Assembly (NCBI RefSeq): GCF_024648885.1
Contig: NZ_JANBBF010000012.1
Location: 248,001 to 312,000 of the forward strand
Direction of reading: 5' to 3'
Source of the DNA: Prauserella salsuginis
GTDB taxonomy: Bacteria; Actinomycetota; Actinomycetes; Mycobacteriales; Pseudonocardiaceae
DNA: 64,000 bases
How positions within the stretch are numbered: the first letter of the stretch is position 1; each line of letters opens with the position of its first letter. A model generated the notes under the pieces. It made no database searches. It had not been told where the DNA came from and saw only the letters and a program-made list of their open reading frames with translations. The position numbers and the translations under genes were made by a program. This document shows positions 1-64,000 of this stretch, piece after piece.

Positions 1-459
1 GAGCTGGCCGGCCCGGCGGAACTGCGCACGGTCATCGGGCTGTGCTCCTACCGGTTGACCGAGGACGCGCTGGCCTCGTTCCTCGGTACCGACTGGAAGG
101 TCACCAAGGACGCCGACCGTGTGGGGTACCGGTTGCGGGGCGGCAAGCTCGACTTCACCGACCGCGAGCAGCCGTTCGGTGCGGGCAGCGACCCGGCCAA
201 CGTCGTCGACCTCGGCTACCCGGTCGGTTCGATCCAGGTACCGGGCGGTGACGAGCCGATCGTCCTGCTGAACGACGCCGTGACCGGCGGCGGCTACGCG
301 ACCATCGGGACGGTGATCTCGGTCGACCGGGACCGCATCGCGCAGACGAAGACCGGTGACGTCGTGCGGTTCACCTCGGTGGACCTGGACACGGCGTTGG
401 CGGCCAGGCGGGACCGCCGCGAGCGGATCGAACGGGTCCGCCGCGAGATCGCACGCTAG
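1..459 (+). CDS. pxpC: Biotin-dependent carboxyltransferase, 5-oxoprolinase subunit C type (C-terminal part)
   Basis: The frame is open from the first base, so the start lies outside the window and only 152 C-terminal residues are visible; the family usually has about 290-330. The segment GGGYATIGTVISVDRDRIAQ followed by KTGDVVRF is typical of the AHS2 (allophanate hydrolase subunit 2 / KipA) domain. In this family the protein pairs with an AHS1 subunit and a LamB/YcsF protein to open 5-oxoproline. The biotin carrier and biotin carboxylase genes directly downstream fit a biotin-dependent version of that system. A urea-amidolyase-like role cannot be excluded because the upstream genes are not in view. 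Confidence 0.85.
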   Translation, partial: ELAGPAELRTVIGLCSYRLTEDALASFLGTDWKVTKDADRVGYRLRGGKLDFTDREQPFGAGSDPANVVDLGYPVGSIQVPGGDEPIVLLNDAVTGGGYATIGTVISVDRDRIAQTKTGDVVRFTSVDLDTALAARRDRRERIERVRREIAR

Positions 460-474
460 GGAGGCAGCGACACG

Positions 475-714
475 ATGACGACGATCAAAGCTCAGATGCC
501 GGGCGTGTTCTACCGGCGGCCCGCGCCGGAGAAGCCCGTCTACGTCGACGACGGCGAGGAGATCAGCCAGGGACAGACCATCGCCCTGATCGAGGTGATG
601 AAGACGTTCAACGAGGTCAAGGCCGACGAATCGGGAACGGTGGCCGAGTTCCTCGTGGAGGACGGCGACGAGGTCGACGTGGGGCAGGACATCGTGCGGC
701 TGGGTGAGGTATGA
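475..714 (+). CDS. Biotin carboxyl carrier protein (small, lipoyl-like domain)
   Basis: A 79-residue single-domain biotinyl carrier. The biotin-accepting lysine is K43 in EVMKTFNEV, at the beta-hairpin of a lipoyl-type fold; the residue after MK is threonine rather than the common methionine or leucine. It carries carboxybiotin between the biotin carboxylase encoded next and the AHS1/AHS2 carboxyltransferase encoded upstream. The ATG follows an AGGGAGG ribosome site, 15 bases after the preceding stop. Its stop overlaps the start of the carboxylase gene by four bases (ATGA), so the two are translationally coupled. It is shorter than the AccB of fatty acid synthesis and lacks the Ala/Pro-rich leader. 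Confidence 0.85.
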   Translation: MTTIKAQMPGVFYRRPAPEKPVYVDDGEEISQGQTIALIEVMKTFNEVKADESGTVAEFLVEDGDEVDVGQDIVRLGEV

Positions 715-2054
715 GGCGCGTCCTGGTGGCCAACCGGGGTGAGATCGCGGTCCGCATCATCCGGGCCGCGCACGCCGCCGGTCTGGAGACCGTCGCCGTC
801 TACTCCGATGCGGATGCGCAGGGCCGGTGGGTGCAGTTGGCCGACACCGCCGTGCACATCGGCAAATCGGCCGCGGCGAAGTCGTATCTGAACTCGGCGG
901 CCCTCGTCGAGGCGGCCGTGTCGACCGGTGCGGACGCGGTGCACCCCGGGTACGGGTTCCTGTCCGAACGTCCGGGTGCCGCCAAGGAGTTCGCCGATGC
1001 AGGTCTGACGTTCGTCGGTCCCGCGGTGTCGACGATCGAGATGATGGGCGACAAGGCTGCGGCACGGGACGCGGCCAAGCGGGCCGGGGTGCCGGTCGTG
1101 CCCGGCAGCGGCGCGGTCGGCGATGTCGACGAGGCACTCGCGGCGGCCGAGGACGTCGGTTATCCGGTGCTCGTCAAGGCGGCAGCCGGTGGCGGAGGCC
1201 GGGGCATCCGGCCCGTGGCGTCTCGCGACGAGCTGGCCGAAGTGCTGCCCGCCGCGCAGGCCGAGGCCCGGTCGGCGTTCAGCGACGACACCGTCTACCT
1301 GGAACGGGCCATCGACGGCGCCCGCCACATCGAGGTCCAGATCCTCGCCGACCACGCGGGCAACGTGGTGCACACGTTCGAACGGGACTGTTCGGTGCAG
1401 CGGCGCCGGCAGAAGCTCATCGAGGAAGCCCCGGCCCCCGGGCTGGCGGCCGAAACGCGCGCGAGCATCAACGACGCGGCGGTGCGGCTGGCGCGCCAGG
1501 TCGGCTACGTGGGTGCGGGAACCGTCGAGTTCCTGCTGACACCGTCTGGGGAGTTCTTCTTCATCGAAATGAACACCCGCATCCAGGTGGAACATCCCAT
1601 CAGCGAGGCCATCACCGGGGTCGATCTGGTGAGCGAGCAGCTGCGCATCGCGGCGGGGGAGCCGGTCTCCTTCTCCCAGGACGAGGTGCAGATCCGCGGT
1701 GCCGCGGTGGAGCTGCGCATCAACGCCGAGGATCCGGACAACCGGTTCCAGCCCACGCCGGGCGATCTGTCCAGGTTGGATCTGCCGGGAGGGCCCGGGG
1801 TTCGGGTGGACACCGGTTTCGTCGCAGGCGATCGGATCAGCCCGTTCTACGACTCGATGATCGCCAAGCTGATCTGTTCCGGTCCCGACCGGGACACCGC
1901 CTTTGCGCGCGGCCGCCAGGCGCTCGCCGAACTGCGGGTGGAGGGTGTCCCCACGACGGTGTCGATGCACCGGCGGCTCCTCGACGAGCCCGACCTCCGT
2001 GCGGGGGCGGTGCACACGAAGTGGCTGGAGGAACTGTTGCCGGACTCGACGTAG
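711..2054 (+). CDS. accC: Biotin carboxylase (acetyl-CoA carboxylase subunit A family)
   Basis: A 447-residue ATP-grasp enzyme that carboxylates biotin on the carrier protein using ATP and bicarbonate. Visible motifs are the N-terminal RRVLVANRGEIAVRI, the glycine-rich ATP loop KAAAGGGGRGI, and the active-site segment FFIEMNTRIQVEHPI, all standard for AccC. Length is normal for a stand-alone biotin carboxylase. It overlaps the carrier gene by four bases. Its place behind a 5-oxoprolinase-type carboxyltransferase suggests service to 5-oxoproline or a related lactam rather than fatty acid synthesis; that substrate assignment is inference. Confidence 0.92.
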   Translation: MRRVLVANRGEIAVRIIRAAHAAGLETVAVYSDADAQGRWVQLADTAVHIGKSAAAKSYLNSAALVEAAVSTGADAVHPGYGFLSERPGAAKEFADAGLTFVGPAVSTIEMMGDKAAARDAAKRAGVPVVPGSGAVGDVDEALAAAEDVGYPVLVKAAAGGGGRGIRPVASRDELAEVLPAAQAEARSAFSDDTVYLERAIDGARHIEVQILADHAGNVVHTFERDCSVQRRRQKLIEEAPAPGLAAETRASINDAAVRLARQVGYVGAGTVEFLLTPSGEFFFIEMNTRIQVEHPISEAITGVDLVSEQLRIAAGEPVSFSQDEVQIRGAAVELRINAEDPDNRFQPTPGDLSRLDLPGGPGVRVDTGFVAGDRISPFYDSMIAKLICSGPDRDTAFARGRQALAELRVEGVPTTVSMHRRLLDEPDLRAGAVHTKWLEELLPDST

Positions 2055-2155
2055 CGACACCGGCGCCGGCGTGTCCGTTGTGGACCGCCGCCGTCGTGTC
2101 GGATGCCCGGTCCCCGTCCGAACCGCCGATCGTCGCTGTAGCAGGAGGGTGAACC

Positions 2156-4519
2156 ATGACCGAGACGCTCCGCCCCAGTGTGGGGACCGCGGTCCCCCGC
2201 AAGGAGGATCCCCAGCTGCTGGCGGGCAAGGGCAGATGGACCGGTAACATCGCGCCGCCCGGCACCGTGCACATCGCGGTGCTGCGCAGTCCGTTCGCCC
2301 GTGCCCGCATCCAGTCGATCGACGTCTCGGAGGCGGCGCAGCGCCCCGGCGTGGTCGGCGTGTTCACCGGTGCGGACCTCTCGAACGAGTGGGCGGGCAT
2401 TCCCTGCGCCTGGCCCGTGACCGAGGACATTCGGATCCCCGATCACTTGCCCGTCGCCGTGGACCAGGTGCGATTCGCTGGTGAGGCGATCGCGGTGGTC
2501 GCCGCGGCAGACGCCGCCGCGGCACAGGACGCCCTCCAGTACATCGACGTCGACTATGAGCCCGGCGACCCGGCTCTCGACGTGGAGGACAGCCTCGCGG
2601 GCGGGCCACTGGTGCACGATCGGTTCGACAGCAACGAAAGCTACACGTGGTCGCTGGCGACCGGCGACGTGGACCAGGCGTTCGCCGCGGCGGACGTCAC
2701 CGTGTCGGAACGGTATCTCCAGCAACGCCTGCAGCCCACACCGATGGAAGATCGCGCCGTCGTGGTCACGCCGGAACCGACGGGGTCGGGTTTCACCCTG
2801 TACTCCTCGACGCAGATCCCGCACATCCTGCGCAGCGTCCTGGCGGGCGTGTGTTCGGTGCCCGAGCAGAACCTGCGCGTGGTCGCCCCCGACGTCGGGG
2901 GCGGATTCGGCGGCAAGCTGAACGTCTATCCCGAGGAATGCATCGGCATCGTCCTGGCCCGGCGGCTGTCCGTGCCGGTCAAGTGGGTGGCGACGCGCTC
3001 GGAGGACAGTCAGACCATGACCCACGGACGGGGACAGGTGCAGTACGTCGAACTCGCCGCGCGCGAGGACGGCACCCTGTTGGGCATGCGCGTGCGGATC
3101 CTCGCCGACATGGGTGCCTACCTGCAGCTTCTCACGCCCGGGATCCCGCTGTTGAGCGCCTTCATCTTCCCCGGCGTGTACTCCTTCGGTTCGTTCTCGA
3201 TCGAGTGCAAGGGCGTGTTCACGAACAAGACGCCGACCGATTCGTACCGCGGTGCGGGCAGGACCGAGGGCATCTACGGTGTGGAACGCGCGATGGACGC
3301 GCTGGCACGCAGGCTTGGCATGGACCCGGCCGAGGTGCGCAGGCGGAACTACCATCCCTCCTTCGACAACGGCGCCACCACTCCCGCAGGACTGGAGATG
3401 GACTCCGGCAACTACGAGGTCGCGCTCGACAAGGCCCTCGAACTGGCCGGCTACGACCGGTTGCGCGCCGAACAGCGTCGCAGGCGGGAGGCCGGTGCGG
3501 CGGTCCAGCTCGGGATCGGGCTGTGCAGCTATACCGAGAACGGCGGTCTGTCCCCTTCGAAGATGACCGCGGCCCTGCGGCTCGGCGCGCCGGGGTGGGA
3601 GATGGCCAGCGTGCGCATGCTCTCCACCGGGGCGGTGCAGGTGGTGACGGGCACGTCGCCGCACGGCCAAGGGCACGAGACGACGTGGGCTCAGATCGTG
3701 GCCGACCGTCTCGGCGTACCCATGGACAGTGTCGAGGTCGTCCACGGTGACACGCAGTCGTCACCGTACGGTCTGGACACCTACGGCTCGCGCAGTGCCG
3801 CGGTCGGTGGCACCGCGGTGCACCTGGCCTGTGAGAAGGTGCTGGCCAAGGCGCGCACGCTCGCCGCCCACATGCTCGAGGCCGCTGAGCAGGACCTCGA
3901 ATTCTCCGACGGCGCGTTCTCGGTCGCGGGGGTCTCCGGCAGCAGCGTGACGATCCAGGAGGTCGCCGGTGCGGCCTACCTGGCCGCGGACCTGCCGGAG
4001 GGGATGGAGCCCGGCCTGTCCGAGGAACAGTTCTTCGACCCGCCGAACTTCACCTACCCGTTCGGCACGCACGTGTGTGTCGTGGAGGTCGACACCGACA
4101 CCGGCAAGGTCACCATTCCCGAGTACTTCGGCGTCGACGACTGCGGCAACGTGATCAACCCGGCCATTGTGGACGGGCAGATGCACGGCGGTATCGCGCA
4201 GGGGATCGGCCAGGCTCTCTACGAGGACGCCGTCTACGACGACGACGGGAACCTCATGAGCGCCTCGCTCGCCGACTATCTCGTCGCGGCCGCCCCCGAG
4301 CTCCCCGGGTTCACGCTCGATCACACGGTGACGCCGTCGCCGACGAACGCACTCGGCGTGAAGGGCGCGGGGGAGTCGGGTTCCATCGCCTCTACCCCCG
4401 CGGTCGTGAACGCGGTCATCGATGCGTTGCAACCGTTCGGCGTGGATCACATCGACATGCCCACCACGCCGTTCCGCGTGTGGGAGGCCATCAACCGGGG
4501 CGGACGAGTGAACTCGTGA
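2156..4519 (+). CDS. Xanthine dehydrogenase family molybdopterin-binding (large) subunit
   Basis: A 787-residue molybdenum hydroxylase large subunit of the CoxL/aldehyde oxidase family. It begins with the a/b hammerhead region (GTAVPRKEDPQLLAGKG) and carries the cofactor motif VGGGFGGK, the SYRGAGRTEG loop (form II type, not the AYRCSFR of CO dehydrogenase) and the catalytic glutamate segment GVKGAGESGS. Such enzymes hydroxylate aldehydes or N-heterocycles and need FAD and 2Fe-2S subunits. Neither partner gene is adjacent: upstream is a biotin carboxylase, 101 bases away, and downstream is a convergent monooxygenase. The start follows an AGGAGGG ribosome site. The substrate is unknown. Confidence 0.88.
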   Translation: MTETLRPSVGTAVPRKEDPQLLAGKGRWTGNIAPPGTVHIAVLRSPFARARIQSIDVSEAAQRPGVVGVFTGADLSNEWAGIPCAWPVTEDIRIPDHLPVAVDQVRFAGEAIAVVAAADAAAAQDALQYIDVDYEPGDPALDVEDSLAGGPLVHDRFDSNESYTWSLATGDVDQAFAAADVTVSERYLQQRLQPTPMEDRAVVVTPEPTGSGFTLYSSTQIPHILRSVLAGVCSVPEQNLRVVAPDVGGGFGGKLNVYPEECIGIVLARRLSVPVKWVATRSEDSQTMTHGRGQVQYVELAAREDGTLLGMRVRILADMGAYLQLLTPGIPLLSAFIFPGVYSFGSFSIECKGVFTNKTPTDSYRGAGRTEGIYGVERAMDALARRLGMDPAEVRRRNYHPSFDNGATTPAGLEMDSGNYEVALDKALELAGYDRLRAEQRRRREAGAAVQLGIGLCSYTENGGLSPSKMTAALRLGAPGWEMASVRMLSTGAVQVVTGTSPHGQGHETTWAQIVADRLGVPMDSVEVVHGDTQSSPYGLDTYGSRSAAVGGTAVHLACEKVLAKARTLAAHMLEAAEQDLEFSDGAFSVAGVSGSSVTIQEVAGAAYLAADLPEGMEPGLSEEQFFDPPNFTYPFGTHVCVVEVDTDTGKVTIPEYFGVDDCGNVINPAIVDGQMHGGIAQGIGQALYEDAVYDDDGNLMSASLADYLVAAAPELPGFTLDHTVTPSPTNALGVKGAGESGSIASTPAVVNAVIDALQPFGVDHIDMPTTPFRVWEAINRGGRVNS

Positions 4520-4522
4520 ACG

Positions 4523-4572
4523 CGGTGCCGGGAATACGGCGTCGGGAATGCGACGTCGTATTCCCGGCACCG
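4523..4572. terminator. Long inverted repeat between convergent genes, probable bidirectional terminator
   Basis: A perfect 16-base stem (CGGTGCCGGGAATACG at 4523-4538 pairing with 4557-4572) encloses an 18-base loop that can pair further (CGTC with GACG). It starts three bases after the stop of the molybdopterin subunit and lies before the convergent hpaB stop. There is no T-run, as is common in GC-rich actinobacteria. Confidence 0.7.
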
Positions 4573-4725
4573 GCCCCGCGGGTCGCGCCGGGGATGCGGG
4601 CCACCGGTTCGGTGACCGCGCCCCGGGCGCGGGCGGCTGCGGCGGGCACTCGTCGTGGGTGTCCGCCGCGGCCGCAGCGCGGTCGCCGGCCGGTCACGTC
4701 CGGGCCGGAGCGGTGAGCCGGCCGG

Positions 4726-6312
4726 TCAGAACAGGTCCGGCACCGTCCAGCCGTCGAGGTCGTACTCGTCGAGGAACTCCTCGGCGAGCCCCCGCATCTG
4801 GGCGACGCCGCCGCGGTTCTGCGCGGCGAACAGCAGCTCGGCCTTCACGTTCTCGTGGTTGCCGGAGTAGTTGCGCTCGTACAGCTCGTGCCTGCCGCCG
4901 AACTCGCTGCCGATCGAGTCCCAGAGCGCCTTCATCACCTTGACCCGGTCGACGGCGGTGATGCCGTTGGACCCGCGGACGTACTTGTCCAGGTACGGAC
5001 GCACCGCGTCGCTCTTGAAGTCGGCCGCACCGGAGGGCAGGTAGATCAGTCCGGACGCCACGTCCTGTTCGATGATCTCCTTGACCCGCGGGTAGCCCTG
5101 CATCATGAACATCCGGTAGGTGAGCCCGTACTCGAGCTTCGGGATGACCGCGTCGCCGATCCACGGTTCGGGGTCGCGGGCCATCGATTCGCTCAGCGAC
5201 CAGAAGAGGTTGCGCCAGCCGATGACCTCACCGACCCGGGTCTGCACGCCGCGGAATCCTCCGGAACCGGTGGCGTCGAGCGCCTTGAGCAGCAGGCCTG
5301 CGATGAAGTCGAGCTTGACCGCCAGCCGGGTGACGCCCTGGAACGTGAAGCGCGGCAGGAATCCGGACTGGGGGAAGAACGCGTTGATGCGATCGACGTC
5401 GCCGTACATGAACACGTTCTCCCACGGCACGAGCACCCGGTCGAAGACGAAGATGGTGTCGTTCTCGTCCATCCGGCTCGACAGGGGATAGTCGAACGGT
5501 GTGCCGTTCCTGGCGGCCTGTTCGGTGTACGACGGCCGGCAGATCAGCTTGATCCCGGGCGCATCCATCGGCACCGTGCAGATCAGGGCGAACTGCTTCT
5601 TCTTGATCGGCAGGCCGTAGTGGGCGATGAAGTTGTAGTTGGTGATGGCCGAGCCGGTGGCGACGACCTTGGCTCCGGAGACGATCAGTCCCGCGTCGGT
5701 CTCCTTCTCCACCTTCATGTAGACGTCGCCTACTTCGTCGGGCGGCAGGTTGCGGTCGACCGGCGGGTTGATGATCGCGTGGTTCCAGTACAGGACCTTC
5801 TCCTGGGACTCGCGGTACCAGCGTTCGGCGTTGGCCTGGAACGGTGCGTACAGCTCCTGGTTCGCGTGCAGCGTGCCGAGGAAGCTGGCCTTGTAATCGG
5901 GGGAGCGGCCCATCCACCCGTAGCTCAGCCGGGCCCAGCGCGCGATCGCGTCACGTTCCTTGAGCAGGTCCGCGGACGAGGTCGGTGTCTTGAAGAACGG
6001 CATGGTCACACCGCCGTTGCCGGTGTCGGTCGGCGCGGTCAGCTCGTCGACGTGGGGACCGGTGTGGAGCGCGTCGTAGAGCCGGGCCGTCATCCGCACC
6101 GGGTTGCGGAAGGCCGGGTGGGTGGTGACGTCGTCGATCCGCTCGCCGTGGAGGTAGATCTCCCGGCCGTCGCGGAGGCTGTTGATGTACTCGTCGCCGG
6201 TCATCGGCGCGGCGGCGAAGTTGGCGCGGGTGTTGGCCTCCGAGTCCGCGGCCGGGTTGACCGTGGGCGGATCGGTGGCGAGGGACTGCTGCGGGATCGC
6301 GGTGTCGGTCAT
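4726..6312 (-). CDS. hpaB: 4-hydroxyphenylacetate 3-monooxygenase-type oxygenase component
   Basis: A 528-residue group D flavin monooxygenase (HpaB family) that ortho-hydroxylates phenolic or related aromatic substrates with reduced FAD supplied by a separate reductase. The N-terminal [20 protein letters not shown] and the internal PVDRNLPP and [18 protein letters not shown] are family hallmarks. The ATG at 6312 was chosen because AAAGGAGA lies just upstream; the frame stays open further but without a ribosome site. It sits 31 bases downstream of the matching flavin reductase, with an AraC-type regulator divergent from both. The physiological substrate could be 4-hydroxyphenylacetate, another phenol or a pyrrole acid; no ring-cleavage genes are adjacent. 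Confidence 0.88.
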
Positions 6313-6343
6313 GGTTCTCTCCTTTGAGAAGGGACGGGGCCGA

Positions 6344-6937
6344 CTACGGGCGCCCGTGCGGTGTGGTTCCGGCGACGGTCGAGGCCGGACGGGCGGAAAT
6401 CGGGGTGAAGTCACAGGCGGCGTCGAACCAGCCGGAGTGCGGGTCGTCGAACGAACCCGTCCAGACGGATTCGGATGCAGGCGCCCCGACCTCGGCGAAC
6501 GTGCTGTCGGAGAACAGCAGCGGGGGACGCGCGGTGGTCTCCACGGCGGCGACCTCACCGAGGAACAGGAGGTGGTCGCCGCCGTCGTCGGTGCGTTGCG
6601 GTGTGCAGGAGAGGGTGGCGGCCGTGCCGGCCAGCACCGGTGCCGTGGGGCCGGGCGCCCACCGGATCGGGTCGGCCGACGGCCGACCCGCGAAGTTCAT
6701 CGCGACGTCGACCTGGTCGGCGGCGAGCACGTTGACCGCGAACGGGGCGCCGTCGAGGTAGCTGCAGGCTCGTGATGTGCGGGTCAGGGCGACGGTGATG
6801 AGCGGCGGGTCGAGCGAGACCGGCATGAACGCCGTCACCGTCGCCCCGTGCGGTTCGCCGTCGTTCGACCGGCAGGTGATCACGGTGACGCCGGTGGCGA
6901 ACCGGCCGAACGCCGTTCGCAGCGTCTTCGGATCCAT
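6344..6937 (-). CDS. hpaC: Flavin reductase family protein, partner of the HpaB-type oxygenase
   Basis: A 197-residue FMN-binding split-barrel flavin reductase. The N-terminal [18 protein letters not shown] and the following [16 protein letters not shown] match the HpaC/DIM6 flavin reductase domain. It uses NAD(P)H to supply reduced flavin to the oxygenase encoded directly downstream. A short C-terminal extension of about 30 residues (after about residue 165) is variable in this family. The gene is first in the two-gene unit, and its start faces the AraC-type regulator across 164 bases that must hold both promoters. Confidence 0.88.
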
Positions 6938-7101
6938 GGTTCCTCCAGCGGTGGGTGGGGCGTGTCTCGCCCTCGTCTGACGGGTGCCGCTGACCGTAGG
7001 CGCGTCCGTGCGCTGCGGCGATCCGCTCAGCGCAGCCGCTGTCCGCTTCCCGAAGTGCGATGTATCGTGTCGTGGATCACGTGCATTACCGGGAGGTGTC
7101 C

Positions 7102-8031
7102 ATGCCCACTGCTCGCGTCGCGACGTCCGCGGAGGAGCTGCGGGACTTCTCCGCGGCTGTGGCCGATGCCTACTTCCCCCACGAACTCACCGTGCTCCGC
7201 GACGGTGTCGGGCCCGCGGAGCTGCGCAAGGTCGATCTGGGGCCCGTGCGGCTGACCCGGATCGGATGGGGCGCCGAGGTGAGCGTGCGCTCGGACCATC
7301 CCGGCGGCTGGGCGGTGAACGTGCCGCGCAGTGGACTGCTCGATGCCCGGGTCAGCGGACGTTCCGTGTTGTCGCTGGAAGGGCAGGCGACCGTGTGCCC
7401 TCCCGACACGCAAACGTTGATGAGCCGCTGGTCGGCCGACTGTTCCATCCTCGGAATGCGGGTCGACGCGGAGTATCTCGCCGACGAACTCGTCGCGCTC
7501 GTCGGGCTCACCGCCCAGGACATGCCCGCTCAGCTGGACCTGCGCACCGAAGCGGCGCAAGCGTGGCTGGCGCTGCTCACCTCGATCGGAGCGCAGAGCC
7601 TCCGTTCGCCGGACCTGCTGGCGCGCCGCGCGGTGCGGGAGCGGTTGGGCGCCACGCTCACGGCGGCGTTCGTCACCGCCTGTTTCCCGGCCGAACCGGA
7701 GACCGGGGACGTCTGCCCGCGGATCGTCGCGCGGGTGGTCGACGCGATGGAGGCGGATCCGGCGCGGGCGTGGGGTTCGGCCGACATCGCGCGGTGCGCC
7801 GGGGTGGGCATCCGCCGGGTGCAGCAGAGCTTCCAACGCTATCGGGGTGAAACGCCGACGGAGGCGCTGCGCCGGATCCGGCTACGACGAGTGCACGAGG
7901 ACCTGCTGCACGACCGGGTGGAGACCGTTGCGGATGGGGCCACCCGGTGGGGTTTCATGCATCTGGGCCGGTTCGCGGCGGCCTACCGGCGGGAGTTCGG
8001 CGTCAGCCCGTCGGCGACGTTGCGCCGCTGA
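7102..8031 (+). CDS. AraC family transcriptional regulator
   Basis: A 309-residue regulator with an N-terminal AraC-binding-like ligand domain and a C-terminal double helix-turn-helix (ADIARCAGVGIRRVQQSFQR, then ATRWGFMHLGRFAAAYRREF). The ATG at 7102 is preferred over an in-frame ATG at 7060 because GGGAGG lies five bases before it. It is divergent from the flavin reductase/oxygenase pair, the usual arrangement for a local activator such as HpaA; control of that pair is inference. The downstream 150 bases, up to the convergent flavoprotein gene, contain no clear terminator or other feature that I can see. Confidence 0.85.
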   Translation: MPTARVATSAEELRDFSAAVADAYFPHELTVLRDGVGPAELRKVDLGPVRLTRIGWGAEVSVRSDHPGGWAVNVPRSGLLDARVSGRSVLSLEGQATVCPPDTQTLMSRWSADCSILGMRVDAEYLADELVALVGLTAQDMPAQLDLRTEAAQAWLALLTSIGAQSLRSPDLLARRAVRERLGATLTAAFVTACFPAEPETGDVCPRIVARVVDAMEADPARAWGSADIARCAGVGIRRVQQSFQRYRGETPTEALRRIRLRRVHEDLLHDRVETVADGATRWGFMHLGRFAAAYRREFGVSPSATLRR

Positions 8032-8181
8032 GGAGACTCGTCGAGACACGGTGTTCGCGCCGGTCCGTTCTCGGCCGCAGCCTGCCTGAGGTGGTGGGCG
8101 GAGCCAGGGTCCCCGTGCAGGTTCCCGGTGGAGGGGCACACCCGGTATTCCGTCCGGCGGGCGCGGCTCCACGGCCTCGAA

Positions 8182-9648
8182 TCAGGCGACGGATCCCGCT
8201 CGGCGGCCGAAGACGATGCCGGCAGCCAGGCCGGAGCCGCCCGGGTAGTTCCCGCTGAACAGGCCGCCGCGAGCCTCGCCACACACGAGTAGCCCCTCGA
8301 TGGGAGTTCCGTTCTCGCGTAGTACTCGTCCATCGATATCGCCTTTCAACCCACCGAAAGTGAACGTGATACCGCAGGTCACGGGGTAGGCATAGAACGG
8401 AGGCGTCTCGATCGGCGCTGCCCAGTTCGATTTCGGCGGGTCGACATCGGCTCGGCGACCGTCTTTGATCGTCGGGTCGAACGTCCGGCTGCGGTCGATG
8501 GAGTCGTTGAAGGTCGTGACGGTGTCGGTGAAGCATTCCGGGTCGAGCCCCAGCCGGCGGCCCAGCTCGGGCACGGAGTCCGCGGTCACTTCGCTGATGC
8601 CGGGCATCTCGTACTCTTCGACCCGCAGGCTGGGGCGAAGACTCGCGTCGAAGACCTGGTACGCAACGCTGTCCGGTTGGGCCAGGATCTCGGCGCCGTA
8701 TTTGGCGTAGGTGTAGTTACGGAAGTCGGCTCCCTCGTCGAGGAAGCGTTCCGCGTTCCGGTTGACGATGATCCCCAACGGATAGCTCTGCCTGGTGAGC
8801 CGGTTGGTCAGCGCTCGGTTGGACTCGTTGCATCTGGTGAACGCATCCCATTGGACGCTGTGCGCGGTGGACCAGTCTCCGCCGCGTGCCGCTCCCAACC
8901 GGAGTGCGGCCAGGATCATGACGCCGTCGTTGTGCCGGGTGCCACGGACCTTCGCGTTCGCCCAGCCCGACCCGAGGTGGCGCTCCCTCATCTCGGCGTT
9001 CGCCTCGAAGCCGCCGGATGCGATCACGACACTGTCGCCGTGCAGCTCGTGCTCGCCCTCGTCGTCGGCATAAGCCACGCCGATGACCCGGTCGCCGTCG
9101 GTCAGGAGCCGGGTGACCGTCGCGCCGTAGCGGACCTCTTCGCCGAGGCGGCCCGCCACGGCAGTGTGGTCCGACATGAGCCCTTCGCCGCCGTCGACGT
9201 TGCCGACGTGCAGTCCGCCCCAGAACAGGTACGTGCCGTCGGGTCGCGTGTAAGCCTGTCGCTCGTACATGAGTCGGTAGCGCAGGCCCAAACCGTGCAG
9301 CCAGCGCACGCCGGAGGCGGCTTCGGTAACCAATGTGTCCGCCATGACAGGGTCGGTACGGCCTGCCGTGACCCGGTCGAGGTCCGCCCGGTACTCCGCT
9401 GCGTCGTACGGCGGGACGACCGTTCGAGCGTGGCGGTCATCGGGCTCGAGGATGTCGAGCAGATCGTCGAGGCCACCGTGTGCGATCCGGGTGGCGCCCG
9501 CCGTGAAGAACGAGTTTCCGCCCGCGTCGTCGAGTCGTCCCCGCTCGAGAATTACCACGCGACGTCCACGTTCGGTCGCGGCGTGCGCGGCCGAGAAGCC
9601 GGCGTTGCCGCCTCCGACCACGATGACGTCAGTGCGGGCAGCGGGCAT
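8182..9648 (-). CDS. FAD-dependent dehydrogenase, fumarate reductase / tricarballylate dehydrogenase (TcuA-like) family
   Basis: A 488-residue flavoprotein of the FAD_binding_2 family. The dinucleotide fold VIVVGGGNAGFSAAHAA opens the protein, followed by GGNSFFTAGATRIAHGGLDD, closely resembling TcuA, which oxidises tricarballylate to cis-aconitate; the C-terminal YPGGSGLAAGIVFGRRAG is the conserved FAD-binding end. Start at 9648 is set by an AAGGAG site. It is last in an operon with the IclR regulator and an asparaginase (34-base gap), so it probably belongs to the dihydroorotate/aspartate cluster. A dicarboxylate or amino-dicarboxylate substrate is plausible, but tricarballylate itself is only a family-based guess. 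Confidence 0.75.
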   Translation of the reverse strand: MPAARTDVIVVGGGNAGFSAAHAATERGRRVVILERGRLDDAGGNSFFTAGATRIAHGGLDDLLDILEPDDRHARTVVPPYDAAEYRADLDRVTAGRTDPVMADTLVTEAASGVRWLHGLGLRYRLMYERQAYTRPDGTYLFWGGLHVGNVDGGEGLMSDHTAVAGRLGEEVRYGATVTRLLTDGDRVIGVAYADDEGEHELHGDSVVIASGGFEANAEMRERHLGSGWANAKVRGTRHNDGVMILAALRLGAARGGDWSTAHSVQWDAFTRCNESNRALTNRLTRQSYPLGIIVNRNAERFLDEGADFRNYTYAKYGAEILAQPDSVAYQVFDASLRPSLRVEEYEMPGISEVTADSVPELGRRLGLDPECFTDTVTTFNDSIDRSRTFDPTIKDGRRADVDPPKSNWAAPIETPPFYAYPVTCGITFTFGGLKGDIDGRVLRENGTPIEGLLVCGEARGGLFSGNYPGGSGLAAGIVFGRRAGSVA

Positions 9649-9682
9649 GGCGGAACTCCTTGGGTCGAGTGGCCGTCCGGCA

Positions 9683-10675
9683 TCAGCGTTTCGGTGCCGG
9701 GGGAGGAGCGGGGAAGAGCTCGGCCGCCGGCGTGCCGGCTGACATCCCGAACAACAGGCGTAGCCGGGCTTTCGGCGGGGAAAGCGTGCCGGCGAAGTGC
9801 AGTCCCGCACGTCGTAGCTCCCGTTCCGAACCGGCACCGGCGTAGGTGTCGGCGAGAAGCGCACCGTCGGGACAACGGCTGGTCACGACGACGGGCTTGC
9901 CGGCCTCGGCACAGGCGACCAGCGCCGCGCCCAACGACGGCGAAACGTGCCCCGCACCGAGCGCGGCTACGACGAGACCGTCCACATCGGGTGTAAGCGC
10001 TTCCGCGGCCGACCCATCGATACCCGTTGCGGTGGGAAGGAGGCCGACGCGCACGGACGGCGCAGCGCGGCCGGGAAGAAGATCAGTGCCGGGTGGGGGA
10101 CCGAGAAGCAGTTCGAGTCGGTCTTCGGCGACGAATCCGACCGGGCCCGCCGCAGGGGAACTGAACGCCGCGATCCGAGTGCTGTGCATCTTGGTCACGA
10201 GCCGCGCGACGTGCACCTCGTCCTGGAACACGACGGTGGGCCCGTACGGTGCGAGATCAGGGACAGCGGCGGCGACGAGGGCGGCGCGGATGTTGGCGGG
10301 TCCGTCGGGGCCGGAATGATGGGGCGAACGCATGGCGCCGGTAATGACCACCGGGACTCGTGTTTCGACGAGAAGGCCGAGCGCGTAAGCGGTCTCTTCG
10401 AGTGTGTCCGTGCCATGGGTGACGACGACACCGTTGCTGCCCGCCGCGATCGCCTCCGTGACCGTGCTCGCGAGCGTCCACAGGTCGTCGGGTGTCATCC
10501 GGCGTGAGGACATGCCCAGTGCATCCCGGGGGACTACCTCGATCCCGTCCGGCAGATCGCCCGGTCGTGGAACCAGCTCACCGACGCCGCGGTGAGTTTG
10601 GCAGTCGGCCGATGGCGGAGCAACCGAGACGGTGCCGCCCGTGGCGATCAACGCGATCGAACGCGGTACGGCCAT
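9683..10675 (-). CDS. Asparaginase
   Basis: A 330-residue type I/II asparaginase. The first catalytic threonine lies in IALIATGGTVS near the N-terminus and the second in VVVTHGTDTLEETAY; both are diagnostic. The family hydrolyses L-asparagine to L-aspartate and ammonia, in the cytoplasm here because no signal peptide is visible. Its ATG shares one base with the stop of the iclR gene (TGATG), giving tight coupling to the regulator. Production of aspartate matches the proposed product of the neighbouring dihydroorotate route. It could act on another beta-amide; no sequence feature settles this. Confidence 0.88.
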   Translation of the reverse strand: MAVPRSIALIATGGTVSVAPPSADCQTHRGVGELVPRPGDLPDGIEVVPRDALGMSSRRMTPDDLWTLASTVTEAIAAGSNGVVVTHGTDTLEETAYALGLLVETRVPVVITGAMRSPHHSGPDGPANIRAALVAAAVPDLAPYGPTVVFQDEVHVARLVTKMHSTRIAAFSSPAAGPVGFVAEDRLELLLGPPPGTDLLPGRAAPSVRVGLLPTATGIDGSAAEALTPDVDGLVVAALGAGHVSPSLGAALVACAEAGKPVVVTSRCPDGALLADTYAGAGSERELRRAGLHFAGTLSPPKARLRLLFGMSAGTPAAELFPAPPPAPKR

Positions 10676-11454
10676 CAGGTGTGCACTTCCGGGTTGCCGA
10701 GTTCCGCGGACAGTCGATCGGCAGCGCGTTGCGCGGCGGCGGTCAGTCGTGCCCGGGTGTCGGAGTCGGCGGCACGTGAGCCTGGCGCGGTGACGGTGAC
10801 ACTGGAAAGTACACGGTCGTCGCCGTCGCGAATCGGTACCGACACGGCCCAAGCATCCGGATCGAGTTCGTTGTGGCAGACCGCGTAGCCGTTGTCACGG
10901 ACCTCCTTCAGTACGTGCATCACGTCGTCGACGCTGTGCGGAGTGCCGGACGTGTACTCGATCAGCGGTGAGCCTTCCAGCAAGGTTCGGACGACGTCCT
11001 CGTCCTGGTAGGCCAGGATGGCGCGGCTCGAAGCGGCGGCATGCAACGGCATCTGCTGGCCGATCCGGACGAACAGCCGCAACGCGTGATCGGCCTCCAC
11101 AATAGACACACATACGGGCGCGTCGCCGATGAACTCCGTCAGGAACACGGTCTCCCCGGTCTCGCCTGCTGCGTCGAGGAGTGCCGCGGGTGGCTTCACC
11201 AGCCGCGCACTGTGCGATCCGGAACCGCCGGACAGCGCCCGCGCGGCGCGTCCGATGAAGTACCGCTTCGTCACAGGGGAGCGACGCAGGTAGTCAGCCT
11301 GGCTGAGCGTGGTGAGGATGCGGTGAAGACTGCCGAGTGGAATGTCGAGATCGTCGTGCAGTTCCTGCAAGGTCAGGCCGGAACGTGCGGCGCCGACCGC
11401 ATTGAGTACTTCCACGCTGCGGACGATGACCTCGAGGGGTCGTGTGGCGCTCAT
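10675..11454 (-). CDS. IclR family transcriptional regulator
   Basis: A 259-residue regulator with an N-terminal winged helix (LTLQELHDDLDIPLGSLHRIL) and a C-terminal IclR effector-binding domain (CHNELDPDAWAVSVPI region). It is divergent from the large catabolic operon beginning at 11672 and heads its own operon with the asparaginase and flavoprotein. The 217-base divergent region contains a perfect palindrome (11604-11623) and a matching half-site (11497-11505); a near copy precedes the dihydroorotate dehydrogenase gene. This makes it the likely local regulator of the whole cluster. The effector is unknown; orotate, dihydroorotate or carbamoyl-aspartate are natural candidates. Confidence 0.9.
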   Translation of the reverse strand: MSATRPLEVIVRSVEVLNAVGAARSGLTLQELHDDLDIPLGSLHRILTTLSQADYLRRSPVTKRYFIGRAARALSGGSGSHSARLVKPPAALLDAAGETGETVFLTEFIGDAPVCVSIVEADHALRLFVRIGQQMPLHAAASSRAILAYQDEDVVRTLLEGSPLIEYTSGTPHSVDDVMHVLKEVRDNGYAVCHNELDPDAWAVSVPIRDGDDRVLSSVTVTAPGSRAADSDTRARLTAAAQRAADRLSAELGNPEVHT

Positions 11455-11496
11455 CGGCTGGCTCTCCTCCCATGGTGATCGTGTTCGGTGCGCGGT

Positions 11497-11505
11497 CTTT
11501 CCACT
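11497..11505. promoter_or_regulatory. Candidate IclR half-site
   Basis: CTTTCCACT here is identical to one arm of the palindrome at 11604-11623. It lies 42 bases upstream of the iclR start codon, a sensible place for autoregulation. The second arm is not recognisable. Confidence 0.4.
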
Positions 11506-11560
11506 GCTGCCGCCGTTCGTCGGCGCCTGCGGCGATCCTATGGGACCTGCCCGGTCCGGG

Positions 11561-11602
11561 TTGACAACGCCGTTGACGATCCTCCAGGCTTCAGCCTACC
11601 TG
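11561..11602 (+). promoter_or_regulatory. Candidate promoter of the ornithine cyclodeaminase-family operon
   Basis: A consensus TTGACA at 11561-11566 is followed by a second TTGACG at 11573. The -10 is weak: TACCTG at 11597 lies 18 bases after the second hexamer. The palindrome at 11604 would overlap the transcription start. The first hexamer plus seven bases (TTGACAACGCCGT) recurs with one change at 15481, at nearly the same distance from the second operator. Confidence 0.4.
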
Positions 11603-11603
11603 A

Positions 11604-11623
11604 AGTGGAAAGCACTTTCCACT
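11604..11623. promoter_or_regulatory. Perfect palindromic operator, probable IclR site 1
   Basis: Two nine-base arms, AGTGGAAAG and CTTTCCACT, are separated by CA. The site lies 48 bases upstream of the 11672 start codon and just downstream of the candidate -10. A degenerate copy lies at 15522-15541 and a single arm at 11497-11505, all inside the cluster. Confidence 0.65.
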
Positions 11624-11671
11624 GTCCTTCTCATGGTGCTACACGACGTCAGCGCCGTCGGAAAGGGATCT

Positions 11672-12706
11672 ATGCCGCGGATTCTGAACGATCGCCATGT
11701 CGATCAGCTGCTGCCGCCTGCTGCTGCGCTCACCGATGTGCGCACGGCCTTCGAGCTACTCGCAGCGGGCGAGGCACAGGACGAACCACGGCGGCGGACA
11801 GGCGCGGGGACGGTGACGCTCAACGTCATGTCGGCGATCGTGCCCAAGCTCGACGCGATCGCGGTGAAGTCGTATCCGGTGGTGCGATCCGGCACCAACC
11901 GCGGAAGCGTCATCACCCTGGTGCTCTACTCCGTCGAAACAGGAGCGGTTCGAGGTGTGCTCCAGGCCGACCTGCTCGGCCGTCGACGGACGTCCGCGGC
12001 CTCGGCACTCGCTACCCAGGCAATGGCCCGGACCGACAGTTCGACGGTGTGTCTGCTGGGAACGGGCTTTCAGGCACCAGCACAGATCGCGGCTCTCGTG
12101 GAGGTCATGCCGCGTGTGCGGACAGTACTCGTCGTCGGGCGGAACGTGGACCGAGCGGCAGCCGTAGCCGCCGGGCTCCGTGAGGCGTATCCCTGGCTGC
12201 ACATCGAATCCGGGGACAGGCCGGAACGTGCAGTTCCACGCGCCGACGTCGTGATCACCGCGACAGGCGCGACCGAGCCGCTCTTCGACGGTGCGCTGCT
12301 GCGACCCGGTACGCACGTCAACGCGGTCGGCAGTAATCACGCCCAACGCCGCGAGCTCGACAGCACGACTCTTCGGCGCGCGAACTGCGTGGCTGTGGAT
12401 TCGGCTGCGGTTGCCCGGCTCGAGTGCGGTGACCTACTGGCGAACGGTCTGGATCCGCGGATGGCCGTCGAATTCGCCGACATAGTGGTCGGTGCGACGC
12501 GCGGGCGGGAGAACGAGGACGACATCACGGTGTTCGAGTCGCACGGGCTCGCTGTCCAGGACCTGGTGTGCGCGATGCGAGTGGTCGGCGCAGCGGCCGA
12601 AGCGGAACTCGGTTCGGTCGTTTACCTGGGAGGCGAGCCGGATGCAGGGGAGGGCGCAGTCGTGCACCAGCACGATTCGGAACAAGGTCAGAGGAGAAAC
12701 GCATGA
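11672..12706 (+). CDS. Ornithine cyclodeaminase / mu-crystallin family protein
   Basis: A 344-residue NAD(P)-dependent protein. K66 in AIAVKSYPV and the GRRRTSAASALA segment match the substrate-binding core, and CLLGTGFQAPAQIAAL (from about residue 127) is the Rossmann nucleotide loop. Members include ornithine cyclodeaminase, alanine dehydrogenase and the iminosuccinate reductase BhcD. Because the neighbours can make aspartate, an aspartate/iminosuccinate-type oxidoreductase is an attractive but unproven role. The start at 11672 has AAAGGGA upstream. It is the first gene of the plus-strand operon and overlaps the dihydroorotase gene by four bases. Confidence 0.85.
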   Translation: MPRILNDRHVDQLLPPAAALTDVRTAFELLAAGEAQDEPRRRTGAGTVTLNVMSAIVPKLDAIAVKSYPVVRSGTNRGSVITLVLYSVETGAVRGVLQADLLGRRRTSAASALATQAMARTDSSTVCLLGTGFQAPAQIAALVEVMPRVRTVLVVGRNVDRAAAVAAGLREAYPWLHIESGDRPERAVPRADVVITATGATEPLFDGALLRPGTHVNAVGSNHAQRRELDSTTLRRANCVAVDSAAVARLECGDLLANGLDPRMAVEFADIVVGATRGRENEDDITVFESHGLAVQDLVCAMRVVGAAAEAELGSVVYLGGEPDAGEGAVVHQHDSEQGQRRNA

Positions 12707-14118
12707 GGTTGCACATCGCCAACGGTCGACTGGTCACACCGGCGGGCATGCTCGACAGCGATCTATTGTGTACGGACGGGGTCATCTCGGCGATCCTCGA
12801 CCGGGGAGCGGATGTCGAAGCCGACCAGCGATACGACGCCGAGGGCATGCTGGTGTTCCCCGGGTTCATCGACCCTCACGTGCACTCCCGCGACCCCGGG
12901 ATGAGCCACAAGGAGGACTTCGACCACTCCACGCGTGGCGCCCTCGTCGGTGGCGTGACGACGGTCCTGGAAATGCCCAATGCGATACCACCGGTGGACT
13001 CGGTCGAGGTGTTCGAGGAGCGTCGCCGTCAGCACGAACGGTCGGCGTGGACGGATTTCGGCCTCTGGGGTCTCGCGCTCGGGGATGCCAACATCGACCA
13101 GATCGGCCCGATGTTCGATGCGGGCGCCGTTGCGGTGAAGTTGTTCTGGGGCTATGCACTGCACCGTGAAACCCGCTCGCTCGTGTACAACATCGGCGAC
13201 GAGAAGCCGGAGAACCTGCTGATGCCGCCGCCGAACGGTCAGGTGCTGCAGTTGTTCGCCGAGGTGGCCAAGCACGGCGGTCTCCTTGCGGCGCACTGCG
13301 AGGACAAGGATGTCCTGGCTTCGAGTCAGGAGGCACTCGGTCATCCCATCGAGACCTACGAGGACTTGCTCGCGGCGCGTCCGGCGGTGGCGGAGGCAAC
13401 GACGATCTCGATCGCGGCTCAGTTCGCCAAGGAAACCGGATGCCGGTTCCATGTGGTGCATCTGGCCTCGGAGAGGGGTCTCGACGCCGTGCGGTCGGCA
13501 CGGCGCAACGGGATCTCGGTCAGTGCCGAGACGTGCCCGCAGTACCTGACGCTGACCGACGCGGACTACCCGCGAGTCGGGCCGGTGATGAAGGTGTATC
13601 CGCCGGTTCGTGCGCAGCAGGATCAGGACGCGTTGTGGTCCGGCCTGAACGATGGGCTGATCTCGTCGCTCGGGTCAGACCACGCGCCGCACACGGTGGA
13701 GGAGAAGGCGCGGGGATTCGAGACCCAGCCTGCGGGCGCGGTCGGCTGCGAGACCTTCGGCCCGGTGCTGCTGGATGCGTTGTCACGTGGCAGGACGACG
13801 CCGGAGCGACTCGCCGAGGTGGCCGCTACGGATACCGCCAAGTTCTACGGCCTGTACCCGCGCAAGGGAGTCATCCGGCCGGGAAGTGACGCGGACCTGG
13901 TTATCGTCGACCCGGAATCGCGCAGGACGGTACGGAACGAGGAACTAGTCGCCAAACAGCCGGTCAGTCCGTGGAACGGGTTCGAACTGCGCGGCGGGCC
14001 AGTGGCCACGGTGCTGCGCGGCGAGGTTGTCGTGCGCGACGGCGAGGTCGTCGGTGAACGACAGGGACGGTTCATCCGCGCCGACCACTCCGCGGCTGCA
14101 CAGCGGGCGGACGCGTGA
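12703..14118 (+). CDS. pyrC: Dihydroorotase (probably catabolic paralogue)
   Basis: A 471-residue cyclic amidohydrolase that interconverts dihydroorotate and N-carbamoyl-L-aspartate. Metal ligands are visible as H59 and H61 (DPHVHSRDPG), the carbamylated lysine K146 (GAVAVKLFWG), H198, H253 and D326 (GSDHAPH). R63 and N93 (MPNAIPP) correspond to the residues that hold the substrate carboxylate in dihydroorotases; allantoinases and dihydropyrimidinases lack this pair, which argues for dihydroorotate. It is not beside pyrB, carA or carB, as the biosynthetic copy is in actinobacteria, but beside a class 1B dehydrogenase and a carbamoyl-amino-acid hydrolase. GAGGAGA precedes the ATG, which overlaps the previous stop by four bases. 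Confidence 0.85.
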   Translation: MRLHIANGRLVTPAGMLDSDLLCTDGVISAILDRGADVEADQRYDAEGMLVFPGFIDPHVHSRDPGMSHKEDFDHSTRGALVGGVTTVLEMPNAIPPVDSVEVFEERRRQHERSAWTDFGLWGLALGDANIDQIGPMFDAGAVAVKLFWGYALHRETRSLVYNIGDEKPENLLMPPPNGQVLQLFAEVAKHGGLLAAHCEDKDVLASSQEALGHPIETYEDLLAARPAVAEATTISIAAQFAKETGCRFHVVHLASERGLDAVRSARRNGISVSAETCPQYLTLTDADYPRVGPVMKVYPPVRAQQDQDALWSGLNDGLISSLGSDHAPHTVEEKARGFETQPAGAVGCETFGPVLLDALSRGRTTPERLAEVAATDTAKFYGLYPRKGVIRPGSDADLVIVDPESRRTVRNEELVAKQPVSPWNGFELRGGPVATVLRGEVVVRDGEVVGERQGRFIRADHSAAAQRADA

Positions 14119-15452
14119 GTTCGCCGCACAGCCTTACGGCTGGGATGCGGGAAGCTGTCACCCAGGCCTGCGCACTTGCAGGCGAACCACTCGAGGACGA
14201 CGTGCGGCGCCACGCCACGCATGTCGTCGCCGATACCGTCGGTGTCGCCATCGCCGGCGCGGGCACCGCCGAGATGGCGAGGCTACGCGAGGTCGGTGAC
14301 GGATTCGGCTCGGCACCGGCCTCCGGCGCGGCCACGGTCCTGGCCGAAAAGCCCCGCTTCGCATCCCCGGAGGATGCGGCGTTCCTGAACGCCACAGCAG
14401 GTAGCTTTCTCGAACTGGATGAGGGAACTCGGCCGACCGGTCATCCCGGGATGCACATCGTTCCGGCAGCCTTCGCCGTCGCCGAGGCGGCACATCGTTC
14501 CGGCGCCGAGCTGTTGGCGGCCGTTGTCGCCGGGTACGAGGTCAGCGCGCGGCTTCTCACCGCGTTCCGATTATCACCGCCGACGCATCCGCACGGCCAT
14601 CTCGGCGGCGTCGGGGCGGCCGTGAGCACGGCTCTGCTGCTCGGCGAGGATCCAGTCGGGGCTGCGGCCATCGCGGCGACGACTCCGGTGATTCCGGTAT
14701 GGGACGCGTGCTACGCCGGAGCGACAGCCCGCAACACCGCGATGGGGTTGGCAGCGCAGTCGGCGGTGCGGTCGATTCGCCTGCTCCGGGCGGGATTCAC
14801 CGGCACGCTGGAATCCGTGCCGGCGCTCTTCGGCGAAGTGACAGGGCGAGCGGTCGACGTCGATGCGCTGGCCGAACCCCGCGATCCGGTGCGGCCGAGG
14901 ATCATGCGGAACTACTTCAAGCGGCACAGCGCCTGTGCCCTGACGCACGGAGCCGTGGACGCGGTGCTGTCATTGCCGCCGATGCGCGTGGCGGACATCG
15001 AGGGCGTCGAAGTCCGGACGGTCGCCAACAACATCAAACTCGACCGTCAGCCGGCCCCGAACGATCTGTCAGCCCGATTCTCGCTTCCCTATGCAGTGGC
15101 GGCCGCGTTGGCTCGTCGCACATCGACGGTCGGGACGTTCGATTACGAGCCCGAGATCGCTCGGCTCGCCGGCACGGTCGAGGTCACGGTCGCTCCGGAG
15201 TTCGAGCGGCGATGGCCGGACCACGCGCCGGCCGAGGTGATCGTGCGTACTCGCGATAAGACCTTGTCCGCCGCGGTCGACGACCCGCGCGGGCATCACC
15301 ACGATCCGTTGTCGGGAGAAGAGCTGCGGCGGAAGTTCACCGGCTTGGTCGGCACGGTCGGTGAACCGTTGTGGGAACGGTTCATGGCACTTCACGAGAC
15401 CGCCGATTGCGCCGAGGTGCTCGATCCGTTGCGGACACAGTCGGTCACGTAG
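14115..15452 (+). CDS. MmgE/PrpD family protein
   Basis: A 445-residue member of the MmgE/PrpD fold, which includes 2-methylcitrate dehydratase, cis-aconitate decarboxylase and iminodisuccinate epimerase. Recognisable segments are ADTVGVAIAGAGTAEM near the N-terminus, FLNATAGSFLELDEGTRPTG, where the family usually has a His/Asp-containing loop, and NYFKRHSACALTHGAVDA. GTG at 14115 overlaps the dihydroorotase stop by four bases (GTGA), so it is coupled to that gene. Its reaction in this cluster is unknown; a di- or tricarboxylate lyase, or an epimerase of an aspartate-like compound, would fit the context. Confidence 0.82.
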   Translation: MSSPHSLTAGMREAVTQACALAGEPLEDDVRRHATHVVADTVGVAIAGAGTAEMARLREVGDGFGSAPASGAATVLAEKPRFASPEDAAFLNATAGSFLELDEGTRPTGHPGMHIVPAAFAVAEAAHRSGAELLAAVVAGYEVSARLLTAFRLSPPTHPHGHLGGVGAAVSTALLLGEDPVGAAAIAATTPVIPVWDACYAGATARNTAMGLAAQSAVRSIRLLRAGFTGTLESVPALFGEVTGRAVDVDALAEPRDPVRPRIMRNYFKRHSACALTHGAVDAVLSLPPMRVADIEGVEVRTVANNIKLDRQPAPNDLSARFSLPYAVAAALARRTSTVGTFDYEPEIARLAGTVEVTVAPEFERRWPDHAPAEVIVRTRDKTLSAAVDDPRGHHHDPLSGEELRRKFTGLVGTVGEPLWERFMALHETADCAEVLDPLRTQSVT

Positions 15453-15480
15453 CCGACGCGTTACGGCCTTGTGGCGGGTC

Positions 15481-15541
15481 TTGACACCGCCGTAGGTGCG
15501 GGAGAAGCTCACCTTCTTCGGAGTGAAAAGAGGTTTCCACT
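15481..15541 (+). promoter_or_regulatory. Internal promoter with second probable IclR operator
   Basis: The 89-base gap before the dehydrogenase gene holds a consensus TTGACA (15481-15486) and an imperfect palindrome at 15522-15541: AGTGAAAAG, AG, GTTTCCACT. It matches the perfect site at 11604-11623 at 16 of 20 positions. The TTGACA to operator offset is 41 bases here and 43 there. The AGAGG ribosome site of the next gene lies within the palindrome, so bound repressor could block transcription. Confidence 0.55.
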
Positions 15542-16522
15542 TTGCTGTCAATGAGGATGGCCGAAGCGAACGGTGCTGGAGCGCCTGTAGGCGCCAGCTG
15601 CCGGAGCGAACTCGCAGTGGAACTCGGCGACCTGGAACTGGCCAATCCCGTGATGCCTGCATCCGGCTGTTTCGGCCCGGAACTCGCGGAACTGACGCCG
15701 GTCGACACGCTCGGGGCGGTGGTCACCAAGACGGTGTTCGCCCAGAGCCGACCTGGCAATCGGACGCACCGGATCACCGAGGTGCCCGGCGGCATGCTGA
15801 ACAGTGTCGGTATCCCGAGTCGTGGAACGACGGTGTTCCGCGACTCGGGACTCGGTGGGTACGCGGGCCTCGGCGCTCCCGTCGTGATCAGCATCGGTGG
15901 ACTGTCCGCGCAAGAGTATTGGCAGGTCGTGGACGAGCTCGGGGCGTGTGAGCACGCTGCTGTCGAGGTGAACGTGTCGTGCCCGAACCTCGAGCACGGG
16001 GGCGCGACGCTGGACACGGATCTGGATGCGATGACCCATGTGGTGTCCGGAGTTGTGGCCCGCAGTACCAAGCCGGTCCTGGTGAAGCTCAGTCCGCAAC
16101 TCCACGGCATGGCCGCTGCCGCCCGGGCGGCGCAGGACGCCGGTGCGACAGCCGTCACGGTGTGCAACAGCTTTCCCGCCATGGCCGTGAACGCGAACAG
16201 TCGCGCGTCCGAATTGGGCAACGGGACCGGTGGGCTCTCCGGGCCGTCGGTCAAACCTCTCGCGTTGCGGCTCGTCTGGACCGCGGCGCAGGCCGTCGAC
16301 ATCCCGGTCGTCGGTTGCGGCGGCATCGGATCCGCCGACGACGTGGCGGAATTCCTCATCGCAGGGGCGACGGCAGTTCAGGTCGGCACCGCGACGTTCG
16401 CTCAGCCGGACGTCATGCCCCGGATCATCGGCGAACTTCCCGCGCTCACGGAGCGGCTCGGTGCGGAGCGGATCGCCGATCTCATCGGCACACTCACCAT
16501 CCGATCGGAGGATTGGCAATGA
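15542..16522 (+). CDS. pyrD: Dihydroorotate dehydrogenase, class 1B catalytic subunit
   Basis: A 326-residue TIM-barrel FMN enzyme interconverting dihydroorotate and orotate. C147 in EVNVSCPNLEHGG is the class 1 catalytic cysteine (class 2 enzymes have serine), and TKT near residue 63 and VLVKLSPQ supply the expected lysines. It lacks the C-terminal ferredoxin domain of PreA-type dihydropyrimidine dehydrogenase. The TTG at 15542 has AGAGG eight bases upstream; ATGs at 15551 and 15557 are alternatives. The PyrK-type partner is encoded at 19581. Actinobacteria normally make pyrimidines with a quinone-linked class 2 enzyme, so an NAD-linked 1B enzyme here points to orotate reduction for degradation; that is inference. 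Confidence 0.88.
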   Translation: MLSMRMAEANGAGAPVGASCRSELAVELGDLELANPVMPASGCFGPELAELTPVDTLGAVVTKTVFAQSRPGNRTHRITEVPGGMLNSVGIPSRGTTVFRDSGLGGYAGLGAPVVISIGGLSAQEYWQVVDELGACEHAAVEVNVSCPNLEHGGATLDTDLDAMTHVVSGVVARSTKPVLVKLSPQLHGMAAAARAAQDAGATAVTVCNSFPAMAVNANSRASELGNGTGGLSGPSVKPLALRLVWTAAQAVDIPVVGCGGIGSADDVAEFLIAGATAVQVGTATFAQPDVMPRIIGELPALTERLGAERIADLIGTLTIRSEDWQ

Positions 16523-17814
16523 GCAACGACGATGCCGGCGTCGCCGGCGGGCGCACCGTGGGTGACAACCCGGACACGACAGCCGATGGTGAACCGACGG
16601 AGGTCACGCCATACGGACGCAAAGCGGTGTTCGGCGCAACCATCGGGTATGCGATGGATGGCTACGACCTCCAGATTCTGGGTTTCGCGCTGCCCGCGAT
16701 CACGATGAGCCTCGGCCTGTCGGACACCGAGGGTGGACTGCTGGCCACCATCACCTTGATCGGTACCGTGACCGGCGCGATGTTCTTCGGCGCCCTCGCC
16801 GACAGATTCGGACGCGTGCGCATCCTGACGTACTCGATCCTCTTGTTCGCGATCTTCACCGGACTCACGGCGCTGTCACAGGGATTCACCGAGTTGGCGA
16901 TCTTCCGCTTCATCGCGGGAATGGGCATCGGTGGTGAGTTCGGTATAGGCATGGCTCTGGCGGCAGAGGCATTCCCTGCGATAAAGCGGGCACGGGCGAC
17001 ATCCTGGGTCGGTGTCGGCTTCCAGCTCGGGGTGCTGCTGGCCGCGTTCCTGTCGGCACCCGTGATCTCGTTGTGGGGATGGCAGGGCCTGTTCATCATC
17101 GGAATCTTCCCCGCGGTGGTCGCGATCGTGCTGCGGCTGCGCCTGGCCGAGCCCGATGCGTTCGTCAAACAGCGTGCCAAGGTCGAGGCCGGGGAGAAGC
17201 AGAAGAACCCGTATCGCCTGTTGGTGGCCGACGCGAAGACGACGCGCACGAGCATCGGCATCGTCATCATCTGCTCGATCCAGAACTTCGGCTACTACGG
17301 CATCCTCACGTGGCTGCCGACGTACCTGTCCGGCCAGCTCGGGCTGAGCATGACCAACTCCGGTCTCTGGACCGCGGTGACCGTGCTCGGCATGATCGCC
17401 GGAATCATGATCTTCGGGCACCTCGCGGACCGTATCGGTCGACGGTACGCCTTCTGGATCTTCCAGGCCGGCGCATTCGTGTCGCTCTTCGTTTACAGCC
17501 AACTGACGTCACCGCTGGCCGTACTCATCGGCGGGGCGGTCATGGGTGTCTTCGCCAACGGCATGCTCGGCGGGTACGGCGCGGTCATCGCGGAGAACTA
17601 TCCGACCGCGGCCCGCGCCACGGCGCAGAACGTCCTTTTCGGTATCGGACGTGGTGTCGGCGGGTTCGCCCCACTCGTCGTCGCCCTCGTCGCGGGTTGG
17701 CAGGGGTTCGCGGCGGCGTTGGGATTCCTCGCGCTGATCTACATCGTCGACATGCTCGCCATGCTGCTGATTCCCGACCGGCGTGGTCAACAGCTCGACC
17801 ATGCCGTGGCGTGA
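16519..17814 (+). CDS. MFS transporter, aromatic acid:H+ symporter-like
   Basis: A 431-residue major facilitator with about twelve membrane segments beginning near residue 38. The DGYDLQILGFALP segment in the first helix and GALADRFGRVR between helices 2 and 3 are typical of the AAHS group (PcaK/BenK-like), which carries aromatic and related carboxylates with protons. A 35-residue hydrophilic N-terminus precedes the first helix. It overlaps the dehydrogenase stop by four bases. Orotate, a planar ring carboxylate, is the predicted cargo from context only. Confidence 0.85.
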   Translation: MSNDDAGVAGGRTVGDNPDTTADGEPTEVTPYGRKAVFGATIGYAMDGYDLQILGFALPAITMSLGLSDTEGGLLATITLIGTVTGAMFFGALADRFGRVRILTYSILLFAIFTGLTALSQGFTELAIFRFIAGMGIGGEFGIGMALAAEAFPAIKRARATSWVGVGFQLGVLLAAFLSAPVISLWGWQGLFIIGIFPAVVAIVLRLRLAEPDAFVKQRAKVEAGEKQKNPYRLLVADAKTTRTSIGIVIICSIQNFGYYGILTWLPTYLSGQLGLSMTNSGLWTAVTVLGMIAGIMIFGHLADRIGRRYAFWIFQAGAFVSLFVYSQLTSPLAVLIGGAVMGVFANGMLGGYGAVIAENYPTAARATAQNVLFGIGRGVGGFAPLVVALVAGWQGFAAALGFLALIYIVDMLAMLLIPDRRGQQLDHAVA

Positions 17815-17854
17815 ACTCCAACGGATCGTCCTTCGAAGTGGGAAAGCGAGAACT

Positions 17855-18331
17855 ATGTCGAACCCGACCGGCCCGGCTACCGCGCTGCGCGCGCTGGGAG
17901 TCGCGGCGGACACGTACGGACCGACGATCAATGCATCACGGTCACCACGCGATGTGGAAGCGCTCGGCCGAGTGCTCGCCGAGTCGTTGTCCGACTCGCG
18001 ACCGCAGAAGCTGGTGGTGTGGAGTACCTGTGATGACGCCGTGCTCGCGCACGTCGTCGCGGTACGACTCGGTATTTCCGTGACGCGCGCATCGGAGGTC
18101 GAGGGCATCCTGACCTTCGACGAGCCGTTCTCGCCGGGAACCCGCGTGGCTCTGGTGGCCACACAGTGGGCCGGACGGCGGCTGGCGACGCTACGCCGGT
18201 TCGTGACCGGACAGGGCGGCGAGGTGGTCGCACTGGGAGCGGTTATCGCATCGGAATCCCTCGACGCCGCAGGCGACGTGCCAGCGACGGCGCTGGTCCC
18301 GGCTCGGGAAGCGAAGGAGGTCGTGACGTGA
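17855..18331 (+). CDS. Degenerate orotate phosphoribosyltransferase-like protein
   Basis: A 158-residue protein that resembles the core of phosphoribosyltransferases: a strand-loop near residues 52-60 (KLVVWSTCDDAVLA) and a second region, GTRVALVATQWAGRRLATL (residues 95-113), aligned with the PRPP-binding loop. In active enzymes this loop reads roughly VVDDVVTTG; here both acidic residues and the TTG are gone, so PRPP binding is unlikely. It may bind orotate or a pathway intermediate as a sensor or scaffold. The ATG at 17855 has only a weak ribosome site (GGAAAGCGAG), and its stop overlaps the next gene by four bases. The fold call is mine by eye and less certain than for its neighbours. Confidence 0.55.
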   Translation: MSNPTGPATALRALGVAADTYGPTINASRSPRDVEALGRVLAESLSDSRPQKLVVWSTCDDAVLAHVVAVRLGISVTRASEVEGILTFDEPFSPGTRVALVATQWAGRRLATLRRFVTGQGGEVVALGAVIASESLDAAGDVPATALVPAREAKEVVT

Positions 18332-19584
18332 CGTCGCTGACCGCGGACCACGTTCGGCTGGGTGAGCTCATCGACACGTTCGCAGGAGTGTCTGAAAGAG
18401 ACACATCACCCGGCGTCACACGGCTCGCCTATACGCCGGTCGAACGCGCGGCCCACGACCTGTTCGCCGAGTGGATGTCGTCGCTCGGCTTGACAGTGTG
18501 GATCGACGCTGCGGGAAACACGCTCGCCGAGCGCGCCGGTACCGATTCCGGACTGCCGGCGATCGGTACCGGGTCGCATCTGGACAGTGTGCCGCACGGG
18601 GGAGCATTCGACGGGGTCGTCGGTGTGTGTGCCGCCATGGAAGCAGCACGCTTACTGGTCGAGCACGACGTGCCGCACCGACATCCGATGCGCTTCGTCG
18701 TGTTCGCCGGCGAGGAAGGGGCACGTTTCGGTCAGGCATGTACCGGTAGCCGGATCGTGGCCGGGCTGACCGGGACCGTCGACCTCCCGGAGAAGCGCGA
18801 TGCAGCGGGTGTGAGTCTCGCGGACGCCATGGTCGAAGTCGGCTTCGATCCGGCCGCGGTGGAACAGGCCCGGTGGTCCGGTGAGGACTGGGCCGGGTTC
18901 GTCGAGCTCCACATCGAACAAGGAAGTGTCCTCGAAACGGAGAACGTGCGCCTTGGCGTCGTCGATACGATCTCCGGCAGCACCCGACTTCGGCTGCAGC
19001 TCACCGGCCGAGCGACGCACAGTGGTGGGACCCCGATGCACCTGCGTGCCGATGCGATGGCAGCGGCGGCCGAGGTCGTCCTGCTCATCGAGTCATTGGC
19101 TGCGGGTGAGGGGAACATCGGGACTCGCACAACGGTCGGCAAGATCGACGTGACTCCGGGATCGATCACTACCATCGCCGGTCGTGCGTCGTTGTGGGTC
19201 GACGTCCGCGGCACGGATGCGGATCACCAGCGAAACACGGCGCAGGAGATCGTCACCCAGGCGGCGGCGGTCTGTGCCCGTCGCGGCGTCGGGTTCGAAC
19301 ACGAGCAGCTTGCGGACACGCCGCCGGTCCGGTTGCCGGACGCCGTTCGTGACGAGCTCGCGGAGTCGTGCCGCGCTGTCGGAGTCGAGCCGCGTGTGCT
19401 GACCAGCGGTGCCAGTCACGACGCGCAACAGATCAACAACGTGATACCGACCGGGATGATGTTCGTCCCGAGCAAGGCCGGGATCAGCCATGACCCGGCC
19501 GAGTGGACCAGTGTCGAGGACATCGCGCTCGGCACGACCGCACTGACGACCAGCCTCATCCGGTTGGATGCGGGTCTGTCATGA
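18328..19584 (+). CDS. Zn-dependent N-carbamoyl-amino-acid amidohydrolase (hydantoinase/carbamoylase family, M20)
   Basis: A 418-residue member of the M20 amidase family that hydrolyses N-carbamoyl amino acids, ureidosuccinate or allantoate to the amine, CO2 and ammonia. Metal ligands are visible at H84 and D95 (GSHLDSVPHGGAFDGVVGV) and at E129/E130 (FAGEEGARF), with ELHIEQG further on. The GTG start has AAGGAGG upstream and overlaps the previous stop by four bases. Beside a dihydroorotase the obvious substrate is N-carbamoyl-L-aspartate, giving L-aspartate; this is inference from context, since the family signature does not distinguish substrates. Confidence 0.88.
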   Translation: MTSLTADHVRLGELIDTFAGVSERDTSPGVTRLAYTPVERAAHDLFAEWMSSLGLTVWIDAAGNTLAERAGTDSGLPAIGTGSHLDSVPHGGAFDGVVGVCAAMEAARLLVEHDVPHRHPMRFVVFAGEEGARFGQACTGSRIVAGLTGTVDLPEKRDAAGVSLADAMVEVGFDPAAVEQARWSGEDWAGFVELHIEQGSVLETENVRLGVVDTISGSTRLRLQLTGRATHSGGTPMHLRADAMAAAAEVVLLIESLAAGEGNIGTRTTVGKIDVTPGSITTIAGRASLWVDVRGTDADHQRNTAQEIVTQAAAVCARRGVGFEHEQLADTPPVRLPDAVRDELAESCRAVGVEPRVLTSGASHDAQQINNVIPTGMMFVPSKAGISHDPAEWTSVEDIALGTTALTTSLIRLDAGLS

Positions 19585-20399
19585 CCGCTGCCGGAGTACT
19601 GGACGTCCTTGCCGGAGACCGTTCCCGGCCCCGGTGTGAACAGGTCTCGGTGGTGGTGAACAGAGAGCTGTCCGACCGCTATCGCCTACTGCGATTCCGT
19701 TCCGCGGCGATCTCCGAACGGGCCCGCGCCGGCCAGTTCGTCATGCTCGGCCCGCTCGGACGATCGGCACCGGTGCTGCCACGGCCGATGGCGATCTACA
19801 CCCGTGACGCCGATGCCGGAGTGGTCGACATCGTCTATGGCGTTGTCGGGTACGGGACGCGGGCCCTGGCGGAGATGACCGAAGGCGATTTGCTGGCGGT
19901 CACCGGGCCCTTGGGGCGTGGGTTCGTGATCGAGGAGGGAGTCGAGCGGGTACTGCTCGTCGGCCGCGGTGTGGGCATCTGCGCGATGACGACGGTGGCC
20001 CAGGATTTGGCTCCGACATCGGTGCAGGTGACCGCGGTGCTCAGTGGCCGGAACCGGGAGTCGGTCCTTGGTCAGGACGTGCTCCGCGACTGCGGGGCGG
20101 ACGTTCTGAACGTGACCGATGCCAACGGCAGCAGCGCCGTCGACGCGGTACGTGAACGGCTGGTGCGAAGGTTCGACGACGATCCTCCGCAGCAGATCCT
20201 GACGAGTGGCTCAGAACGTTTGACACGGTTGGCGGCCGACCTCGGGGCCCGATGGAACGCGAGGACACTGGTGTCGGTCGAGGCGCACATGGCGTGTGGG
20301 CTCGGCTATTGTCACGGATGTGCGGTAGGGAACGGCGACGGAGCCACCGAGGCTCCCCTCGTGTGCCGAGATGGTCCGGTGTTCGGGCTGCGGGTCTGA
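19581..20399 (+). CDS. pyrK: Dihydroorotate dehydrogenase electron-transfer subunit (PyrK type)
   Basis: A 272-residue FAD and 2Fe-2S protein of the ferredoxin-NADP reductase superfamily. The FAD motif LPRPMAIY (about residues 66-73), the nucleotide-binding loop LLVGRGVGICAM and the cluster cysteines C239, C244, C247 and C262 in MACGLGYCHGC and VCRDGPVF are all present and in the PyrK pattern. It links NAD(H) to the FMN subunit encoded at 15542 and so allows orotate reduction by NADH. The genes are separated by the transporter, the phosphoribosyltransferase-like and the amidase genes, unusual for a pair that forms one complex. It overlaps the amidase stop by four bases and ends the operon. 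Confidence 0.88.
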   Translation: MTAAGVLDVLAGDRSRPRCEQVSVVVNRELSDRYRLLRFRSAAISERARAGQFVMLGPLGRSAPVLPRPMAIYTRDADAGVVDIVYGVVGYGTRALAEMTEGDLLAVTGPLGRGFVIEEGVERVLLVGRGVGICAMTTVAQDLAPTSVQVTAVLSGRNRESVLGQDVLRDCGADVLNVTDANGSSAVDAVRERLVRRFDDDPPQQILTSGSERLTRLAADLGARWNARTLVSVEAHMACGLGYCHGCAVGNGDGATEAPLVCRDGPVFGLRV

Positions 20400-20432
20400 G
20401 CGGGCGTGGCCGCGGCCGGTGCGGCGGCCCAT

Positions 20433-20454
20433 GGCTTACCGTGCACGGTGAGCC
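20433..20454. terminator. Near-perfect 22-base palindrome after the orotate cluster
   Basis: GGCTTACCGTG and CACGGTGAGCC form two eleven-base arms with one G/T mismatch and no spacer. It follows the PyrK-type stop by 33 bases and precedes the TRIC-type gene by 45. It could be a terminator or an operator for the downstream gene; the lack of a loop slightly favours protein binding. Confidence 0.4.
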
Positions 20455-20499
20455 GGCTGTACCGCTGGTCCGTGATCGCCCGGACGAAGGACCCCACGC

Positions 20500-21138
20500 A
20501 TGTCGACCGCACCACCGTTGTTGTTGGCGCTGGACTTCACAGGAACGTTCGCGTTCGCGCTCAACGGCGCGTTGACGGCGGTGCGGGCGGCGCGGCTCGA
20601 CATCGTCGGAGTCGTCACCCTGGGCATGATCACGGCGTTGGGCGGCGGGATCATGCGTGACGTGCTGATCGGTGCCGTGCCGCCCACCGCGTTCCAGCAG
20701 TGGCCGTACCTCGCGCTGGCAGGTGGCGGCGGGCTGGTGGCTTTCGCACTGAGTCAGTGGCTCGACCGGCTGGAAACCCCCATCAACGTGCTGGACGCCG
20801 TCGGGTTGAGCACGTTCGCGGTGATCGGAGCGAGTACGGCGCTCGAAGCGGGACTCGACGTCACGCCGGCGATCCTGCTGGGTGGCGTCACCGCGGTGGG
20901 CGGTGGAACCATTCGCGACACGCTGGTCCGGAGAGTGCCGTCAGTGCTGCAGAGTGATCTGTACGCCATTCCGGCATTGATCGGGGCCGCGGTAACGGTG
21001 GTGACGATCCGTGCGGACATCTATGGGGTGTGGGCGGCGTTGGCCGCGGTCGGGGTGTGCTTCGTCATCCGCATGCTGGGTGTCCACTTCGGCCTGCAGG
21101 CTCCCGTTCCACCGGCTCACCGGGACGGGAACGCCTGA
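20500..21138 (+). CDS. TRIC-type trimeric intracellular cation channel family protein (UPF0126)
   Basis: A 212-residue membrane protein with two repeats of the glycine-rich UPF0126/TRIC domain, marked by TALGGGIMRDVLIG (about residue 46) and TAVGGGTIRDTLVR (about residue 130). Around seven hydrophobic segments are visible. Bacterial TRIC proteins form potassium-permeable channels. It is separated from the orotate cluster by a palindrome and has no partner genes, so it is probably an independent housekeeping gene. The ATG at 20500 lacks a strong ribosome site. Confidence 0.85.
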   Translation: MSTAPPLLLALDFTGTFAFALNGALTAVRAARLDIVGVVTLGMITALGGGIMRDVLIGAVPPTAFQQWPYLALAGGGGLVAFALSQWLDRLETPINVLDAVGLSTFAVIGASTALEAGLDVTPAILLGGVTAVGGGTIRDTLVRRVPSVLQSDLYAIPALIGAAVTVVTIRADIYGVWAALAAVGVCFVIRMLGVHFGLQAPVPPAHRDGNA

Positions 21139-21282
21139 CCGCGGCGGCGGGCAGCTGCTCAGTCGCCGACCGAGCACCGAATCGGGGTCCGGTGCCGCAG
21201 CGGACCGACGAAGCCGTTCGCGGCGCGCCGGGACGACAGTGCGCGGGGTGGCGCCGATGTCGCCGGCGATGCATGCTCACAT

Positions 21283-21323
21283 CGCACCAACGGGTGGGCA
21301 TCCACTGACCACCCGTTGGTGCG
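21283..21323. terminator. Long perfect inverted repeat, bidirectional terminator
   Basis: Fifteen-base arms (CGCACCAACGGGTGG at 21283-21297 pairing with 21309-21323) flank an 11-base loop. It lies in the 231-base gap between the convergent TRIC-type and HAD genes; I see nothing else in that gap. Confidence 0.75.
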
Positions 21324-21369
21324 GAACGGGGTTGCGTATCGACCGGTCCGGCCGACTCGCTGCGGCTAC

Positions 21370-22068
21370 CTAGGCCGCGCCGGCGAGAACGTGCCGGTTG
21401 AACAGGTCCGGGAGCGTGAGCAGATCCGGGATCTCGAAATACGGCTGGTAGGAGGAACTCCCGGGAAAGCCGTAGCGGTTGATCCAGACCCTGCGGATGC
21501 CGTACTGCTTGGTCGGCATGATGTCGTAGTCCCATCCCTGCGCAACGTGTGTGACGAGGGACGGGTCGCGGTCGATCACCGAGAACAGGTGGTCGAAGGC
21601 CCCACGCCGGGGCTTGTACCAGCCGGCGTCCTCGGCGGTCACGACGTAGTCGAAGTCGACACCGATGGTGCGGACATGGTGCCGGATGAAGTCGTTGTCG
21701 GAGTTGCTGATGATCGCCAACTGGACCCCGGACGCCTTCAGCGTTTCCAGGGCATCCGGAACTTCGGGGAAGACCGGGAAACGCCGGGCCTCGTCGAGCA
21801 GTTGTTCGGCGAACTCCGGACGATACCGCGCACCGTGCATCACCATGCAGCATTCCAGTGTGTCGGCGACGATGTCCTGGTACCGCGTGTACGGACCCTG
21901 CGCGACCGCGTGGAATCGCATCACCCGAAGATTGTCGAGAAACGTCCAGTGGTCGATCCCGACCTCGTCCAACGTGTCGCGGACAATGGGCAGGGTGGCC
22001 CGATTGAGGTCGAAGTCGATCAGCGTGCGATAGCAGTCGAATGTGGCGATAGGGCTGGTCTTCGACAT
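21370..22068 (-). CDS. HAD superfamily hydrolase, haloacid dehalogenase type II-like
   Basis: A 232-residue HAD protein. The nucleophile aspartate is in FDCYRTLIDF at the N-terminus, where type II dehalogenases usually read FDxYGT; the third motif lysine is in DAGWYKPRRGAF. The usual C-terminal DxxGA motif is replaced by QGWDYDIMPTKQYGI, so the activity may differ from 2-haloacid dehalogenation and a phosphatase role is possible. It is the last gene of the N-methyl amino acid operon, 47 bases after the sarcosine-oxidase-like gene. Its metabolic contribution is unclear. Confidence 0.8.
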   Translation of the reverse strand: MSKTSPIATFDCYRTLIDFDLNRATLPIVRDTLDEVGIDHWTFLDNLRVMRFHAVAQGPYTRYQDIVADTLECCMVMHGARYRPEFAEQLLDEARRFPVFPEVPDALETLKASGVQLAIISNSDNDFIRHHVRTIGVDFDYVVTAEDAGWYKPRRGAFDHLFSVIDRDPSLVTHVAQGWDYDIMPTKQYGIRRVWINRYGFPGSSSYQPYFEIPDLLTLPDLFNRHVLAGAA

Positions 22069-22115
22069 GGGTGCTGCTCCTTACGGCTGCCTGTGATGAT
22101 TCCGGGGACGTGGGG

Positions 22116-23336
22116 TCACGTGTCCGATGGTCGGCTGGACACGATGTGGTTGTGGGTCGCCTCGCCCGTGGCGGGATCGACGATGTCGAACACGGGAGCC
22201 GCATCACGCAGGAACCCGAGGTCGATGTCGCTCTCCCCGCGGGTGGCGAGCTGTGCCCCGATCTCGCCGAGTGCGGGGCTCGCCTTGAATCCGTGTCCGG
22301 AGAACCCGGTGAGCAGGACGATCTGGGGAAGGGTCCGGTCGAATCCGATGTAGTCGTGCATCGACGTCGTGTAACTCTCGAGGTAGGTGCTCATCCTGAT
22401 CGGTCGCCGCTGAAGCCCCGGTAGTACGTCGTCGACGATCCATGCGAAGCGGTCCGCCTCTTGGGGCGAAGGGATACGGGGGACCGTGTCCGGGTCCGCG
22501 ACGGGATGGTGCTCGTTGAAGCCTAGACCGAGCTTGACGGTGCTGTCGTTTCCGGCCGGGATGCCGTAGCAATAGCTCGGAGCGGTACGCATGAACGGCA
22601 CCATGCCGCGCAGGTGGCCGTCGTCCTTCGCATGGAACCACGCGGACGTCAGACGGCGAACGACGACCGTGTCGCGCAGGTCGGGCCGAAGTTTCGTGGT
22701 CCACCCGCCGCACGCGACCACCACGCGGTCGAAGCTTCGGGAGCCCTCTGCGGTGTCGACCCTGACCCCGCCTCGGTCCTCGTCGACATGCGTGACCCTG
22801 GTGAACTCGTGGACCACGGCTCCGTTGTCGACGGCGAGGTCGACCGTCGAGGACACGGTCAGTTCCGGGCGGATGACAGCGCCCTGCGGGTCCCAGAGCC
22901 CGACATCGGTGTCGGCGACAGACAGCTGTGGGTGACTCGAACGCACCTCCTGCGGGCTCAGGATGCGGGACGGCTTGCTCGAACGCTGGGCCGACCGCAC
23001 GGCACGCTGCAACTGCGGGCTCTCGCCGTCACCGATGAGCAGGACGCCGGTCGGACACCGCAGACGTCGGGCCGTGGCCGATTCGAGTTCGCGCCACACG
23101 GTGTCCGCGCGTTCGATCACCGGTTCGTAGGCGGGATCGTCCATTTCGAAGTTGCGGTACAACCGGGACTCGCCGCCGGACCCCGCCTCGGGATGTCCCG
23201 GGTAGGAGGACTCGAAGCCGTGCACGTCCACGTCGGGCAGGCGACTGAGCTGCCAGAGTACCTGCGAGCCGACCGCGCCGAGACCGATGACCGCGACGCG
23301 CAGGGGAGAAGCGCCGAGCAGATGCATGCCGTTCAC
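22116..23336 (-). CDS. FAD-dependent N-methyl amino acid oxidase (sarcosine oxidase / MTOX family)
   Basis: A 406-residue DAO-fold flavoprotein. LRVAVIGLGAVGSQVLWQL is the FAD-binding fold, and GESRLYRNFEMDDPAYEP matches the monomeric sarcosine oxidase / N-methyltryptophan oxidase group, in which a cysteine near GFSGHGFK usually binds FAD covalently; here the GFSGHGFKASPALG segment is present without a cysteine in it. Such enzymes demethylate N-methyl amino acids, giving formaldehyde and hydrogen peroxide. GTG at 23336 overlaps the upstream demethylase-like gene by four bases, implying consecutive steps. Confidence 0.82.
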   Translation of the reverse strand: MNGMHLLGASPLRVAVIGLGAVGSQVLWQLSRLPDVDVHGFESSYPGHPEAGSGGESRLYRNFEMDDPAYEPVIERADTVWRELESATARRLRCPTGVLLIGDGESPQLQRAVRSAQRSSKPSRILSPQEVRSSHPQLSVADTDVGLWDPQGAVIRPELTVSSTVDLAVDNGAVVHEFTRVTHVDEDRGGVRVDTAEGSRSFDRVVVACGGWTTKLRPDLRDTVVVRRLTSAWFHAKDDGHLRGMVPFMRTAPSYCYGIPAGNDSTVKLGLGFNEHHPVADPDTVPRIPSPQEADRFAWIVDDVLPGLQRRPIRMSTYLESYTTSMHDYIGFDRTLPQIVLLTGFSGHGFKASPALGEIGAQLATRGESDIDLGFLRDAAPVFDIVDPATGEATHNHIVSSRPSDT

Positions 23337-25372
23337 ATCCCCAGCGCCAGTCGGTGCGCGTCGAGGATCGCGGCGTGCATGTTCCGGCTCGTCACCGCAT
23401 CTCCGACCCGGTAGAGCTCGAATGCTCGGTTACCCTCGTGCCCGTGCGGCTGGGGCTGCGCACGGATGAACGCCTCGTAGTCGACACGTCCCTGGTTCGA
23501 CGACCGTTCTCGCAACGCGAGGTACAACTCGTCGTTCGGGTTGGTGCCGCCCGCGTAGAACACCTTGTCGCACGTGATGCGTTCGGCCGCGGCACCGGCT
23601 TCCGTCTCGAGCGTGACCGTGAGCCTGCCGTCATCCCGCGGATCGACCGCCTGGAGTCCCCGGGTAGGAGCGAACGCGACGTCGTGTCGGTCGAACGCGG
23701 CCTGGAAGTCCGAGAAGTTCAGCGCTCCCACCTCTACCGCCACCGAGCGTTCGGGCGTGACATAGGTGACCGTGTTACCGGCCTTGGCCAGCACTTCCAC
23801 GGCGTCGAGCGACGGATAACGACCGTCGTCGTCGAACACGAGTGCCGCGCCGTAGTGCCGGCGAGGCTGTTCGAACACGGCCCAGAGATCGTCGACTTGG
23901 GCGGCGCATCCGAGGCCGGCGTCCGACGCGGTGCGGGCCAGCCCGCCCGTGGCGACGACGACCACGTCGGGCGCCAGCTCCAGTACATCGTGCTCTTCCG
24001 CGAACACGCCGAATCGGAACTCGACACCGTGCTGCCGGGCCTGCTCGACGCGCCAGTCGATGGCGCCGATGAGATCGCGGCGCCTGTCGTTGGTGACCAG
24101 CAGGTTCACCTGGCCGCCGGGGTCGGTGGCGGCCTCCAGGACGACGACCTCGTGGCCACGCTTGGCCGCCACGTGTGCGGCTTCGAGTCCGGCCGGGCCC
24201 GCACCGACGACGACAACCCTCCGCCGGTGACCGGCCTGGGCGTCGATCTCGTGCTCGAGGTGGCTCTCCCTGCCGACGGCCGGGTTGTGTACGCACACCA
24301 CGCCCCCGGTCGCACCACCTTCGAGGCAGTACCGGGCGCCGATACACGGCCGGATGTCGCTCTCCCTGCCGGCCTGGATCTTCGTGACGAGGTAAGGGTC
24401 GGCGATGTTCGCGCGCGTCATCCCGACCAGGTCCACGCAACCGTTTGCGACGGCGTGACGGGCGGTGGCGACGTCGTCGATCTTGGCTGCGTGCAGCACG
24501 GTGACGTCGGGGTGTGCACGTTTCACCTCGGCCGCCGTGTCGAGGAACGGCGCGGATTTACGCCCGGCTCCCGGTATCACCTCCGATAGGCGCGTGGCCG
24601 ACTCGATGGTGCCGACGATGACGTTGACGAAGCGGACCCCCAATTCGACGTAGCGGTCGAGCAGGGAATGCGCGGTGTCGAGGTCGAGGCCGTCGGGCCT
24701 GCGCTCGTCGACGGCCATACGAACACCGATCACCAGGTCATCGCCCACGGCGTCGTTGACGGCACGGATCACACGTTGCGGTAGCTGTGCCGCGCGAGCG
24801 CGGTCGTCCGGCGGGAGCTTCGACAGGTGCCATGGCGAGGCGAACGCATCCAGGAGGTGGCCGTAGTGTTCGAGCTCGATTCCGTCCACTCCGGCCGCTT
24901 TGGCTCGTTCCGCAGCGGCGGCGAAGTCCGCCACGATGCGGTCCTCGTCCCAGGGTTCCGCCGCCTTGGGGTAGACGCGATGTGCGGGTTCACGCATGGC
25001 GGCCGAGGACACCGTGGGCAGCCAGTCGCCCGTGTGGTCGGCCGTGCGCCGGCCCATGTGTGTGAGCTGGATGAAAACACCGCTGCCGTGGGCGCGGCAC
25101 GAGTCGACGATCCGTGCCAAGGGTGCGACGACTTCGTCCTTGTACATCGTGATGTTGCCGAAGGCCGGGGGAGAGTCCCGCGCGACGACGGCCGATCCGC
25201 CGAGGGTCACGAGGCCGACGCCACCGCGGGCCTTGTGTTCCTGGTAGGCCCGGTACCGCTCCGTAGGAATTCCTTCGCTCGTGTATCGGGACGAGTGTGC
25301 GGTACTGACGATGCGATTCTTCAGGTTCAGGCCGGCGAGGCGATAGGGGGTCAGCAACGGATCGTCGATCAT
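23333..25372 (-). CDS. Old yellow enzyme-type FMN/[4Fe-4S]/FAD oxidoreductase (trimethylamine dehydrogenase / N-methylproline demethylase-like)
   Basis: A 679-residue multidomain enzyme. An FMN TIM barrel covers about residues 1-330 (YRLAGLNLKNRIVSTAHSSR, then IQLTHMGRR), an iron-sulfur segment residues 343-360, and a Rossmann FAD/NAD domain the rest (RRVVVVGAGPAGLEAAHVAA from about residue 380). The cluster motif is CIGARYC followed by C360: the cysteine expected at 346 is alanine, so only three cysteine ligands are seen. Dimethylproline/N-methylproline demethylases, trimethylamine dehydrogenase and dienoyl-CoA reductase share this architecture. With the sarcosine-oxidase-like gene and an amino-acid ABC transporter, oxidative N-demethylation is the best guess. 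Confidence 0.8.
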   Translation of the reverse strand: MIDDPLLTPYRLAGLNLKNRIVSTAHSSRYTSEGIPTERYRAYQEHKARGGVGLVTLGGSAVVARDSPPAFGNITMYKDEVVAPLARIVDSCRAHGSGVFIQLTHMGRRTADHTGDWLPTVSSAAMREPAHRVYPKAAEPWDEDRIVADFAAAAERAKAAGVDGIELEHYGHLLDAFASPWHLSKLPPDDRARAAQLPQRVIRAVNDAVGDDLVIGVRMAVDERRPDGLDLDTAHSLLDRYVELGVRFVNVIVGTIESATRLSEVIPGAGRKSAPFLDTAAEVKRAHPDVTVLHAAKIDDVATARHAVANGCVDLVGMTRANIADPYLVTKIQAGRESDIRPCIGARYCLEGGATGGVVCVHNPAVGRESHLEHEIDAQAGHRRRVVVVGAGPAGLEAAHVAAKRGHEVVVLEAATDPGGQVNLLVTNDRRRDLIGAIDWRVEQARQHGVEFRFGVFAEEHDVLELAPDVVVVATGGLARTASDAGLGCAAQVDDLWAVFEQPRRHYGAALVFDDDGRYPSLDAVEVLAKAGNTVTYVTPERSVAVEVGALNFSDFQAAFDRHDVAFAPTRGLQAVDPRDDGRLTVTLETEAGAAAERITCDKVFYAGGTNPNDELYLALRERSSNQGRVDYEAFIRAQPQPHGHEGNRAFELYRVGDAVTSRNMHAAILDAHRLALGM

Positions 25373-25422
25373 GAATCTGCCTTCGTGAGAGTGGGCGGAT
25401 CGGATTCGGTGGAACGGACGAG

Positions 25423-26070
25423 TCAGGCGCGCATCTTGGCTTCGAACCTGGCGACGATACGTGCGGAAGCGATGCAGAGCACGGCGTAGATGATTCCGGC
25501 GAGGACGAGCACCGACAGATAGTCGAAGGTCATCGAACCGATGGAGAATGCTTGACTGGTCATTTCGCCGACGCCGATGGCAAACGCCAGCGAGGTGGAC
25601 TGGAACACCATGATCAGGAACGACATGAGCGGGCCCGGTACGGCGCGCAACGCCTGCGGGAGTACGACACGTGAGAACGCGTGCCACGGCGTCAGCCCGA
25701 GACTACTGGCCGCTTCGCGCTGCCCGGCGCCCACGTGCAGGATTCCGGCCCGGAAGACTTCGCTGGAGTAGGCGCCGAGGTTCAGCGAGTGCGCCACCAC
25801 GATGGTGGCGAACGCGCTGATGACGAGGCCGATGTCCGGAAATCCGAAGTATGCGAAGAATATCACCACCAGGAGTGGGATACCGCGGAACACCTCGATG
25901 AAGGCGATGGACAGGACGCGAACGATCCGAACGGGCGCGATGCTCAGCAGGGCGAGGGCGAGGCCGAGGGGAAAACCTATTCCCGCGACGCACAGCGTGA
26001 GGAGAAGGGAGGTACCCAGGCCCTGAAGAAGATGCGGCAGCCATTCCGCCCAGTTTTCGAGAAAGGTCAT
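25423..26070 (-). CDS. Amino acid ABC transporter permease (HisM/GlnP type), subunit 2
   Basis: A 215-residue inner-membrane permease of the polar amino acid family with about five transmembrane segments. The EAA loop is visible as REAASSLGLTPWHAFSRVVLPQA, cut here by the family pattern EAAxxxG followed by LPQA. ATG at 26070 overlaps the first permease gene by four bases. Together with the other permease, the ATPase and the solute-binding lipoprotein it makes a complete importer upstream of two demethylating enzymes. Confidence 0.9.
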   Translation of the reverse strand: MTFLENWAEWLPHLLQGLGTSLLLTLCVAGIGFPLGLALALLSIAPVRIVRVLSIAFIEVFRGIPLLVVIFFAYFGFPDIGLVISAFATIVVAHSLNLGAYSSEVFRAGILHVGAGQREAASSLGLTPWHAFSRVVLPQALRAVPGPLMSFLIMVFQSTSLAFAIGVGEMTSQAFSIGSMTFDYLSVLVLAGIIYAVLCIASARIVARFEAKMRA

Positions 26071-26726
26071 ACGACGACCACCTTCTCGCGGATTTTGTGG
26101 TCCACGAACCGGGAAAAGTAGGAGAGCGGCACGCTCACGATCAGATAGAACCCGCCCGCGATGAGGAACGCGGTGACCGCCGGTGCGCCGCGTGCTACTT
26201 CTTGCTGGGCGAAGAATATGATGTCGGTGACGCCGATGATCGCGGCGATCGCCGTGTCCTTGAGCAGTGCGACGGCGTACGAGGCGGACGGCGGCATGGC
26301 GATGTTCACGGCCTGTGGGGCGATGACACGCCAGAACTGGTGTGCAGAACTCAGGCCCAGTGCCGCCGCGGCCTCCTTCTGTCCGGTGTGCACGTTCTCG
26401 ATACCGGCGCGGAAGTTCTCCGCGAGGTAGGCGCTCGAGATGAGTGTCAGACCGATGAGTGCCGCGGGAAGCGGGTCCAGCGACACGATGTTGCCCAGGC
26501 CGTAGAAGATGATGAGGAGCCAGACCAGAGTGGGGATTCCGCGGACGACGTCGATGAACGCCGTCGCAGGCGCGCGCACGAGCCATGTCCGCGAGGTGCG
26601 CATCAGCGCGACGGGCACGGCGATCACCGCGCCGACGCAGAACGACACCACGGTCATGACGATGGTCACGACCAAGCCCGTGCCGATGACCTGGAACAGA
26701 GTGCTGATGTCGGCCTCGGTGTTCAT
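26067..26726 (-). CDS. Amino acid ABC transporter permease, subunit 1
   Basis: A 219-residue permease with several transmembrane segments (TGLVVTIVMTVVSFCVGAVI first) and the EAA loop QKEAAAALGLSSAHQFWRVI followed by APQA. It pairs with the permease encoded immediately downstream to form the membrane channel of the importer. Its start overlaps the end of the ATPase gene by four bases, so the three transporter genes are coupled. Confidence 0.9.
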   Translation of the reverse strand: MNTEADISTLFQVIGTGLVVTIVMTVVSFCVGAVIAVPVALMRTSRTWLVRAPATAFIDVVRGIPTLVWLLIIFYGLGNIVSLDPLPAALIGLTLISSAYLAENFRAGIENVHTGQKEAAAALGLSSAHQFWRVIAPQAVNIAMPPSASYAVALLKDTAIAAIIGVTDIIFFAQQEVARGAPAVTAFLIAGGFYLIVSVPLSYFSRFVDHKIREKVVVV

Positions 26727-27490
26727 CGGTCCAGCACCGCTTGGAGGAATCTGCTGGTCCGCTCGTGTTCGGGATGCCGGAAGACCCGAGCAGGGGACCC
26801 TTCTTCGAGGATGTGTCCTTCGTCGAGCAGAAGCACCCGGTCGGCGACTCTTTCGGCGAACCGCATCTCGTGAGTCACCACGATCATCGTCGTGCCTGCC
26901 TCGGCGAGATCGCGCATGACCTTGAGTACGTCGTTACCGACCTCCGGGTCCAGCGCGGAGGTCGGTTCGTCGAAGAGCATGAGTTCCGGATCCTGGGACA
27001 GTGCGCGTGCGATGGCGATGCGCTGTTGCTGCCCGCCCGAGCATTCGGACGGCCGGGCTTTGGCCTTCTGCTGCACACCCACTTGGGTCAGCAGCTGCAG
27101 TGCGTAATCTTCAGCGTCGGCTCTGGACCGTAGTCCGTTGAGCCGCTGCGCCATCGTGATGTTCTCGATGACCGACAGATGTGGGAACAGGTTGAACGTC
27201 TGGAAGACCATTCCCACACGCCTGCGCAGGCTCAACAGTTCGGACTTCGCCGGCTTCAACGGATCGGCGAACACCGGCTCACCGTCGAGACTGAGACTGC
27301 CACCGGTTGGCTGTTCGAGATAGTTGAGGCAACGGAGGAAGGTGCTCTTGCCCGCGCCGCTCGGCCCGATCAGCGCGATGACCTCACCGGCGTGGACATC
27401 CATGGAGATGCCGTCGAGAACCCGGTTGCCACGGAAGGTCTTCTCGATCGAGTCCGCTTGGAGCAGGATTCGTGCGTTGTCGAAAGTCAT
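26723..27490 (-). CDS. Amino acid ABC transporter ATP-binding protein
   Basis: A 255-residue ATPase of the GlnQ/HisP type. Walker A is GPSGAGKST, Walker B LMLFDEPTSALDPE, and the H-loop THEM. The signature motif reads ECSGGQQQR: the usual leucine of LSGGQ is cysteine, a mild variant. The ATG at 27490 is preferred over an in-frame TTG nine bases upstream; neither has a strong ribosome site. It energises the two permeases encoded downstream. Confidence 0.92.
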   Translation of the reverse strand: MTFDNARILLQADSIEKTFRGNRVLDGISMDVHAGEVIALIGPSGAGKSTFLRCLNYLEQPTGGSLSLDGEPVFADPLKPAKSELLSLRRRVGMVFQTFNLFPHLSVIENITMAQRLNGLRSRADAEDYALQLLTQVGVQQKAKARPSECSGGQQQRIAIARALSQDPELMLFDEPTSALDPEVGNDVLKVMRDLAEAGTTMIVVTHEMRFAERVADRVLLLDEGHILEEGSPARVFRHPEHERTSRFLQAVLDR

Positions 27491-27529
27491 GGCTGCCAAT
27501 CGCGTCGGCGGATAACGGGTCGGCCGGTA

Positions 27530-28408
27530 TCAGTCACCGCCGGGGTATGCGGTGTCGGGGTCGAGCCCTGCTTCCTCGAGCGCGTCACCGAGTTCGCCGG
27601 ACTCGTAGTAGTCCTTGATCGACGCGTTGGCGGCTTTCTTGAGTGCGGTGTTGCCTTTGGCGATCAGCGCGACCGACGTCGGCGGCTCCTGCGTGTACGG
27701 GATCTGGGGAGTCGGTTTCATCTCCGTCATCGCCAGCGCCGAGTATTGATCCTGCTGGAGACGCCACGTATTGGCCGCCAGACTGACGATGCCTGCCTCG
27801 ATCCGGCCCGCGTTCACGTCGTCCAGCACCGCGGTGTCGGTCTGGTACTGGCGAACGTTGTCGGCGCCGTAGACATCGTTGAGCTGTTCGACCCAGAGGT
27901 ATCCCTGGGGAGTCCCGAGTGGTTTGCCCTCGAGTTCCTCGACGCTGGACCAGTTCTTGTCGCGCGTGACGATGCCCATGCCGCTGGTGTAGATGCCGTC
28001 GCTGACCTCGAAAAGTTTGCGGCGCTGGTCGTTGACGGTCCAGTTGCCTGCCGATAGGTCGGCGCGTCCCGATTGGAGGCCTTCGATCACCGCGGAGAAC
28101 GAGGTGGACGTCGCGTCGAGTTCGAGGCACAGGTCCGAGGCGATGTCCTTGATCAGTTCGCCTTCGATGCCGGTCAGCTCGTTGCCGCTCATGGAAACGA
28201 ACGGTGGATGCTCGGCGACGAGCACCGTGAGTTCACCCTCGTTGAGGGTCTGGACGTTCTCGGTGGGCTTGCAGTTCTCGGGCACGGTCGAACTCGAGCC
28301 CGGCAACCCGCAGGCGCTCGCGGTGATGAGGGAACCTATACCGATGAGGACGACGGGGGTGCGTCGCAGCTTCCCGGTGGCCTTCGTGCACTGGGGGAGA
28401 CGAAACAT
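27530..28408 (-). CDS. Amino acid ABC transporter solute-binding lipoprotein (SBP family 3)
   Basis: A 292-residue extracellular binding protein. The N-terminus has basic residues, a hydrophobic stretch and the lipobox-like ITASAC with the acylated cysteine near residue 34. The SBP_bac_3 fold is marked by the pattern ELTGIEGELIKDIASDL and GRADLSAGNWTVNDQRRKLF, which bind the alpha-amino-carboxylate of amino acids. ATG at 28408 has GAGG upstream. As first gene of the operon it faces the Lrp/AsnC regulator across 160 bases containing two dyads. Confidence 0.9.
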   Translation of the reverse strand: MFRLPQCTKATGKLRRTPVVLIGIGSLITASACGLPGSSSTVPENCKPTENVQTLNEGELTVLVAEHPPFVSMSGNELTGIEGELIKDIASDLCLELDATSTSFSAVIEGLQSGRADLSAGNWTVNDQRRKLFEVSDGIYTSGMGIVTRDKNWSSVEELEGKPLGTPQGYLWVEQLNDVYGADNVRQYQTDTAVLDDVNAGRIEAGIVSLAANTWRLQQDQYSALAMTEMKPTPQIPYTQEPPTSVALIAKGNTALKKAANASIKDYYESGELGDALEEAGLDPDTAYPGGD

Positions 28409-28500
28409 CTCGACCTCGCTTGTGTGATCGGTGCAAACGGCGGGGAGTGTGGCGTGGCTGACAGTTTGGAGGATCAGAGCATACAAAGGCAATAGCGCGG

Positions 28501-28550
28501 ACGATTCAATCGTGTAAGTTCTATTTTGCGGAGGTTGCGATCATCTCGCA
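28501..28550. promoter_or_regulatory. Two dyads in the divergent region, candidate Lrp/AsnC operators
   Basis: ACGATT-C-AATCGT (28501-28513) and TGCGA-N5-TCGCA (28536-28550) lie between the divergent binding-protein and regulator genes. A 15-base dyad with a short unpaired centre is the usual size of an Lrp/AsnC site. The second ends 18 bases before the regulator start. Confidence 0.45.
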
Positions 28551-28568
28551 CGTAGTACAGGAGGACAG

Positions 28569-29552
28569 GTGGGACCGCTGATCGACGAGATGGACGCGGC
28601 GTTGATCCGTGTGCTGCACTCCGACGGCCGCGCGCCGTGGCCGAAGGTCGCCAATGAGATCGGGTGTTCGCCGAGCACGGCGCGGCGGCGCTTCGAGGCG
28701 ATGCACAGCGCGGGCATGCTGAGACTGATCGGACGTACCGACGTGGCTCGGCTGGGGCTGGGCGTGCCGGCGATGGTGCAGTTCACCGGTGCAGGTGCGG
28801 GCGACCCGGAGTTCCTCGAAGCCATGAGAACCCGGGGGGATGTGCGGTTTCTGGGCGCCGTCGTGGGGTCAGTGGGCAGTGTTGCGGAGTTCGTCGTGCC
28901 CGACACGGCCGCACTGCAGGAACGCATCGGACGGCTGTCGGCCGAGTTCGACGTCGCAGCCGAGGTGTTCGTCGTCATGCACACCTACACCTCGGGTCAG
29001 GACTGGCTGCCCGAAGCGGTCGAGCGGAGGGTCGACACACGTTCCCGTGAGTTGCCGCTCGCGCATCCGACGCCGGCCGAACGGGTCGTTCTCGAGCTGC
29101 TCATCCGCAACGGGAGGACGTCCCTGCCGGAACTGGCCGCGGCGATCGGCAAGTCGGAGAACACCGCGCGGCGCACGATGGACTCCCTCCGTGAGCGGGA
29201 GTTGCTCGACTTCCGAGTGCTCATCGAGCCCGAGGTGCTGGGATTCAACGCCGAATTCTGGGTGTGGCTCGAGGTCGAGCCGTCTCAGTTGGCTCAGGTC
29301 GGCGAGGAACTCGCGCGGAATCAGGGAACGAAGTATTTGGCGGCGACGGCCGGCCGGAACAATCTCGTAGGGCAGATCGTCCTGCCCGAACACCCGGACA
29401 TGTACGGCTACGTCACCGGGGTTCTGGGGCAGATCGAGGGTGTCCGCCGGGTCGAGATCATGATCCAGACCCGGACCTACAAGCGGGTGTGGAACATGGT
29501 CGTCGACGGGCGGTACTCGGCCCAGGCGAGTCGGATGGAATTCCTCGAGTGA
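28569..29552 (+). CDS. Two-domain Lrp/AsnC family transcriptional regulator
   Basis: A 327-residue protein, about twice the usual length. It carries two AsnC-type helix-turn-helix units, IDEMDAALIRVLHSDGRAPW at the N-terminus and TPAERVVLELLIRNGRTSLP from about residue 167, each followed by a ligand-type (RAM-like) alpha/beta region. The GTG start has AGGAGG upstream. Divergent from the amino-acid transporter and demethylase operon, it probably senses the imported amino acid and controls that operon; the effector is unknown. The next 100 bases, up to the convergent LacI gene, show no clear element. Confidence 0.88.
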   Translation: MGPLIDEMDAALIRVLHSDGRAPWPKVANEIGCSPSTARRRFEAMHSAGMLRLIGRTDVARLGLGVPAMVQFTGAGAGDPEFLEAMRTRGDVRFLGAVVGSVGSVAEFVVPDTAALQERIGRLSAEFDVAAEVFVVMHTYTSGQDWLPEAVERRVDTRSRELPLAHPTPAERVVLELLIRNGRTSLPELAAAIGKSENTARRTMDSLRERELLDFRVLIEPEVLGFNAEFWVWLEVEPSQLAQVGEELARNQGTKYLAATAGRNNLVGQIVLPEHPDMYGYVTGVLGQIEGVRRVEIMIQTRTYKRVWNMVVDGRYSAQASRMEFLE

Positions 29553-29653
29553 AATCCGGGCGGTGCAGGACCGGACCTCGGCCGTCGCGGTGGCCCATGC
29601 TCACGACGTAGACGCCGTGGTGGGCGCGGCCCGTCCGCGGCGGTGACGGCGCG

Positions 29654-30670
29654 TCAGTGCGGCGAGCGCAGAGTGGAGGCTCGTAGGTGCAACACCGGTG
29701 AGATCACCACCGGTTTCTCCGGGGCCTCCGCGCCGGCGATGCGGGCCAGCATCAGTTCGACCGCCTCTTTGGCGAGGTTCTCGTGGTTGAGGTCCATGGC
29801 GGTGATCGCCGGGTCGGCGGTGCGGGAGTGCTCGCTGTCGGTGAAGGACGCGATCATGAGTTCGTCGGGAACTCGGACGCCTTGTGCCGCCGCGACCCTG
29901 GCGATGAGTGCGGCGAAATCGCTCGTGGCCACGACGATCGCGTCGGGGCGGTCGGGTGCCGCGAGCAGCGGCCCGATCAGCTGCGCGGCTTCCTCGTGGG
30001 TCAGGCCTTCGCTGAGCTCGTCGATCCGCGCCGGAACGCCGTTTGTCCGGCACCACGCCCGATAGCTTTCCCTGGTGCGGACGTTCCACGCGTTGCTCTC
30101 CGTGCCGGTGAGCAGCATGATGTCCGAGGCATGCTGGCGTTTCAGGTGATCGAGCAGCCGGTCCACGACGGGTGGGTAGTCGAGCCGTACGGCCCACGGT
30201 AGTTCCGGTCGCTCCGGATCCTCCTCCACGGTCACGACGGGAATGTGACGGCGCAGTACCTCGGTGAGGACGCGGTCCCCGGAGTACGGGTGCGCCACGA
30301 TGCAGCCGTCCATCGGCACCTTGGCGGCGCGTGGGTCGTCGATGTCCGGCACGTGGATGAGACCTGTCTTGCGGCGCAGCGCCTCCGTGGCGACCGACCC
30401 GACCAGCCGGTTGAACGTCTCCGCGCGGTCGGAGGTTCCGACCAGTGCGAACCGCGGCCGTAGGATCAACCCGACGATGCCGGAACGACCGGTGCGCAGT
30501 GACCGGGCACTCGGGTTGGGCTCGTAGCCGAGCTCGTTGGCCGCGCGGGTGATGCGTTCCCTGGTCTCCGCGGAGATCGGCCTGCTTCCGGAGAACGCGT
30601 GGGAGACGGTGCTGATCGACACGTCGGCACGCTCGGCCACGTCGCGGATGGTGACCCGTCGCCCCGACAC
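29654..30670 (-). CDS. LacI family transcriptional regulator
   Basis: A 338-residue regulator with an N-terminal LacI helix-turn-helix (VTIRDVAERADVSISTVSHA) and a periplasmic-binding-protein-like sensor domain. The GTG at 30670 is chosen because AGGAGGG lies four bases upstream; an in-frame ATG at 30697 lacks a ribosome site. It is divergent from an MFS carrier and hydantoinase genes. The intervening DNA contains two palindromes with an AACGTT centre, the classic LacI operator form, so local repression is well supported by sequence though not by experiment. Confidence 0.88.
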   Translation of the reverse strand: MSGRRVTIRDVAERADVSISTVSHAFSGSRPISAETRERITRAANELGYEPNPSARSLRTGRSGIVGLILRPRFALVGTSDRAETFNRLVGSVATEALRRKTGLIHVPDIDDPRAAKVPMDGCIVAHPYSGDRVLTEVLRRHIPVVTVEEDPERPELPWAVRLDYPPVVDRLLDHLKRQHASDIMLLTGTESNAWNVRTRESYRAWCRTNGVPARIDELSEGLTHEEAAQLIGPLLAAPDRPDAIVVATSDFAALIARVAAAQGVRVPDELMIASFTDSEHSRTADPAITAMDLNHENLAKEAVELMLARIAGAEAPEKPVVISPVLHLRASTLRSPH

Positions 30671-30801
30671 CCGCCCTCCTTGCCGCCGGTCTGCCATGTC
30701 TTCGGCGAAGTATCCCCCACCGGCCCGGAGGGCACGTACAGGGCGGGCCCGCGTGGCGCCGACCTGTGCGCACGGTCGGCGGTTCGACGGCGGATGTGGT
30801 C

Positions 30802-30866
30802 TTGACAACGGCGGGACAGGAGGCGTTCGATACGTCGATCAAAACGTTTTGACTCACAACGTTGTG
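30802..30866 (+). promoter_or_regulatory. Promoter with tandem LacI-type operators
   Basis: A consensus TTGACA lies at 30802-30807 with only a poor -10 downstream. Two perfect palindromes follow: TCAAAACGTTTTGA (30839-30852) and CACAACGTTGTG (30855-30866), both centred on AACGTT and two bases apart. They lie just before the MFS start at 30880, where bound repressor would block transcription. Confidence 0.65.
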
Positions 30867-30879
30867 TCTGGAGCGTGCG

Positions 30880-32238
30880 ATGAACACTCACGACAGCCCT
30901 GCCGCATCCGGGGACGGTGTCGGCACCGCAGGCACTCCTGCCACCGGCCCGTCCGTCGGCGACGTCTGCGACACGATGGTCGTGAGCCGCAGGCACGTCG
31001 TCGCCGCTGCGGTCCTGTTCATCACGTTCGTCATCGAGGCGTGGGAACAGGTCGGGCTGGTCTACGTCTCCGGTGGGATCGCGGCCGATTTCGGGATCAA
31101 CAACACCGAACTGGGGTGGGCGCTGTCCGCGGTCGCCTTCGGCATGGTGCCGGGTGCCTTGCTGTGGGGTGTGTTCATCGACAAGCTCGGCAGGCGTCGC
31201 GTCACGGTCTACAGCCTGCTGCTCTACGCGGCGCTGGCGCTGCTGGCCGGCATCTCGCCCGAGTTCTGGATGTTCCTGATACTTCGGCTGTTGTCCGGTG
31301 TCGCCTTCGGCGGCGTGTACGCGACCACGTTCCCGTACTTCATGGAACTGCTGCCGACGGCGTGGCGGGGCCGCGGTGCGGTGGCGCTGTCCATCGGGTT
31401 CCCCGTCGGAACGTTGCTGTGCATCCTCGTCAGCCAGGCGCTCGGGCCGATCAGCTGGCGCGTGGTCGCGATCGTGGCCGCACTGGCCGGGCTGTGGGCC
31501 TTCGCGGTGATCCGGTGGGTACCGGAGTCGCCGTACTGGCTGGCCAAACAGGACCGGCACCGCGAGGCCGCCCGGGTGCTACGCGGATTCGGCGCGGCAG
31601 TCCCGGAAGACACGCTCTTCCGGGTTGACGAGCAGGGCGCCGGCGGTGTGGTCCGCGGCCTGTTCGCGCCGGCGATCCGGCGGCGGTTCGCCCTGCTGGT
31701 GCTCGTGGCGTTCACGTTCAGCTGGGGCTACTGGGGACTGCAGACCTGGCTGCCGGTGCTGCTCGAGGACCGCGGTATGAGCGTGTCCGGCGCCCTGTGG
31801 TTCGTCGCGGTGAGCCAACTCGTCTCGGTGCCGGGCTACCTGCTTGCGGCATGGCTGACCGGTCGGTACGGCCGCAAGAAGGTCTTCGTGGGCTTCGTGT
31901 GCGGCGCCGTGGTCGGCGGCGTGCTGTTCGGGTTGGCCACCGGTCCGGGCCAGATGTACACCGGAAACCTGATTCTCGCGTTCTTCTCGCTCGGCGCATG
32001 GGGAATCTGGAACACCTGGTCCGGCGAGATCCTGCCGACGAGTCTGCGGGGCCGCGGCTACTCGTTCACCACCTCGGCCATCCTGCTGGCGCACTCCGTC
32101 TCCGTCCCGGTCATCGGCGCGATGATGGACAACGGTGTCACCGCCGGCGTGACCATCGCATCGATCATGGCGTTCCTGATCGTCGCGCTGTTGGCCGTGT
32201 TCCCGCTTCCGGAAACCGAAGGGCGAGCGCTCGACTGA
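30880..32238 (+). CDS. MFS transporter (sugar/acid symporter-like)
   Basis: A 452-residue major facilitator with a 40-residue hydrophilic N-terminus and about twelve membrane helices. GVFIDKLGRRRVTVYS between helices 2 and 3 and TGRYGRKKVFVG in the matching second-half position are MFS loop motifs; RWVPESPYWLAKQ is typical of the sugar-porter/SV2-like and metabolite:H+ groups. ATG at 30880 has GGAG upstream. It precedes hyuA by 41 bases in the same operon, so its cargo is probably the hydantoin or related cyclic amide attacked by HyuA/HyuB. Confidence 0.85.
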   Translation: MNTHDSPAASGDGVGTAGTPATGPSVGDVCDTMVVSRRHVVAAAVLFITFVIEAWEQVGLVYVSGGIAADFGINNTELGWALSAVAFGMVPGALLWGVFIDKLGRRRVTVYSLLLYAALALLAGISPEFWMFLILRLLSGVAFGGVYATTFPYFMELLPTAWRGRGAVALSIGFPVGTLLCILVSQALGPISWRVVAIVAALAGLWAFAVIRWVPESPYWLAKQDRHREAARVLRGFGAAVPEDTLFRVDEQGAGGVVRGLFAPAIRRRFALLVLVAFTFSWGYWGLQTWLPVLLEDRGMSVSGALWFVAVSQLVSVPGYLLAAWLTGRYGRKKVFVGFVCGAVVGGVLFGLATGPGQMYTGNLILAFFSLGAWGIWNTWSGEILPTSLRGRGYSFTTSAILLAHSVSVPVIGAMMDNGVTAGVTIASIMAFLIVALLAVFPLPETEGRALD

Positions 32239-32268
32239 GCGCACTTCAGCTCGGCCGAGCGCACTTCA
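32237..32268 (+). repeat. Short direct repeat in the MFS-hyuA gap
   Basis: GAGCGCACTTCA occurs at 32237-32248 and again at 32257-32268, a 20-base period, ending at the AAGGAG ribosome site of hyuA. It may be a small duplication or a post-transcriptional control site. Confidence 0.5.
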
Positions 32269-32279
32269 AGGAGATTGTG

Positions 32280-34334
32280 ATGACATACCGGGTAGCCATG
32301 GACATCGGCGGCACCTTCACCGACGTGGTCAGTTGCGACGAAACGTCGGGGCACATGCAGGCGGGCAAGGTGCTGACCACGCCCGACGATCTGGCGCGAG
32401 GAGTGTTCGACGCGCTCGAGCGGCTCCGGTTGCCGTTGAGCCAGGTCGGATTCTTCGTGCACGGCACGACACAGGGGCTGAACGCACTGCTGGAGCGGCG
32501 CGGCGCCGATGTGCTGATCATGACCAGCGAAGGCATCGGGGATGTGTACCGGATCGCCCGCGGGAACCGCAGCCGACTGTTCGATCTGCACTATCGCAAG
32601 CAGACTCCGTTGGTGCCACGCGACGACATCGTCGAGGTCGGCGGCCGGTTCGATGCGAGCGGCGCCGAGCTGGAACCCCTGGACGAGGACGCTGTCCGGC
32701 TCGTGGCGAAACGGGTCAGGGAAGAGGGCTTCGATGCCGTCGCGGTGTGCCTGTTGTTCTCCTTCCTGGACGGTTCCCACGAGGAGCGTGCAGGCCGCAT
32801 CCTCCGCGAGGAGCTCGGCGACGAGGCGCTCGTGGTGCTCTCGCACGAGGTGGCACCGGAATGGCGGGAGTACGAGCGCACGTCGACGACCGTGTTGGAG
32901 GCGTACACGGGCCCGTCCGTGCATCGCTATCTCGACGAGATCGAGGACCGGTTCTCCGAGAAGGGGATGGACGTGCCGGTGCACGTGATGCAGTCCTCCG
33001 GCGGTCTGGTCAACGCCGACTTCGCACGGCGGCATCCGCTGCAGACGCTGTTGTCCGGACCGGTCGGCGGCACGATGGGCGGAGTCGCGGTGAGCAGGCT
33101 GCTCGACCGGCCGAACGTCATCTGCATCGACATGGGAGGCACGTCGTTCGACGTGTCGCTGGTGCTCGATCACCGGCCCGACGTCTCCCCGGACGGCGAG
33201 GTCGAAGGATTTCCGCTCCTCATGCCACTGGTCAACCTGCACACCGTCGGCGCGGGCGGGGGATCGCTCGCCTACGCCGAAGGCGGGGCGCTGCGGGTGG
33301 GCCCGGAGTCGGCGGGCGCGGTACCCGGACCCGCGTGCTACGGGCGCGGTGGCACCCGGCCGACCGTGACGGATGCGAACTGCGTGCTCGGCAGGGTGGA
33401 TCCGGAATCGTTCGCCGGTGGCATGAGGTTGGACGTCGCGGCCGCCAGGGACGCGGTCGCGACCCTGGCGGACCACCTCGGCATGGACGCCGTGGAACTG
33501 GCATCGGGTATCTGCGACGTGGGCAACGCCAAGATGGCGCAGGCGATCCGCACGCTGACCGTCGAACACGGCCGCGAACCGGGGCAGTTCGCCCTGCTCG
33601 CCTTCGGCGGAGCGGGACCCATGCACGCCGCGTTCATCGCACAGGAGATCGGGGTGACCGAGGTGGTCGTGCCGCGGTTCCCCGGCGCCTTCTCGGCATG
33701 GGGGATGCTCGAGGCCGACGTGCGGCGGGACTTCTCGATGCAGTTCTTCGCCACGGGCGCCGACCTGGACACGGCGGCTCTCGACACAGCGTTGCGCACG
33801 CTGCACGACCAGGCCTCGAACGCGCTCGCCGAACAGGGTATCGAAGCGGAGCGCAGGCAGGTCGGGCACGGCATCGACATGCGCTACGAGAGCCAGGACT
33901 ACACCCTCACCGTCCCGCTCAGCGAGGCCGATGACGTCACGGCGCCCGGTTTTCTCGCCGACATCGAGCAGCGGTTCGCCGAGGAACACGAGAAGCGCTA
34001 CGGGCATGCCACTCCCGGCGCTCCCGTCCAGTTCGTCGCTCTGCGCACCACCGGCCACGGTCTCGTCGAACGGGTCGACGCGCAGTACGGCGCCGCGGCG
34101 GCCGAGACATCCGAGCCCGTCGTCCGCGACGTCGTTTTCGACGGAGCCCCGTGGCCGACGACGATCGTGCCCCGCGCCGCACTGCCGATCGGTGCCGAGC
34201 TGTCCGGCCCGGCGATCGTGCACGAGGAAACCTCGACGACGGTCGTACCTCCGGGAGCACGGTTGCGGGTCGACGACAACGAGTTCCTGATCATGACGCT
34301 GGCCGCCCGGCCGGAACTGGAGGCGCACGCATGA
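32280..34334 (+). CDS. hyuA: Hydantoinase/oxoprolinase family subunit A
   Basis: A 684-residue member of the N-methylhydantoinase A / acetophenone carboxylase family. The sugar-kinase-like ATP fold is seen in YRVAMDIGGTFTDVV at the N-terminus and CIDMGGTSFDVSLV near residue 281; LHTVGAGGGSLAYAEGGALR and RYESQDYTL complete the pattern. With subunit B it performs ATP-dependent opening of five-membered cyclic amides or carboxylation of ketones. The ATG at 32280 has AAGGAG six bases upstream. It overlaps hyuB by four bases. Substrate within the family cannot be read from the sequence. Confidence 0.9.
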   Translation: MTYRVAMDIGGTFTDVVSCDETSGHMQAGKVLTTPDDLARGVFDALERLRLPLSQVGFFVHGTTQGLNALLERRGADVLIMTSEGIGDVYRIARGNRSRLFDLHYRKQTPLVPRDDIVEVGGRFDASGAELEPLDEDAVRLVAKRVREEGFDAVAVCLLFSFLDGSHEERAGRILREELGDEALVVLSHEVAPEWREYERTSTTVLEAYTGPSVHRYLDEIEDRFSEKGMDVPVHVMQSSGGLVNADFARRHPLQTLLSGPVGGTMGGVAVSRLLDRPNVICIDMGGTSFDVSLVLDHRPDVSPDGEVEGFPLLMPLVNLHTVGAGGGSLAYAEGGALRVGPESAGAVPGPACYGRGGTRPTVTDANCVLGRVDPESFAGGMRLDVAAARDAVATLADHLGMDAVELASGICDVGNAKMAQAIRTLTVEHGREPGQFALLAFGGAGPMHAAFIAQEIGVTEVVVPRFPGAFSAWGMLEADVRRDFSMQFFATGADLDTAALDTALRTLHDQASNALAEQGIEAERRQVGHGIDMRYESQDYTLTVPLSEADDVTAPGFLADIEQRFAEEHEKRYGHATPGAPVQFVALRTTGHGLVERVDAQYGAAAAETSEPVVRDVVFDGAPWPTTIVPRAALPIGAELSGPAIVHEETSTTVVPPGARLRVDDNEFLIMTLAARPELEAHA

Positions 34335-35914
34335 CGCTCAGCCCGGTGACCACGGAGATCATCCGCTCGGCCCTCATCCAGGCTGCCGAGGACATGAACA
34401 TGACGCTGATCCGCTCGGCGTACACCCCGACGATCTACGAGGGCAAGGACTGCGCGGTCGCACTGCTCGACCGGCAGCATCGGGTCCTCGGCCAGTCCTC
34501 CGGGCTGCCGATCTTTCTGGGCAATCTGGAGGAGTGCACGCGCCACACCGAGGAGCGATTCGGACCGGACATCTGGGAGCCGGGGGACGTGTGGGTCCTC
34601 AACGACTCCTACGTCGGCGGCACTCACCTCAACGACTGCACCGTGTACGCGCCGATCTTCGTGTCGGGCGAACTCGTCGGTTTCGCGGCGTCCCGAGCGC
34701 ACTGGATCGACATGGGCTCGAAGGACCCCGGTGGCTCGATGGATTCGACCACGATCTACCAGGAGGGTCTGCGGATGGGCCCCACGAGGATCGTCGTCGC
34801 GGGCGAGGAGAACCCGGACGTCCTCCGCATGATCGAGACGAACGTGCGCTTCCCGTACGTGACCCTCGGGGACATGCGTGCGCAGGTCGCCTGTGCGCGC
34901 ATGGGGGTTCGCCGGCTCGGGGAGTTGTTCGCACGCTACGGAGCCGAGACGGTCGACGCGGCACGCGGAGAGATCTTCGCGCAGACCGAGCGGCTCGAAC
35001 GGGAACGTATCGCCGCGATCCCGGACGGTGAGTACGAAGCCACGGGCTGGCTGGACAACGACGGTATCGACCTCGACACCCCGTTGCACGTCACGGTCCG
35101 GGTCACCGTCGCGGGCGAGCACATGACGGTCGATCTGACCGACTGTGCGGACCAGGCCACCGGGCCGGTGAACTGCGGGCGGTCGCAGGCGGTCTCGGCC
35201 GCGCGCGTCGGCTACAAACTGCTGATCTCACCGTCGGTCAGCCTCAACGGCGGTTCGTTCGTCCCACTGGACGTGCAGGTACGGGACGGCTCGATGCTCG
35301 GCGCGCGCGAGCCCGCCGCCTGCCAGTACTACTACTCCAGCCTCGGCATGCTCATCGACCTCGTGGTCAGGGCACTCGCGCCGGCGATGCCGGAACAGGT
35401 CGCCGCGGCCAGCTACGGGGACTCGATGATCGTGCAGTTCGCAGGGGAGCTGAACCCGCGCACCGGCCAGCCGTTCGTGACCTTGGAGGCCACCGTCGGC
35501 GGTTGGGGTGCCTGGCACGGCAGTGACGGGGAGACGGCCCTGATCAACAACGTGAACGGATCGCTGCGCGACCTGCCGATCGAAGTGGTCGAAACGCTGT
35601 ATCCGGTGCGGGTGATCCGCTACGGCATCCGCCACGGCTCCGGTGGCGCCGGCCGCTGGCGCGGTGGCGACGGGGTGGTGCGCGAGTACGTGATGGAAGC
35701 CGATCAGGATCTGTCGCTGTGGTGGGAACGTTCCGTCACGCCGGCGTGGGGCGCGTTCGGTGGCGAAGCCGGAGCGCCGCCGCGGGTCGTGCTGAACCCC
35801 GGCAGGCCGGACGAGCGGCAGCTGCTCAAGGTGAACAGTCTGCGGGTGCGGCGCGGTGACACGTTGCGCTGCGAATCCGGAGGCGGCGGTGGCTACGGAG
35901 TGCCGTCGAACTGA
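34331..35914 (+). CDS. hyuB: Hydantoinase B/oxoprolinase family subunit
   Basis: A 527-residue HyuB-type subunit. DPVTxEIIRSAL-like opening (SPVTTEIIRSALIQAAEDMN), the metal-site region VLNDSYVGGTHLNDCTV and the C-terminal RGGDGVVREY and SGGGGGYG are characteristic. It forms the hydrolase complex with the product of the overlapping hyuA gene. No acetophenone-carboxylase-type third subunit follows, so a hydantoin or oxoproline-like substrate is more likely than a ketone. The operon ends here; the next gene, 133 bases on, has its own promoter. Confidence 0.9.
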   Translation: MTLSPVTTEIIRSALIQAAEDMNMTLIRSAYTPTIYEGKDCAVALLDRQHRVLGQSSGLPIFLGNLEECTRHTEERFGPDIWEPGDVWVLNDSYVGGTHLNDCTVYAPIFVSGELVGFAASRAHWIDMGSKDPGGSMDSTTIYQEGLRMGPTRIVVAGEENPDVLRMIETNVRFPYVTLGDMRAQVACARMGVRRLGELFARYGAETVDAARGEIFAQTERLERERIAAIPDGEYEATGWLDNDGIDLDTPLHVTVRVTVAGEHMTVDLTDCADQATGPVNCGRSQAVSAARVGYKLLISPSVSLNGGSFVPLDVQVRDGSMLGAREPAACQYYYSSLGMLIDLVVRALAPAMPEQVAAASYGDSMIVQFAGELNPRTGQPFVTLEATVGGWGAWHGSDGETALINNVNGSLRDLPIEVVETLYPVRVIRYGIRHGSGGAGRWRGGDGVVREYVMEADQDLSLWWERSVTPAWGAFGGEAGAPPRVVLNPGRPDERQLLKVNSLRVRRGDTLRCESGGGGGYGVPSN

Positions 35915-36034
35915 TCGACGGCGGGCTCGCCGGTGTCGGACCAGCCACAGTGGACACGTGACCGGTCGGTGTCGGTCGATCCGGCTCCGGTGCCGCGGAA
36001 TCCTCACCGCTGATGTGTCCCGGCGCGGGTCGCC

Positions 36035-36048
36035 TAGACTCACCGGTG
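36035..36048 (+). promoter_or_regulatory. Candidate leaderless promoter of the YigZ gene
   Basis: TAGACT at 36035-36040 fits a -10 hexamer. A start about seven bases downstream would coincide with the GTG at 36048, giving a leaderless message, common in actinobacteria. No convincing -35 or ribosome site is visible. Confidence 0.4.
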
Positions 36049-36668
36049 TGGGTGTGATTGCGCGCGACGGTGAACACGAGGTCGAGATCCAGCGGTCCCG
36101 GTTCCGGTGTGTCGTTGCGCGGATCGACGACGTCGACGAGGCAACGGCGCTGATCGCCCGTGTCCGCAAGGAAGGGCCGGACGCGAACCACCACTGCACG
36201 GCCATGCGGATCGGCGACCCGGAGACCGGCAGGCTGATCGCGCGAAGCAATGACGACGGTGAACCCGGTGGCACCGCGGGCGCGCCGATGCTGGAGGTGC
36301 TGACCCGCCGCGACGTGACCGACGTCGTGGCCGTCGTGTCCCGCTGGTTCGGCGGCACGAAACTCGGTGCGGGCGGACTGATCCGCGCCTATTCGGGTGT
36401 GCTGGCCGAGACGTTGGACCTGGTCGGCCGGCTGAGGCGGGTGCGGCATCGCGAGCTGATGCTGTCCGTGCCCCACGACCGCGCAGGGCGGGTCGAGAAC
36501 GACCTGCGCAACTCGCCGTACGTGCTGCGTGACATCGACTACGGTGCCGATGTCACCTTCACGGTGGCCGTCACCGACGTGGCCCCGTTCGAGGACTGGC
36601 TCGCGGAGCACTCCGCCGGCGAGATCGAAGCCGTCGACGCCGGGCCGTGCGACCTCTACCTGCCGTGA
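36048..36668 (+). CDS. YigZ/IMPACT family protein
   Basis: A 206-residue UPF0029 protein. EIQRSRFRCVVARIDDVDEA, then HHCTAMRIGD, DDGEPGGTAGAPMLEVL and SRWFGGTKLGAGGLIRAYS match the IMPACT/YigZ domain. The family is linked to translation control in eukaryotes and has an unclear bacterial role. The GTG at 36048 was chosen because the motif begins shortly after it and a -10 element lies just before; GTG at 36054 is an alternative. It seems unrelated to the flanking catabolic operons. Confidence 0.9.
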   Translation: MGVIARDGEHEVEIQRSRFRCVVARIDDVDEATALIARVRKEGPDANHHCTAMRIGDPETGRLIARSNDDGEPGGTAGAPMLEVLTRRDVTDVVAVVSRWFGGTKLGAGGLIRAYSGVLAETLDLVGRLRRVRHRELMLSVPHDRAGRVENDLRNSPYVLRDIDYGADVTFTVAVTDVAPFEDWLAEHSAGEIEAVDAGPCDLYLP

Positions 36669-36670
36669 TC

Positions 36671-36715
36671 GGCTCCGGGTGCGAGGACGTCGTCGGCGCC
36701 CCCGCACCCGGAGCC
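36671..36715. terminator. Inverted repeat between convergent YigZ and livF genes
   Basis: Perfect 13-base arms (GGCTCCGGGTGCG at 36671-36683 pairing with 36703-36715) with a 19-base loop, starting three bases after the YigZ stop and ending 18 before the livF stop. Likely terminates both. Confidence 0.7.
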
Positions 36716-36732
36716 TCATCGTTGCTGCGGTC

Positions 36733-37440
36733 TCACACGCCGAGGTACGCCTCGCGTACGTCGGGATGGTCGAGCAGCTCGGACGCCGTGCCCGACAGCA
36801 CCACGCGCCCCTCGGCCAGAACGAACCCGTGGTGACCGATGCGCAACGCGGTCTGGGCGTTCTGCTCGGCGAGCAGCACGCCGATGCCGTCGCGATTGAT
36901 CTGCGCGACTGCGTCCAGCACCTGCGCGGTGACCAGCGGCGCCAGCCCCATCGACGGTTCGTCGAGGATCAGCAGGCTCGGATCCGACATCAGTGATCTG
37001 CCGATGGCGGCCATCTGTTGCTGGCCGCCGGACAGCGTGCCCGCCGGCTGGTGGCGTTTGTCGTGCAGGATCGGGAACAGCTCGTAGACGTGTTCGAGCA
37101 GTTCCCGCACCCGCCCGCGGTTGCGCCTGCGGACGTATCCGCCGAGCATGAGGTTCTTCTCCACCGGCATCTTGGCGAACAGGTGCCGCCCCTCTGGGCA
37201 GTGCGCCAGGCCCGCCTTGACGATGCTGTCGGCGGACAAGTCGGGAAGCTGCCTGCCGTCGAAGTCGATGCTGCCGGCACTGGGCCGCACGATCCCGCTG
37301 ATGGTGCGGAACATCGTCGTCTTGCCCGAACCGTTGGCACCGAGCACGACGGTGAGTTCGCCGGCTCGCGCCGTGATGTCGACCGCGTGCAGCACGTCGA
37401 CGGCGTCGTATCCGGCGGACAATCCGCGCACGGTCAACAT
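36733..37440 (-). CDS. livF: Branched-chain amino acid-type ABC transporter ATP-binding protein LivF
   Basis: A 235-residue ATPase. Walker A is GANGSGKTT, the signature LSGGQQQM and Walker B LLILDEPSMGL, with the LivF-specific PEGRHLF segment after the Q-loop region. It is the last gene of a five-gene HAAT transporter operon; its ATG shares one base with the livG stop. Liv-type systems in actinobacteria carry amino acids, amides, urea or aromatic acids. The adjacent acyl-CoA ligase suggests an organic acid here, by inference. Confidence 0.92.
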   Translation of the reverse strand: MLTVRGLSAGYDAVDVLHAVDITARAGELTVVLGANGSGKTTMFRTISGIVRPSAGSIDFDGRQLPDLSADSIVKAGLAHCPEGRHLFAKMPVEKNLMLGGYVRRRNRGRVRELLEHVYELFPILHDKRHQPAGTLSGGQQQMAAIGRSLMSDPSLLILDEPSMGLAPLVTAQVLDAVAQINRDGIGVLLAEQNAQTALRIGHHGFVLAEGRVVLSGTASELLDHPDVREAYLGV

Positions 37441-38222
37441 CAGCCAGCACCTTCCTGATCCTGGTGATCGGCGCCGAGATAGGCCTCGATCACCTGTGGA
37501 TCGGTCCGGACCGTCTCCGGCGTACCGGAGGCGATCTCCTTGCCGTGGTCGAGCACCAGGATGTGATCGGCCAAGCTCATCACCATCGACATGCGGTGCT
37601 CGACCAGACCCACGGTGACGCCGTCGGCGACGATGTTGCGGATCAGCTGTGCGAAACCGACCGTCTCCTCCTCGGTGAGGCCGGCCGCCGGCTCGTCCAG
37701 CAGCAACAGCTCGGGTTCGGTGGCCAACGCCAACGCGATGGACACGCGCTTCTGCACCTCCTGCGGCACGCTCGAGGCGATCTCGTCGCGGTACTCGGCG
37801 ATCCCGGTGAACTCCAGCGCGGCCATCGCCTTGTCGAGGTTGTGCCGCTCCTCCTTGCGGTGCCGTGGAGTGCGCAGCACCGCGTCGAAGACGGTGGAGT
37901 GCGACCGCACGATCCTGCCCGAGAGCACGTTGTCCAGCACCGTCGCGTCCTCGAAGAGGTTCGTGGTCTGGAAGGTGCGGGCGATGCCGTGCGCCACCGT
38001 GCGGTGCGGGCTCATGCCCGTGATGTCCCGGTCCTTGAACCGCACACTGCCCGACGTCGGCCGGTAGAACCCGGCCAGCAGGTTGAACAATGTGGACTTT
38101 CCCGCGCCGTTGGGTCCGATGATGGCGGTGATCCGGCCGGCGGCGACGTCGAGATCGACGTCGTCGACCGCGTGCAGCCCGGAGAAATGTTTGCCGAGGC
38201 CGCGCACTTCGAGCAGCGTCAC
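37440..38222 (-). CDS. livG: Branched-chain amino acid-type ABC transporter ATP-binding protein LivG
   Basis: A 260-residue ATPase. Walker A is GPNGAGKST, the FQTTNLF segment after ARTFQ is LivG-typical, and Walker B is LLLLDEPAAGL. The signature region reads SVPQEVQKRVSIA instead of LSxGQQR, a clear departure from the consensus that may affect ATPase coupling. GTG at 38222 overlaps the livM stop by four bases. It works with LivF as the second ATPase of the importer. Confidence 0.9.
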   Translation of the reverse strand: MTLLEVRGLGKHFSGLHAVDDVDLDVAAGRITAIIGPNGAGKSTLFNLLAGFYRPTSGSVRFKDRDITGMSPHRTVAHGIARTFQTTNLFEDATVLDNVLSGRIVRSHSTVFDAVLRTPRHRKEERHNLDKAMAALEFTGIAEYRDEIASSVPQEVQKRVSIALALATEPELLLLDEPAAGLTEEETVGFAQLIRNIVADGVTVGLVEHRMSMVMSLADHILVLDHGKEIASGTPETVRTDPQVIEAYLGADHQDQEGAG

Positions 38223-39259
38223 AACGTCTCCTTCACGTCGGTGGCGGTGTCGGACGACCGGTGTTCCGGCGGGCCGCCGGAGCCGTTGCCGGCGCCGGCC
38301 GCGCGGGAACGGAGTTTTCCGACGAACGCGTTCAGATAGCCCACGATGCCGCGCGGGGCGAAGATCACCAGCACCACGATGATCGGTCCGAGTACGAGGA
38401 AGCGGTAGGCCTCGAAATCCTGGAAGAACTCGAACAGGAACAGCACGAGGAAGGTGCCGACCACCGGCCCCAGCACCGTGCCGAGCCCTCCGACGAGAAT
38501 GAACATGAGCATCTCGAAGGTGAGATCGAGACTGGCGGCGCTCGGCCCGACGAAACCCTGGACCGCGGCGAACAGTCCGCCGGCCACACCGGCGAAGGTG
38601 GTCGATGCCGCGAAGGCGAGCTGCTTGTTCAGCCCGACATTGACACCGATGGAGCGCGCCAGATCCTCCGAGGTGCGGATCGCCACGAGCGTGCGGCCGA
38701 TACCCGAACGTCGAACGGCATGGGTGACGTAGCCCGCGCCGAGGAGGAACAGTAGCACCAGGTAGTACATGACGACGGGTTCGGAGAAGTCGAACAGTCC
38801 GAAACCTTCGGGGAACTTCACCCCGCTGACCCCGGAATGGGCGTGCGTGACCGACTCCCAGCGGCTGATCACGAGGAAGATGATGAAGCCCATCGCCATG
38901 GTGAAGATGGCGAAGTACTCCTCGCGGGTGCGCAGCGCCACGATGCCCGCCACGAAACCGCCGAGGCCCGTGACGAGCACGGCCACCAGGAACGACGGCC
39001 AGAACGCCCAGTCGTAGTCGGTGGTCAACAGCCCCACGATGTACACCCCGATGCCGAAGAATCCACCGTGTGCCAGGGACAACTGGCCGGTCAGGCCCAG
39101 AATCAGGTTCATGCCGTAGACAGCGATGGCATAGGTCGCTCCGACGGTCAGCACGCGCAGCACGTATTCCTCGCCGCCGAGCGTCAACGGTGCCAGCAGC
39201 AGAGCCAGCGCCACGAGCAGCGTGCCGAGCCGTTGAGGTGAGAAAGTGGTGGTCGTCAT
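38219..39259 (-). CDS. livM: Branched-chain amino acid-type ABC transporter permease LivM
   Basis: A 346-residue permease with about nine membrane segments. NLILGLTGQLSLAHGGFFGIG and RRSGIGRTLVAIRTSEDLARSIG (conserved LivM region, with the second containing the ATPase-contact loop) identify it. A hydrophilic 30-residue C-terminal tail follows the last helix. Its ATG overlaps the livH stop by four bases. It forms the membrane channel with LivH. Confidence 0.92.
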   Translation of the reverse strand: MTTTTFSPQRLGTLLVALALLLAPLTLGGEEYVLRVLTVGATYAIAVYGMNLILGLTGQLSLAHGGFFGIGVYIVGLLTTDYDWAFWPSFLVAVLVTGLGGFVAGIVALRTREEYFAIFTMAMGFIIFLVISRWESVTHAHSGVSGVKFPEGFGLFDFSEPVVMYYLVLLFLLGAGYVTHAVRRSGIGRTLVAIRTSEDLARSIGVNVGLNKQLAFAASTTFAGVAGGLFAAVQGFVGPSAASLDLTFEMLMFILVGGLGTVLGPVVGTFLVLFLFEFFQDFEAYRFLVLGPIIVVLVIFAPRGIVGYLNAFVGKLRSRAAGAGNGSGGPPEHRSSDTATDVKETL

Positions 39260-40122
39260 CGTTGCACCGCCCTTGCGAAGAGCCCGGTGGGCCGGATAGC
39301 CAGCACGAGCACGATGACCACGAACGCGATGCCCTCACCGGCGGCCGCGGAGACGTAGGTCGAGGTCATCACCTCGGCGAGTGCCAGGGTGAAACCTCCC
39401 ACGATGGCGCCGGGCAGCGAGCCGAGACCGCCCAGGATGATGATCGCGAACACCTTGAGGCTGAGCGCGTCGCCCATCGTGGGTGCCAGCAGGTTGATGG
39501 GGGCCACGAGCCCCGCGGCGACGGTGGCCAGCGCCGCCGCGAGCCCGAACGTGAGCATGGAGACCCGGCTGGGACTGATTCCCACGAGCGAGGAGCCGGT
39601 GCGGTCCTGCTCGATGGCCTCGATGGTCTGGCCGTGGATCGACCGTTTGATGAACCAGGTCAGCAGTCCCAGCACGATCACCGCCGTGACGACGATGACG
39701 ATCCGTTGCCACGAGATCTGCGCGCCCAGGATCGTCACGCTCCCGCTGATCGGCGATTCCATGCGCCGGAAGTCGGCTCCCCAGATGGCCTGTGCGACCG
39801 CCTGGAAGAAGAACATTGCACCGACCGCGGCTATCATGTGATGGGTGTGCGGCGCGTTGCGGAGCGGATGGAACACGATTCGTTCCAGCAGCACGCCGAT
39901 GACGGCCAGGACGACCGCGGCGAGGCCGATCGCGGCGACGTAGGGAACGCCGACCGTCACGAGGAAGAAATACGTGACGTAGGCGCCCAGCATGTACAGC
40001 GTGCCGTGGGCCAGGTTCGGGATCCGGAGTACACCGAAGATGAGGGTCAGCCCGATCGCGGCCAGGCAGTACACGCCGCCGAGTGCGAGGCCGTCGAACA
40101 GCTGTTGGATGAACAGGGTCAT
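39256..40122 (-). CDS. livH: Branched-chain amino acid-type ABC transporter permease LivH
   Basis: A 288-residue permease with about eight membrane helices. QQLFDGLALGGVYCLAAIGL at the N-terminus and the C-terminal FAIIILGGLGSLPGAIVGG are standard LivH segments. It lies 49 bases downstream of the binding-protein gene and overlaps livM by four bases. Together LivH and LivM form the transmembrane channel. Confidence 0.92.
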   Translation of the reverse strand: MTLFIQQLFDGLALGGVYCLAAIGLTLIFGVLRIPNLAHGTLYMLGAYVTYFFLVTVGVPYVAAIGLAAVVLAVIGVLLERIVFHPLRNAPHTHHMIAAVGAMFFFQAVAQAIWGADFRRMESPISGSVTILGAQISWQRIVIVVTAVIVLGLLTWFIKRSIHGQTIEAIEQDRTGSSLVGISPSRVSMLTFGLAAALATVAAGLVAPINLLAPTMGDALSLKVFAIIILGGLGSLPGAIVGGFTLALAEVMTSTYVSAAAGEGIAFVVIVLVLAIRPTGLFARAVQR

Positions 40123-40171
40123 GTGCCGTCCTTGGAGGGTCGTCGGCAGTCCGTGGGCACGGTCGGGCCGA

Positions 40172-41374
40172 TCACTCGTCGGGCTGTTCGATCGGCAGGT
40201 ACTCGTACTCGCCCTCCGGCGTGCGGTAGGCGGCTTCCAGATCCTTGTTGCGCAGGTGCCCGGCGTCGGTGATCTCGGTGGGGAATCCCGAGACGTGGAA
40301 GTGCTCGTCGACCTCGCCGATCGCGTCCGGGATGGCCTCGCGAATCGCCGCCGAGTCGTCGATGCTTCCCGCCTGCTGCATGGCCGTGACGACGATGGCG
40401 GCGCTCTGGTAGTTGAGCGCGACCTCGCTCGTCACCGGCTGCTTCTTGGTGACCTTCTCGGCGTAGGCATCGAGCAGGTCGTCGGTACCCGGGTCGTCGT
40501 AATCCCGCACCGGTTTGACCCCGATGGCGTTGTTGAGGTTCTCCGGGTCGGTGAACTCCTCCATCTCCTCGAACTTCGCCTGGTCCATGAGGAGGAACGA
40601 ACCCTCGTAGCCCTGCCGCCGTGCCTCCTCGATGATCACCGCGGTCGGCTGTGACGGTCCGCCGAGGAAGATCACGTCGGGGTTATCGGCAAGGGTCCGT
40701 GAGACGGGGCCCGCGAAGTCGGACACGGTGGCGTAGTCGATGCTGTTGTCGCTGAGCACCTGCCCGCCGCGGCTCTTCCATTCCTCGGTCACGAGTTTGG
40801 TCCACTCCTGGCCGTACTCGCTGGACGTGCCCAGCAGCCCGAGTTTGCTCTCACCGTTCTGCGTGAGTTTGTCGACGAACGGCTCGGCGTAGCTCTTGAA
40901 GCTCGGCGGGATCATCATCGTCAGTTCGTTGCCCTGCTCGACGATCTTCGGATCGGAACTGTAGGCGCCCAGCAGGAACTCGGTGCGGCTGGAGTTGAGT
41001 TCCTGCGCGGCCTGAATGCCGCCGGCGTGCGGAATGAAGACGACGGCCGCGTCGTCCTGCTCTGCGAGACGCTGAGCGTTGGTCGCGGCTGCGTCGGGGG
41101 CGTACTGGTCGTCCAGCGACTGCAGCTCCACCCGGTATTCCTCGCCGTCGACGGTGACGCCGCGTTCGTTCAGGTCGTCGATCGCGAGTTGCAGGCCGTC
41201 CTGGATGTTCTTCCCGTAGACGGCCGCGCCTCCACTCAGCGGACCGGAGTATCCGATGACGATCGTGTCGGAGCCGGATCCGGCACCACCGCCACAGGCG
41301 CTGGTGGCCAGCAGTGCACCCGCGCAGGCGGCCGCGGTGACGGTCGCGCCGGGTCGAATTCGCATCGGTGCCAT
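40172..41374 (-). CDS. livK: Branched-chain amino acid-type ABC transporter solute-binding lipoprotein
   Basis: A 400-residue Peripla_BP_6 protein. The signal peptide ends in the lipobox-like LLATSAC (cysteine near residue 27), followed by a Gly/Ser linker, and IVIGYSGPLSGGAAVYGKNI starts the binding fold. AAAGGAGA precedes the ATG. As first gene of the liv operon it sets the substrate of the importer. The proximity of an acyl-CoA ligase (147 bases upstream, same strand) and a PucR regulator suggests an aromatic or fatty acid, but this is inference. Confidence 0.9.
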   Translation of the reverse strand: MAPMRIRPGATVTAAACAGALLATSACGGGAGSGSDTIVIGYSGPLSGGAAVYGKNIQDGLQLAIDDLNERGVTVDGEEYRVELQSLDDQYAPDAAATNAQRLAEQDDAAVVFIPHAGGIQAAQELNSSRTEFLLGAYSSDPKIVEQGNELTMMIPPSFKSYAEPFVDKLTQNGESKLGLLGTSSEYGQEWTKLVTEEWKSRGGQVLSDNSIDYATVSDFAGPVSRTLADNPDVIFLGGPSQPTAVIIEEARRQGYEGSFLLMDQAKFEEMEEFTDPENLNNAIGVKPVRDYDDPGTDDLLDAYAEKVTKKQPVTSEVALNYQSAAIVVTAMQQAGSIDDSAAIREAIPDAIGEVDEHFHVSGFPTEITDAGHLRNKDLEAAYRTPEGEYEYLPIEQPDE

Positions 41375-41486
41375 GGCATTTCTCCTTTGAAATGAGGCGG
41401 GCTCGATCTGGTGGGGATGTGGGGGACCGGTCTGACCGACCGTTTCCGGTGCCGGGTGACCGGCTGGGGTGTGCAGGTGGTGGGGC

Positions 41487-41515
41487 GCGCACTCGGCGAC
41501 GACACCGGAGTGCGC
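41487..41515. terminator. Hairpin after the acyl-CoA ligase gene
   Basis: GCGCACTC (41487-41494) pairs with GAGTGCGC (41508-41515) across a 13-base loop, seven bases beyond the ligase stop on the minus strand. A modest stem; it may only partly separate the ligase from the liv operon. Confidence 0.4.
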
Positions 41516-41521
41516 CGGACG

Positions 41522-43006
41522 TCAGGTCGCGTGCTCGAACCTGATGTCGCGTTTGCGGATCTTTCCGGTCGGGGTCTTGGGCAGTTCGGGCACGATTTCG
41601 ACGTGCCGCGGATGGTTGTCCGTCGCGACCTTTCCCCTGACGTACGTGCGGAGCTCGTCGCCGCTGACGGACTCGCCGGGACGCAGGGTCACCAGCGCGA
41701 CAATTTCCTCTCCCATCTTCGTGTCCGGGGTGCCGATGACTGCCGCCTCGAGAACGGCCGGGTGTTCGTACAGCACTTCTTCGATTTCGCGCGGGTACAC
41801 GGTGCAGCCACCGCGTGTGATCAATTCGTGCTTGCGGTCGACGACGTAGAAGAACCCGTCCTCGTCCCGGCGGCCGAGGTCGCCGGTGCGCAGCCAGCCG
41901 TCCGGCACGGCCGCCGCCGTCGCCTCCGGTTGCTGCCAGTAGCCCTTCATCACGTTGTGACCGCGGACGGCGATCTCACCGATCTCACCGTCGGTCACGG
42001 TGCGGCCGTCGTCGTCGACGATCCGCAGTTCGACGTCCCGGACCGGGAACCCGATGGAGCCGACGCGCCTGTGGTCCGGGCTGTTGCACGCGGCCACCGG
42101 CGACGTCTCGGACAGGCCGTATCCTTCGAGGACCACGCAGCCGAAGGCCCGTTCGAAGGCGAGCAGGACCTCGATCGGCAGAGCGGAGCCGCCCGAGGTG
42201 CACAGCCGGAGCCGGCTCGTGTCGAACTCGGCGCGTGCCGGGTGGTTGAGCAGGCCGACGTACATCGTCGGGAACGCGGGCATGACCGTGACGCCGCTCC
42301 GCTGCAGCGTCGCGAACGCCTCCGCGACGTCGAAGCGGGGCAGTAGGGCCAGGCAGGCGCCGGCCCGGACCGCCGCGTTGAGCACGGCCGTCTGGCCGAA
42401 CGAGTGGAACAGCGGCAGTGCGCCGAACACGACGTCGGTGGGAGCCAGTTCCGTGAGTTCCTGGGCGACGATCTCGACGTTCTGCACGAGGTTGCCGTGG
42501 GTGAGCTCGGCGCCCTTGGGACTGCCCGTCGTTCCGGCCGTGTAGAGAATGGCGGCCGTGTCGCCGGGATCGCGCGGTGCGACGCGGCCGACCGCGGACG
42601 GGTCGCCGGGCAGTGAGGTGAGCCCGCCCGGCGTCATGAGGACGAGGTCGACGTCGCCGGCGATCGGCCGGCACGCCGCGGCGACGGATTCCCAGGCGAA
42701 GAGCAACCGCGCACCGGAGTCACGGAGCCGGAAGGCCACCTCACTGTCGGTGAGGTGGGTGCTCAGCGGCACCACGATCGCGCCGACCCGGAGGATCCCG
42801 TAGTACAGCGGCGCGAACTCCAGGACGTTGGGAAGCATGAGCGCCACGCGTTCGCCGGCCCGCAACCCCTTCGTCGCGAGGAACCCGGCCACGCGCCTGC
42901 TCTGGTGTTCGAGCTCCCGGTAGCTGACCACCTGGTCGCCGAGGGACAGGGCCGCGGCGCGCGCATGGAATCTGGAGGATCGCTCCAGGTTCTCGGCCAG
43001 GTTCAT
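41522..43006 (-). CDS. AMP-dependent acyl-CoA synthetase/ligase
   Basis: A 494-residue adenylate-forming enzyme that activates a carboxylic acid as CoA thioester. The P-loop is YTAGTTGSPKGAELTH, the A4-A5 region GYGLSETSP, the hinge GWLRTGDLGRRDEDGF and the catalytic lysine is in KTPTGKIRKRDI near the C-terminus. GGCTVYPREIEE stands where many family members have GGxNVYP. ATG at 43006 has GGAG upstream. It is divergent from a PucR-type regulator. Substrate class (fatty versus aromatic acid) is not evident. Confidence 0.88.
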   Translation of the reverse strand: MNLAENLERSSRFHARAAALSLGDQVVSYRELEHQSRRVAGFLATKGLRAGERVALMLPNVLEFAPLYYGILRVGAIVVPLSTHLTDSEVAFRLRDSGARLLFAWESVAAACRPIAGDVDLVLMTPGGLTSLPGDPSAVGRVAPRDPGDTAAILYTAGTTGSPKGAELTHGNLVQNVEIVAQELTELAPTDVVFGALPLFHSFGQTAVLNAAVRAGACLALLPRFDVAEAFATLQRSGVTVMPAFPTMYVGLLNHPARAEFDTSRLRLCTSGGSALPIEVLLAFERAFGCVVLEGYGLSETSPVAACNSPDHRRVGSIGFPVRDVELRIVDDDGRTVTDGEIGEIAVRGHNVMKGYWQQPEATAAAVPDGWLRTGDLGRRDEDGFFYVVDRKHELITRGGCTVYPREIEEVLYEHPAVLEAAVIGTPDTKMGEEIVALVTLRPGESVSGDELRTYVRGKVATDNHPRHVEIVPELPKTPTGKIRKRDIRFEHAT

Positions 43007-43052
43007 GCCAACTCCGGTCCTCGCCGTGCGGGAATGTCGCGAGCACCAAGGT

Positions 43053-43081
43053 TTGTCCAGCTCGCCCAGTTCAGCCATAGT
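43053..43081 (+). promoter_or_regulatory. Candidate promoter of the PucR-type regulator
   Basis: TTGTCC (43053-43058) and CATAGT (43076-43081) are spaced by 17 bases, a fair sigma-70-like match, and lie 54 bases before the start codon at 43135. This is the only recognisable element in the 128-base divergent gap. Confidence 0.35.
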
Positions 43082-43134
43082 GACCGGACTCACGTACGGC
43101 CCCGATGTTTGTGTTCGGCGACAACGGAGGTTCC

Positions 43135-44334
43135 ATGACCGGCATAGCCACGGCGGGCGCGGGTGTCGTGACCGCCTGCGAACGGCTCCTCGACGACCTG
43201 GATGCGCTGACGCTGGAGATCGCACGGCTGATCCGCCAGGACGAGCCCTACTACGTCGACTACATGACCCAGCAGCAACTCGCCGACGCCGTCCGCCCCA
43301 ACATCATCTCGGCGCTGGAGAACGTGATCCGGAACGAGGCCAACCGGCCGACCGTCGCGCGCCGTACCGGCAGGGAACGAGCCGAGGACGGTGTCCCGCT
43401 CGACACGGTCCTGCATGCCTACCGGATCGGTACGCGCCATCTCTGGCACGAGCTCGTGCGGCAGTGCCGGGACGACCCCGAGGCGAGCCAGGCGCTGCTC
43501 GGCTCGGCGTCGATCCTCTGGAACTCCCTCGACCTGTCCTCGCAGGCGCTCACCACCGCATACCGGGATGTGGAGACCGAACAGCTCTTTCGCGACTCCC
43601 GGTTCCGGGAGGCGGCTCTGGCCGCGCTGTTCAGCGGCATCACGACCACGGGACGAGGGCTCGCCGACGTCGCGGCCGCACTGCGGCTGCCGAAGGTCGG
43701 GCGGTTCGTCGTCGTAGCCTCCGATCCCGAGTCGATGGAGCGCAGCCGGCCGCCGGTGTCCGCCGAACGGGCGCTGAGCTCACTCGGGGTCCGGTCCGTG
43801 TGGCGCTCCGAGGCGGACAGCGAACTCGGGCTCGTCGCGCTGACCAAGACCTACCGGACCGATCGCCTCAACCGGTACCTGGCCTCCATCACGACGGGCC
43901 GAGTGGGCGTCAGCGACGTGTTCGAGTCGATCGTCGCGACGCCGCAGGCGGTGCCCCAGGCGCTCATGGCCCGCGACGCTGCGACTCCCGGGAGCAACGT
44001 CGTGACCCGCTTCGACGAGGCCCGCGTGGCGGCACTCGTCACGGCCGCGCCCGAGCTGAGCGCGGGACTCGCCCGGCGCACCTTCGAGAAGGTGTTCGAC
44101 CTGCCGGCTGAGGAGCGGGGCGTGCTGTTCGACACCTTGGAGGCGTGGTTCGAGGCGCAGGGCTCGGCCGCCGACGCCGGGAACCTGATCCACTGCCACC
44201 AGAACACCGTCCGCTACCGGCTCAACAAACTCGCCCAGCTCAGTGGTCGTGATCCGCGGAGCCCGGTCGACGTGACACGGCTGTACCTGGCCCTGCAGGC
44301 GGTCAGGCTGCTGCCCGAGCAGGTGCACAGCTGA
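43135..44334 (+). CDS. PucR-type helix-turn-helix transcriptional regulator
   Basis: A 399-residue regulator with an N-terminal sensor region (RsbRD-like helical bundle around LIRQDEPYYVDYMTQQQL), a central GGDEF-like domain and a C-terminal PucR HTH, LIHCHQNTVRYRLNKLAQ. The ATG has GGAGG four bases upstream. It is divergent from the acyl-CoA ligase and could control it and the liv operon. It runs convergently into the tryptophan operon with only ten bases between stops, so no terminator separates them. Confidence 0.88.
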   Translation: MTGIATAGAGVVTACERLLDDLDALTLEIARLIRQDEPYYVDYMTQQQLADAVRPNIISALENVIRNEANRPTVARRTGRERAEDGVPLDTVLHAYRIGTRHLWHELVRQCRDDPEASQALLGSASILWNSLDLSSQALTTAYRDVETEQLFRDSRFREAALAALFSGITTTGRGLADVAAALRLPKVGRFVVVASDPESMERSRPPVSAERALSSLGVRSVWRSEADSELGLVALTKTYRTDRLNRYLASITTGRVGVSDVFESIVATPQAVPQALMARDAATPGSNVVTRFDEARVAALVTAAPELSAGLARRTFEKVFDLPAEERGVLFDTLEAWFEAQGSAADAGNLIHCHQNTVRYRLNKLAQLSGRDPRSPVDVTRLYLALQAVRLLPEQVHS

Positions 44335-44344
44335 CCCGCGTCGA

Positions 44345-45355
44345 TCACCGGCCGAGAAACCGTAGTGCGTTGCCCGACAACAGCTTGCCGCGTACGCGCT
44401 CGTCCAGGAACGGGCTGTCGCGCACGACCCTGCCCACCGGCCGTTCGCCGAGCGGGTAGGGATAGTCGCTGCCCAGCAGCACATGGTCCTCGCCGACGGT
44501 GTCGACGAGCAGGCGCAGCGCCGCCGGTTCGAAGACGACCGTGTCGACGAGGAACCGGTCGGTGTAGTGACTCGGCGGATGCTCCGAGCGTCCGCGGACG
44601 AGGTCGCTCCGGCGGTGCCAGGCGTTGTCGGCGCGCCCTAGCCAGAAGGGAAAACTGCCGCCACCGTGGGCGAAGCACATCCGCAGTGTGTCGGGTACGC
44701 GGTCGAAGACCCCGCCGAGGATCATCGCCAGGATCGACAGATGCGTCTCCGCGGGCATGCCCGTGAGCCAGCGGGCCATCCATCGGTCCAGCCGAGGTCC
44801 CTCCGACATGTCCCACGGATGGACGAACACCGGTGCTCCCACCTCGGCGCAGTGCTGGAGGAACGTCACCACACCCTCGTCGTCGAGGTCCCGGTCGCCG
44901 ATGTGATTGCCGATCTCGACCCCGCAGTGACCGGCGGCCAGGCTGCGGTCCAGCTCGGTACACGCCGCGTCGGCGTCCTGCAGCGGCACCTGGCAGAACG
45001 GTACGAACCGGGGGTCGTCCGCGGTGACGGTCAACGTGAGGTCGTTGAAGATCCGCGCCACCGCCGCCGCCTGTGCCGTGGGCCGTTCGTAGTTGAAGAA
45101 CACCGGGGTCGGGGAGACCACTTGGATGTCGACGCGATCCTCGGCCATGTCGGCCGCACGGACCTCGCGATCCCAGCACGCCGCTCCGACGGGGCGGAAC
45201 TGTGTGTCTCCGACCATGATCATCGCGTCCCGCTCGGAGTCGATCCGCAGCCACGGCCACCCGGAACCGCCGCACTCGGCTGCCAGGTCCGGCCAGCCGT
45301 GCGGCACGACGTGGGTGTGGACGTCGATGACGGGTGCGGCCTGCGCGCTCGTCAT
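44345..45355 (-). CDS. 2-amino-3-carboxymuconate-6-semialdehyde decarboxylase
   Basis: A 336-residue amidohydrolase-family decarboxylase (ACMSD). The metal ligands H13 and H15 are in VIDVHTHVVPHG, a further histidine in PVFVHPWDM and the aspartate in LLGSDYPYPLGERP; the last motif is characteristic of ACMSD. It removes the carboxylate from the ring-cleavage product of 3-hydroxyanthranilate and so prevents its spontaneous closure to quinolinate. It is the last gene of the operon and overlaps the dioxygenase gene by four bases. Confidence 0.9.
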   Translation of the reverse strand: MTSAQAAPVIDVHTHVVPHGWPDLAAECGGSGWPWLRIDSERDAMIMVGDTQFRPVGAACWDREVRAADMAEDRVDIQVVSPTPVFFNYERPTAQAAAVARIFNDLTLTVTADDPRFVPFCQVPLQDADAACTELDRSLAAGHCGVEIGNHIGDRDLDDEGVVTFLQHCAEVGAPVFVHPWDMSEGPRLDRWMARWLTGMPAETHLSILAMILGGVFDRVPDTLRMCFAHGGGSFPFWLGRADNAWHRRSDLVRGRSEHPPSHYTDRFLVDTVVFEPAALRLLVDTVGEDHVLLGSDYPYPLGERPVGRVVRDSPFLDERVRGKLLSGNALRFLGR

Positions 45356-45891
45356 GCCTTGCCCGGGTGCAGTGCGCCGCAGTCGCCGCAGGTCCGTGCT
45401 TCGGCGTCCTCGTAGAAGGCCTCGAACACCGGCGGCAGGTCGGCGACGATGTTGCGCACCTGCAGTTCGACCTCGTGCACGAGCCCGTTGCACTGCTGGC
45501 AGTACCACTGGAACTTCTCCAGCGTGCCTTCGGCGCGCACCCGTTCGAAGACCAGCCCGATCGAGCCCGGTTCGGGCCGTTGGGGCGAGTGCGGCACGGA
45601 TCCGGGCAGCAGCCACATCTCACCCTCACGGATGTGCACGGTGCGCGGGCCGTCCTCGGTGACGATGTCGACGTGCATGTCGCCCTTGATCTGGTAGAAG
45701 AACTCCTCGTAGGGGTCCACGTGGAAGTCGGTGCGCCGGTTCGGACCACCGACCACCATCACGATGAAGTCGGAACTCTCGGCGAACAGCTGCTTGTTGG
45801 CCACCGGTGGCTTGAGCAGCGACTGGTTCTCGGCGAGCCAGTGCGGGAAGTGCACGGGGTCGGTGATCGCGGTCGGGAGGGTCTCGCTCAT
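45352..45891 (-). CDS. nbaC: 3-hydroxyanthranilate 3,4-dioxygenase
   Basis: A 179-residue cupin dioxygenase that opens the ring of 3-hydroxyanthranilate. Iron ligands are H57 and E63 in [13 protein letters not shown] and H101 in LPGSVPHSP. The C-terminal rubredoxin-like iron site, C131/C134 (CQQC) and C168/C171 (CGDC), is present, as in bacterial homodimeric enzymes. It overlaps both neighbours by four bases. Its product is handled by the decarboxylase encoded immediately downstream. Confidence 0.93.
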
Positions 45892-46325
45892 GTCACAGGT
45901 CCTTCCTCTGTCGTGTCGGGCAGCAGCGCGACCACCTGCATCTCGATGAGCAGGTGCGGATGGGGGAGCTGGTGAACGGCCACCGTGGTGCGGGCAGGGC
46001 CGGATTCGTCGAAGAACTCGGCGTACACCTCGTTGTAGCCGCCGAAATCGTTCATGTTGACCAGGTAAGTCGTGGCCGAGACGATGTCGCCGAGGTCCGC
46101 GCCGACCTCGCGGAGCAGGTCTCCGATGTTCTTCAGGACGGCGCGGGTCTGGACGCGGATGTCGAGGGTCGTTGTGCCCAGGGCGTCGGCCTCGGCCCCG
46201 GCTATCGTGTTGTCAGGGCGCCGACTGCTCGTTCCCGACACGAACGCGAACCCACCCGCGAGTTTGACGTGCGGGAACCGTCCGCGCGGCGTGGCTTTGC
46301 CTGTGACGACCCGCGCGCCCGTCAC
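45888..46325 (-). CDS. RidA family protein, probable 2-aminomuconate deaminase
   Basis: A 145-residue RidA-fold enzyme. [20 protein letters not shown] at the N-terminus, [21 protein letters not shown] and the C-terminal [11 protein letters not shown] fit the 2-aminomuconate deaminase subgroup (AmnD/NbaF). It would convert 2-aminomuconate to 4-oxalocrotonate with release of ammonia. A generic enamine deaminase role is the alternative, but the operon position makes the specific role likely. The GTG start overlaps the upstream stop by four bases. Confidence 0.85.
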
Positions 46326-47122
46326 GATCGCACCTCCACCGAGACGGCACCGAGCCCGTCGACCGTCGCGCGCACTCGCGTGCCCGCCTGCACCGGTTCG
46401 GCCGCGGTCGCGGCACCGGCGAGCAGCACCCAGCCCGCCCGTAGGCGCAGGCCGTCCTCGTCGGCGAGTCGAACGGCCTCGTCGAATGCCCGGCGAGGGT
46501 CGCCGAGGATGGCCGCCGTACTACCGGTCTGCACCGCCGTGCCGTCGACGTCCAACGTGACGGCGAGGTCCGTGAGCTGCGCGGGAACCGGTTGCCACGG
46601 GCCGATCGCGTACCGGGCCGCGGACGTGTTGTCGGCGATCACGTCGGGCAGCGTGAACCGGAACCCTTCGTAGCGGGAGTCGATGAGCTCCAGTGCGGGG
46701 GCGACCGCGTCGACCACGTCGCCGAATGCGTCCCCCGGAGCGGCGTCCCTGCCGATACGGAACGCGACCTCGGGCTCGATACGCGGATGGATACGGCCGG
46801 TGAGCGACAGGGTGCCGTCGCCGACGGCCATCGTGTCGGTGAGCCGTCCCCAGATCGGTGAATCGACACCCATCTGTGCCATCTTCGCCGCGCTCGTCAG
46901 ACCCATTTTGAGACCGGTGAGCTGCTCGCCCCGATCCAGTCGGCGTCGCACCACCGACCGTTGCACCGCATACGCGTCCGCTACGGGTGCACCATCCAAT
47001 GCCGACTGTCGGCTGAGCGCGGCGGCATTGAGGGCGGCGTCGTCGAGCGCCGCCGCCAAGCGGTCGATCTCCGCCTGGTCCAGCGTTGCGCCGCCGCCGG
47101 TGGCCCGGTGATCGTCGGTCAT
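46322..47122 (-). CDS. 2-keto-4-pentenoate hydratase / 4-oxalocrotonate decarboxylase family protein
   Basis: A 266-residue FAA-hydrolase-related enzyme. [20 protein letters not shown] and [15 protein letters not shown] contain the conserved metal and substrate residues. In the meta-cleavage pathway the decarboxylase converts 4-oxalocrotonate to 2-oxopent-4-enoate and the hydratase then adds water; the two are homologous and cannot be told apart by eye. Only one copy is present, with no aldolase or acetaldehyde dehydrogenase in the operon, so the lower pathway must be completed elsewhere. Position after the deaminase gene favours the decarboxylase. Confidence 0.85.
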
Positions 47123-48591
47123 GAAACCTCCACACACACGTTGGTGTACTCGCTGTAGAAATCCAGCGAGTGGGTGCCGCCTTCGCGGCCCACGCCGGAC
47201 GCCTTCATACCGCCGAACGGCGTACGCAGGTCGCGCAGGAACCAGGTGTTGACCCACATCAGGCCGACGTCGAGCGCCGCCCCTGCCCGATGCGCCCTGC
47301 CGACGTCACGAGTCCACACCGTGGCGGCGAGCCCGTAGTCACCGTCGTTGGCCAGTTCGAACGCCTCGTCCTCGGAGTCGAAGGGAGCGACGTGACACAC
47401 CGGACCGAAGATCTCCTCCCGGTTGGTGCGGGCTTCGGGCCCGAGTCCGGTCAGGACGGTGGGCCGCACGTACCAACCGCCGTCCCGGTCGTCACCGAAC
47501 CGCGGGATGTCGCCACCGGCGAGCACCGTGGCGCCTTCGGTTCTGGCCAGGTCGACATAGCCGAGCACCTTCCGGCGGTGCTGTTCGGAGATCAGTGGCA
47601 TCGCGGTCGTGCCCGGTTCGGTGGGCTTGCCGAAAACCTGTTCGCCGGCGCGTTGCGCGAGCCTCGTCGTGAACTCGTCGAAGATCGGACGCTCCACGTA
47701 GAGCCGCTCGGTGCAGAGGCACACTTGACCGCCGTTGGTGAACGACGACCGGACGGCACCCTCCACCGCCGCGTCCAGGTCGGTGTCCGCGAACACCAGA
47801 CCCGCGTTCTTGCCGCCCAGTTCGAACGACACGGCCTTGACGCCGTCGGCGGCCGCTGCGGCGATGGACCGGCCGGTGGCCGAGGCGCCGGTGAACGTGA
47901 CGGCATCGACGCCGGGATGCCGGGTCAACAGTTCGCCCGCCGACCCGGGTCCGAATCCGTGCACGAGGTTGAACACGCCGTCAGGGACGCCGGCCTCGGC
48001 GAGGATCTCACCGAGGAGCGTCGCCGAGGACGGGGTCTCCTCGGACGGCTTCACCACGACGGCGTTACCGCACGCCAATGCCGGGGCGAGTTTCCAGGTC
48101 AACAGGAGCAGTGGAAGATTCCACGGCACGATGATCGCCACGACCCCCGCGGGCTTGCGCACCGCGTAGTTGAGGGCACGTCCACCCGCGGTGGCGGTGG
48201 TGAACGACGGTGTCGGAGTGCTCGTGACGAGGTCGGCGAACGCGCGGAAGTTCGCCGCGGCTCTCGGCACGTCCAGCGTCGTGGCCTGGTCGATCGGCTT
48301 TCCGGTGTCCGCGAGTTCGGCGGCGACGAGGTCGTCGAACCGGCGGTCCAGTTCGTCGGCCACCCGCCGCAGCGCCGCGGCGCGTTCCCGCTCGTCGGTC
48401 CGACCCCACGGGCCGCGCAGCGCGGCGCGGGCTGCCACCACGGCTGCGTCGACTGTGGCCTGATCCGCCTCCGCGACGGTGGCGATGGTGCGTCCGGTGA
48501 CGGGACTGCGCTTGTCGAACCAGCCGGCCCCGTCGACCGATTCGCCCGCCACGAGGTTGCGCAGCACCGTGGGTGTTTCCGTAGTCGTCAT
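47119..48591 (-). CDS. Aldehyde dehydrogenase, probable 2-aminomuconate 6-semialdehyde dehydrogenase
   Basis: A 490-residue NAD-dependent aldehyde dehydrogenase. The catalytic glutamate is in VSFELGGKNAGLVFA and the catalytic cysteine in FTNGGQVCLCTERLYV; the CLCTER sequence after the glycines is typical of the 2-hydroxymuconic/2-aminomuconic semialdehyde group. It follows ring cleavage and decarboxylation in the pathway. Four-base overlaps join it to both neighbouring genes. Confidence 0.88.
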   Translation of the reverse strand: MTTTETPTVLRNLVAGESVDGAGWFDKRSPVTGRTIATVAEADQATVDAAVVAARAALRGPWGRTDERERAAALRRVADELDRRFDDLVAAELADTGKPIDQATTLDVPRAAANFRAFADLVTSTPTPSFTTATAGGRALNYAVRKPAGVVAIIVPWNLPLLLLTWKLAPALACGNAVVVKPSEETPSSATLLGEILAEAGVPDGVFNLVHGFGPGSAGELLTRHPGVDAVTFTGASATGRSIAAAAADGVKAVSFELGGKNAGLVFADTDLDAAVEGAVRSSFTNGGQVCLCTERLYVERPIFDEFTTRLAQRAGEQVFGKPTEPGTTAMPLISEQHRRKVLGYVDLARTEGATVLAGGDIPRFGDDRDGGWYVRPTVLTGLGPEARTNREEIFGPVCHVAPFDSEDEAFELANDGDYGLAATVWTRDVGRAHRAGAALDVGLMWVNTWFLRDLRTPFGGMKASGVGREGGTHSLDFYSEYTNVCVEVS

Positions 48592-49910
48592 AGCCGGTTC
48601 CTCCTGCTCAGCCGGGCGGTCGCCGCCACGATGCCTCCCGTGAGTAGCGTGAACGCGCCGCCCAGCGCACGTTGCTGGGCGGCGACCCGGCGCCGGACAT
48701 CGGCGTACGGCACGGTCGAGAACGACACGAGCTCGTAGCGCGACACATAGCGACCGGGGAGAAGCCGTTCCAGCGTGTGTTCGACCGCCTTGGTCGCACG
48801 GAACATCGGGGAGGCGACCTTGTCACGCATCTCCACGAAGTTGTCCAGCGCCATGTCGGCGATCGTGTCGGCGTGAACCTTGCGCCGGGCGTCGAACAGC
48901 TCGAGGGCCCCCTGCCACGAGTCGGCCTCGTCGAGACAGCGATCGAGCACCACGACGTCCTCGAAGCCACAATTGGCGCCCTGTCCGTAGAACGGGACGA
49001 TGGCGTGGGCCGCGTCGCCGATCAGGCACACCGAACCGCCGGCCTGCCACGGCGTGCAGCGCACCGTTCCCAGCAACCCGACGGGGTTGGCGAGGTAATC
49101 ATCGACGAGCGTCGGAGCCAGCGGGAACAGATCCGGGTAGTGGGTGCGGAAATGCCGTTCGATCGCGGCCGGGCTGCTCAGTGAGGCGAAGCTCGCCGTC
49201 CCGCCGGTCGGCCAGAACAGGGTGCAGGTGAACGATCGGTCCGGGTTCGGCAACGCGATCATCATCGCGCTGCCACGCGGCCAGATGTGCAGCGCGCCCG
49301 GATCGAGTGCGAACTCCCCGTCGACAGGCGGAACGGTGAGCTCCTTGTATCCGTAGTCGAGGAAATCGAGGCTCTCGTCGAGCTCCTCCTGGGCAAGCAT
49401 GTGGCCGCGCACGGCCGAGCCCGCGCCGTCGGCGCCGAACACGACCCGCGCTTCGGCATGCACCTCGTCGTGCGGGGTGGCGAAGGTCAGCGCACCCTTC
49501 CCGGTGTCCAGCTCGGTGAGTCTGTGTTCGAAATGGACGGTCACGCCGGCTTCGGACGTGGCCGCGTCGAGCAGGGTGTTGTTGAGTGCTCCCCGGCTGA
49601 TCGAATTGATGGCACGGGTGCCGTCCGCGCTGTAGGGCTGAAGGACGGGCGTGCCGGTTGGCGGGTGGACCATGCGCCCCCGCATCGGCAGTGCGTCGGC
49701 CATCACACGGTGCTCGAGGCCGACTCTGCGGAGTGCGTCCAGGCCCCGTTCGGAGATCGCGAGGTTGATGGAGCGGCCACGTTCGGCGTCCGCCGTCCGG
49801 GGGTCGGGTCTGCGCTCGTAGAGGTCGACCCGGTGCCCGCGGCGGGCCAGGTAGTACGCCAGCAAACAGCCGGTGAGCCCGGCGCCGACCACGGCGACGT
49901 CGTCGGTCAT
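48588..49910 (-). CDS. kmo: Kynurenine 3-monooxygenase
   Basis: A 440-residue FAD-dependent hydroxylase converting kynurenine to 3-hydroxykynurenine with NADPH and oxygen. VAVVGAGLTGCLLAYYLARRG is the FAD fold; RGRSINLAISERGLDALR and LIGDAAHAIVPFYGQGANCGFED are signature KMO segments. A hydrophobic C-terminal stretch resembles the membrane-associated tail of other KMOs. Overlap of four bases with both kynU and the dehydrogenase gene. Bacterial KMO is uncommon compared with the anthranilate route and marks this operon as the meta-cleavage type. Confidence 0.93.
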   Translation of the reverse strand: MTDDVAVVGAGLTGCLLAYYLARRGHRVDLYERRPDPRTADAERGRSINLAISERGLDALRRVGLEHRVMADALPMRGRMVHPPTGTPVLQPYSADGTRAINSISRGALNNTLLDAATSEAGVTVHFEHRLTELDTGKGALTFATPHDEVHAEARVVFGADGAGSAVRGHMLAQEELDESLDFLDYGYKELTVPPVDGEFALDPGALHIWPRGSAMMIALPNPDRSFTCTLFWPTGGTASFASLSSPAAIERHFRTHYPDLFPLAPTLVDDYLANPVGLLGTVRCTPWQAGGSVCLIGDAAHAIVPFYGQGANCGFEDVVVLDRCLDEADSWQGALELFDARRKVHADTIADMALDNFVEMRDKVASPMFRATKAVEHTLERLLPGRYVSRYELVSFSTVPYADVRRRVAAQQRALGGAFTLLTGGIVAATARLSRRNRL

Positions 49911-51160
49911 GACACCTCCCGCGCCAGCGCGTCGGCGGCGCGCCAGCAGTCGTGGTGGGTCGAGTACAGCGGGGCCGGGGCGAGCCGCAGCACGTCCGGC
50001 TCGCGGGCGTCGGTGATGACGCCGTACTCGTGGCGCAGCCGCCGCGCGAGCCCGCCCGCGTCGTGCGGGGGCTCGACGCGCAGGGACAGCTGCGCTCCGC
50101 GGCGGGCGGGATCCCGCGGCGTGAGCAGCTCCACCGGCCTACCCGGCAGCACCTCGTCCAGCAGCCCTTCGAGGTAGGCGGTGAGCCGCAGGCTGCGTTC
50201 CCGCAGGGCCGGCATGCCGATCCGGTCGAAGAGTTCCAGCGAGGTGCGGACCGGTCCCATCGCGAAGATCGGTGGGTTGGAGACCTGCCAGGCGTCGGCG
50301 CTCGCGGGCGGACGTGAGACGGGCGACATCTCGAAGCGGGTGGCGGCGTCGGTGCTCCACCATCCCTCGAACCGCGGCAGCGACGGGTCGTCGAGGTGGC
50401 GTTCGTGGACGAACACCCCCGCCAGCGCGCCGGGCCCGGCGTTGAGGTACTTGTACGAGCACCACGCCGCGAAATCGGCGCCCCACTCGTGCAGCCGCAG
50501 CGGCACGTTGCCCGCGGCGTGGGCGAGGTCCCAGCCGACCACTGAGCCCGCGGCCCGTGCCGCCGCGGTGACCGCCGGGATGTCCATCAGCTCACCGGTG
50601 AGGTAGTTGACGCCGCCGAGCAGGACGAGTGCGACGGTGTCCCCGTCGGTCCGCAGGTGGTCGAGCACCTCCCGCTCCGACCGCAGGCGCACGACGGTGT
50701 CGTCGGGGTCCAACCCGTGGAACCGTGCTTGGCTGCGGACCGCGTAGCTGTCGGACGGGAAGGCGGAGTCCTCGATCAGGATGCGCACGCGGTTGCCACG
50801 CGGCCGGTAGAACGACACCATCAGCAGGTGGAGGTTCACCGTCAGTGAATTCATCACGACGGTTTCCGCGGGCAGCGCTCCCACCAGCCGTGCGGCCGGC
50901 TCGGTGAGCAGTTCGTGGTACGGGTACCAGGGTCGTTTCGCGTCGTGGTGTCCCTCGACACCGAACCTGGCCCAGTCGTCGAGGTCCTCGCACAGCTGCC
51001 CGCGCGTGGCGCGGGGCTGGAGTCCGAGCGAGTTGCCCGCGAGGTAGGCCGATTCGGTGTGATCCCCGCCGTCGGCAGGCGGGACCAGGAAGAGCTCTCG
51101 CCAGCCCGGGTCGGACCTGTCGAGGTCGTGTGCGCGTGCCTCGGTCATCGAGTCGGTCAT
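49907..51160 (-). CDS. kynU: Kynureninase
   Basis: A 417-residue PLP enzyme that cleaves (3-hydroxy)kynurenine to (3-hydroxy)anthranilate and alanine. ESAYLAGNSLGLQPRATRG near the N-terminus, VGWDLAHAAGNVPLRLHEWG and the PLP lysine segment WCSYKYLNAGPGA are diagnostic. ATG at 51160 is ten bases after the tryptophan dioxygenase stop, with GAGG upstream; a second in-frame ATG lies at 51148. Paired with kynurenine 3-monooxygenase, it probably acts mainly on 3-hydroxykynurenine. Confidence 0.94.
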   Translation of the reverse strand: MTDSMTEARAHDLDRSDPGWRELFLVPPADGGDHTESAYLAGNSLGLQPRATRGQLCEDLDDWARFGVEGHHDAKRPWYPYHELLTEPAARLVGALPAETVVMNSLTVNLHLLMVSFYRPRGNRVRILIEDSAFPSDSYAVRSQARFHGLDPDDTVVRLRSEREVLDHLRTDGDTVALVLLGGVNYLTGELMDIPAVTAAARAAGSVVGWDLAHAAGNVPLRLHEWGADFAAWCSYKYLNAGPGALAGVFVHERHLDDPSLPRFEGWWSTDAATRFEMSPVSRPPASADAWQVSNPPIFAMGPVRTSLELFDRIGMPALRERSLRLTAYLEGLLDEVLPGRPVELLTPRDPARRGAQLSLRVEPPHDAGGLARRLRHEYGVITDAREPDVLRLAPAPLYSTHHDCWRAADALAREVS

Positions 51161-51170
51161 CGCTCGTACC

Positions 51171-51983
51171 TCACACGTGAGTGCGGGCCGACCAGAGCTC
51201 CGGGAACACAACCCGGTTCATGCTCTGCTCCAACCAGCCGATGCCGTTCGTGCCACCGGTGCCGGACTTGGCCCCCATCGCACGGCGCACCGCGCCGAGG
51301 TGCCGGTAGCGCCACTCGGAGAACTGCTCGGCCACCTCCGTGAGCGCGTCGGCCAGCAGCCGCAGGTGGTTGTCGGGAGCCGTGTCGGCGAGCACGTCGG
51401 CCCATGCGGCCTCGACGGCCGGGTCCGGTTCGTGCTCGACAGTGTGGTCGCGTTCGAGGAGCGTGGCCGGGATGTCGTAGCCGCGGCGGGCGAGCGCGGC
51501 GATGGCGTCGTCCCACACGCTCGGTTCGGCGAGGGTCCGCTGCAGTGCGTCGTGTTGTTCGGGGTCGACGCGGTGCGGCCGCGTCAGCGACGCCGTCTTG
51601 AGGCCGAGGCGGAACTCCAAGTGGCGGTACATCGCCGACTGCATGCCGGATGCGTCGCCGAGGTTGGCGCGGAAGCGGTTGAAATCGGCGGGAGACATCC
51701 AGCGCAGTCCCTGCCAGCTCGCGTTCAGGCCGTCCAGGTGCAGCGCGGCTCTCCGCAGCGGGGCGAGCGATTCCCAGACCTCGTCGGTTCGCAGTGCGCG
51801 CTGTGCCTCACGGAGTTCGAAGTCGATGAGGTTGAAGTAGAGCTCCATGATCTGCGAGATCATGAGGAACGACATCTCGCCCGGATCGTCGGTGTTCGTC
51901 TGTTGTAGACGGTGCAGAGTTCCGGCGTGGACGTATCTGTCGTAGGGAACCCTGTCGTATGCCACCCCGGTCGTGGAATCCAT
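51171..51983 (-). CDS. kynA: Tryptophan 2,3-dioxygenase
   Basis: A 270-residue heme dioxygenase catalysing the first step of tryptophan degradation to N-formylkynurenine. YDRYVHAGTLHRLQQ, EMSFLMISQIMELYFNLI and the heme-ligand region SEWRYRHLGAVRRAMG, then GTGGTNGIGWL, match bacterial enzymes. It is the first gene of the minus-strand operon and faces the Lrp/AsnC regulator across 123 bases. Confidence 0.95.
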   Translation of the reverse strand: MDSTTGVAYDRVPYDRYVHAGTLHRLQQTNTDDPGEMSFLMISQIMELYFNLIDFELREAQRALRTDEVWESLAPLRRAALHLDGLNASWQGLRWMSPADFNRFRANLGDASGMQSAMYRHLEFRLGLKTASLTRPHRVDPEQHDALQRTLAEPSVWDDAIAALARRGYDIPATLLERDHTVEHEPDPAVEAAWADVLADTAPDNHLRLLADALTEVAEQFSEWRYRHLGAVRRAMGAKSGTGGTNGIGWLEQSMNRVVFPELWSARTHV

Positions 51984-52023
51984 GGTGCATGATCCTGGTC
52001 CGGGACGGTCCGTGTGCGGAATA

Positions 52024-52035
52024 CCGTCTCGACGG
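52024..52035. promoter_or_regulatory. Small dyad in the tryptophan operon control region
   Basis: CCGTC-TC-GACGG lies 41 bases upstream of the tryptophan dioxygenase start in the divergent gap. It is a possible site for the adjacent Lrp/AsnC regulator, though the GC-rich arms could occur by chance. Confidence 0.25.
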
Positions 52036-52106
52036 CCTTGCGGGGTTCCTGCCGTCGATTTCCCGGCATATCCTCGCGGTCACTTAACGAACGAGAGGAT
52101 CGCCAG

Positions 52107-52550
52107 GTGGACAGCATGGACTGGGAGATCCTGCGGGAGCTGCAGGACAACGCACGGCTGTCGTTCAGCGAGTTGTCGCGGCGGGTGCACCTGTCTCCGC
52201 CCGCGGTCACCGAACGCGTGCGCAGGCTCGAGGAGGCCGGCGTGATCACCGGCTACCACGCGCACGTCGACCTCGGCAGCGCAGGTTGGACGGTCGCCGC
52301 CTTCATCCACATGAGCTGTCACGGTCCGCGGTGCGTGCTGCGCGACCCCGAGGTCGCCGAATGGCCCGAGGTGCGTGAGATTCACCGGGTCACCGGTGAT
52401 ATGTGCAGTGTGCTGAAGGTCGCGGCCGAATCCATGGTCGCCTTCGAGGACCTAATCGACCGGCTTGCGGTCTACGGCCGTCCGTCGAGCACGATGGTGC
52501 TGTCGACGCCGGTGGAGCACACCCGGGTGGTCAGCACCGAAGGGCGGTAG
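52107..52550 (+). CDS. Lrp/AsnC family transcriptional regulator (kynurenine operon, KynR-like)
   Basis: A 147-residue regulator with the AsnC helix-turn-helix (MDWEILRELQDNARLSFSEL, then LSPPAVTERVRRLEEAGVI) and a C-terminal RAM effector domain. GTG at 52107 has GAGAGGAT upstream. Divergence from tryptophan dioxygenase parallels the Lrp-type KynR that activates kynurenine genes in proteobacteria, so kynurenine or tryptophan is the expected effector. A strong hairpin follows the gene. Confidence 0.9.
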   Translation: MDSMDWEILRELQDNARLSFSELSRRVHLSPPAVTERVRRLEEAGVITGYHAHVDLGSAGWTVAAFIHMSCHGPRCVLRDPEVAEWPEVREIHRVTGDMCSVLKVAAESMVAFEDLIDRLAVYGRPSSTMVLSTPVEHTRVVSTEGR

Positions 52551-52564
52551 CGGGCGCGTGCCCA

Positions 52565-52593
52565 GGGCGTCGCGCTCCCGGAGCGCGACGCCC
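52565..52593 (+). terminator. Strong hairpin after the Lrp/AsnC gene
   Basis: Fourteen-base arms (GGGCGTCGCGCTCC and GGAGCGCGACGCCC) are separated by a single C, starting 14 bases after the regulator stop. It probably ends that transcript and isolates the next promoter. Confidence 0.7.
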
Positions 52594-52615
52594 GGTCGGG
52601 GAGTCCATCAACGGA

Positions 52616-52671
52616 GTTTACCTGAACTAAAAATCATACATCTTGACTATACGTGGCCTACTCGCTCTAAT
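52616..52671 (+). promoter_or_regulatory. Promoter and shared regulatory element, copy 1 (amidohydrolase genes)
   Basis: The segment 52616-52656 is nearly the same as 56369-56410: GTTTAC, seven variable bases ending in CTAAA, an AT-rich spacer, then the invariant TCTTGACTATAC and TGG. TTGACT (52643-52648) and TCTAAT (52666-52671) are 17 bases apart, a good promoter. TTTA-N7-TAAA upstream looks like a regulator half-dyad. The XRE-cupin regulator at 55759 is the likely ligand. Confidence 0.6.
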
Positions 52672-52724
52672 GGGCCGATCGCGAGCTCACCGCTCGCCAC
52701 GGGTCCGAAATGGAGGGTTCCGGC

Positions 52725-54317
52725 GTGTCGGTCGACTGGTTGCTCACCGGCGGCGAGGTCGTATCCTTCGAGTCGGGGGCTTCCCGGTCCTCCGCGCTGG
52801 CCGTCGGGAACAGGCGCATCGTCGCCACCGGCTCCGACGACGAACTGGAGCGACTCGCGGGGCCCCGGACCCGGCGCACGCAGCTCGACGGCGCGGCGGT
52901 ACTGCCCGGTTTCATCGACACGCACATGCACCTCGAGAAGGTGTCCCACGAGTTCGCCATGCTCGCGCTGGGCCAGGCGCGCGACGTCACGGAGGTGTGT
53001 GCGCGGGTACGGGAGCGCGCGGCCTCCGATCGTCCGGGCGCCTGGATCCGCTGTCTGGGCGACGCGGGCGGATGGCACGAACGGAACCTCGCCGAGGGCA
53101 GGCTTCCGACCCGCGACGAGCTGGACGCGGCGGCGGGCGACCACCCCGTGTTCCTGTACCGAAGGCCCGACCACGGCGCGCTGAACACGGCCGCCGTGGC
53201 GAAGGTGGCCGACTTGCTGTCCGGCGCCGCCACCGAGGCGTTCGATCCGCGCACCGGCCACCTCCACGGGCCGCTCGTGCGCTTGGTCAACGACGCGTTG
53301 TATCGGCCGGGCGTGCACGAGCGCGAGGACCAGCTCGATCTGCTGTCCGCCGCATCGAAGCGGCTGCTCGCGATGGGTGTGACGACGGTTGTGGATCCCG
53401 GGCTGCCCGCAGGGTTCGAGGCCGCGTGGGACCTCTACCGCGCCGCGGTGGGAGCAGGCGTCCTCGTTCAGCGAGTCCTGCTGATGAACCGCTTCGACTG
53501 GCGGCGGGAGTTCTCCGCCGAACTCGACCGGGTGCGGCAGGGCGCGACGGCGCCGGGCGACGGCGACGACCGGCTCCGGGCCTGGGCGCTCAAACTCGTC
53601 CTCGACGGGGAGTTCACGGGGGCGTGGCTACGGCCCGCCGAGGAGCCGGGCAGCGACAGCAACGCCCGGTACACACCGGAGCAGCTCCGGACGGTGCTGC
53701 GGCTCGCCGCGGACCGGGGCTGGCCGGCCTGTGTGCACGCGATGGGCGGGGGAGCGATCGCCGCCGTCACGCGGACCGTCCGCGAGCTGCGTGCCGCCGG
53801 GGCGTCCTTGGCTCCCGGGCAGGTGTCGATCGCGCATGCGTTTCTCATCGACGACGCCGAGGTCGACGACTGCTCCGAACTCGGCATCGGCCTGTCCGTC
53901 CAGCCCCCACTGGCCTACACCTACGCCAGGGAGATGCGCGCCGTGTGGGGCGAGCTGGCCGACCGGGCCGTGCCGTTCGGTGCGATGGCGCGCCGCGGCG
54001 CACGCTTCGCGGGCGGATCCGACACACACCCGTGCGATCCGCTCACGGGCGCCGCGATCGCCGTCACCCGCCGCGCATGGGACGGCTCCGATCTCGGCGC
54101 CGACGAGGCCCTCACGCCGTGGCAGGCCCTGTCGCTCTACACCCGGGAGGCCGGGCACTACATCGGACGTTCGGACGTCGGGACGCTCAGGCCGGGCGCC
54201 GTCGCCGACTTCGCCGTGTGGCCCGAGAATCCCCTCGCCCGTGACGCGACGGAGTGGCCGTCGCTCCGGCCCACCCTCGTCGCGGTCGACGGACGTCCCG
54301 TGTGGAGAGGCGACTGA
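52725..54317 (+). CDS. Amidohydrolase family protein (YtcJ-like)
   Basis: A 530-residue metal-dependent hydrolase of the amidohydrolase 3 / YtcJ group. FIDTHMHLEK supplies the first metal ligands, CVHAMGGG and IAHAF further histidines, and FAGGSDTHPCDP the conserved aspartate. The group includes N-substituted formamide deformylase and assorted amidases or lactam hydrolases. The GTG at 52725 has GGAGGG seven bases upstream; an in-frame ATG at 52710 overlaps that site and is less likely. It shares a regulatory element with the peptide-type transporter at 56462, so it may act on the imported compound. Confidence 0.82.
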   Translation: MSVDWLLTGGEVVSFESGASRSSALAVGNRRIVATGSDDELERLAGPRTRRTQLDGAAVLPGFIDTHMHLEKVSHEFAMLALGQARDVTEVCARVRERAASDRPGAWIRCLGDAGGWHERNLAEGRLPTRDELDAAAGDHPVFLYRRPDHGALNTAAVAKVADLLSGAATEAFDPRTGHLHGPLVRLVNDALYRPGVHEREDQLDLLSAASKRLLAMGVTTVVDPGLPAGFEAAWDLYRAAVGAGVLVQRVLLMNRFDWRREFSAELDRVRQGATAPGDGDDRLRAWALKLVLDGEFTGAWLRPAEEPGSDSNARYTPEQLRTVLRLAADRGWPACVHAMGGGAIAAVTRTVRELRAAGASLAPGQVSIAHAFLIDDAEVDDCSELGIGLSVQPPLAYTYAREMRAVWGELADRAVPFGAMARRGARFAGGSDTHPCDPLTGAAIAVTRRAWDGSDLGADEALTPWQALSLYTREAGHYIGRSDVGTLRPGAVADFAVWPENPLARDATEWPSLRPTLVAVDGRPVWRGD

Positions 54318-54413
54318 CGCTCACGGCGCCGCGCGTCCCGTCCGTACCGACAGTCCCGACCATGCCCACCGAATCGTGCCGATCGCACCGACCGAACCGA
54401 CAAGGAGTCGCCC

Positions 54414-55673
54414 ATGGCCGCCACCGAGACCGGATACCTGCTACGTGACTGCACAGTCGTGGACCCGCTGGCCGACGGACCGCTCACCGACGCCGCCGTC
54501 TGGATCGAAGGGGAGCGGATCCGGGAGGTCGGCACGGACCCCGACCTGGTTTCGCGGGCGCGCGCCGCGGGCTGCGTCGAGGTGGAGCTGGCGGGTTCGT
54601 ACGTCACGCCAGGCCTGATCAACATGCACACGCATTTCTCGCTGTCGCTGCCGGGCGAACTCGGGGCACGCGTCAATCGGATGGGACCGCACGATCTCGC
54701 GCTGTACATGGCCGACGGAGCACGGCGCACGCTGCACAGCGGAGTGACGTCGGTGCGGTGCGTGGGGGAGAAGGACCACGCCGACTTCGCCCTGCGGACC
54801 GCCGTCGACTCCGGATTCGTCCCGGGGCCGCGGATCTTCACCGCGGGACGGGCCGTCACGTGCACGGGAGGCCACGGTCACGGGTCGTCGGGTGCGTTGG
54901 AATGCGACGGCGCGACCGAGTTCCGCCGGGGTGTGCGGTCGCAGGTGAAGGCTGGTGCGGACCTGATCAAGGTGATGATCTCCGGCGGGATCTCGGGCAG
55001 GCACGAGAAGATCGATACGCGCCAGGTGACCACCGACGAACTGGCCGCCGTCATCACCACCGCGCACGAGTGGGGGCGGAAGGTGACGGCCCACGCCGGT
55101 CCCTGGCCGGTGATCACCGAGGCGGTGGAGCTCGGGCTGGACTGCGTCGAACACGGCTACGAGCTGACGCGGGAACTGGCCGGGCTGATGGCGGAGAAGG
55201 GCTGCTCCTACGTGCCGACGCTGGTCGTGACGCGGTGCAAGGAGTTCTTCGACGAGCTCGGTGTCCCGGAGTGGATGCAGCAGCGTTCGCTGGCAGCGGG
55301 CGAGCGGCACATGCAGAGCTACGAGTGGGCGCTGGAGGCCGGGGTCGACGTGCTGCTGGGCAGTGACATGCCACCGTTCTGGCGGTTCGAGGGCACGAGC
55401 GCGGCGGTGCGGGAGCTGGAGTACATGGCCACGGGCGGGCTCGGCGCGCGGGAGGCCTTGCGATCGGCCACGATCGGCCCCGCTCGCTGGCTCGGAGTCG
55501 ACGACGATCTCGGCTCGATCACCGCCGGAAAATACGCCGATCTGCTCGTGCTCGACGAGGACCCGCTCGCCGACACCGCGGCGTTCCGTTCCCTGTCCCT
55601 GGTGTTGAAGGGCGGTGAGGTCGTCCGGGACGACCGGACCCGGTCGGTTGCGTCGCCGCGGCCGATGGCCTGA
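54414..55673 (+). CDS. Amidohydrolase family protein (imidazolonepropionase/prolidase-like)
   Basis: A 419-residue amidohydrolase. TPGLINMHTHFSLSLPGE carries the HxH metal pair, ADLIKVMISGG the probable bridging lysine, VTAHAGPWP a third ligand, VEHGYELT a fourth and LLGSDMPPF the aspartate. This resembles the Xaa-Pro dipeptidase-like and imidazolonepropionase-related group that hydrolyses acyl-amino acids or cyclic amides. AAGGAG precedes the ATG. The 96-base gap after the first amidohydrolase has no promoter I can see, so both are probably cotranscribed. Confidence 0.82.
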   Translation: MAATETGYLLRDCTVVDPLADGPLTDAAVWIEGERIREVGTDPDLVSRARAAGCVEVELAGSYVTPGLINMHTHFSLSLPGELGARVNRMGPHDLALYMADGARRTLHSGVTSVRCVGEKDHADFALRTAVDSGFVPGPRIFTAGRAVTCTGGHGHGSSGALECDGATEFRRGVRSQVKAGADLIKVMISGGISGRHEKIDTRQVTTDELAAVITTAHEWGRKVTAHAGPWPVITEAVELGLDCVEHGYELTRELAGLMAEKGCSYVPTLVVTRCKEFFDELGVPEWMQQRSLAAGERHMQSYEWALEAGVDVLLGSDMPPFWRFEGTSAAVRELEYMATGGLGAREALRSATIGPARWLGVDDDLGSITAGKYADLLVLDEDPLADTAAFRSLSLVLKGGEVVRDDRTRSVASPRPMA

Positions 55674-55677
55674 CGGT

Positions 55678-55705
55678 GGCGGCCCGGGTGGCGCTTCGGG
55701 CCGCC
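55678..55705. terminator. Hairpin between convergent amidohydrolase and XRE-cupin genes
   Basis: GGCGGCCCG (55678-55686) pairs perfectly with CGGGCCGCC (55697-55705) across a ten-base loop, five bases after the amidohydrolase stop. Likely a bidirectional terminator. Confidence 0.65.
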
Positions 55706-55758
55706 CCGGCTCACGGACCGGAGCGCGCAGCGCCGGCCGGGCCGTCGCGGGGTTGGTG

Positions 55759-56292
55759 TCACGGGTTGGGCGGCGTGACCGACACGACGAACTCGGCGGA
55801 CCGGTCCCCGGCGTTGACGTAGCGGTGGGGCGTTCGGGAGTCGAACGTGACGCTCTCGCCGGTGTCCAGTGTGTAGGTGTCGTCCCCGAGTTCGACGGTG
55901 AGGGTTCCGTCGGTGACGAGCGTGCATTCGGTGGACGCGTGGCTCCACGGCTCTTCGGACGTCGCCTCGCCGGGCGCGAGCCGGCCGATCAGGACTTCGA
56001 GATCGCCGCGTCCGGGCGTGAGCCGGTCGTAGAGCAGGTGTCCTCCGGAACGGCGCAGCTGCGGCCGGTCGCCCGGCCGTGTGATGTGCACGGGCGGCGC
56101 GTCGTCGGAGAACATCTCCGCGAGCGACGTGCCGAACGCGGCGGCGAGCTTGCGGATCGTGGTCAGGCTCGGATCGGTGGTGCCGTTCTCGATCTGGCTC
56201 AGCAGCCCGGGGGAGACCTCGATGCGTGCCGCCAGTTGGCGCAATGTCAGGTCGTTCTCCTTGCGCAGATCCCGAATCCGATTGCCGAGCAC
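55759..56292 (-). CDS. XRE family regulator with cupin sensor domain
   Basis: A 177-residue regulator. An N-terminal XRE helix-turn-helix (LTLRQLAARIEVSPGLLSQI) is followed by a cupin_2 barrel (ECTLVTDGTLTVELGDDTY and the FDSRTPHRYVN segment). Such PuuR/MmsR-like proteins sense small molecules through the cupin. GTG at 56292 has AAAGGA upstream and the motif starts directly after it; an ATG at 56328 is an alternative start. It is divergent from the transporter operon and convergent with the amidohydrolases; identical elements before both units make it their probable regulator. Confidence 0.88.
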   Translation of the reverse strand: MLGNRIRDLRKENDLTLRQLAARIEVSPGLLSQIENGTTDPSLTTIRKLAAAFGTSLAEMFSDDAPPVHITRPGDRPQLRRSGGHLLYDRLTPGRGDLEVLIGRLAPGEATSEEPWSHASTECTLVTDGTLTVELGDDTYTLDTGESVTFDSRTPHRYVNAGDRSAEFVVSVTPPNP

Positions 56293-56368
56293 GTGTCGAT
56301 CGTCCTTTCGCCGGTGCGTGGTCCGCATGATGCCGGATACGGATCGGACCGAAGCCGTTTCCCCTGCG

Positions 56369-56410
56369 GTTTACTTAAGCTAAACACTCGTATGTCTTGA
56401 CTATACCTGG
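56369..56410 (+). promoter_or_regulatory. Shared regulatory element, copy 2 (transporter operon)
   Basis: GTTTACTTAAGCTAAAC has matching five-base ends (GTTTA and TAAAC) around CTTAAG and is followed by TCTTGACTATACCTGG, the same block as in copy 1 at 52616-52656. TTGACT (56397-56402) could be a -35, or TATAC an extended -10; the downstream -10 is poor here. It lies between the XRE-cupin gene and the transporter operon. Confidence 0.6.
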
Positions 56411-56461
56411 GTGTGCGGGTTTGACTCCGGTGTCTCCTCGGCGAACGTCACGGAGGAAAAC

Positions 56462-58075
56462 ATGCCCCGTCGGTTCCGAGTCCCCGCCCACCGCCGCTCG
56501 GTCGTGGCCGTCTCCCTCGTGTCGGTTCTCGCGTGCGTGCTCAGCGCGTGCACGGCAGGCAGAGCCGGCTCGGCGGCGAGGGACAACACGCTGGTCGTGG
56601 ACACGTCCTTTGTGTACAAGACACTCGACCCGGGCAGGGTGTACGAACAGACCGGGTATCTGGCCGTGCACGCGCTCTACGAGTCGCTGCTGACTTTCGA
56701 GGGCGGCGACGTGACCGAGCCGAAACCCGGTCTGGCTGAGTCCTACGAGGTCTCCTCCGATGCCACGCGTTTCACGTTCACCCTGCGCGACGAGGCGACG
56801 TTCTCCGACGGCTCGTCGGTCACGGCCGACGACGTCGAGTTCTCGCTCGAGCGGCTCGTGAACCTCAAGGGCAGCACGGCCGCCTACTTCGAAGGACTCG
56901 ACGTGGCGGCCCCGGACCGGAACACGGTCGTCGTCACCGCGGACGAGCCGAATCCCAACGTTCCCGTGCTGCTGGCGATGCCCGCGGCGTCGATCCTCAA
57001 CGCGGACGTCGTCACCGACCACGGCGGCACCTCGGGGCGCGACGCGGCGAGTGAGGATCGCGCCCAGTCCTATCTGGACAGTACGACCGCGGGCAGTGGC
57101 CCCTACGTGCTCGAGCGGAACGAACCCGGCGAGCAGCTGGTGCTGACGGCCAACGACAACTACTGGGGCGACGCGCCCGCCTATCCGCGCGTCGTCGTGC
57201 GCAACATGGAGGCGCAGAACCAGAAACTTACCCTCACCCGCTCGTCGAGCCCGGAGATCGCGCTCGACATCGCCGGAACCCTGCTCGACGGGTTGCCGCC
57301 CTCGCTGTCGGTGTCGCAGAAACCCGACACGGCGTACTTCTCGTTCGTCAACACGGATCCGGAGGTGTCGCCGGTCGGGTCGCGGCCCGCGTTCGTCCGG
57401 GCCGTGCGAGCGGCGCTCGACTACCGGGGACTCGCGGACCTGCTGGGCAGCCGCAGCGGACCGGCGAGGGGACTGATCGCCCCCGCCTACCCGGGAGCGC
57501 TGCCCGAGGAGGACACGCTCGAACAGGATCTGCCGCGGGCGAAACAGCTGCTCGCCGACGCCGGCCTGACCGACCCCGCGATCGAGTTCATCTATCCGGC
57601 CATCACCTATCGCGGCGTGGACCTCGGCACGATCGCTACCAAGGTGCAGGGTGACGCGGCGAAGGCGGGGATCACCATCAACCTCCGGCCGCTGCCGCTG
57701 AACGCGTTCCTCGAACAGTACCGGGGAGGCGATGCTCAGATGGGCATGACACCGCAGGCGCTGACCTACCCGCGGGCGGACTCGATGGTCCGCGTGATGT
57801 CACCGGGCGGCGTCAACGCCGAGCGCATGAACTGGACCGACGACACGGCCTCGGCGGCCGTGCGGTCGACGACGGCGGATTTCCTCGCCGCGACCACCGA
57901 CGAGGAACGCGTGACCGCGGTCGAGGCCTGGCAGCACGCGATGCACCGTGACTCGCCGTACGTCCTGCTGGGCAACAACTCGGGCACGGTCGTCAGCACC
58001 CCCGAGGTGGCAGGAGCCGACTACACGCCCGCGGGCTGGATCGTCGACCTGGCCGCGGTCCGGCGTGCCGGCTGA
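56462..58075 (+). CDS. ABC transporter solute-binding lipoprotein (SBP family 5, oligopeptide type)
   Basis: A 537-residue extracellular binding protein. The basic N-terminus, hydrophobic core and lipobox LSAC (cysteine about residue 29) mark a lipoprotein. The SBP_bac_5 region has KPGLAESYEVSSDATRFTFT, FSDGSSVTADDVEFSLERL and TAGSGPYVL, all family-typical. GGAGGAAAAC precedes the ATG at 56462. It opens an eight-gene operon. SBP family 5 proteins bind peptides, but also nickel chelates, opines and glycosides, so the ligand is open. Confidence 0.9.
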   Translation: MPRRFRVPAHRRSVVAVSLVSVLACVLSACTAGRAGSAARDNTLVVDTSFVYKTLDPGRVYEQTGYLAVHALYESLLTFEGGDVTEPKPGLAESYEVSSDATRFTFTLRDEATFSDGSSVTADDVEFSLERLVNLKGSTAAYFEGLDVAAPDRNTVVVTADEPNPNVPVLLAMPAASILNADVVTDHGGTSGRDAASEDRAQSYLDSTTAGSGPYVLERNEPGEQLVLTANDNYWGDAPAYPRVVVRNMEAQNQKLTLTRSSSPEIALDIAGTLLDGLPPSLSVSQKPDTAYFSFVNTDPEVSPVGSRPAFVRAVRAALDYRGLADLLGSRSGPARGLIAPAYPGALPEEDTLEQDLPRAKQLLADAGLTDPAIEFIYPAITYRGVDLGTIATKVQGDAAKAGITINLRPLPLNAFLEQYRGGDAQMGMTPQALTYPRADSMVRVMSPGGVNAERMNWTDDTASAAVRSTTADFLAATTDEERVTAVEAWQHAMHRDSPYVLLGNNSGTVVSTPEVAGADYTPAGWIVDLAAVRRAG

Positions 58076-58100
58076 GCGTGCCGAACCGGGAGGAGAACCC

Positions 58101-59162
58101 GTGACCACTGTGGATACCGGTGCACCGCGGCGACCGCGGGTGCCGTCGTTCGTTCGCTACCTCGCCCGGCGACTCGTCATCGCCCTCGGCCTGTTGCTGG
58201 GTTCGACCGTGGTCGGTTTCCTGCTCGTGCAGGCGGTACCGGGAGATCCCGTCGCCGCGAACCTGTCCGACGAGGCGCTGGGCGATCCGGAGGCCGTGGC
58301 AGCCTTCGAACAGCGATGGGGCCTGGACGAGCCACTCCCCGTGCAGTACCTGACCTACCTCGGCAATCTGGTGCAGGGCGACTTCGGCATGTCGCAGCAC
58401 ACCGGACGGCCGGTGCTCGAGGATCTGCTGGACCACGTTCCCGCGACCCTCGAGATCGCGGTGCCCGCGTTCGTCCTGTCGGTGCTGTTGGGAATCACCA
58501 TCGGCATGTTCGCCGCGTTGCGTCACGGCAAGGCCGCCGACCAGGCCGTGCGGGTCGGCTCGCTGCTCGGCCTGTCGACGCCGCCGTTCTGGATGTCGCT
58601 GCTGGTGCTGTACCTGTTCTTCTTCGTACTCGGACTGTCGCCGGGAGGGGGACGGCTGAGCCCGGAGTTCTCCCCGCCGCCCACGGTCACCGGTCTGTAT
58701 CCGGTCGACGCGCTCCTCGCCGGTGAGCCGATGGTGGCTTGGGACGCGGTGCAGCACGCGGCGCTGCCGGTACTCGTGCTGACGCTCGTCACGACCGCGA
58801 CGCTGGTGCGGTTCGTCCGTTCGGCACTGCTCGAGGTGCTGCGGAAGGACTACATCACCGCCGCGTACGCCAAGGGCCTGCCGGCACGCACGGTGCGCCA
58901 CCGGCACCTGCTGCGCGCCGGTCTCGTCCAGATCATGACGATGGCCGGACTGACGTTCGCCTCGATGCTCGCGGGCACGGTCCTGATCGAGAGCGTCTTC
59001 GCCTGGCCGGGGGTCGGCAACTACGCCTACGCCAGCGCCAGTGCGCTCGACCGGCCCGCGATTCTCGGCGTGACCGTGTTCGTCGCCGCCGCCTACATCC
59101 TGATCAATCTGGTCGTGGACCTGCTCTACGGCCTTGCCGACCCGAGGATCCGTCTCTCATGA
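58101..59162 (+). CDS. Oligopeptide-type ABC transporter permease (DppB-like)
   Basis: A 353-residue permease with about six membrane segments. RYLARRLVIALGLLLGSTVV and FLLVQAVPGDP at the N-terminus and the EAA-type loop DYITAAYAKGLPARTVRHRH identify DppB/OppB. GTG at 58101 follows GGGAGGAG. Its stop overlaps the next permease start by four bases (ATGA). Confidence 0.92.
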   Translation: MTTVDTGAPRRPRVPSFVRYLARRLVIALGLLLGSTVVGFLLVQAVPGDPVAANLSDEALGDPEAVAAFEQRWGLDEPLPVQYLTYLGNLVQGDFGMSQHTGRPVLEDLLDHVPATLEIAVPAFVLSVLLGITIGMFAALRHGKAADQAVRVGSLLGLSTPPFWMSLLVLYLFFFVLGLSPGGGRLSPEFSPPPTVTGLYPVDALLAGEPMVAWDAVQHAALPVLVLTLVTTATLVRFVRSALLEVLRKDYITAAYAKGLPARTVRHRHLLRAGLVQIMTMAGLTFASMLAGTVLIESVFAWPGVGNYAYASASALDRPAILGVTVFVAAAYILINLVVDLLYGLADPRIRLS

Positions 59163-60019
59163 CAGCGACCGCCCTGCCCCGGACCGGGGTCCGCGCGCGG
59201 CGGCACCGCGTTTGGCGCCAACCCGTCGTCGTTACCGCGCTCGTCGTGCTCGTTGCGTGGCTGGCGGTGGCCGCTTCGGCGGGGCTGTTGAGCCCCTACG
59301 ACCCCCTCGCCCAGAGCGCCGACATCTACGCGGCGCCGTCCGCGGTGCACCCGTTCGGAACCGACGAGCTCGGCCGTGACGTCCTCAGCCGGGTGTTGCA
59401 CGGGGCGAGACTGTCGATCCCGCTGGCGCTGGCGATCGTCGCGGGCGCGTTGGCCGTGGGCGGTGTCCTCGGCCTGATCGCCGGGTACCTCGGCAAGCTC
59501 GCCGACGAAGTGATCATGCGGTTGACCGACCTCGTGTTCGCATTCCCGCAGATCATCCTGGCGATGGCGGTCACGGCCACGTTCGGGCCGAGTGCGGGAA
59601 ACGCCGTGCTGGCGCTCATCATCGTGTCGTGGCCGGTGTACGCGCGGGTCATCCGTGGAGCGGTGCTGAGCATCCGTGGGGAGAACTACCTGTCAGCAGC
59701 TCGCATGCTCGGTGTCGGCCCGGTGACGGTGCTCCGTCGCGACGTGATCCCGAACAGTGTGGGCCCGGCGATCGTGCTCGCCACACTCGAGCTCGGCAAC
59801 GCGGTGCTGCTACTCGCCGGCCTGTCGTTCCTCGGCCTCGGGCCGCGGCCACCCGCCCCGGAATGGGGCGCGATGGTCGCGCTCGGTGCCAACGACATCA
59901 GCATGTGGTGGGTCAGCGTGTTCCCGGGCCTCGCGATCCTGACCGTGGTGCTCGCATGCAACATTCTGGGCGACGCCGCCCGCGACCGGTTCGACCCCAA
60001 TCTCGTGGGAGGACGCTGA
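59159..60019 (+). CDS. Oligopeptide-type ABC transporter permease (DppC-like)
   Basis: A 286-residue permease. HPFGTDELGRDVLSRVLHGA is the DppC/OppC hallmark, and GENYLSAARMLGVGPVTVLR is the ATPase-contact loop. It pairs with the preceding permease; one base separates its stop from the next start (TGACATG region), so the operon is tightly packed. Confidence 0.92.
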   Translation: MTATALPRTGVRARRHRVWRQPVVVTALVVLVAWLAVAASAGLLSPYDPLAQSADIYAAPSAVHPFGTDELGRDVLSRVLHGARLSIPLALAIVAGALAVGGVLGLIAGYLGKLADEVIMRLTDLVFAFPQIILAMAVTATFGPSAGNAVLALIIVSWPVYARVIRGAVLSIRGENYLSAARMLGVGPVTVLRRDVIPNSVGPAIVLATLELGNAVLLLAGLSFLGLGPRPPAPEWGAMVALGANDISMWWVSVFPGLAILTVVLACNILGDAARDRFDPNLVGGR

Positions 60020-60020
60020 C

Positions 60021-60833
60021 ATGAGCGTGGATTCGGCCACCGACGAACTGCTCGCCGTGGAGAACCTCGCGGTGCGCCTGCCCGGCCCCGACGGGCCGGT
60101 CACCGTCCTCGAAGACGTCTCCCTGAGCGTTCGCCGCGGCGAGATCGTGGGGATCGCCGGGGAGAGCGGCTCCGGCAAGAGCATGACCGCGCGGACGTTG
60201 CTCGACCTGTTGCCCGCCGGGGCCGAGGTGTCCGGACGGTTGCGGTTCGACGGTGCCGAGCTCGACCACCGCGATCGGAAAGCGATGCACGCCGTGCGCG
60301 GGCACGGCATCGCAATGGTGTTCCAGGACCCCACGGCCGCGATGCACCCGATGCTGAGCATCGGCAGGCAGCTGACCGAGCACATGAGTGTCCACTTGGG
60401 ACTCACCCGGAAGCAGGCGAAGGCACGGGCCGTCGAACTGCTGGAGCAGGTGCGCCTGCCCGATCCCGGCGGCGCGCTGCGGTCGTACCCGCACCAGTTC
60501 TCGGGCGGTCAGCTACAGCGCATCGCCATCGCTTCTGCGCTGGCCGCCCGGCCGAAGCTGCTGATCGCCGACGAGCCGACCACGGCGTTGGACGTGACCG
60601 TGCAGGCGGGGATCCTCGGCCTCCTGGACTCGCTGCGGTCCGAGCTCGACCTGAGCGTCCTGTTCATCACGCACGACCTCGGGGTGCTCGCGGCGCTCGC
60701 CACGCACACGTGTGTGTTCCAGCAGGGCCGGGTCGTCGAGTCGGCTCCGACGGCCGACCTGTTGCGCGCACCCGAGCACCCGTACACCCGCGCGCTGCTG
60801 GCCGCGCGCACCGATCCGGCGGAGGTGCCGTGA
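60021..60833 (+). CDS. Oligopeptide-type ABC transporter ATP-binding protein (DppD-like)
   Basis: A 270-residue ATPase. Walker A GESGSGKS, signature FSGGQLQRIAIA and Walker B LLIADEPTTALDVT with THDLG follow the DppD pattern. It ends soon after HPYTRALLAA and lacks the C-terminal Fe-S/zinc-like cysteine cluster typical of full-length DppD, making it shorter than usual (about 320). It shares one base with the next start. Confidence 0.9.
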   Translation: MSVDSATDELLAVENLAVRLPGPDGPVTVLEDVSLSVRRGEIVGIAGESGSGKSMTARTLLDLLPAGAEVSGRLRFDGAELDHRDRKAMHAVRGHGIAMVFQDPTAAMHPMLSIGRQLTEHMSVHLGLTRKQAKARAVELLEQVRLPDPGGALRSYPHQFSGGQLQRIAIASALAARPKLLIADEPTTALDVTVQAGILGLLDSLRSELDLSVLFITHDLGVLAALATHTCVFQQGRVVESAPTADLLRAPEHPYTRALLAARTDPAEVP

Positions 60834-61783
60834 TGAGCCTGTTGGAGCTGACCGACATCGCCGTGGAGTACCGCGCGCCAGGCCGCGACCGCGTCCGCGC
60901 CGTGGACGGCGTGTCGCTCGAGGTGAGACCGGGCGAGATCGTCGGCCTGGTGGGCGAGTCGGGGTGCGGCAAGTCGTCGTTGGCGCGGTTCGCCGCCGGG
61001 CTCGCCGCACCGACGGGTGGTGGCGTACGGCTGCACGGCGAGGCGGTGAGCCCGCTGGGACGGCGACGACGTCGGCGCGCCGAGATCGGCCTGCAGATGG
61101 TGTTCCAGAACCCGTACTCGTCGCTCAACCCGCGGCGGACGGTGCTGAGCCAGCTGCTCGACGGAGTTCCGGCGGAGGTCGGATCGCGAGCCGAGCGCAG
61201 GCGGGATGCGCTCGACCGGCTCACCCGGGTCGGACTCGACGAGGCGGCCGCCGAGCGCTATCCGCACCAGTTCTCGGGCGGTCAGTTGCAGCGCATCGCG
61301 ATCGCCAGGGCGCTGGCGGCCCGTCCGCGGGTGCTGGTGGCCGACGAACCCGTGACCGCACTCGACGTGTCGTCGCAGGCGCAGGTGGTGGAGGTACTCG
61401 CAGAGCTGGTCGAGCAGTTGGAGGTGGGGATGTTGTTCATCTCCCACGATCTCGCGCTCGTGCGCAGGCTCGCCGATACGACCGCGGTGATGTACCTCGG
61501 CCGATTGGTGGAGACCGGGCCGACCGAGCGGGTGTGGCGGCGGCCGAAACACCCGTACACGCGAGCGCTGATCGACGCGATTCCCAGCGCGGACCCGGAC
61601 GCCGGACTGCCCCGCGTGCTGAACGGCGACATCAACGGACCTGGTGCGGGGCACGGCGGATGCCGGTTCCGGGCCAGATGCACGGAGGCGTTCGCCGCCT
61701 GCGGAGACGAGCCGGAACTCACGGGCGACGATCACGCGGTCGCCTGCTGGTTGGACAGCGAGGATACGGAGAGGGTGGCATGA
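60833..61783 (+). CDS. Oligopeptide-type ABC transporter ATP-binding protein (DppF-like)
   Basis: A 316-residue ATPase. Walker A GESGCGKSS, FQNPYSSLNPRRTV, FSGGQLQRIAIARAL and VLVADEPVTALDVS match DppF/OppF. The C-terminal oligopeptide-binding extension carries cysteines (GGCRFRARC, FAACGDEP, AVACW) that form the usual metal or cluster site. GGAGGTG precedes the ATG at 60833. Overlaps the following small gene by four bases. Confidence 0.92.
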   Translation: MSLLELTDIAVEYRAPGRDRVRAVDGVSLEVRPGEIVGLVGESGCGKSSLARFAAGLAAPTGGGVRLHGEAVSPLGRRRRRRAEIGLQMVFQNPYSSLNPRRTVLSQLLDGVPAEVGSRAERRRDALDRLTRVGLDEAAAERYPHQFSGGQLQRIAIARALAARPRVLVADEPVTALDVSSQAQVVEVLAELVEQLEVGMLFISHDLALVRRLADTTAVMYLGRLVETGPTERVWRRPKHPYTRALIDAIPSADPDAGLPRVLNGDINGPGAGHGGCRFRARCTEAFAACGDEPELTGDDHAVACWLDSEDTERVA

Positions 61784-62100
61784 CGGAACCGGACATGAGC
61801 CTGTGGGACCTGCGGGTGACGGTCGAACGGATCGAAGGCCGTTCGGTGTGCGGGATGGAAGTGGGCGACTACTTCGAGCTGACCAACAGTGCGGAACTGC
61901 GGGTTCCCGACGGCAAGCACTTCTGCATGTACGCGCTCCAGGCTGCGCTGCCGTTGTTGCCTGCGAAGCAGCGTGACCTGCCCGCAGGCGACTGGCTCGA
62001 ACAGGACTGCCACGTCGCGTGCCCAGATCCGGAGGAACGCCTCGTGATGCGGGTCGACCGGACGCGCCGGTGCGAGCTGAACTCCGGCGACCTCACATGA
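61780..62100 (+). CDS. TIGR04076 family protein
   Basis: A 106-residue cytosolic protein matching the TIGR04076 pattern: a cysteine and GD pair (SVCGMEVGDYFEL), then PDGKHFCMYALQAALPLLPA, and a C-terminal cysteine-rich region (DCHVACPDPEERL). The family has no assigned function. Four cysteines could bind a metal. It overlaps both the DppF-like and the oxidoreductase genes by four bases, so it is firmly part of this operon and probably of the degradation chemistry. Confidence 0.75.
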   Translation: MTEPDMSLWDLRVTVERIEGRSVCGMEVGDYFELTNSAELRVPDGKHFCMYALQAALPLLPAKQRDLPAGDWLEQDCHVACPDPEERLVMRVDRTRRCELNSGDLT

Positions 62101-63113
62101 GCGACGTGGAGATCGGGCTCGGGTTGCAGAGCAACCTGTCGCTGCCGGAATACGCCAGACTGGCGGCGGCCGCCGAGGCCCACGGCGTCGACGTGCTCAG
62201 CGTGTTCGCCGACCTGTTGTTCCAACCGCCGTTGCCCGCGCTGCTGGAGATGGCGCGGGTGACCGAACGGGTGCGGCTCGGCGCCGCCTGTTGGAACCCG
62301 TACACGATGCACCCGTACGAGATCGCGGGCCAGCTCGCGGCACTCGACTCGGCCTCCGGCGGGCGCGCATACCTGGGACTGGCGCGGGGGACGTGGCTCG
62401 GCGACATCGGAGTCACGCAGCCACGGCCGCTGGCGCATCTGCGCGAGGCCGTCGAGTTCGTGTACCGGTTGCTCGCCGGCGAAGGGGCGGGTTTCCAGGG
62501 GGAGGTATTCCGGCTGGAACCCGGCGTCGCACCGAGATACGAGACCCACCGGCCGGATCCACCGTTGCTGATCGGGGCGTGGGGGCCGCGCACCGTCGCG
62601 ATGGCGGGCACGGTCGCCCGGGAGGTCAAGATCGGGGGTACGGCGAATCCCGCGATGATCCCGGTGATGCGCGAGCGGCTCGAACCGGGCGAGCGGGGTG
62701 CCGGTCGCGAACCCGGCGCGGTGCGCATCGTCGTCGGTGCCGTCACCGTCGTCGACCTCGACGGGGCCGCGGCGCGACGGCGCGCCCGCAAGGAGGTCGC
62801 GATGTACCTCGGGGTCGTCGGCGAGTTCGACCCGACCATCGAGGTGCCGCCGGAACTACTGGCGGACATCAAGGCCAGGGTGGCTCTCGGCGACCACGAC
62901 GGTGCCGGTGCGCTGATTCCGGACGAGCTGCTCGACCTGTTCGCCTTCTCCGGAACGCCCGAGCAGGTGGCCGCCCAGGCACAACGGCTCATCGAGGCCG
63001 GTGTCGGCCGTGTCGAGTTCGGCACCCCGCAGGGCCTCGATACGTTGCAGGGAATCGAACTGATCGGCAGCAAGGTGCTGCCTGCGCTCGATCGGTCGCC
63101 GGTGGGCCGATGA
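62097..63113 (+). CDS. Luciferase-like (LLM class) flavin/F420-dependent oxidoreductase
   Basis: A 338-residue bacterial-luciferase-fold TIM barrel. VEIGLGLQSNLSLPEYARLA at the N-terminus, VTERVRLGAACWNPYTMHP and SGGRAYLGLARGTWL are characteristic, and VDLDGAAARRRARKEVA is a typical insertion-helix region. Actinobacterial members often use F420; relatives include methylenetetrahydromethanopterin-reductase-like enzymes and monooxygenases. Its place after a peptide-type importer and before a hydrolase suggests redox modification of the imported compound. Cofactor and substrate are not readable from sequence. Confidence 0.85.
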   Translation: MSDVEIGLGLQSNLSLPEYARLAAAAEAHGVDVLSVFADLLFQPPLPALLEMARVTERVRLGAACWNPYTMHPYEIAGQLAALDSASGGRAYLGLARGTWLGDIGVTQPRPLAHLREAVEFVYRLLAGEGAGFQGEVFRLEPGVAPRYETHRPDPPLLIGAWGPRTVAMAGTVAREVKIGGTANPAMIPVMRERLEPGERGAGREPGAVRIVVGAVTVVDLDGAAARRRARKEVAMYLGVVGEFDPTIEVPPELLADIKARVALGDHDGAGALIPDELLDLFAFSGTPEQVAAQAQRLIEAGVGRVEFGTPQGLDTLQGIELIGSKVLPALDRSPVGR

Positions 63114-63155
63114 CGGAGGTGGTGCCGACGTGACCGTATCCAGGAGGAGACTGTG

Positions 63156-63875
63156 ATGGACCGTGCCGTGCTGACCCGACCGGCGCCCGAACCCGACCGG
63201 ACGCTGCGCTACGGCGACGCTCCCGAGCACGTCGCGGACGCCTGGTTTCCCGCGACGCGGCGGTATCCGCTGCTGCTGTTCGTTCACGGCGGGTACTGGA
63301 GGCCGACGTACGACCGGGTACACACGCGTCCGCTCGCCGCGGCACTCCGCGACGAAGGCTGGCCGGTGGTGTCCGTCGAGTACCGCCGCGTGCCCGGGAA
63401 ACCGGACGACCTCGTCGCCGACGTCCGTTCCGCGCTGGCCGAACTGCCTGCGCAGCTCGGCATCCGCGAGACGGTCCTGGCGGGTCATTCGGCGGGCGGG
63501 CACCTGGCGTTGTGGGCGGCGTCGGCGTGTCCACCCGCGGGCCTGCTCGGCACGGTGCCGCTCGCACCGGTGGCGGATCTCGGGCTCGCGCACCGGCTCG
63601 GGCTGGGCGATGGTGCGGTCGAGGCGTTCCTGGGCGCTCCGCCGGACGAACGCCCCGACCTCGACCCGGTGCGGATGCCGGCGCCGGAGAGCCCCGTGAC
63701 GATCGTGCACGGGGCCGAGGACCGCCTGCCGGTCTCGGTCAGCGAGTCGTATGTGGACACCAACCCGGCTGCGAACCTGGTCGTGGTTCCCGGGGCCGCC
63801 CACTTCGAGGTCATCGATCCCGTCAGCGCGGCATGGCCGGTGGTAACGGCAGTGCTCGCCGAGTCGACCGGTTAG
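63156..63875 (+). CDS. Alpha/beta hydrolase, kynurenine formamidase-like
   Basis: A 239-residue alpha/beta hydrolase. The oxyanion motif HGGYWRPTYDR and the nucleophile elbow LAGHSAGGHLALWA resemble eukaryotic-type arylformamidase (kynurenine formamidase), and VTIVHGAEDRLPVS with AAHFEVIDP supply the aspartate and histidine. AGGAGGAG precedes GTG at 63153 and ATG at 63156; the ATG is preferred. It could be the formamidase missing from the tryptophan operon 11 kb away, or an amidase/esterase for the compound handled by its own operon; sequence alone does not decide. Confidence 0.8.
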   Translation: MDRAVLTRPAPEPDRTLRYGDAPEHVADAWFPATRRYPLLLFVHGGYWRPTYDRVHTRPLAAALRDEGWPVVSVEYRRVPGKPDDLVADVRSALAELPAQLGIRETVLAGHSAGGHLALWAASACPPAGLLGTVPLAPVADLGLAHRLGLGDGAVEAFLGAPPDERPDLDPVRMPAPESPVTIVHGAEDRLPVSVSESYVDTNPAANLVVVPGAAHFEVIDPVSAAWPVVTAVLAESTG

Positions 63876-63898
63876 GGACGTCACCGGGCTCGGGGCGG

Positions 63899-64000
63899 TC
63901 AGTCGACGGCGCGTGCGATGTCCAGAAGCAGGTCTCTGAGCCAGCGGTGTGCGGGATCGGTGTGGTGGGCCGGATGCCACCAGAACGCCTCCTTGAGCGG
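63899..64000 (-). CDS. LysR family regulator, C-terminal end
   Basis: The last 33 residues of a minus-strand gene that enters from the right edge. [20 protein letters not shown] followed by RDLLLDIA is typical of the C-terminus of LysR-type regulators. It converges on the hydrolase gene with 23 bases between stops. Target genes are outside the window or unknown. Confidence 0.6.

Follow-up and report, generated by a model that had tools for sequence, protein, structure and literature searches.

The question raised by this locus is whether a group of genes belonging to pyrimidine biosynthetic families makes orotate or consumes it. Within the 64,000-nucleotide stretch of Prauserella salsuginis DNA that was analysed (hereafter the window), an operon at 11604-20399 combines genes for a dihydroorotate dehydrogenase (DHODH), PyrK, a dihydroorotase-like amidohydrolase, an M20 carbamoylase and an MFS carrier. 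It probably encodes an inducible system for orotate utilisation, which leads from orotate through dihydroorotate and N-carbamoyl-aspartate to aspartate, the substrate and the direction being deduced from sequence.

Gene content and recurrence of the locus

Every gene named in the preliminary description (DHODH, PyrK, amidohydrolase, M20, MFS and IclR) is present, and the absence of pyrB, carAB and pyrF was borne out among the operon genes. That description had omitted three members of the operon, an ornithine cyclodeaminase/mu-crystallin family gene (OCD), an MmgE/PrpD family gene and PrtB, and although its IclR-linked divergent block held, two putative operators had been overlooked. The features are as follows.

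8182..9648, minus strand: TcuA-like FAD dehydrogenase (NF006130, 522 bits, cut-off 369)
9683..10675, minus strand, as IclR: asparaginase-family protein, accessory (PF00710/PF17763)
10675..11454, minus strand: IclR-type regulator (PF01614/PF09339)
11561..11566, plus strand: TTGACA, putative -35 of the OCD promoter
11604..11623, unstranded: putative operator 1, palindrome AGTGGAAA-N4-TTTCCACT, 0 mismatches
11672..12706, plus strand: OCD, accessory (PF02423)
12703..14118, plus strand: cyclic amidohydrolase, dihydroorotase-like, with R63, N93 and DHAPH (TIGR00857 and residues)
14115..15452, plus strand: MmgE/PrpD family protein, accessory (family profile and nearest solved structures)
15481..15486, plus strand: TTGACA, putative -35 of the DHODH promoter
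15522..15541, unstranded: putative operator 2, palindrome, 1 mismatch
15551..16522, plus strand: DHODH, class 1B type, PyrD-like (profiles, residue alignment, tree)
16519..17814, plus strand: MFS carrier, proposed orotate importer (TIGR00895 as nearest model; PF07690)
17855..18331, plus strand: PrtB, phosphoribosyltransferase (PRTase) fold without PRPP motif (structure model and Foldseek)
18328..19584, plus strand: M20 N-carbamoyl-amino-acid hydrolase, proposed N-carbamoyl-aspartate hydrolase (TIGR01879, PRK09290.1-5)
19581..20399, plus strand: PyrK-type FAD/2Fe-2S electron transfer subunit (PF10418, Cys residues, tree)

From OCD to PyrK, five of the seven junctions are 4-bp overlaps, and the remaining gaps measure 98 and 40 bp; the interval 8182-20399 additionally covers the TcuA-like flavoprotein and asparaginase-like genes on the opposite strand. 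A search for conserved co-occurrence recovered the full core in 20 of 28 loci, including those of Streptomyces sulphureus and Pseudoclavibacter, so the grouping is not due to chance. These 28 comprise the window and 27 of the 28 mapped loci, L094 having been dropped (a PRT match at E 2e-4 without cluster neighbours); the weak PRT matches L065, L066, L089 and L090 lie outside the set, and L112 was counted as complete, since its contig carries DHODH and MFS in L121. The TcuA-like gene was rejected as a core member, being found in 3/28 loci (window included), although in several of the 28 the sequence compared extends only about 1.6 kb past the asparaginase gene; it is probably only loosely linked.

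The membership of DHODH, PyrK and the dihydroorotase-like enzyme in biosynthetic families would suit a second set for pyrimidine biosynthesis or salvage, directed towards orotate. The preliminary description would have regarded the cluster genes as biosynthetic copies had the genome held no other pyrC or pyrD. Elsewhere, however, the genome carries pyrB, a quinone-type DHODH and a canonical pyrC that scores 738 bits against a cut-off of 538, and the cluster genes were therefore rejected as the biosynthetic copies. A second set is very improbable, given also the hydrolytic M20 carbamoylase within the operon, the linked carrier and regulator and the lack of pyrB, carAB and pyrF among the operon genes.

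Redox pair, hydrolases and carrier

The DHODH is of class 1B type, as proposed, and its SCPN cysteine is C147 when counted from an upstream TTG at 15542 and C144 in the 323-aa version starting at 15551. It passes NF005574 (301.3 bits, cut-off 269) and falls narrowly under TIGR01037 (263.6 bits, cut-off 270), and its Lys, Asn-x-x-Gly, SCPN, Lys and Asn match L. lactis PyrDB in alignment and are kept in 19/19 cluster rows. The PyrK-type subunit encoded in the same operon has the predicted C239, C244, C247 and C262 and passes PF10418 (39.3 bits, cut-off 23.9), while all NCBIfam PyrK models stay under their cut-offs (best 119.8 vs 220). In trees with 30 further PyrK/PyrD pairs of this class, the 18 DHODH rows from the cluster form one group (support 100/99), as do its 21 PyrK rows (100/100). 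The DHODH tree was built without L112 and without the L105 DHODH, a match in two frames that was kept in the 19-row residue alignment; L010, a DHODH-PyrK pair only, entered the trees solely as an ungrouped row. As a class 1B enzyme, the PyrD-like/PyrK-like pair would interconvert orotate and dihydroorotate with NAD(H). Because dihydrouracil oxidases also possess DHODH-like active sites (PMC10395836), an active site of this kind does not identify the substrate.

The amidohydrolase passes TIGR00857 (295.9 bits, cut-off 279.05), its top-scoring NCBIfam model is allantoinase AllB (TIGR03178, 325.4 bits, under the cut-off of 357.85), and it reaches no dihydroorotase equivalog cut-off among the 25 matches listed. 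The R63/N93 pair reported earlier is accompanied by H59, H61, K146 and DHAPH at 326-330, and in dihydroorotases the Arg, Asn and DHAPH bind the substrate carboxylate. All three are complete in 12/12 window-type amidohydrolases and in the genome's own PyrC; its allantoinase has only the Asn and its dihydropyrimidinase none of them. In other loci a PyrC-like enzyme fills the same slot, with Arg, Asn and DHAPH in 13/13 and the first metal His missing in 3/13. The cluster amidohydrolase is not orthologous to canonical PyrC, and for this reason, together with the DHODH-like sites of dihydrouracil oxidases and the three operon genes missing from the preliminary description, the orotate reading given there is supported only in part.

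The M20 protein is indeed a carbamoyl-amino-acid hydrolase (TIGR01879, 385.4 bits, cut-off 204; also over cut-off for PRK09290.1-5), whose nearest solved structure is the N-carbamoyl-L-amino acid hydrolase 3n5f, and it is proposed to act on N-carbamoyl-aspartate. It matched 1,244 plasmid records, every one at <60% identity. The anticipated MFS carrier, over cut-off for PF07690, has the aromatic acid/H+ symport family TIGR00895 as nearest model (307.6 bits, under the cut-off of 418.55) and is the proposed orotate importer.

An identical three-step logic would serve a reductive uracil/thymine (dihydropyrimidine) pathway, in which the DHODH-like enzyme acts on uracil, the amidohydrolase is a dihydropyrimidinase and the M20 protein a beta-ureidopropionase. 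DHODH-like enzymes acting on dihydrouracil are known (PMC10395836), and the quinone DHODH is the sole other DHODH/DPD-type protein over cut-off in a PF01180 search of the genome. In three loci a uridine-phosphorylase-like gene stands just 5' of DHODH, with a 4-bp overlap in two (starts as called), which could point to uracil; its L013 homologue scores 170.7 bits with TIGR01718, under 280.3, and an NMT1-type ABC transporter (family checked on the L013 homologue) lies nearby in the three. It also counts against the orotate reading that in L013, L095 and L096 the locus retains PrtB and a PyrC-like protein but has no DHODH, PyrK or M20, and that these genomes show no cluster-type DHODH elsewhere. 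The AllB score of the amidohydrolase, the shortfalls of the DHODH on TIGR01037 and of PyrK on the NCBIfam models, and the low rank of orotate enzymes in the fold search with PrtB weigh in the same direction. The dihydropyrimidine pathway is nonetheless unlikely, for the amidohydrolase has the Arg, Asn and DHAPH and lies under the dihydropyrimidinase cut-off (TIGR02033, 282.2 vs 393.25), a separate dihydropyrimidinase over cut-off (590 bits) is encoded outside the cluster, relatives of orotate phosphoribosyltransferase (OPRTase) occur within the cluster, the carrier is nearest to a carboxylate symporter family and the DHODH retains the PyrDB residues.

The OCD, MmgE/PrpD and asparaginase-like genes constitute an accessory module, and they bear on another catabolic reading, namely that of a different carbamoyl or hydantoin carboxylate (5-carboxymethylhydantoin, N-carbamoyl-D-aspartate or an iminodisuccinate-like compound), with the MmgE/PrpD protein as epimerase and OCD as amino-acid/imino-acid oxidoreductase. 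Among solved structures, an L-hydantoinase comes closest to the amidohydrolase, which weighs against orotate; for MmgE/PrpD, cis-aconitate decarboxylase ranks first and IDS-epimerase next, among eight solved matches. For OCD, the nearest solved structure is Delta1-pyrroline-2-carboxylate reductase 6t3e and the best NCBIfam model PRK08618 (173 bits, under the cut-off of 417), with iminosuccinate reductase BhcD among the weaker matches, under cut-off; the IclR protein has BhcR as its best NCBIfam match (117 bits, under 350). OCD and MmgE occur in 11/12 loci having the window-type amidohydrolase, and the asparaginase-family gene in 10/11 loci of window-type gene order. In L109, however, this amidohydrolase belongs to a core that is complete but has none of OCD, MmgE and asparaginase beside it, and a DHODH-PyrK redox pair would presumably be needless for such substrates, which makes this reading quite improbable.

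Regulation and phosphoribosyltransferase-fold genes

The IclR gene is divergent from the operon, as described earlier, and palindromic putative operators precede both OCD and DHODH. All 28 loci were searched for window-like palindromes with <=2 mismatches: operator 1 was found in 11/11 and operator 2 in 10/11 window-type loci, and no such palindrome lies upstream of DHODH in non-window-type loci. The TTGACA ahead of OCD is kept in 10/11 homologous intergenic regions (L109 is the exception), and a search of the whole genome (5.64 Mb) for exact matches finds the 12-base operator core a single time. The IclR protein may act on these putative operators as a repressor, with orotate or a pathway intermediate as inducer. 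Among eight non-window-type loci, no perfect 7-base inverted repeat upstream of DHODH was common except to L110/L111. Palindromes with 2 mismatches stand ahead of the phosphorylase-like gene in L014 and of the ABC binding-protein gene in L013 and L095, and one with 1 mismatch lies near the ABC gene start in L013, L095 and L096.

PrtB is a small conserved gene, immediately 5' of M20 in 18/20 complete loci. Its product has no Pfam match and a pyrE score of 16.1 bits (TIGR01367, E=0.0066, cut-off 150.25), but its structure model (pLDDT 69) has the PRTase fold, with 206 PDB matches at E<=0.001 in Foldseek. These are headed by the hypothetical protein HP1257, followed by named PRTases, and do not single out orotate enzymes, since adenine/purine PRTases (APRTs) outrank OPRTases. 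No match to PrtB was found in 72,556 plasmid records, and the L011 PrtB match reaches 44 bits only. Its companion PrtA is an intact or nearly intact OPRTase in two relatives, L093 (TIGR00336, 127.4 bits, cut-off 106.8) and L112 (82.5 bits, under that cut-off). The PRPP-binding motif is a mark of orotate phosphoribosyltransferases; it is absent from PrtB, where the region reads VALVATQWAGRR, and from PrtA in 7/9 aligned rows, so these proteins probably do not work as OPRTase enzymes. Profile against profile, PrtB matches PrtA only weakly (probability 37%, E 0.00036), and the origin of PrtB therefore rests on context and fold, which indicate that it probably descends from an OPRTase and was kept not for OMP synthesis but to bind orotate or some partner enzyme. 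More tentatively, PrtA and PrtB might form a pseudo-PRTase family that arose from a working OPRTase in orotate-degrading operons and now serves as orotate sensors or allosteric subunits setting the choice between UMP and catabolism.

Proposed route and known systems

Orotate would be brought into the cell by the MFS carrier and reduced to dihydroorotate by the NADH-fed PyrD-like/PyrK-like complex; the amidohydrolase would then open the ring to N-carbamoyl-aspartate, from which the M20 enzyme would release aspartate, CO2 and ammonia. The IclR protein would repress from the palindromes just 3' of the two promoters until orotate or an intermediate frees it, and PrtB, as a disabled PRTase-fold protein, may bind orotate or a partner enzyme. 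The three accessory proteins of the window variant may serve the aspartate end of the pathway or deal with a stereoisomer of the wrong kind. The catabolic orotate reading of the preliminary description, deduced as to substrate and direction, is the best one because it accommodates the linked regulator and putative operators, the separate biosynthetic copies, a carrier nearest to a carboxylate symporter family (below the curated cut-off), the Arg, Asn and DHAPH in two different amidohydrolases of the same slot and the OPRTase relatives inside the cluster.

If this is true, orotate catabolism, a matter of 1950s biochemistry, would gain a concrete, testable gene set for which both regulator and operator are predicted, the hosts would include a named Streptomyces strain, and DHODH-PyrK and dihydroorotase would be established as a separate catabolic lineage of biosynthetic families. 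Genes of this cluster type are easily mislabelled pyrD, pyrK and pyrC, and the decaying OPRTase series offers a test case for the change from enzyme to binding protein. No orotate catabolic gene cluster was recognised among the matches listed in the open-licence PMC literature.

Lieberman and Kornberg reportedly described in 1953-54 that Clostridium (Zymobacterium) oroticum ferments orotate via an NAD-linked DHODH, N-carbamoyl-aspartate (ureidosuccinate) and aspartate, and Reynolds, Lieberman and Kornberg are said to have given in 1955 a biochemical description of orotate metabolism in aerobic bacteria. The route proposed here resembles the clostridial fermentation in its steps, while the present system is a conserved, probably actinobacterial operon with an M20 hydrolase and linked IclR, MFS carrier, PRTase-fold and accessory genes. 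In relation to PyrE, PrtB shares the PRTase fold and PrtA of L093 is PyrE by model score, whereas PrtB, and PrtA in 7/9 aligned rows, lack the PRPP-binding motif. Hydantoin/ergothioneine modules likewise pair a cyclic amidohydrolase (ErtD) with an M20 carbamoylase (ErtE); the ErtE model gives 369 bits on the cluster M20, under the cut-off of 520, and the ErtD model 260 on the amidohydrolase, far under 650, and the cluster differs from these modules in its additional DHODH-PyrK pair.

Organization of the cluster and its biosynthetic counterparts

The window (64 kb, 68.3% GC; C5:248001-312000 of a 5.64-Mb genome in 15 contigs) harbors eight plus-strand genes at 11672-20399, which encode an OCD-family protein, a cyclic amidohydrolase, an MmgE/PrpD protein, a DHODH, an MFS carrier, the small PRTase-fold protein PrtB (17855-18331), an M20 hydrolase and a PyrK. 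Five of the seven junctions are 4-bp overlaps, including that between PrtB and the M20 gene, and the remaining ones are gaps of 98 bp (MmgE-DHODH) and 40 bp (MFS-PrtB). The genes for IclR (10675-11454), an asparaginase-like protein and a TcuA-like flavoprotein are divergent on the opposite strand. All members of the IclR-divergent block named in the preliminary description, namely DHODH, PyrK, a dihydroorotase-like amidohydrolase, M20 and MFS, were located, as were the residues it had singled out: C239, C244, C247 and C262 of PyrK, R63 and N93 of the amidohydrolase, and the SCPN cysteine of DHODH, which is residue 147 counted from TTG 15542 and 144 from ATG 15551. The amidohydrolase also contains DHAPH (residues 326-330) and carries Lys (K146), whereas the canonical PyrC of the genome has Arg.

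The possibility that these are the biosynthetic copies, which would have undermined the catabolic proposal, is ruled out by a separate pyrB (TIGR00670, 282 bits; cut-off 237), an adjoining canonical dihydroorotase (PRK09357.1-1, 738 bits; cut-off 538) and a quinone-type DHODH on a different contig (NF003652, 451 bits; cut-off 267). Allantoinase and dihydropyrimidinase are likewise encoded separately in the genome, each above cut-off, and the window amidohydrolase scores under both of these cut-offs. Trees were built with 18 rows of cluster DHODH and 21 of cluster PyrK, set against 30 PyrK/PyrD pairs of other genomes in the class; these pairs are the best PF10418 matches with a DHODH beside each and are assumed to be biosynthetic. 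The cluster proteins lie on one side of a single branch, with support of 100/99 for DHODH and 100/100 for PyrK; the long rows of L011, L032 and L010 leave fine placement unsure (L-numbers denote homologous loci in other genomes).

The cluster is adjoined at 4726-8031 by an HpaB/HpaC-like two-component monooxygenase pair and an AraC-type gene, named from sequence, and at 21370-25372 by HAD-type dehalogenase-like, amino-oxidase-like and mycofactocin-type OYE-like genes. The neighbours of the cluster in L012, a locus of the same genus, likewise include AraC, part of HpaC and, at about 81-93% identity, homologues of the dehalogenase-like, amino-oxidase-like and OYE-like genes.

Conservation and gene orders

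With the DHODH as query, a single scan covering 84,980 species genomes yielded three loci; the cluster is present in two, both from actinobacteria (L009 of Streptomyces sulphureus DSM 40104 and L011 of Pseudoclavibacter). The cluster is sparse, since a PrtB profile matched 25 of 390 same-family and 5 of 394 same-class genomes, counts that include the own genome in both sets and some weak matches. Among the 28 loci examined (window counted, L094 dropped), DHODH, PyrK, M20, cyclic amidohydrolase, IclR and PrtB occur all together in 20; in one of these, genome G731 with locus L112, DHODH and MFS are set apart from the other genes, at a position further up the contig. An MFS gene is found in 17 of the 20, and is replaced by ABC transporter and uridine-phosphorylase-like genes in L014, L110 and L111. 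The incomplete loci are L013, L095, L096, L092, L093, L100, L113 and L114, with L093 and L100 on truncated contigs.

Three main gene orders were distinguished. The window order is accompanied by OCD, MmgE and asparaginase-like genes in ten loci and lacks all three in L109. Elsewhere, a PyrC-like dihydroorotase, 27-30% identical in the first three compared, takes the place of the window amidohydrolase, and an extra small PRTase-like gene, PrtA, is present in most loci of this type (12 loci). Since the two different amidohydrolases occupying one slot share the Arg, Asn and DHAPH, which we take to be dihydroorotase-type functional residues, selection for dihydroorotase activity may be envisaged.

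Several variants were also observed. In L105 (7580-8465) the DHODH match is split over two frames, the gene being interrupted either by a genuine mutation or by an error of sequencing. L092, which carries neither DHODH nor PyrK, encodes a UbiD-family decarboxylase (3663-5141; TIGR00148, 382 bits) near PyrC-like, M20, PrtA and PrtB, while the mixed cluster version of L112 is adjoined by a TRZ/ATZ-type deaminase-like amidohydrolase (748-2292; no cut-off reached among the models shown) and by an ABC-type ATPase.

PRTase-like genes and putative operators

Among the 20 complete loci, PrtB immediately precedes the M20 gene in 18, L011 and G731 being the exceptions. It has no Pfam match, shows no more than a trace of similarity to PyrE (TIGR01367, E 0.0066) and no longer carries the PRPP motif. 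Its structure model, built from three sequences (mean pLDDT 69), matched 206 PDB entries at E<=0.001, headed by hypothetical protein HP1257 and followed by adenine/purine PRTases, with orotate PRTases from rank 38. PrtA of L093 (1111-1725) scores as a full OPRTase (127.4 bits; cut-off 106.8), and that of L112 (5983-6600) is OPRTase-like (82.5 bits) and keeps the motif VEDVVVTG, so an orotate phosphoribosyltransferase appears to be intact or nearly so within these catabolic clusters; the motif is lost from the other seven aligned PrtA rows. As judged from sequence, an OPRTase-type gene in the cluster would speak for orotate as the substrate, and the decay of the PrtA motif against a nucleotide-making role. 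The PRTase-like genes are the part of the cluster most worth testing.

Two putative operators were found in the window:
11604-11623: operator 1, a perfect palindrome, AGTGGAAA-GCAC-TTTCCACT
15522-15541: operator 2, a copy with one mismatch, ahead of DHODH

These are the two matches with <=3 mismatches in the window, against 0.04 expected, and the core TGGAAANNNNTTTCCA, counted as exact matches only, occurs once in the whole genome, at the first site. With <=2 mismatches, 11/11 window-type loci have operator 1 and 10/11 have operator 2 (L101 being the exception); in the other gene orders no comparable site was found ahead of DHODH. Because TTGACA starts 43 and 41 bases upstream of operators 1 and 2, respectively, a bound repressor would sit over the expected start point at both. 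An operator-like palindrome with one mismatch also lies near an ABC transporter gene start in L013 (5291), L095 (6217) and L096 (14095), which suggests a related IclR site there.

Proposed route and comparison with known systems

The gene families and their order point to a route in which the carrier would import the substrate, PyrD-PyrK would catalyze its NADH-driven reduction, the amidohydrolase would open the ring, and decarbamoylation would yield aspartate. The model nearest to the carrier, that of aromatic acid/H+ symport (TIGR00895), scores 308 bits against a cut-off of 419; for such a family, a heteroaromatic carboxylate would be a more fitting substrate than uracil. Sequence does not settle the substrate, since a DHODH-like protein may have the conserved active site and yet be a dihydrouracil oxidase (PMC10395836). 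The window DHODH misses TIGR01037 and its PyrK misses the NCBIfam PyrK models, which was counted against orotate.

Also counted against orotate was a gene of the uridine phosphorylase family that immediately precedes the cluster DHODH, with a 4-bp overlap in L014 and L110 (starts as called here) and divergent ABC transporter genes in all three loci:
L014, 6942-7721
L110, 6558-7346
L111, 6503-7291

Family scores for the phosphorylase and ABC genes were taken on L013 homologues, of which the phosphorylase reached 170.7, below the uridine phosphorylase cut-off of 280.3; the gene may specify a phosphorylase for uridine, orotidine or another nucleoside.

A further point against orotate comes from three loci that keep PrtB and a PyrC-like protein; a cluster-type DHODH was looked for in their genomes and none was found. 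Their dihydroorotase-like proteins adjoin PrtB:
L013, 9893-11326
L095, 10811-12256
L096, 8157-9593

Each has lost the first His of its HxH metal motif to a substitution (DLRAH) and lacks seven residues close by; a conserved pseudo-dihydroorotase is probable.

In the open-licence PMC papers searched, no description of such an orotate operon was recognised. Aerobic orotate use was reportedly described in 1955, and Lieberman and Kornberg, whose work is cited in PMC11302043, reportedly described in orotate-fermenting clostridia the same route as that proposed for the cluster.
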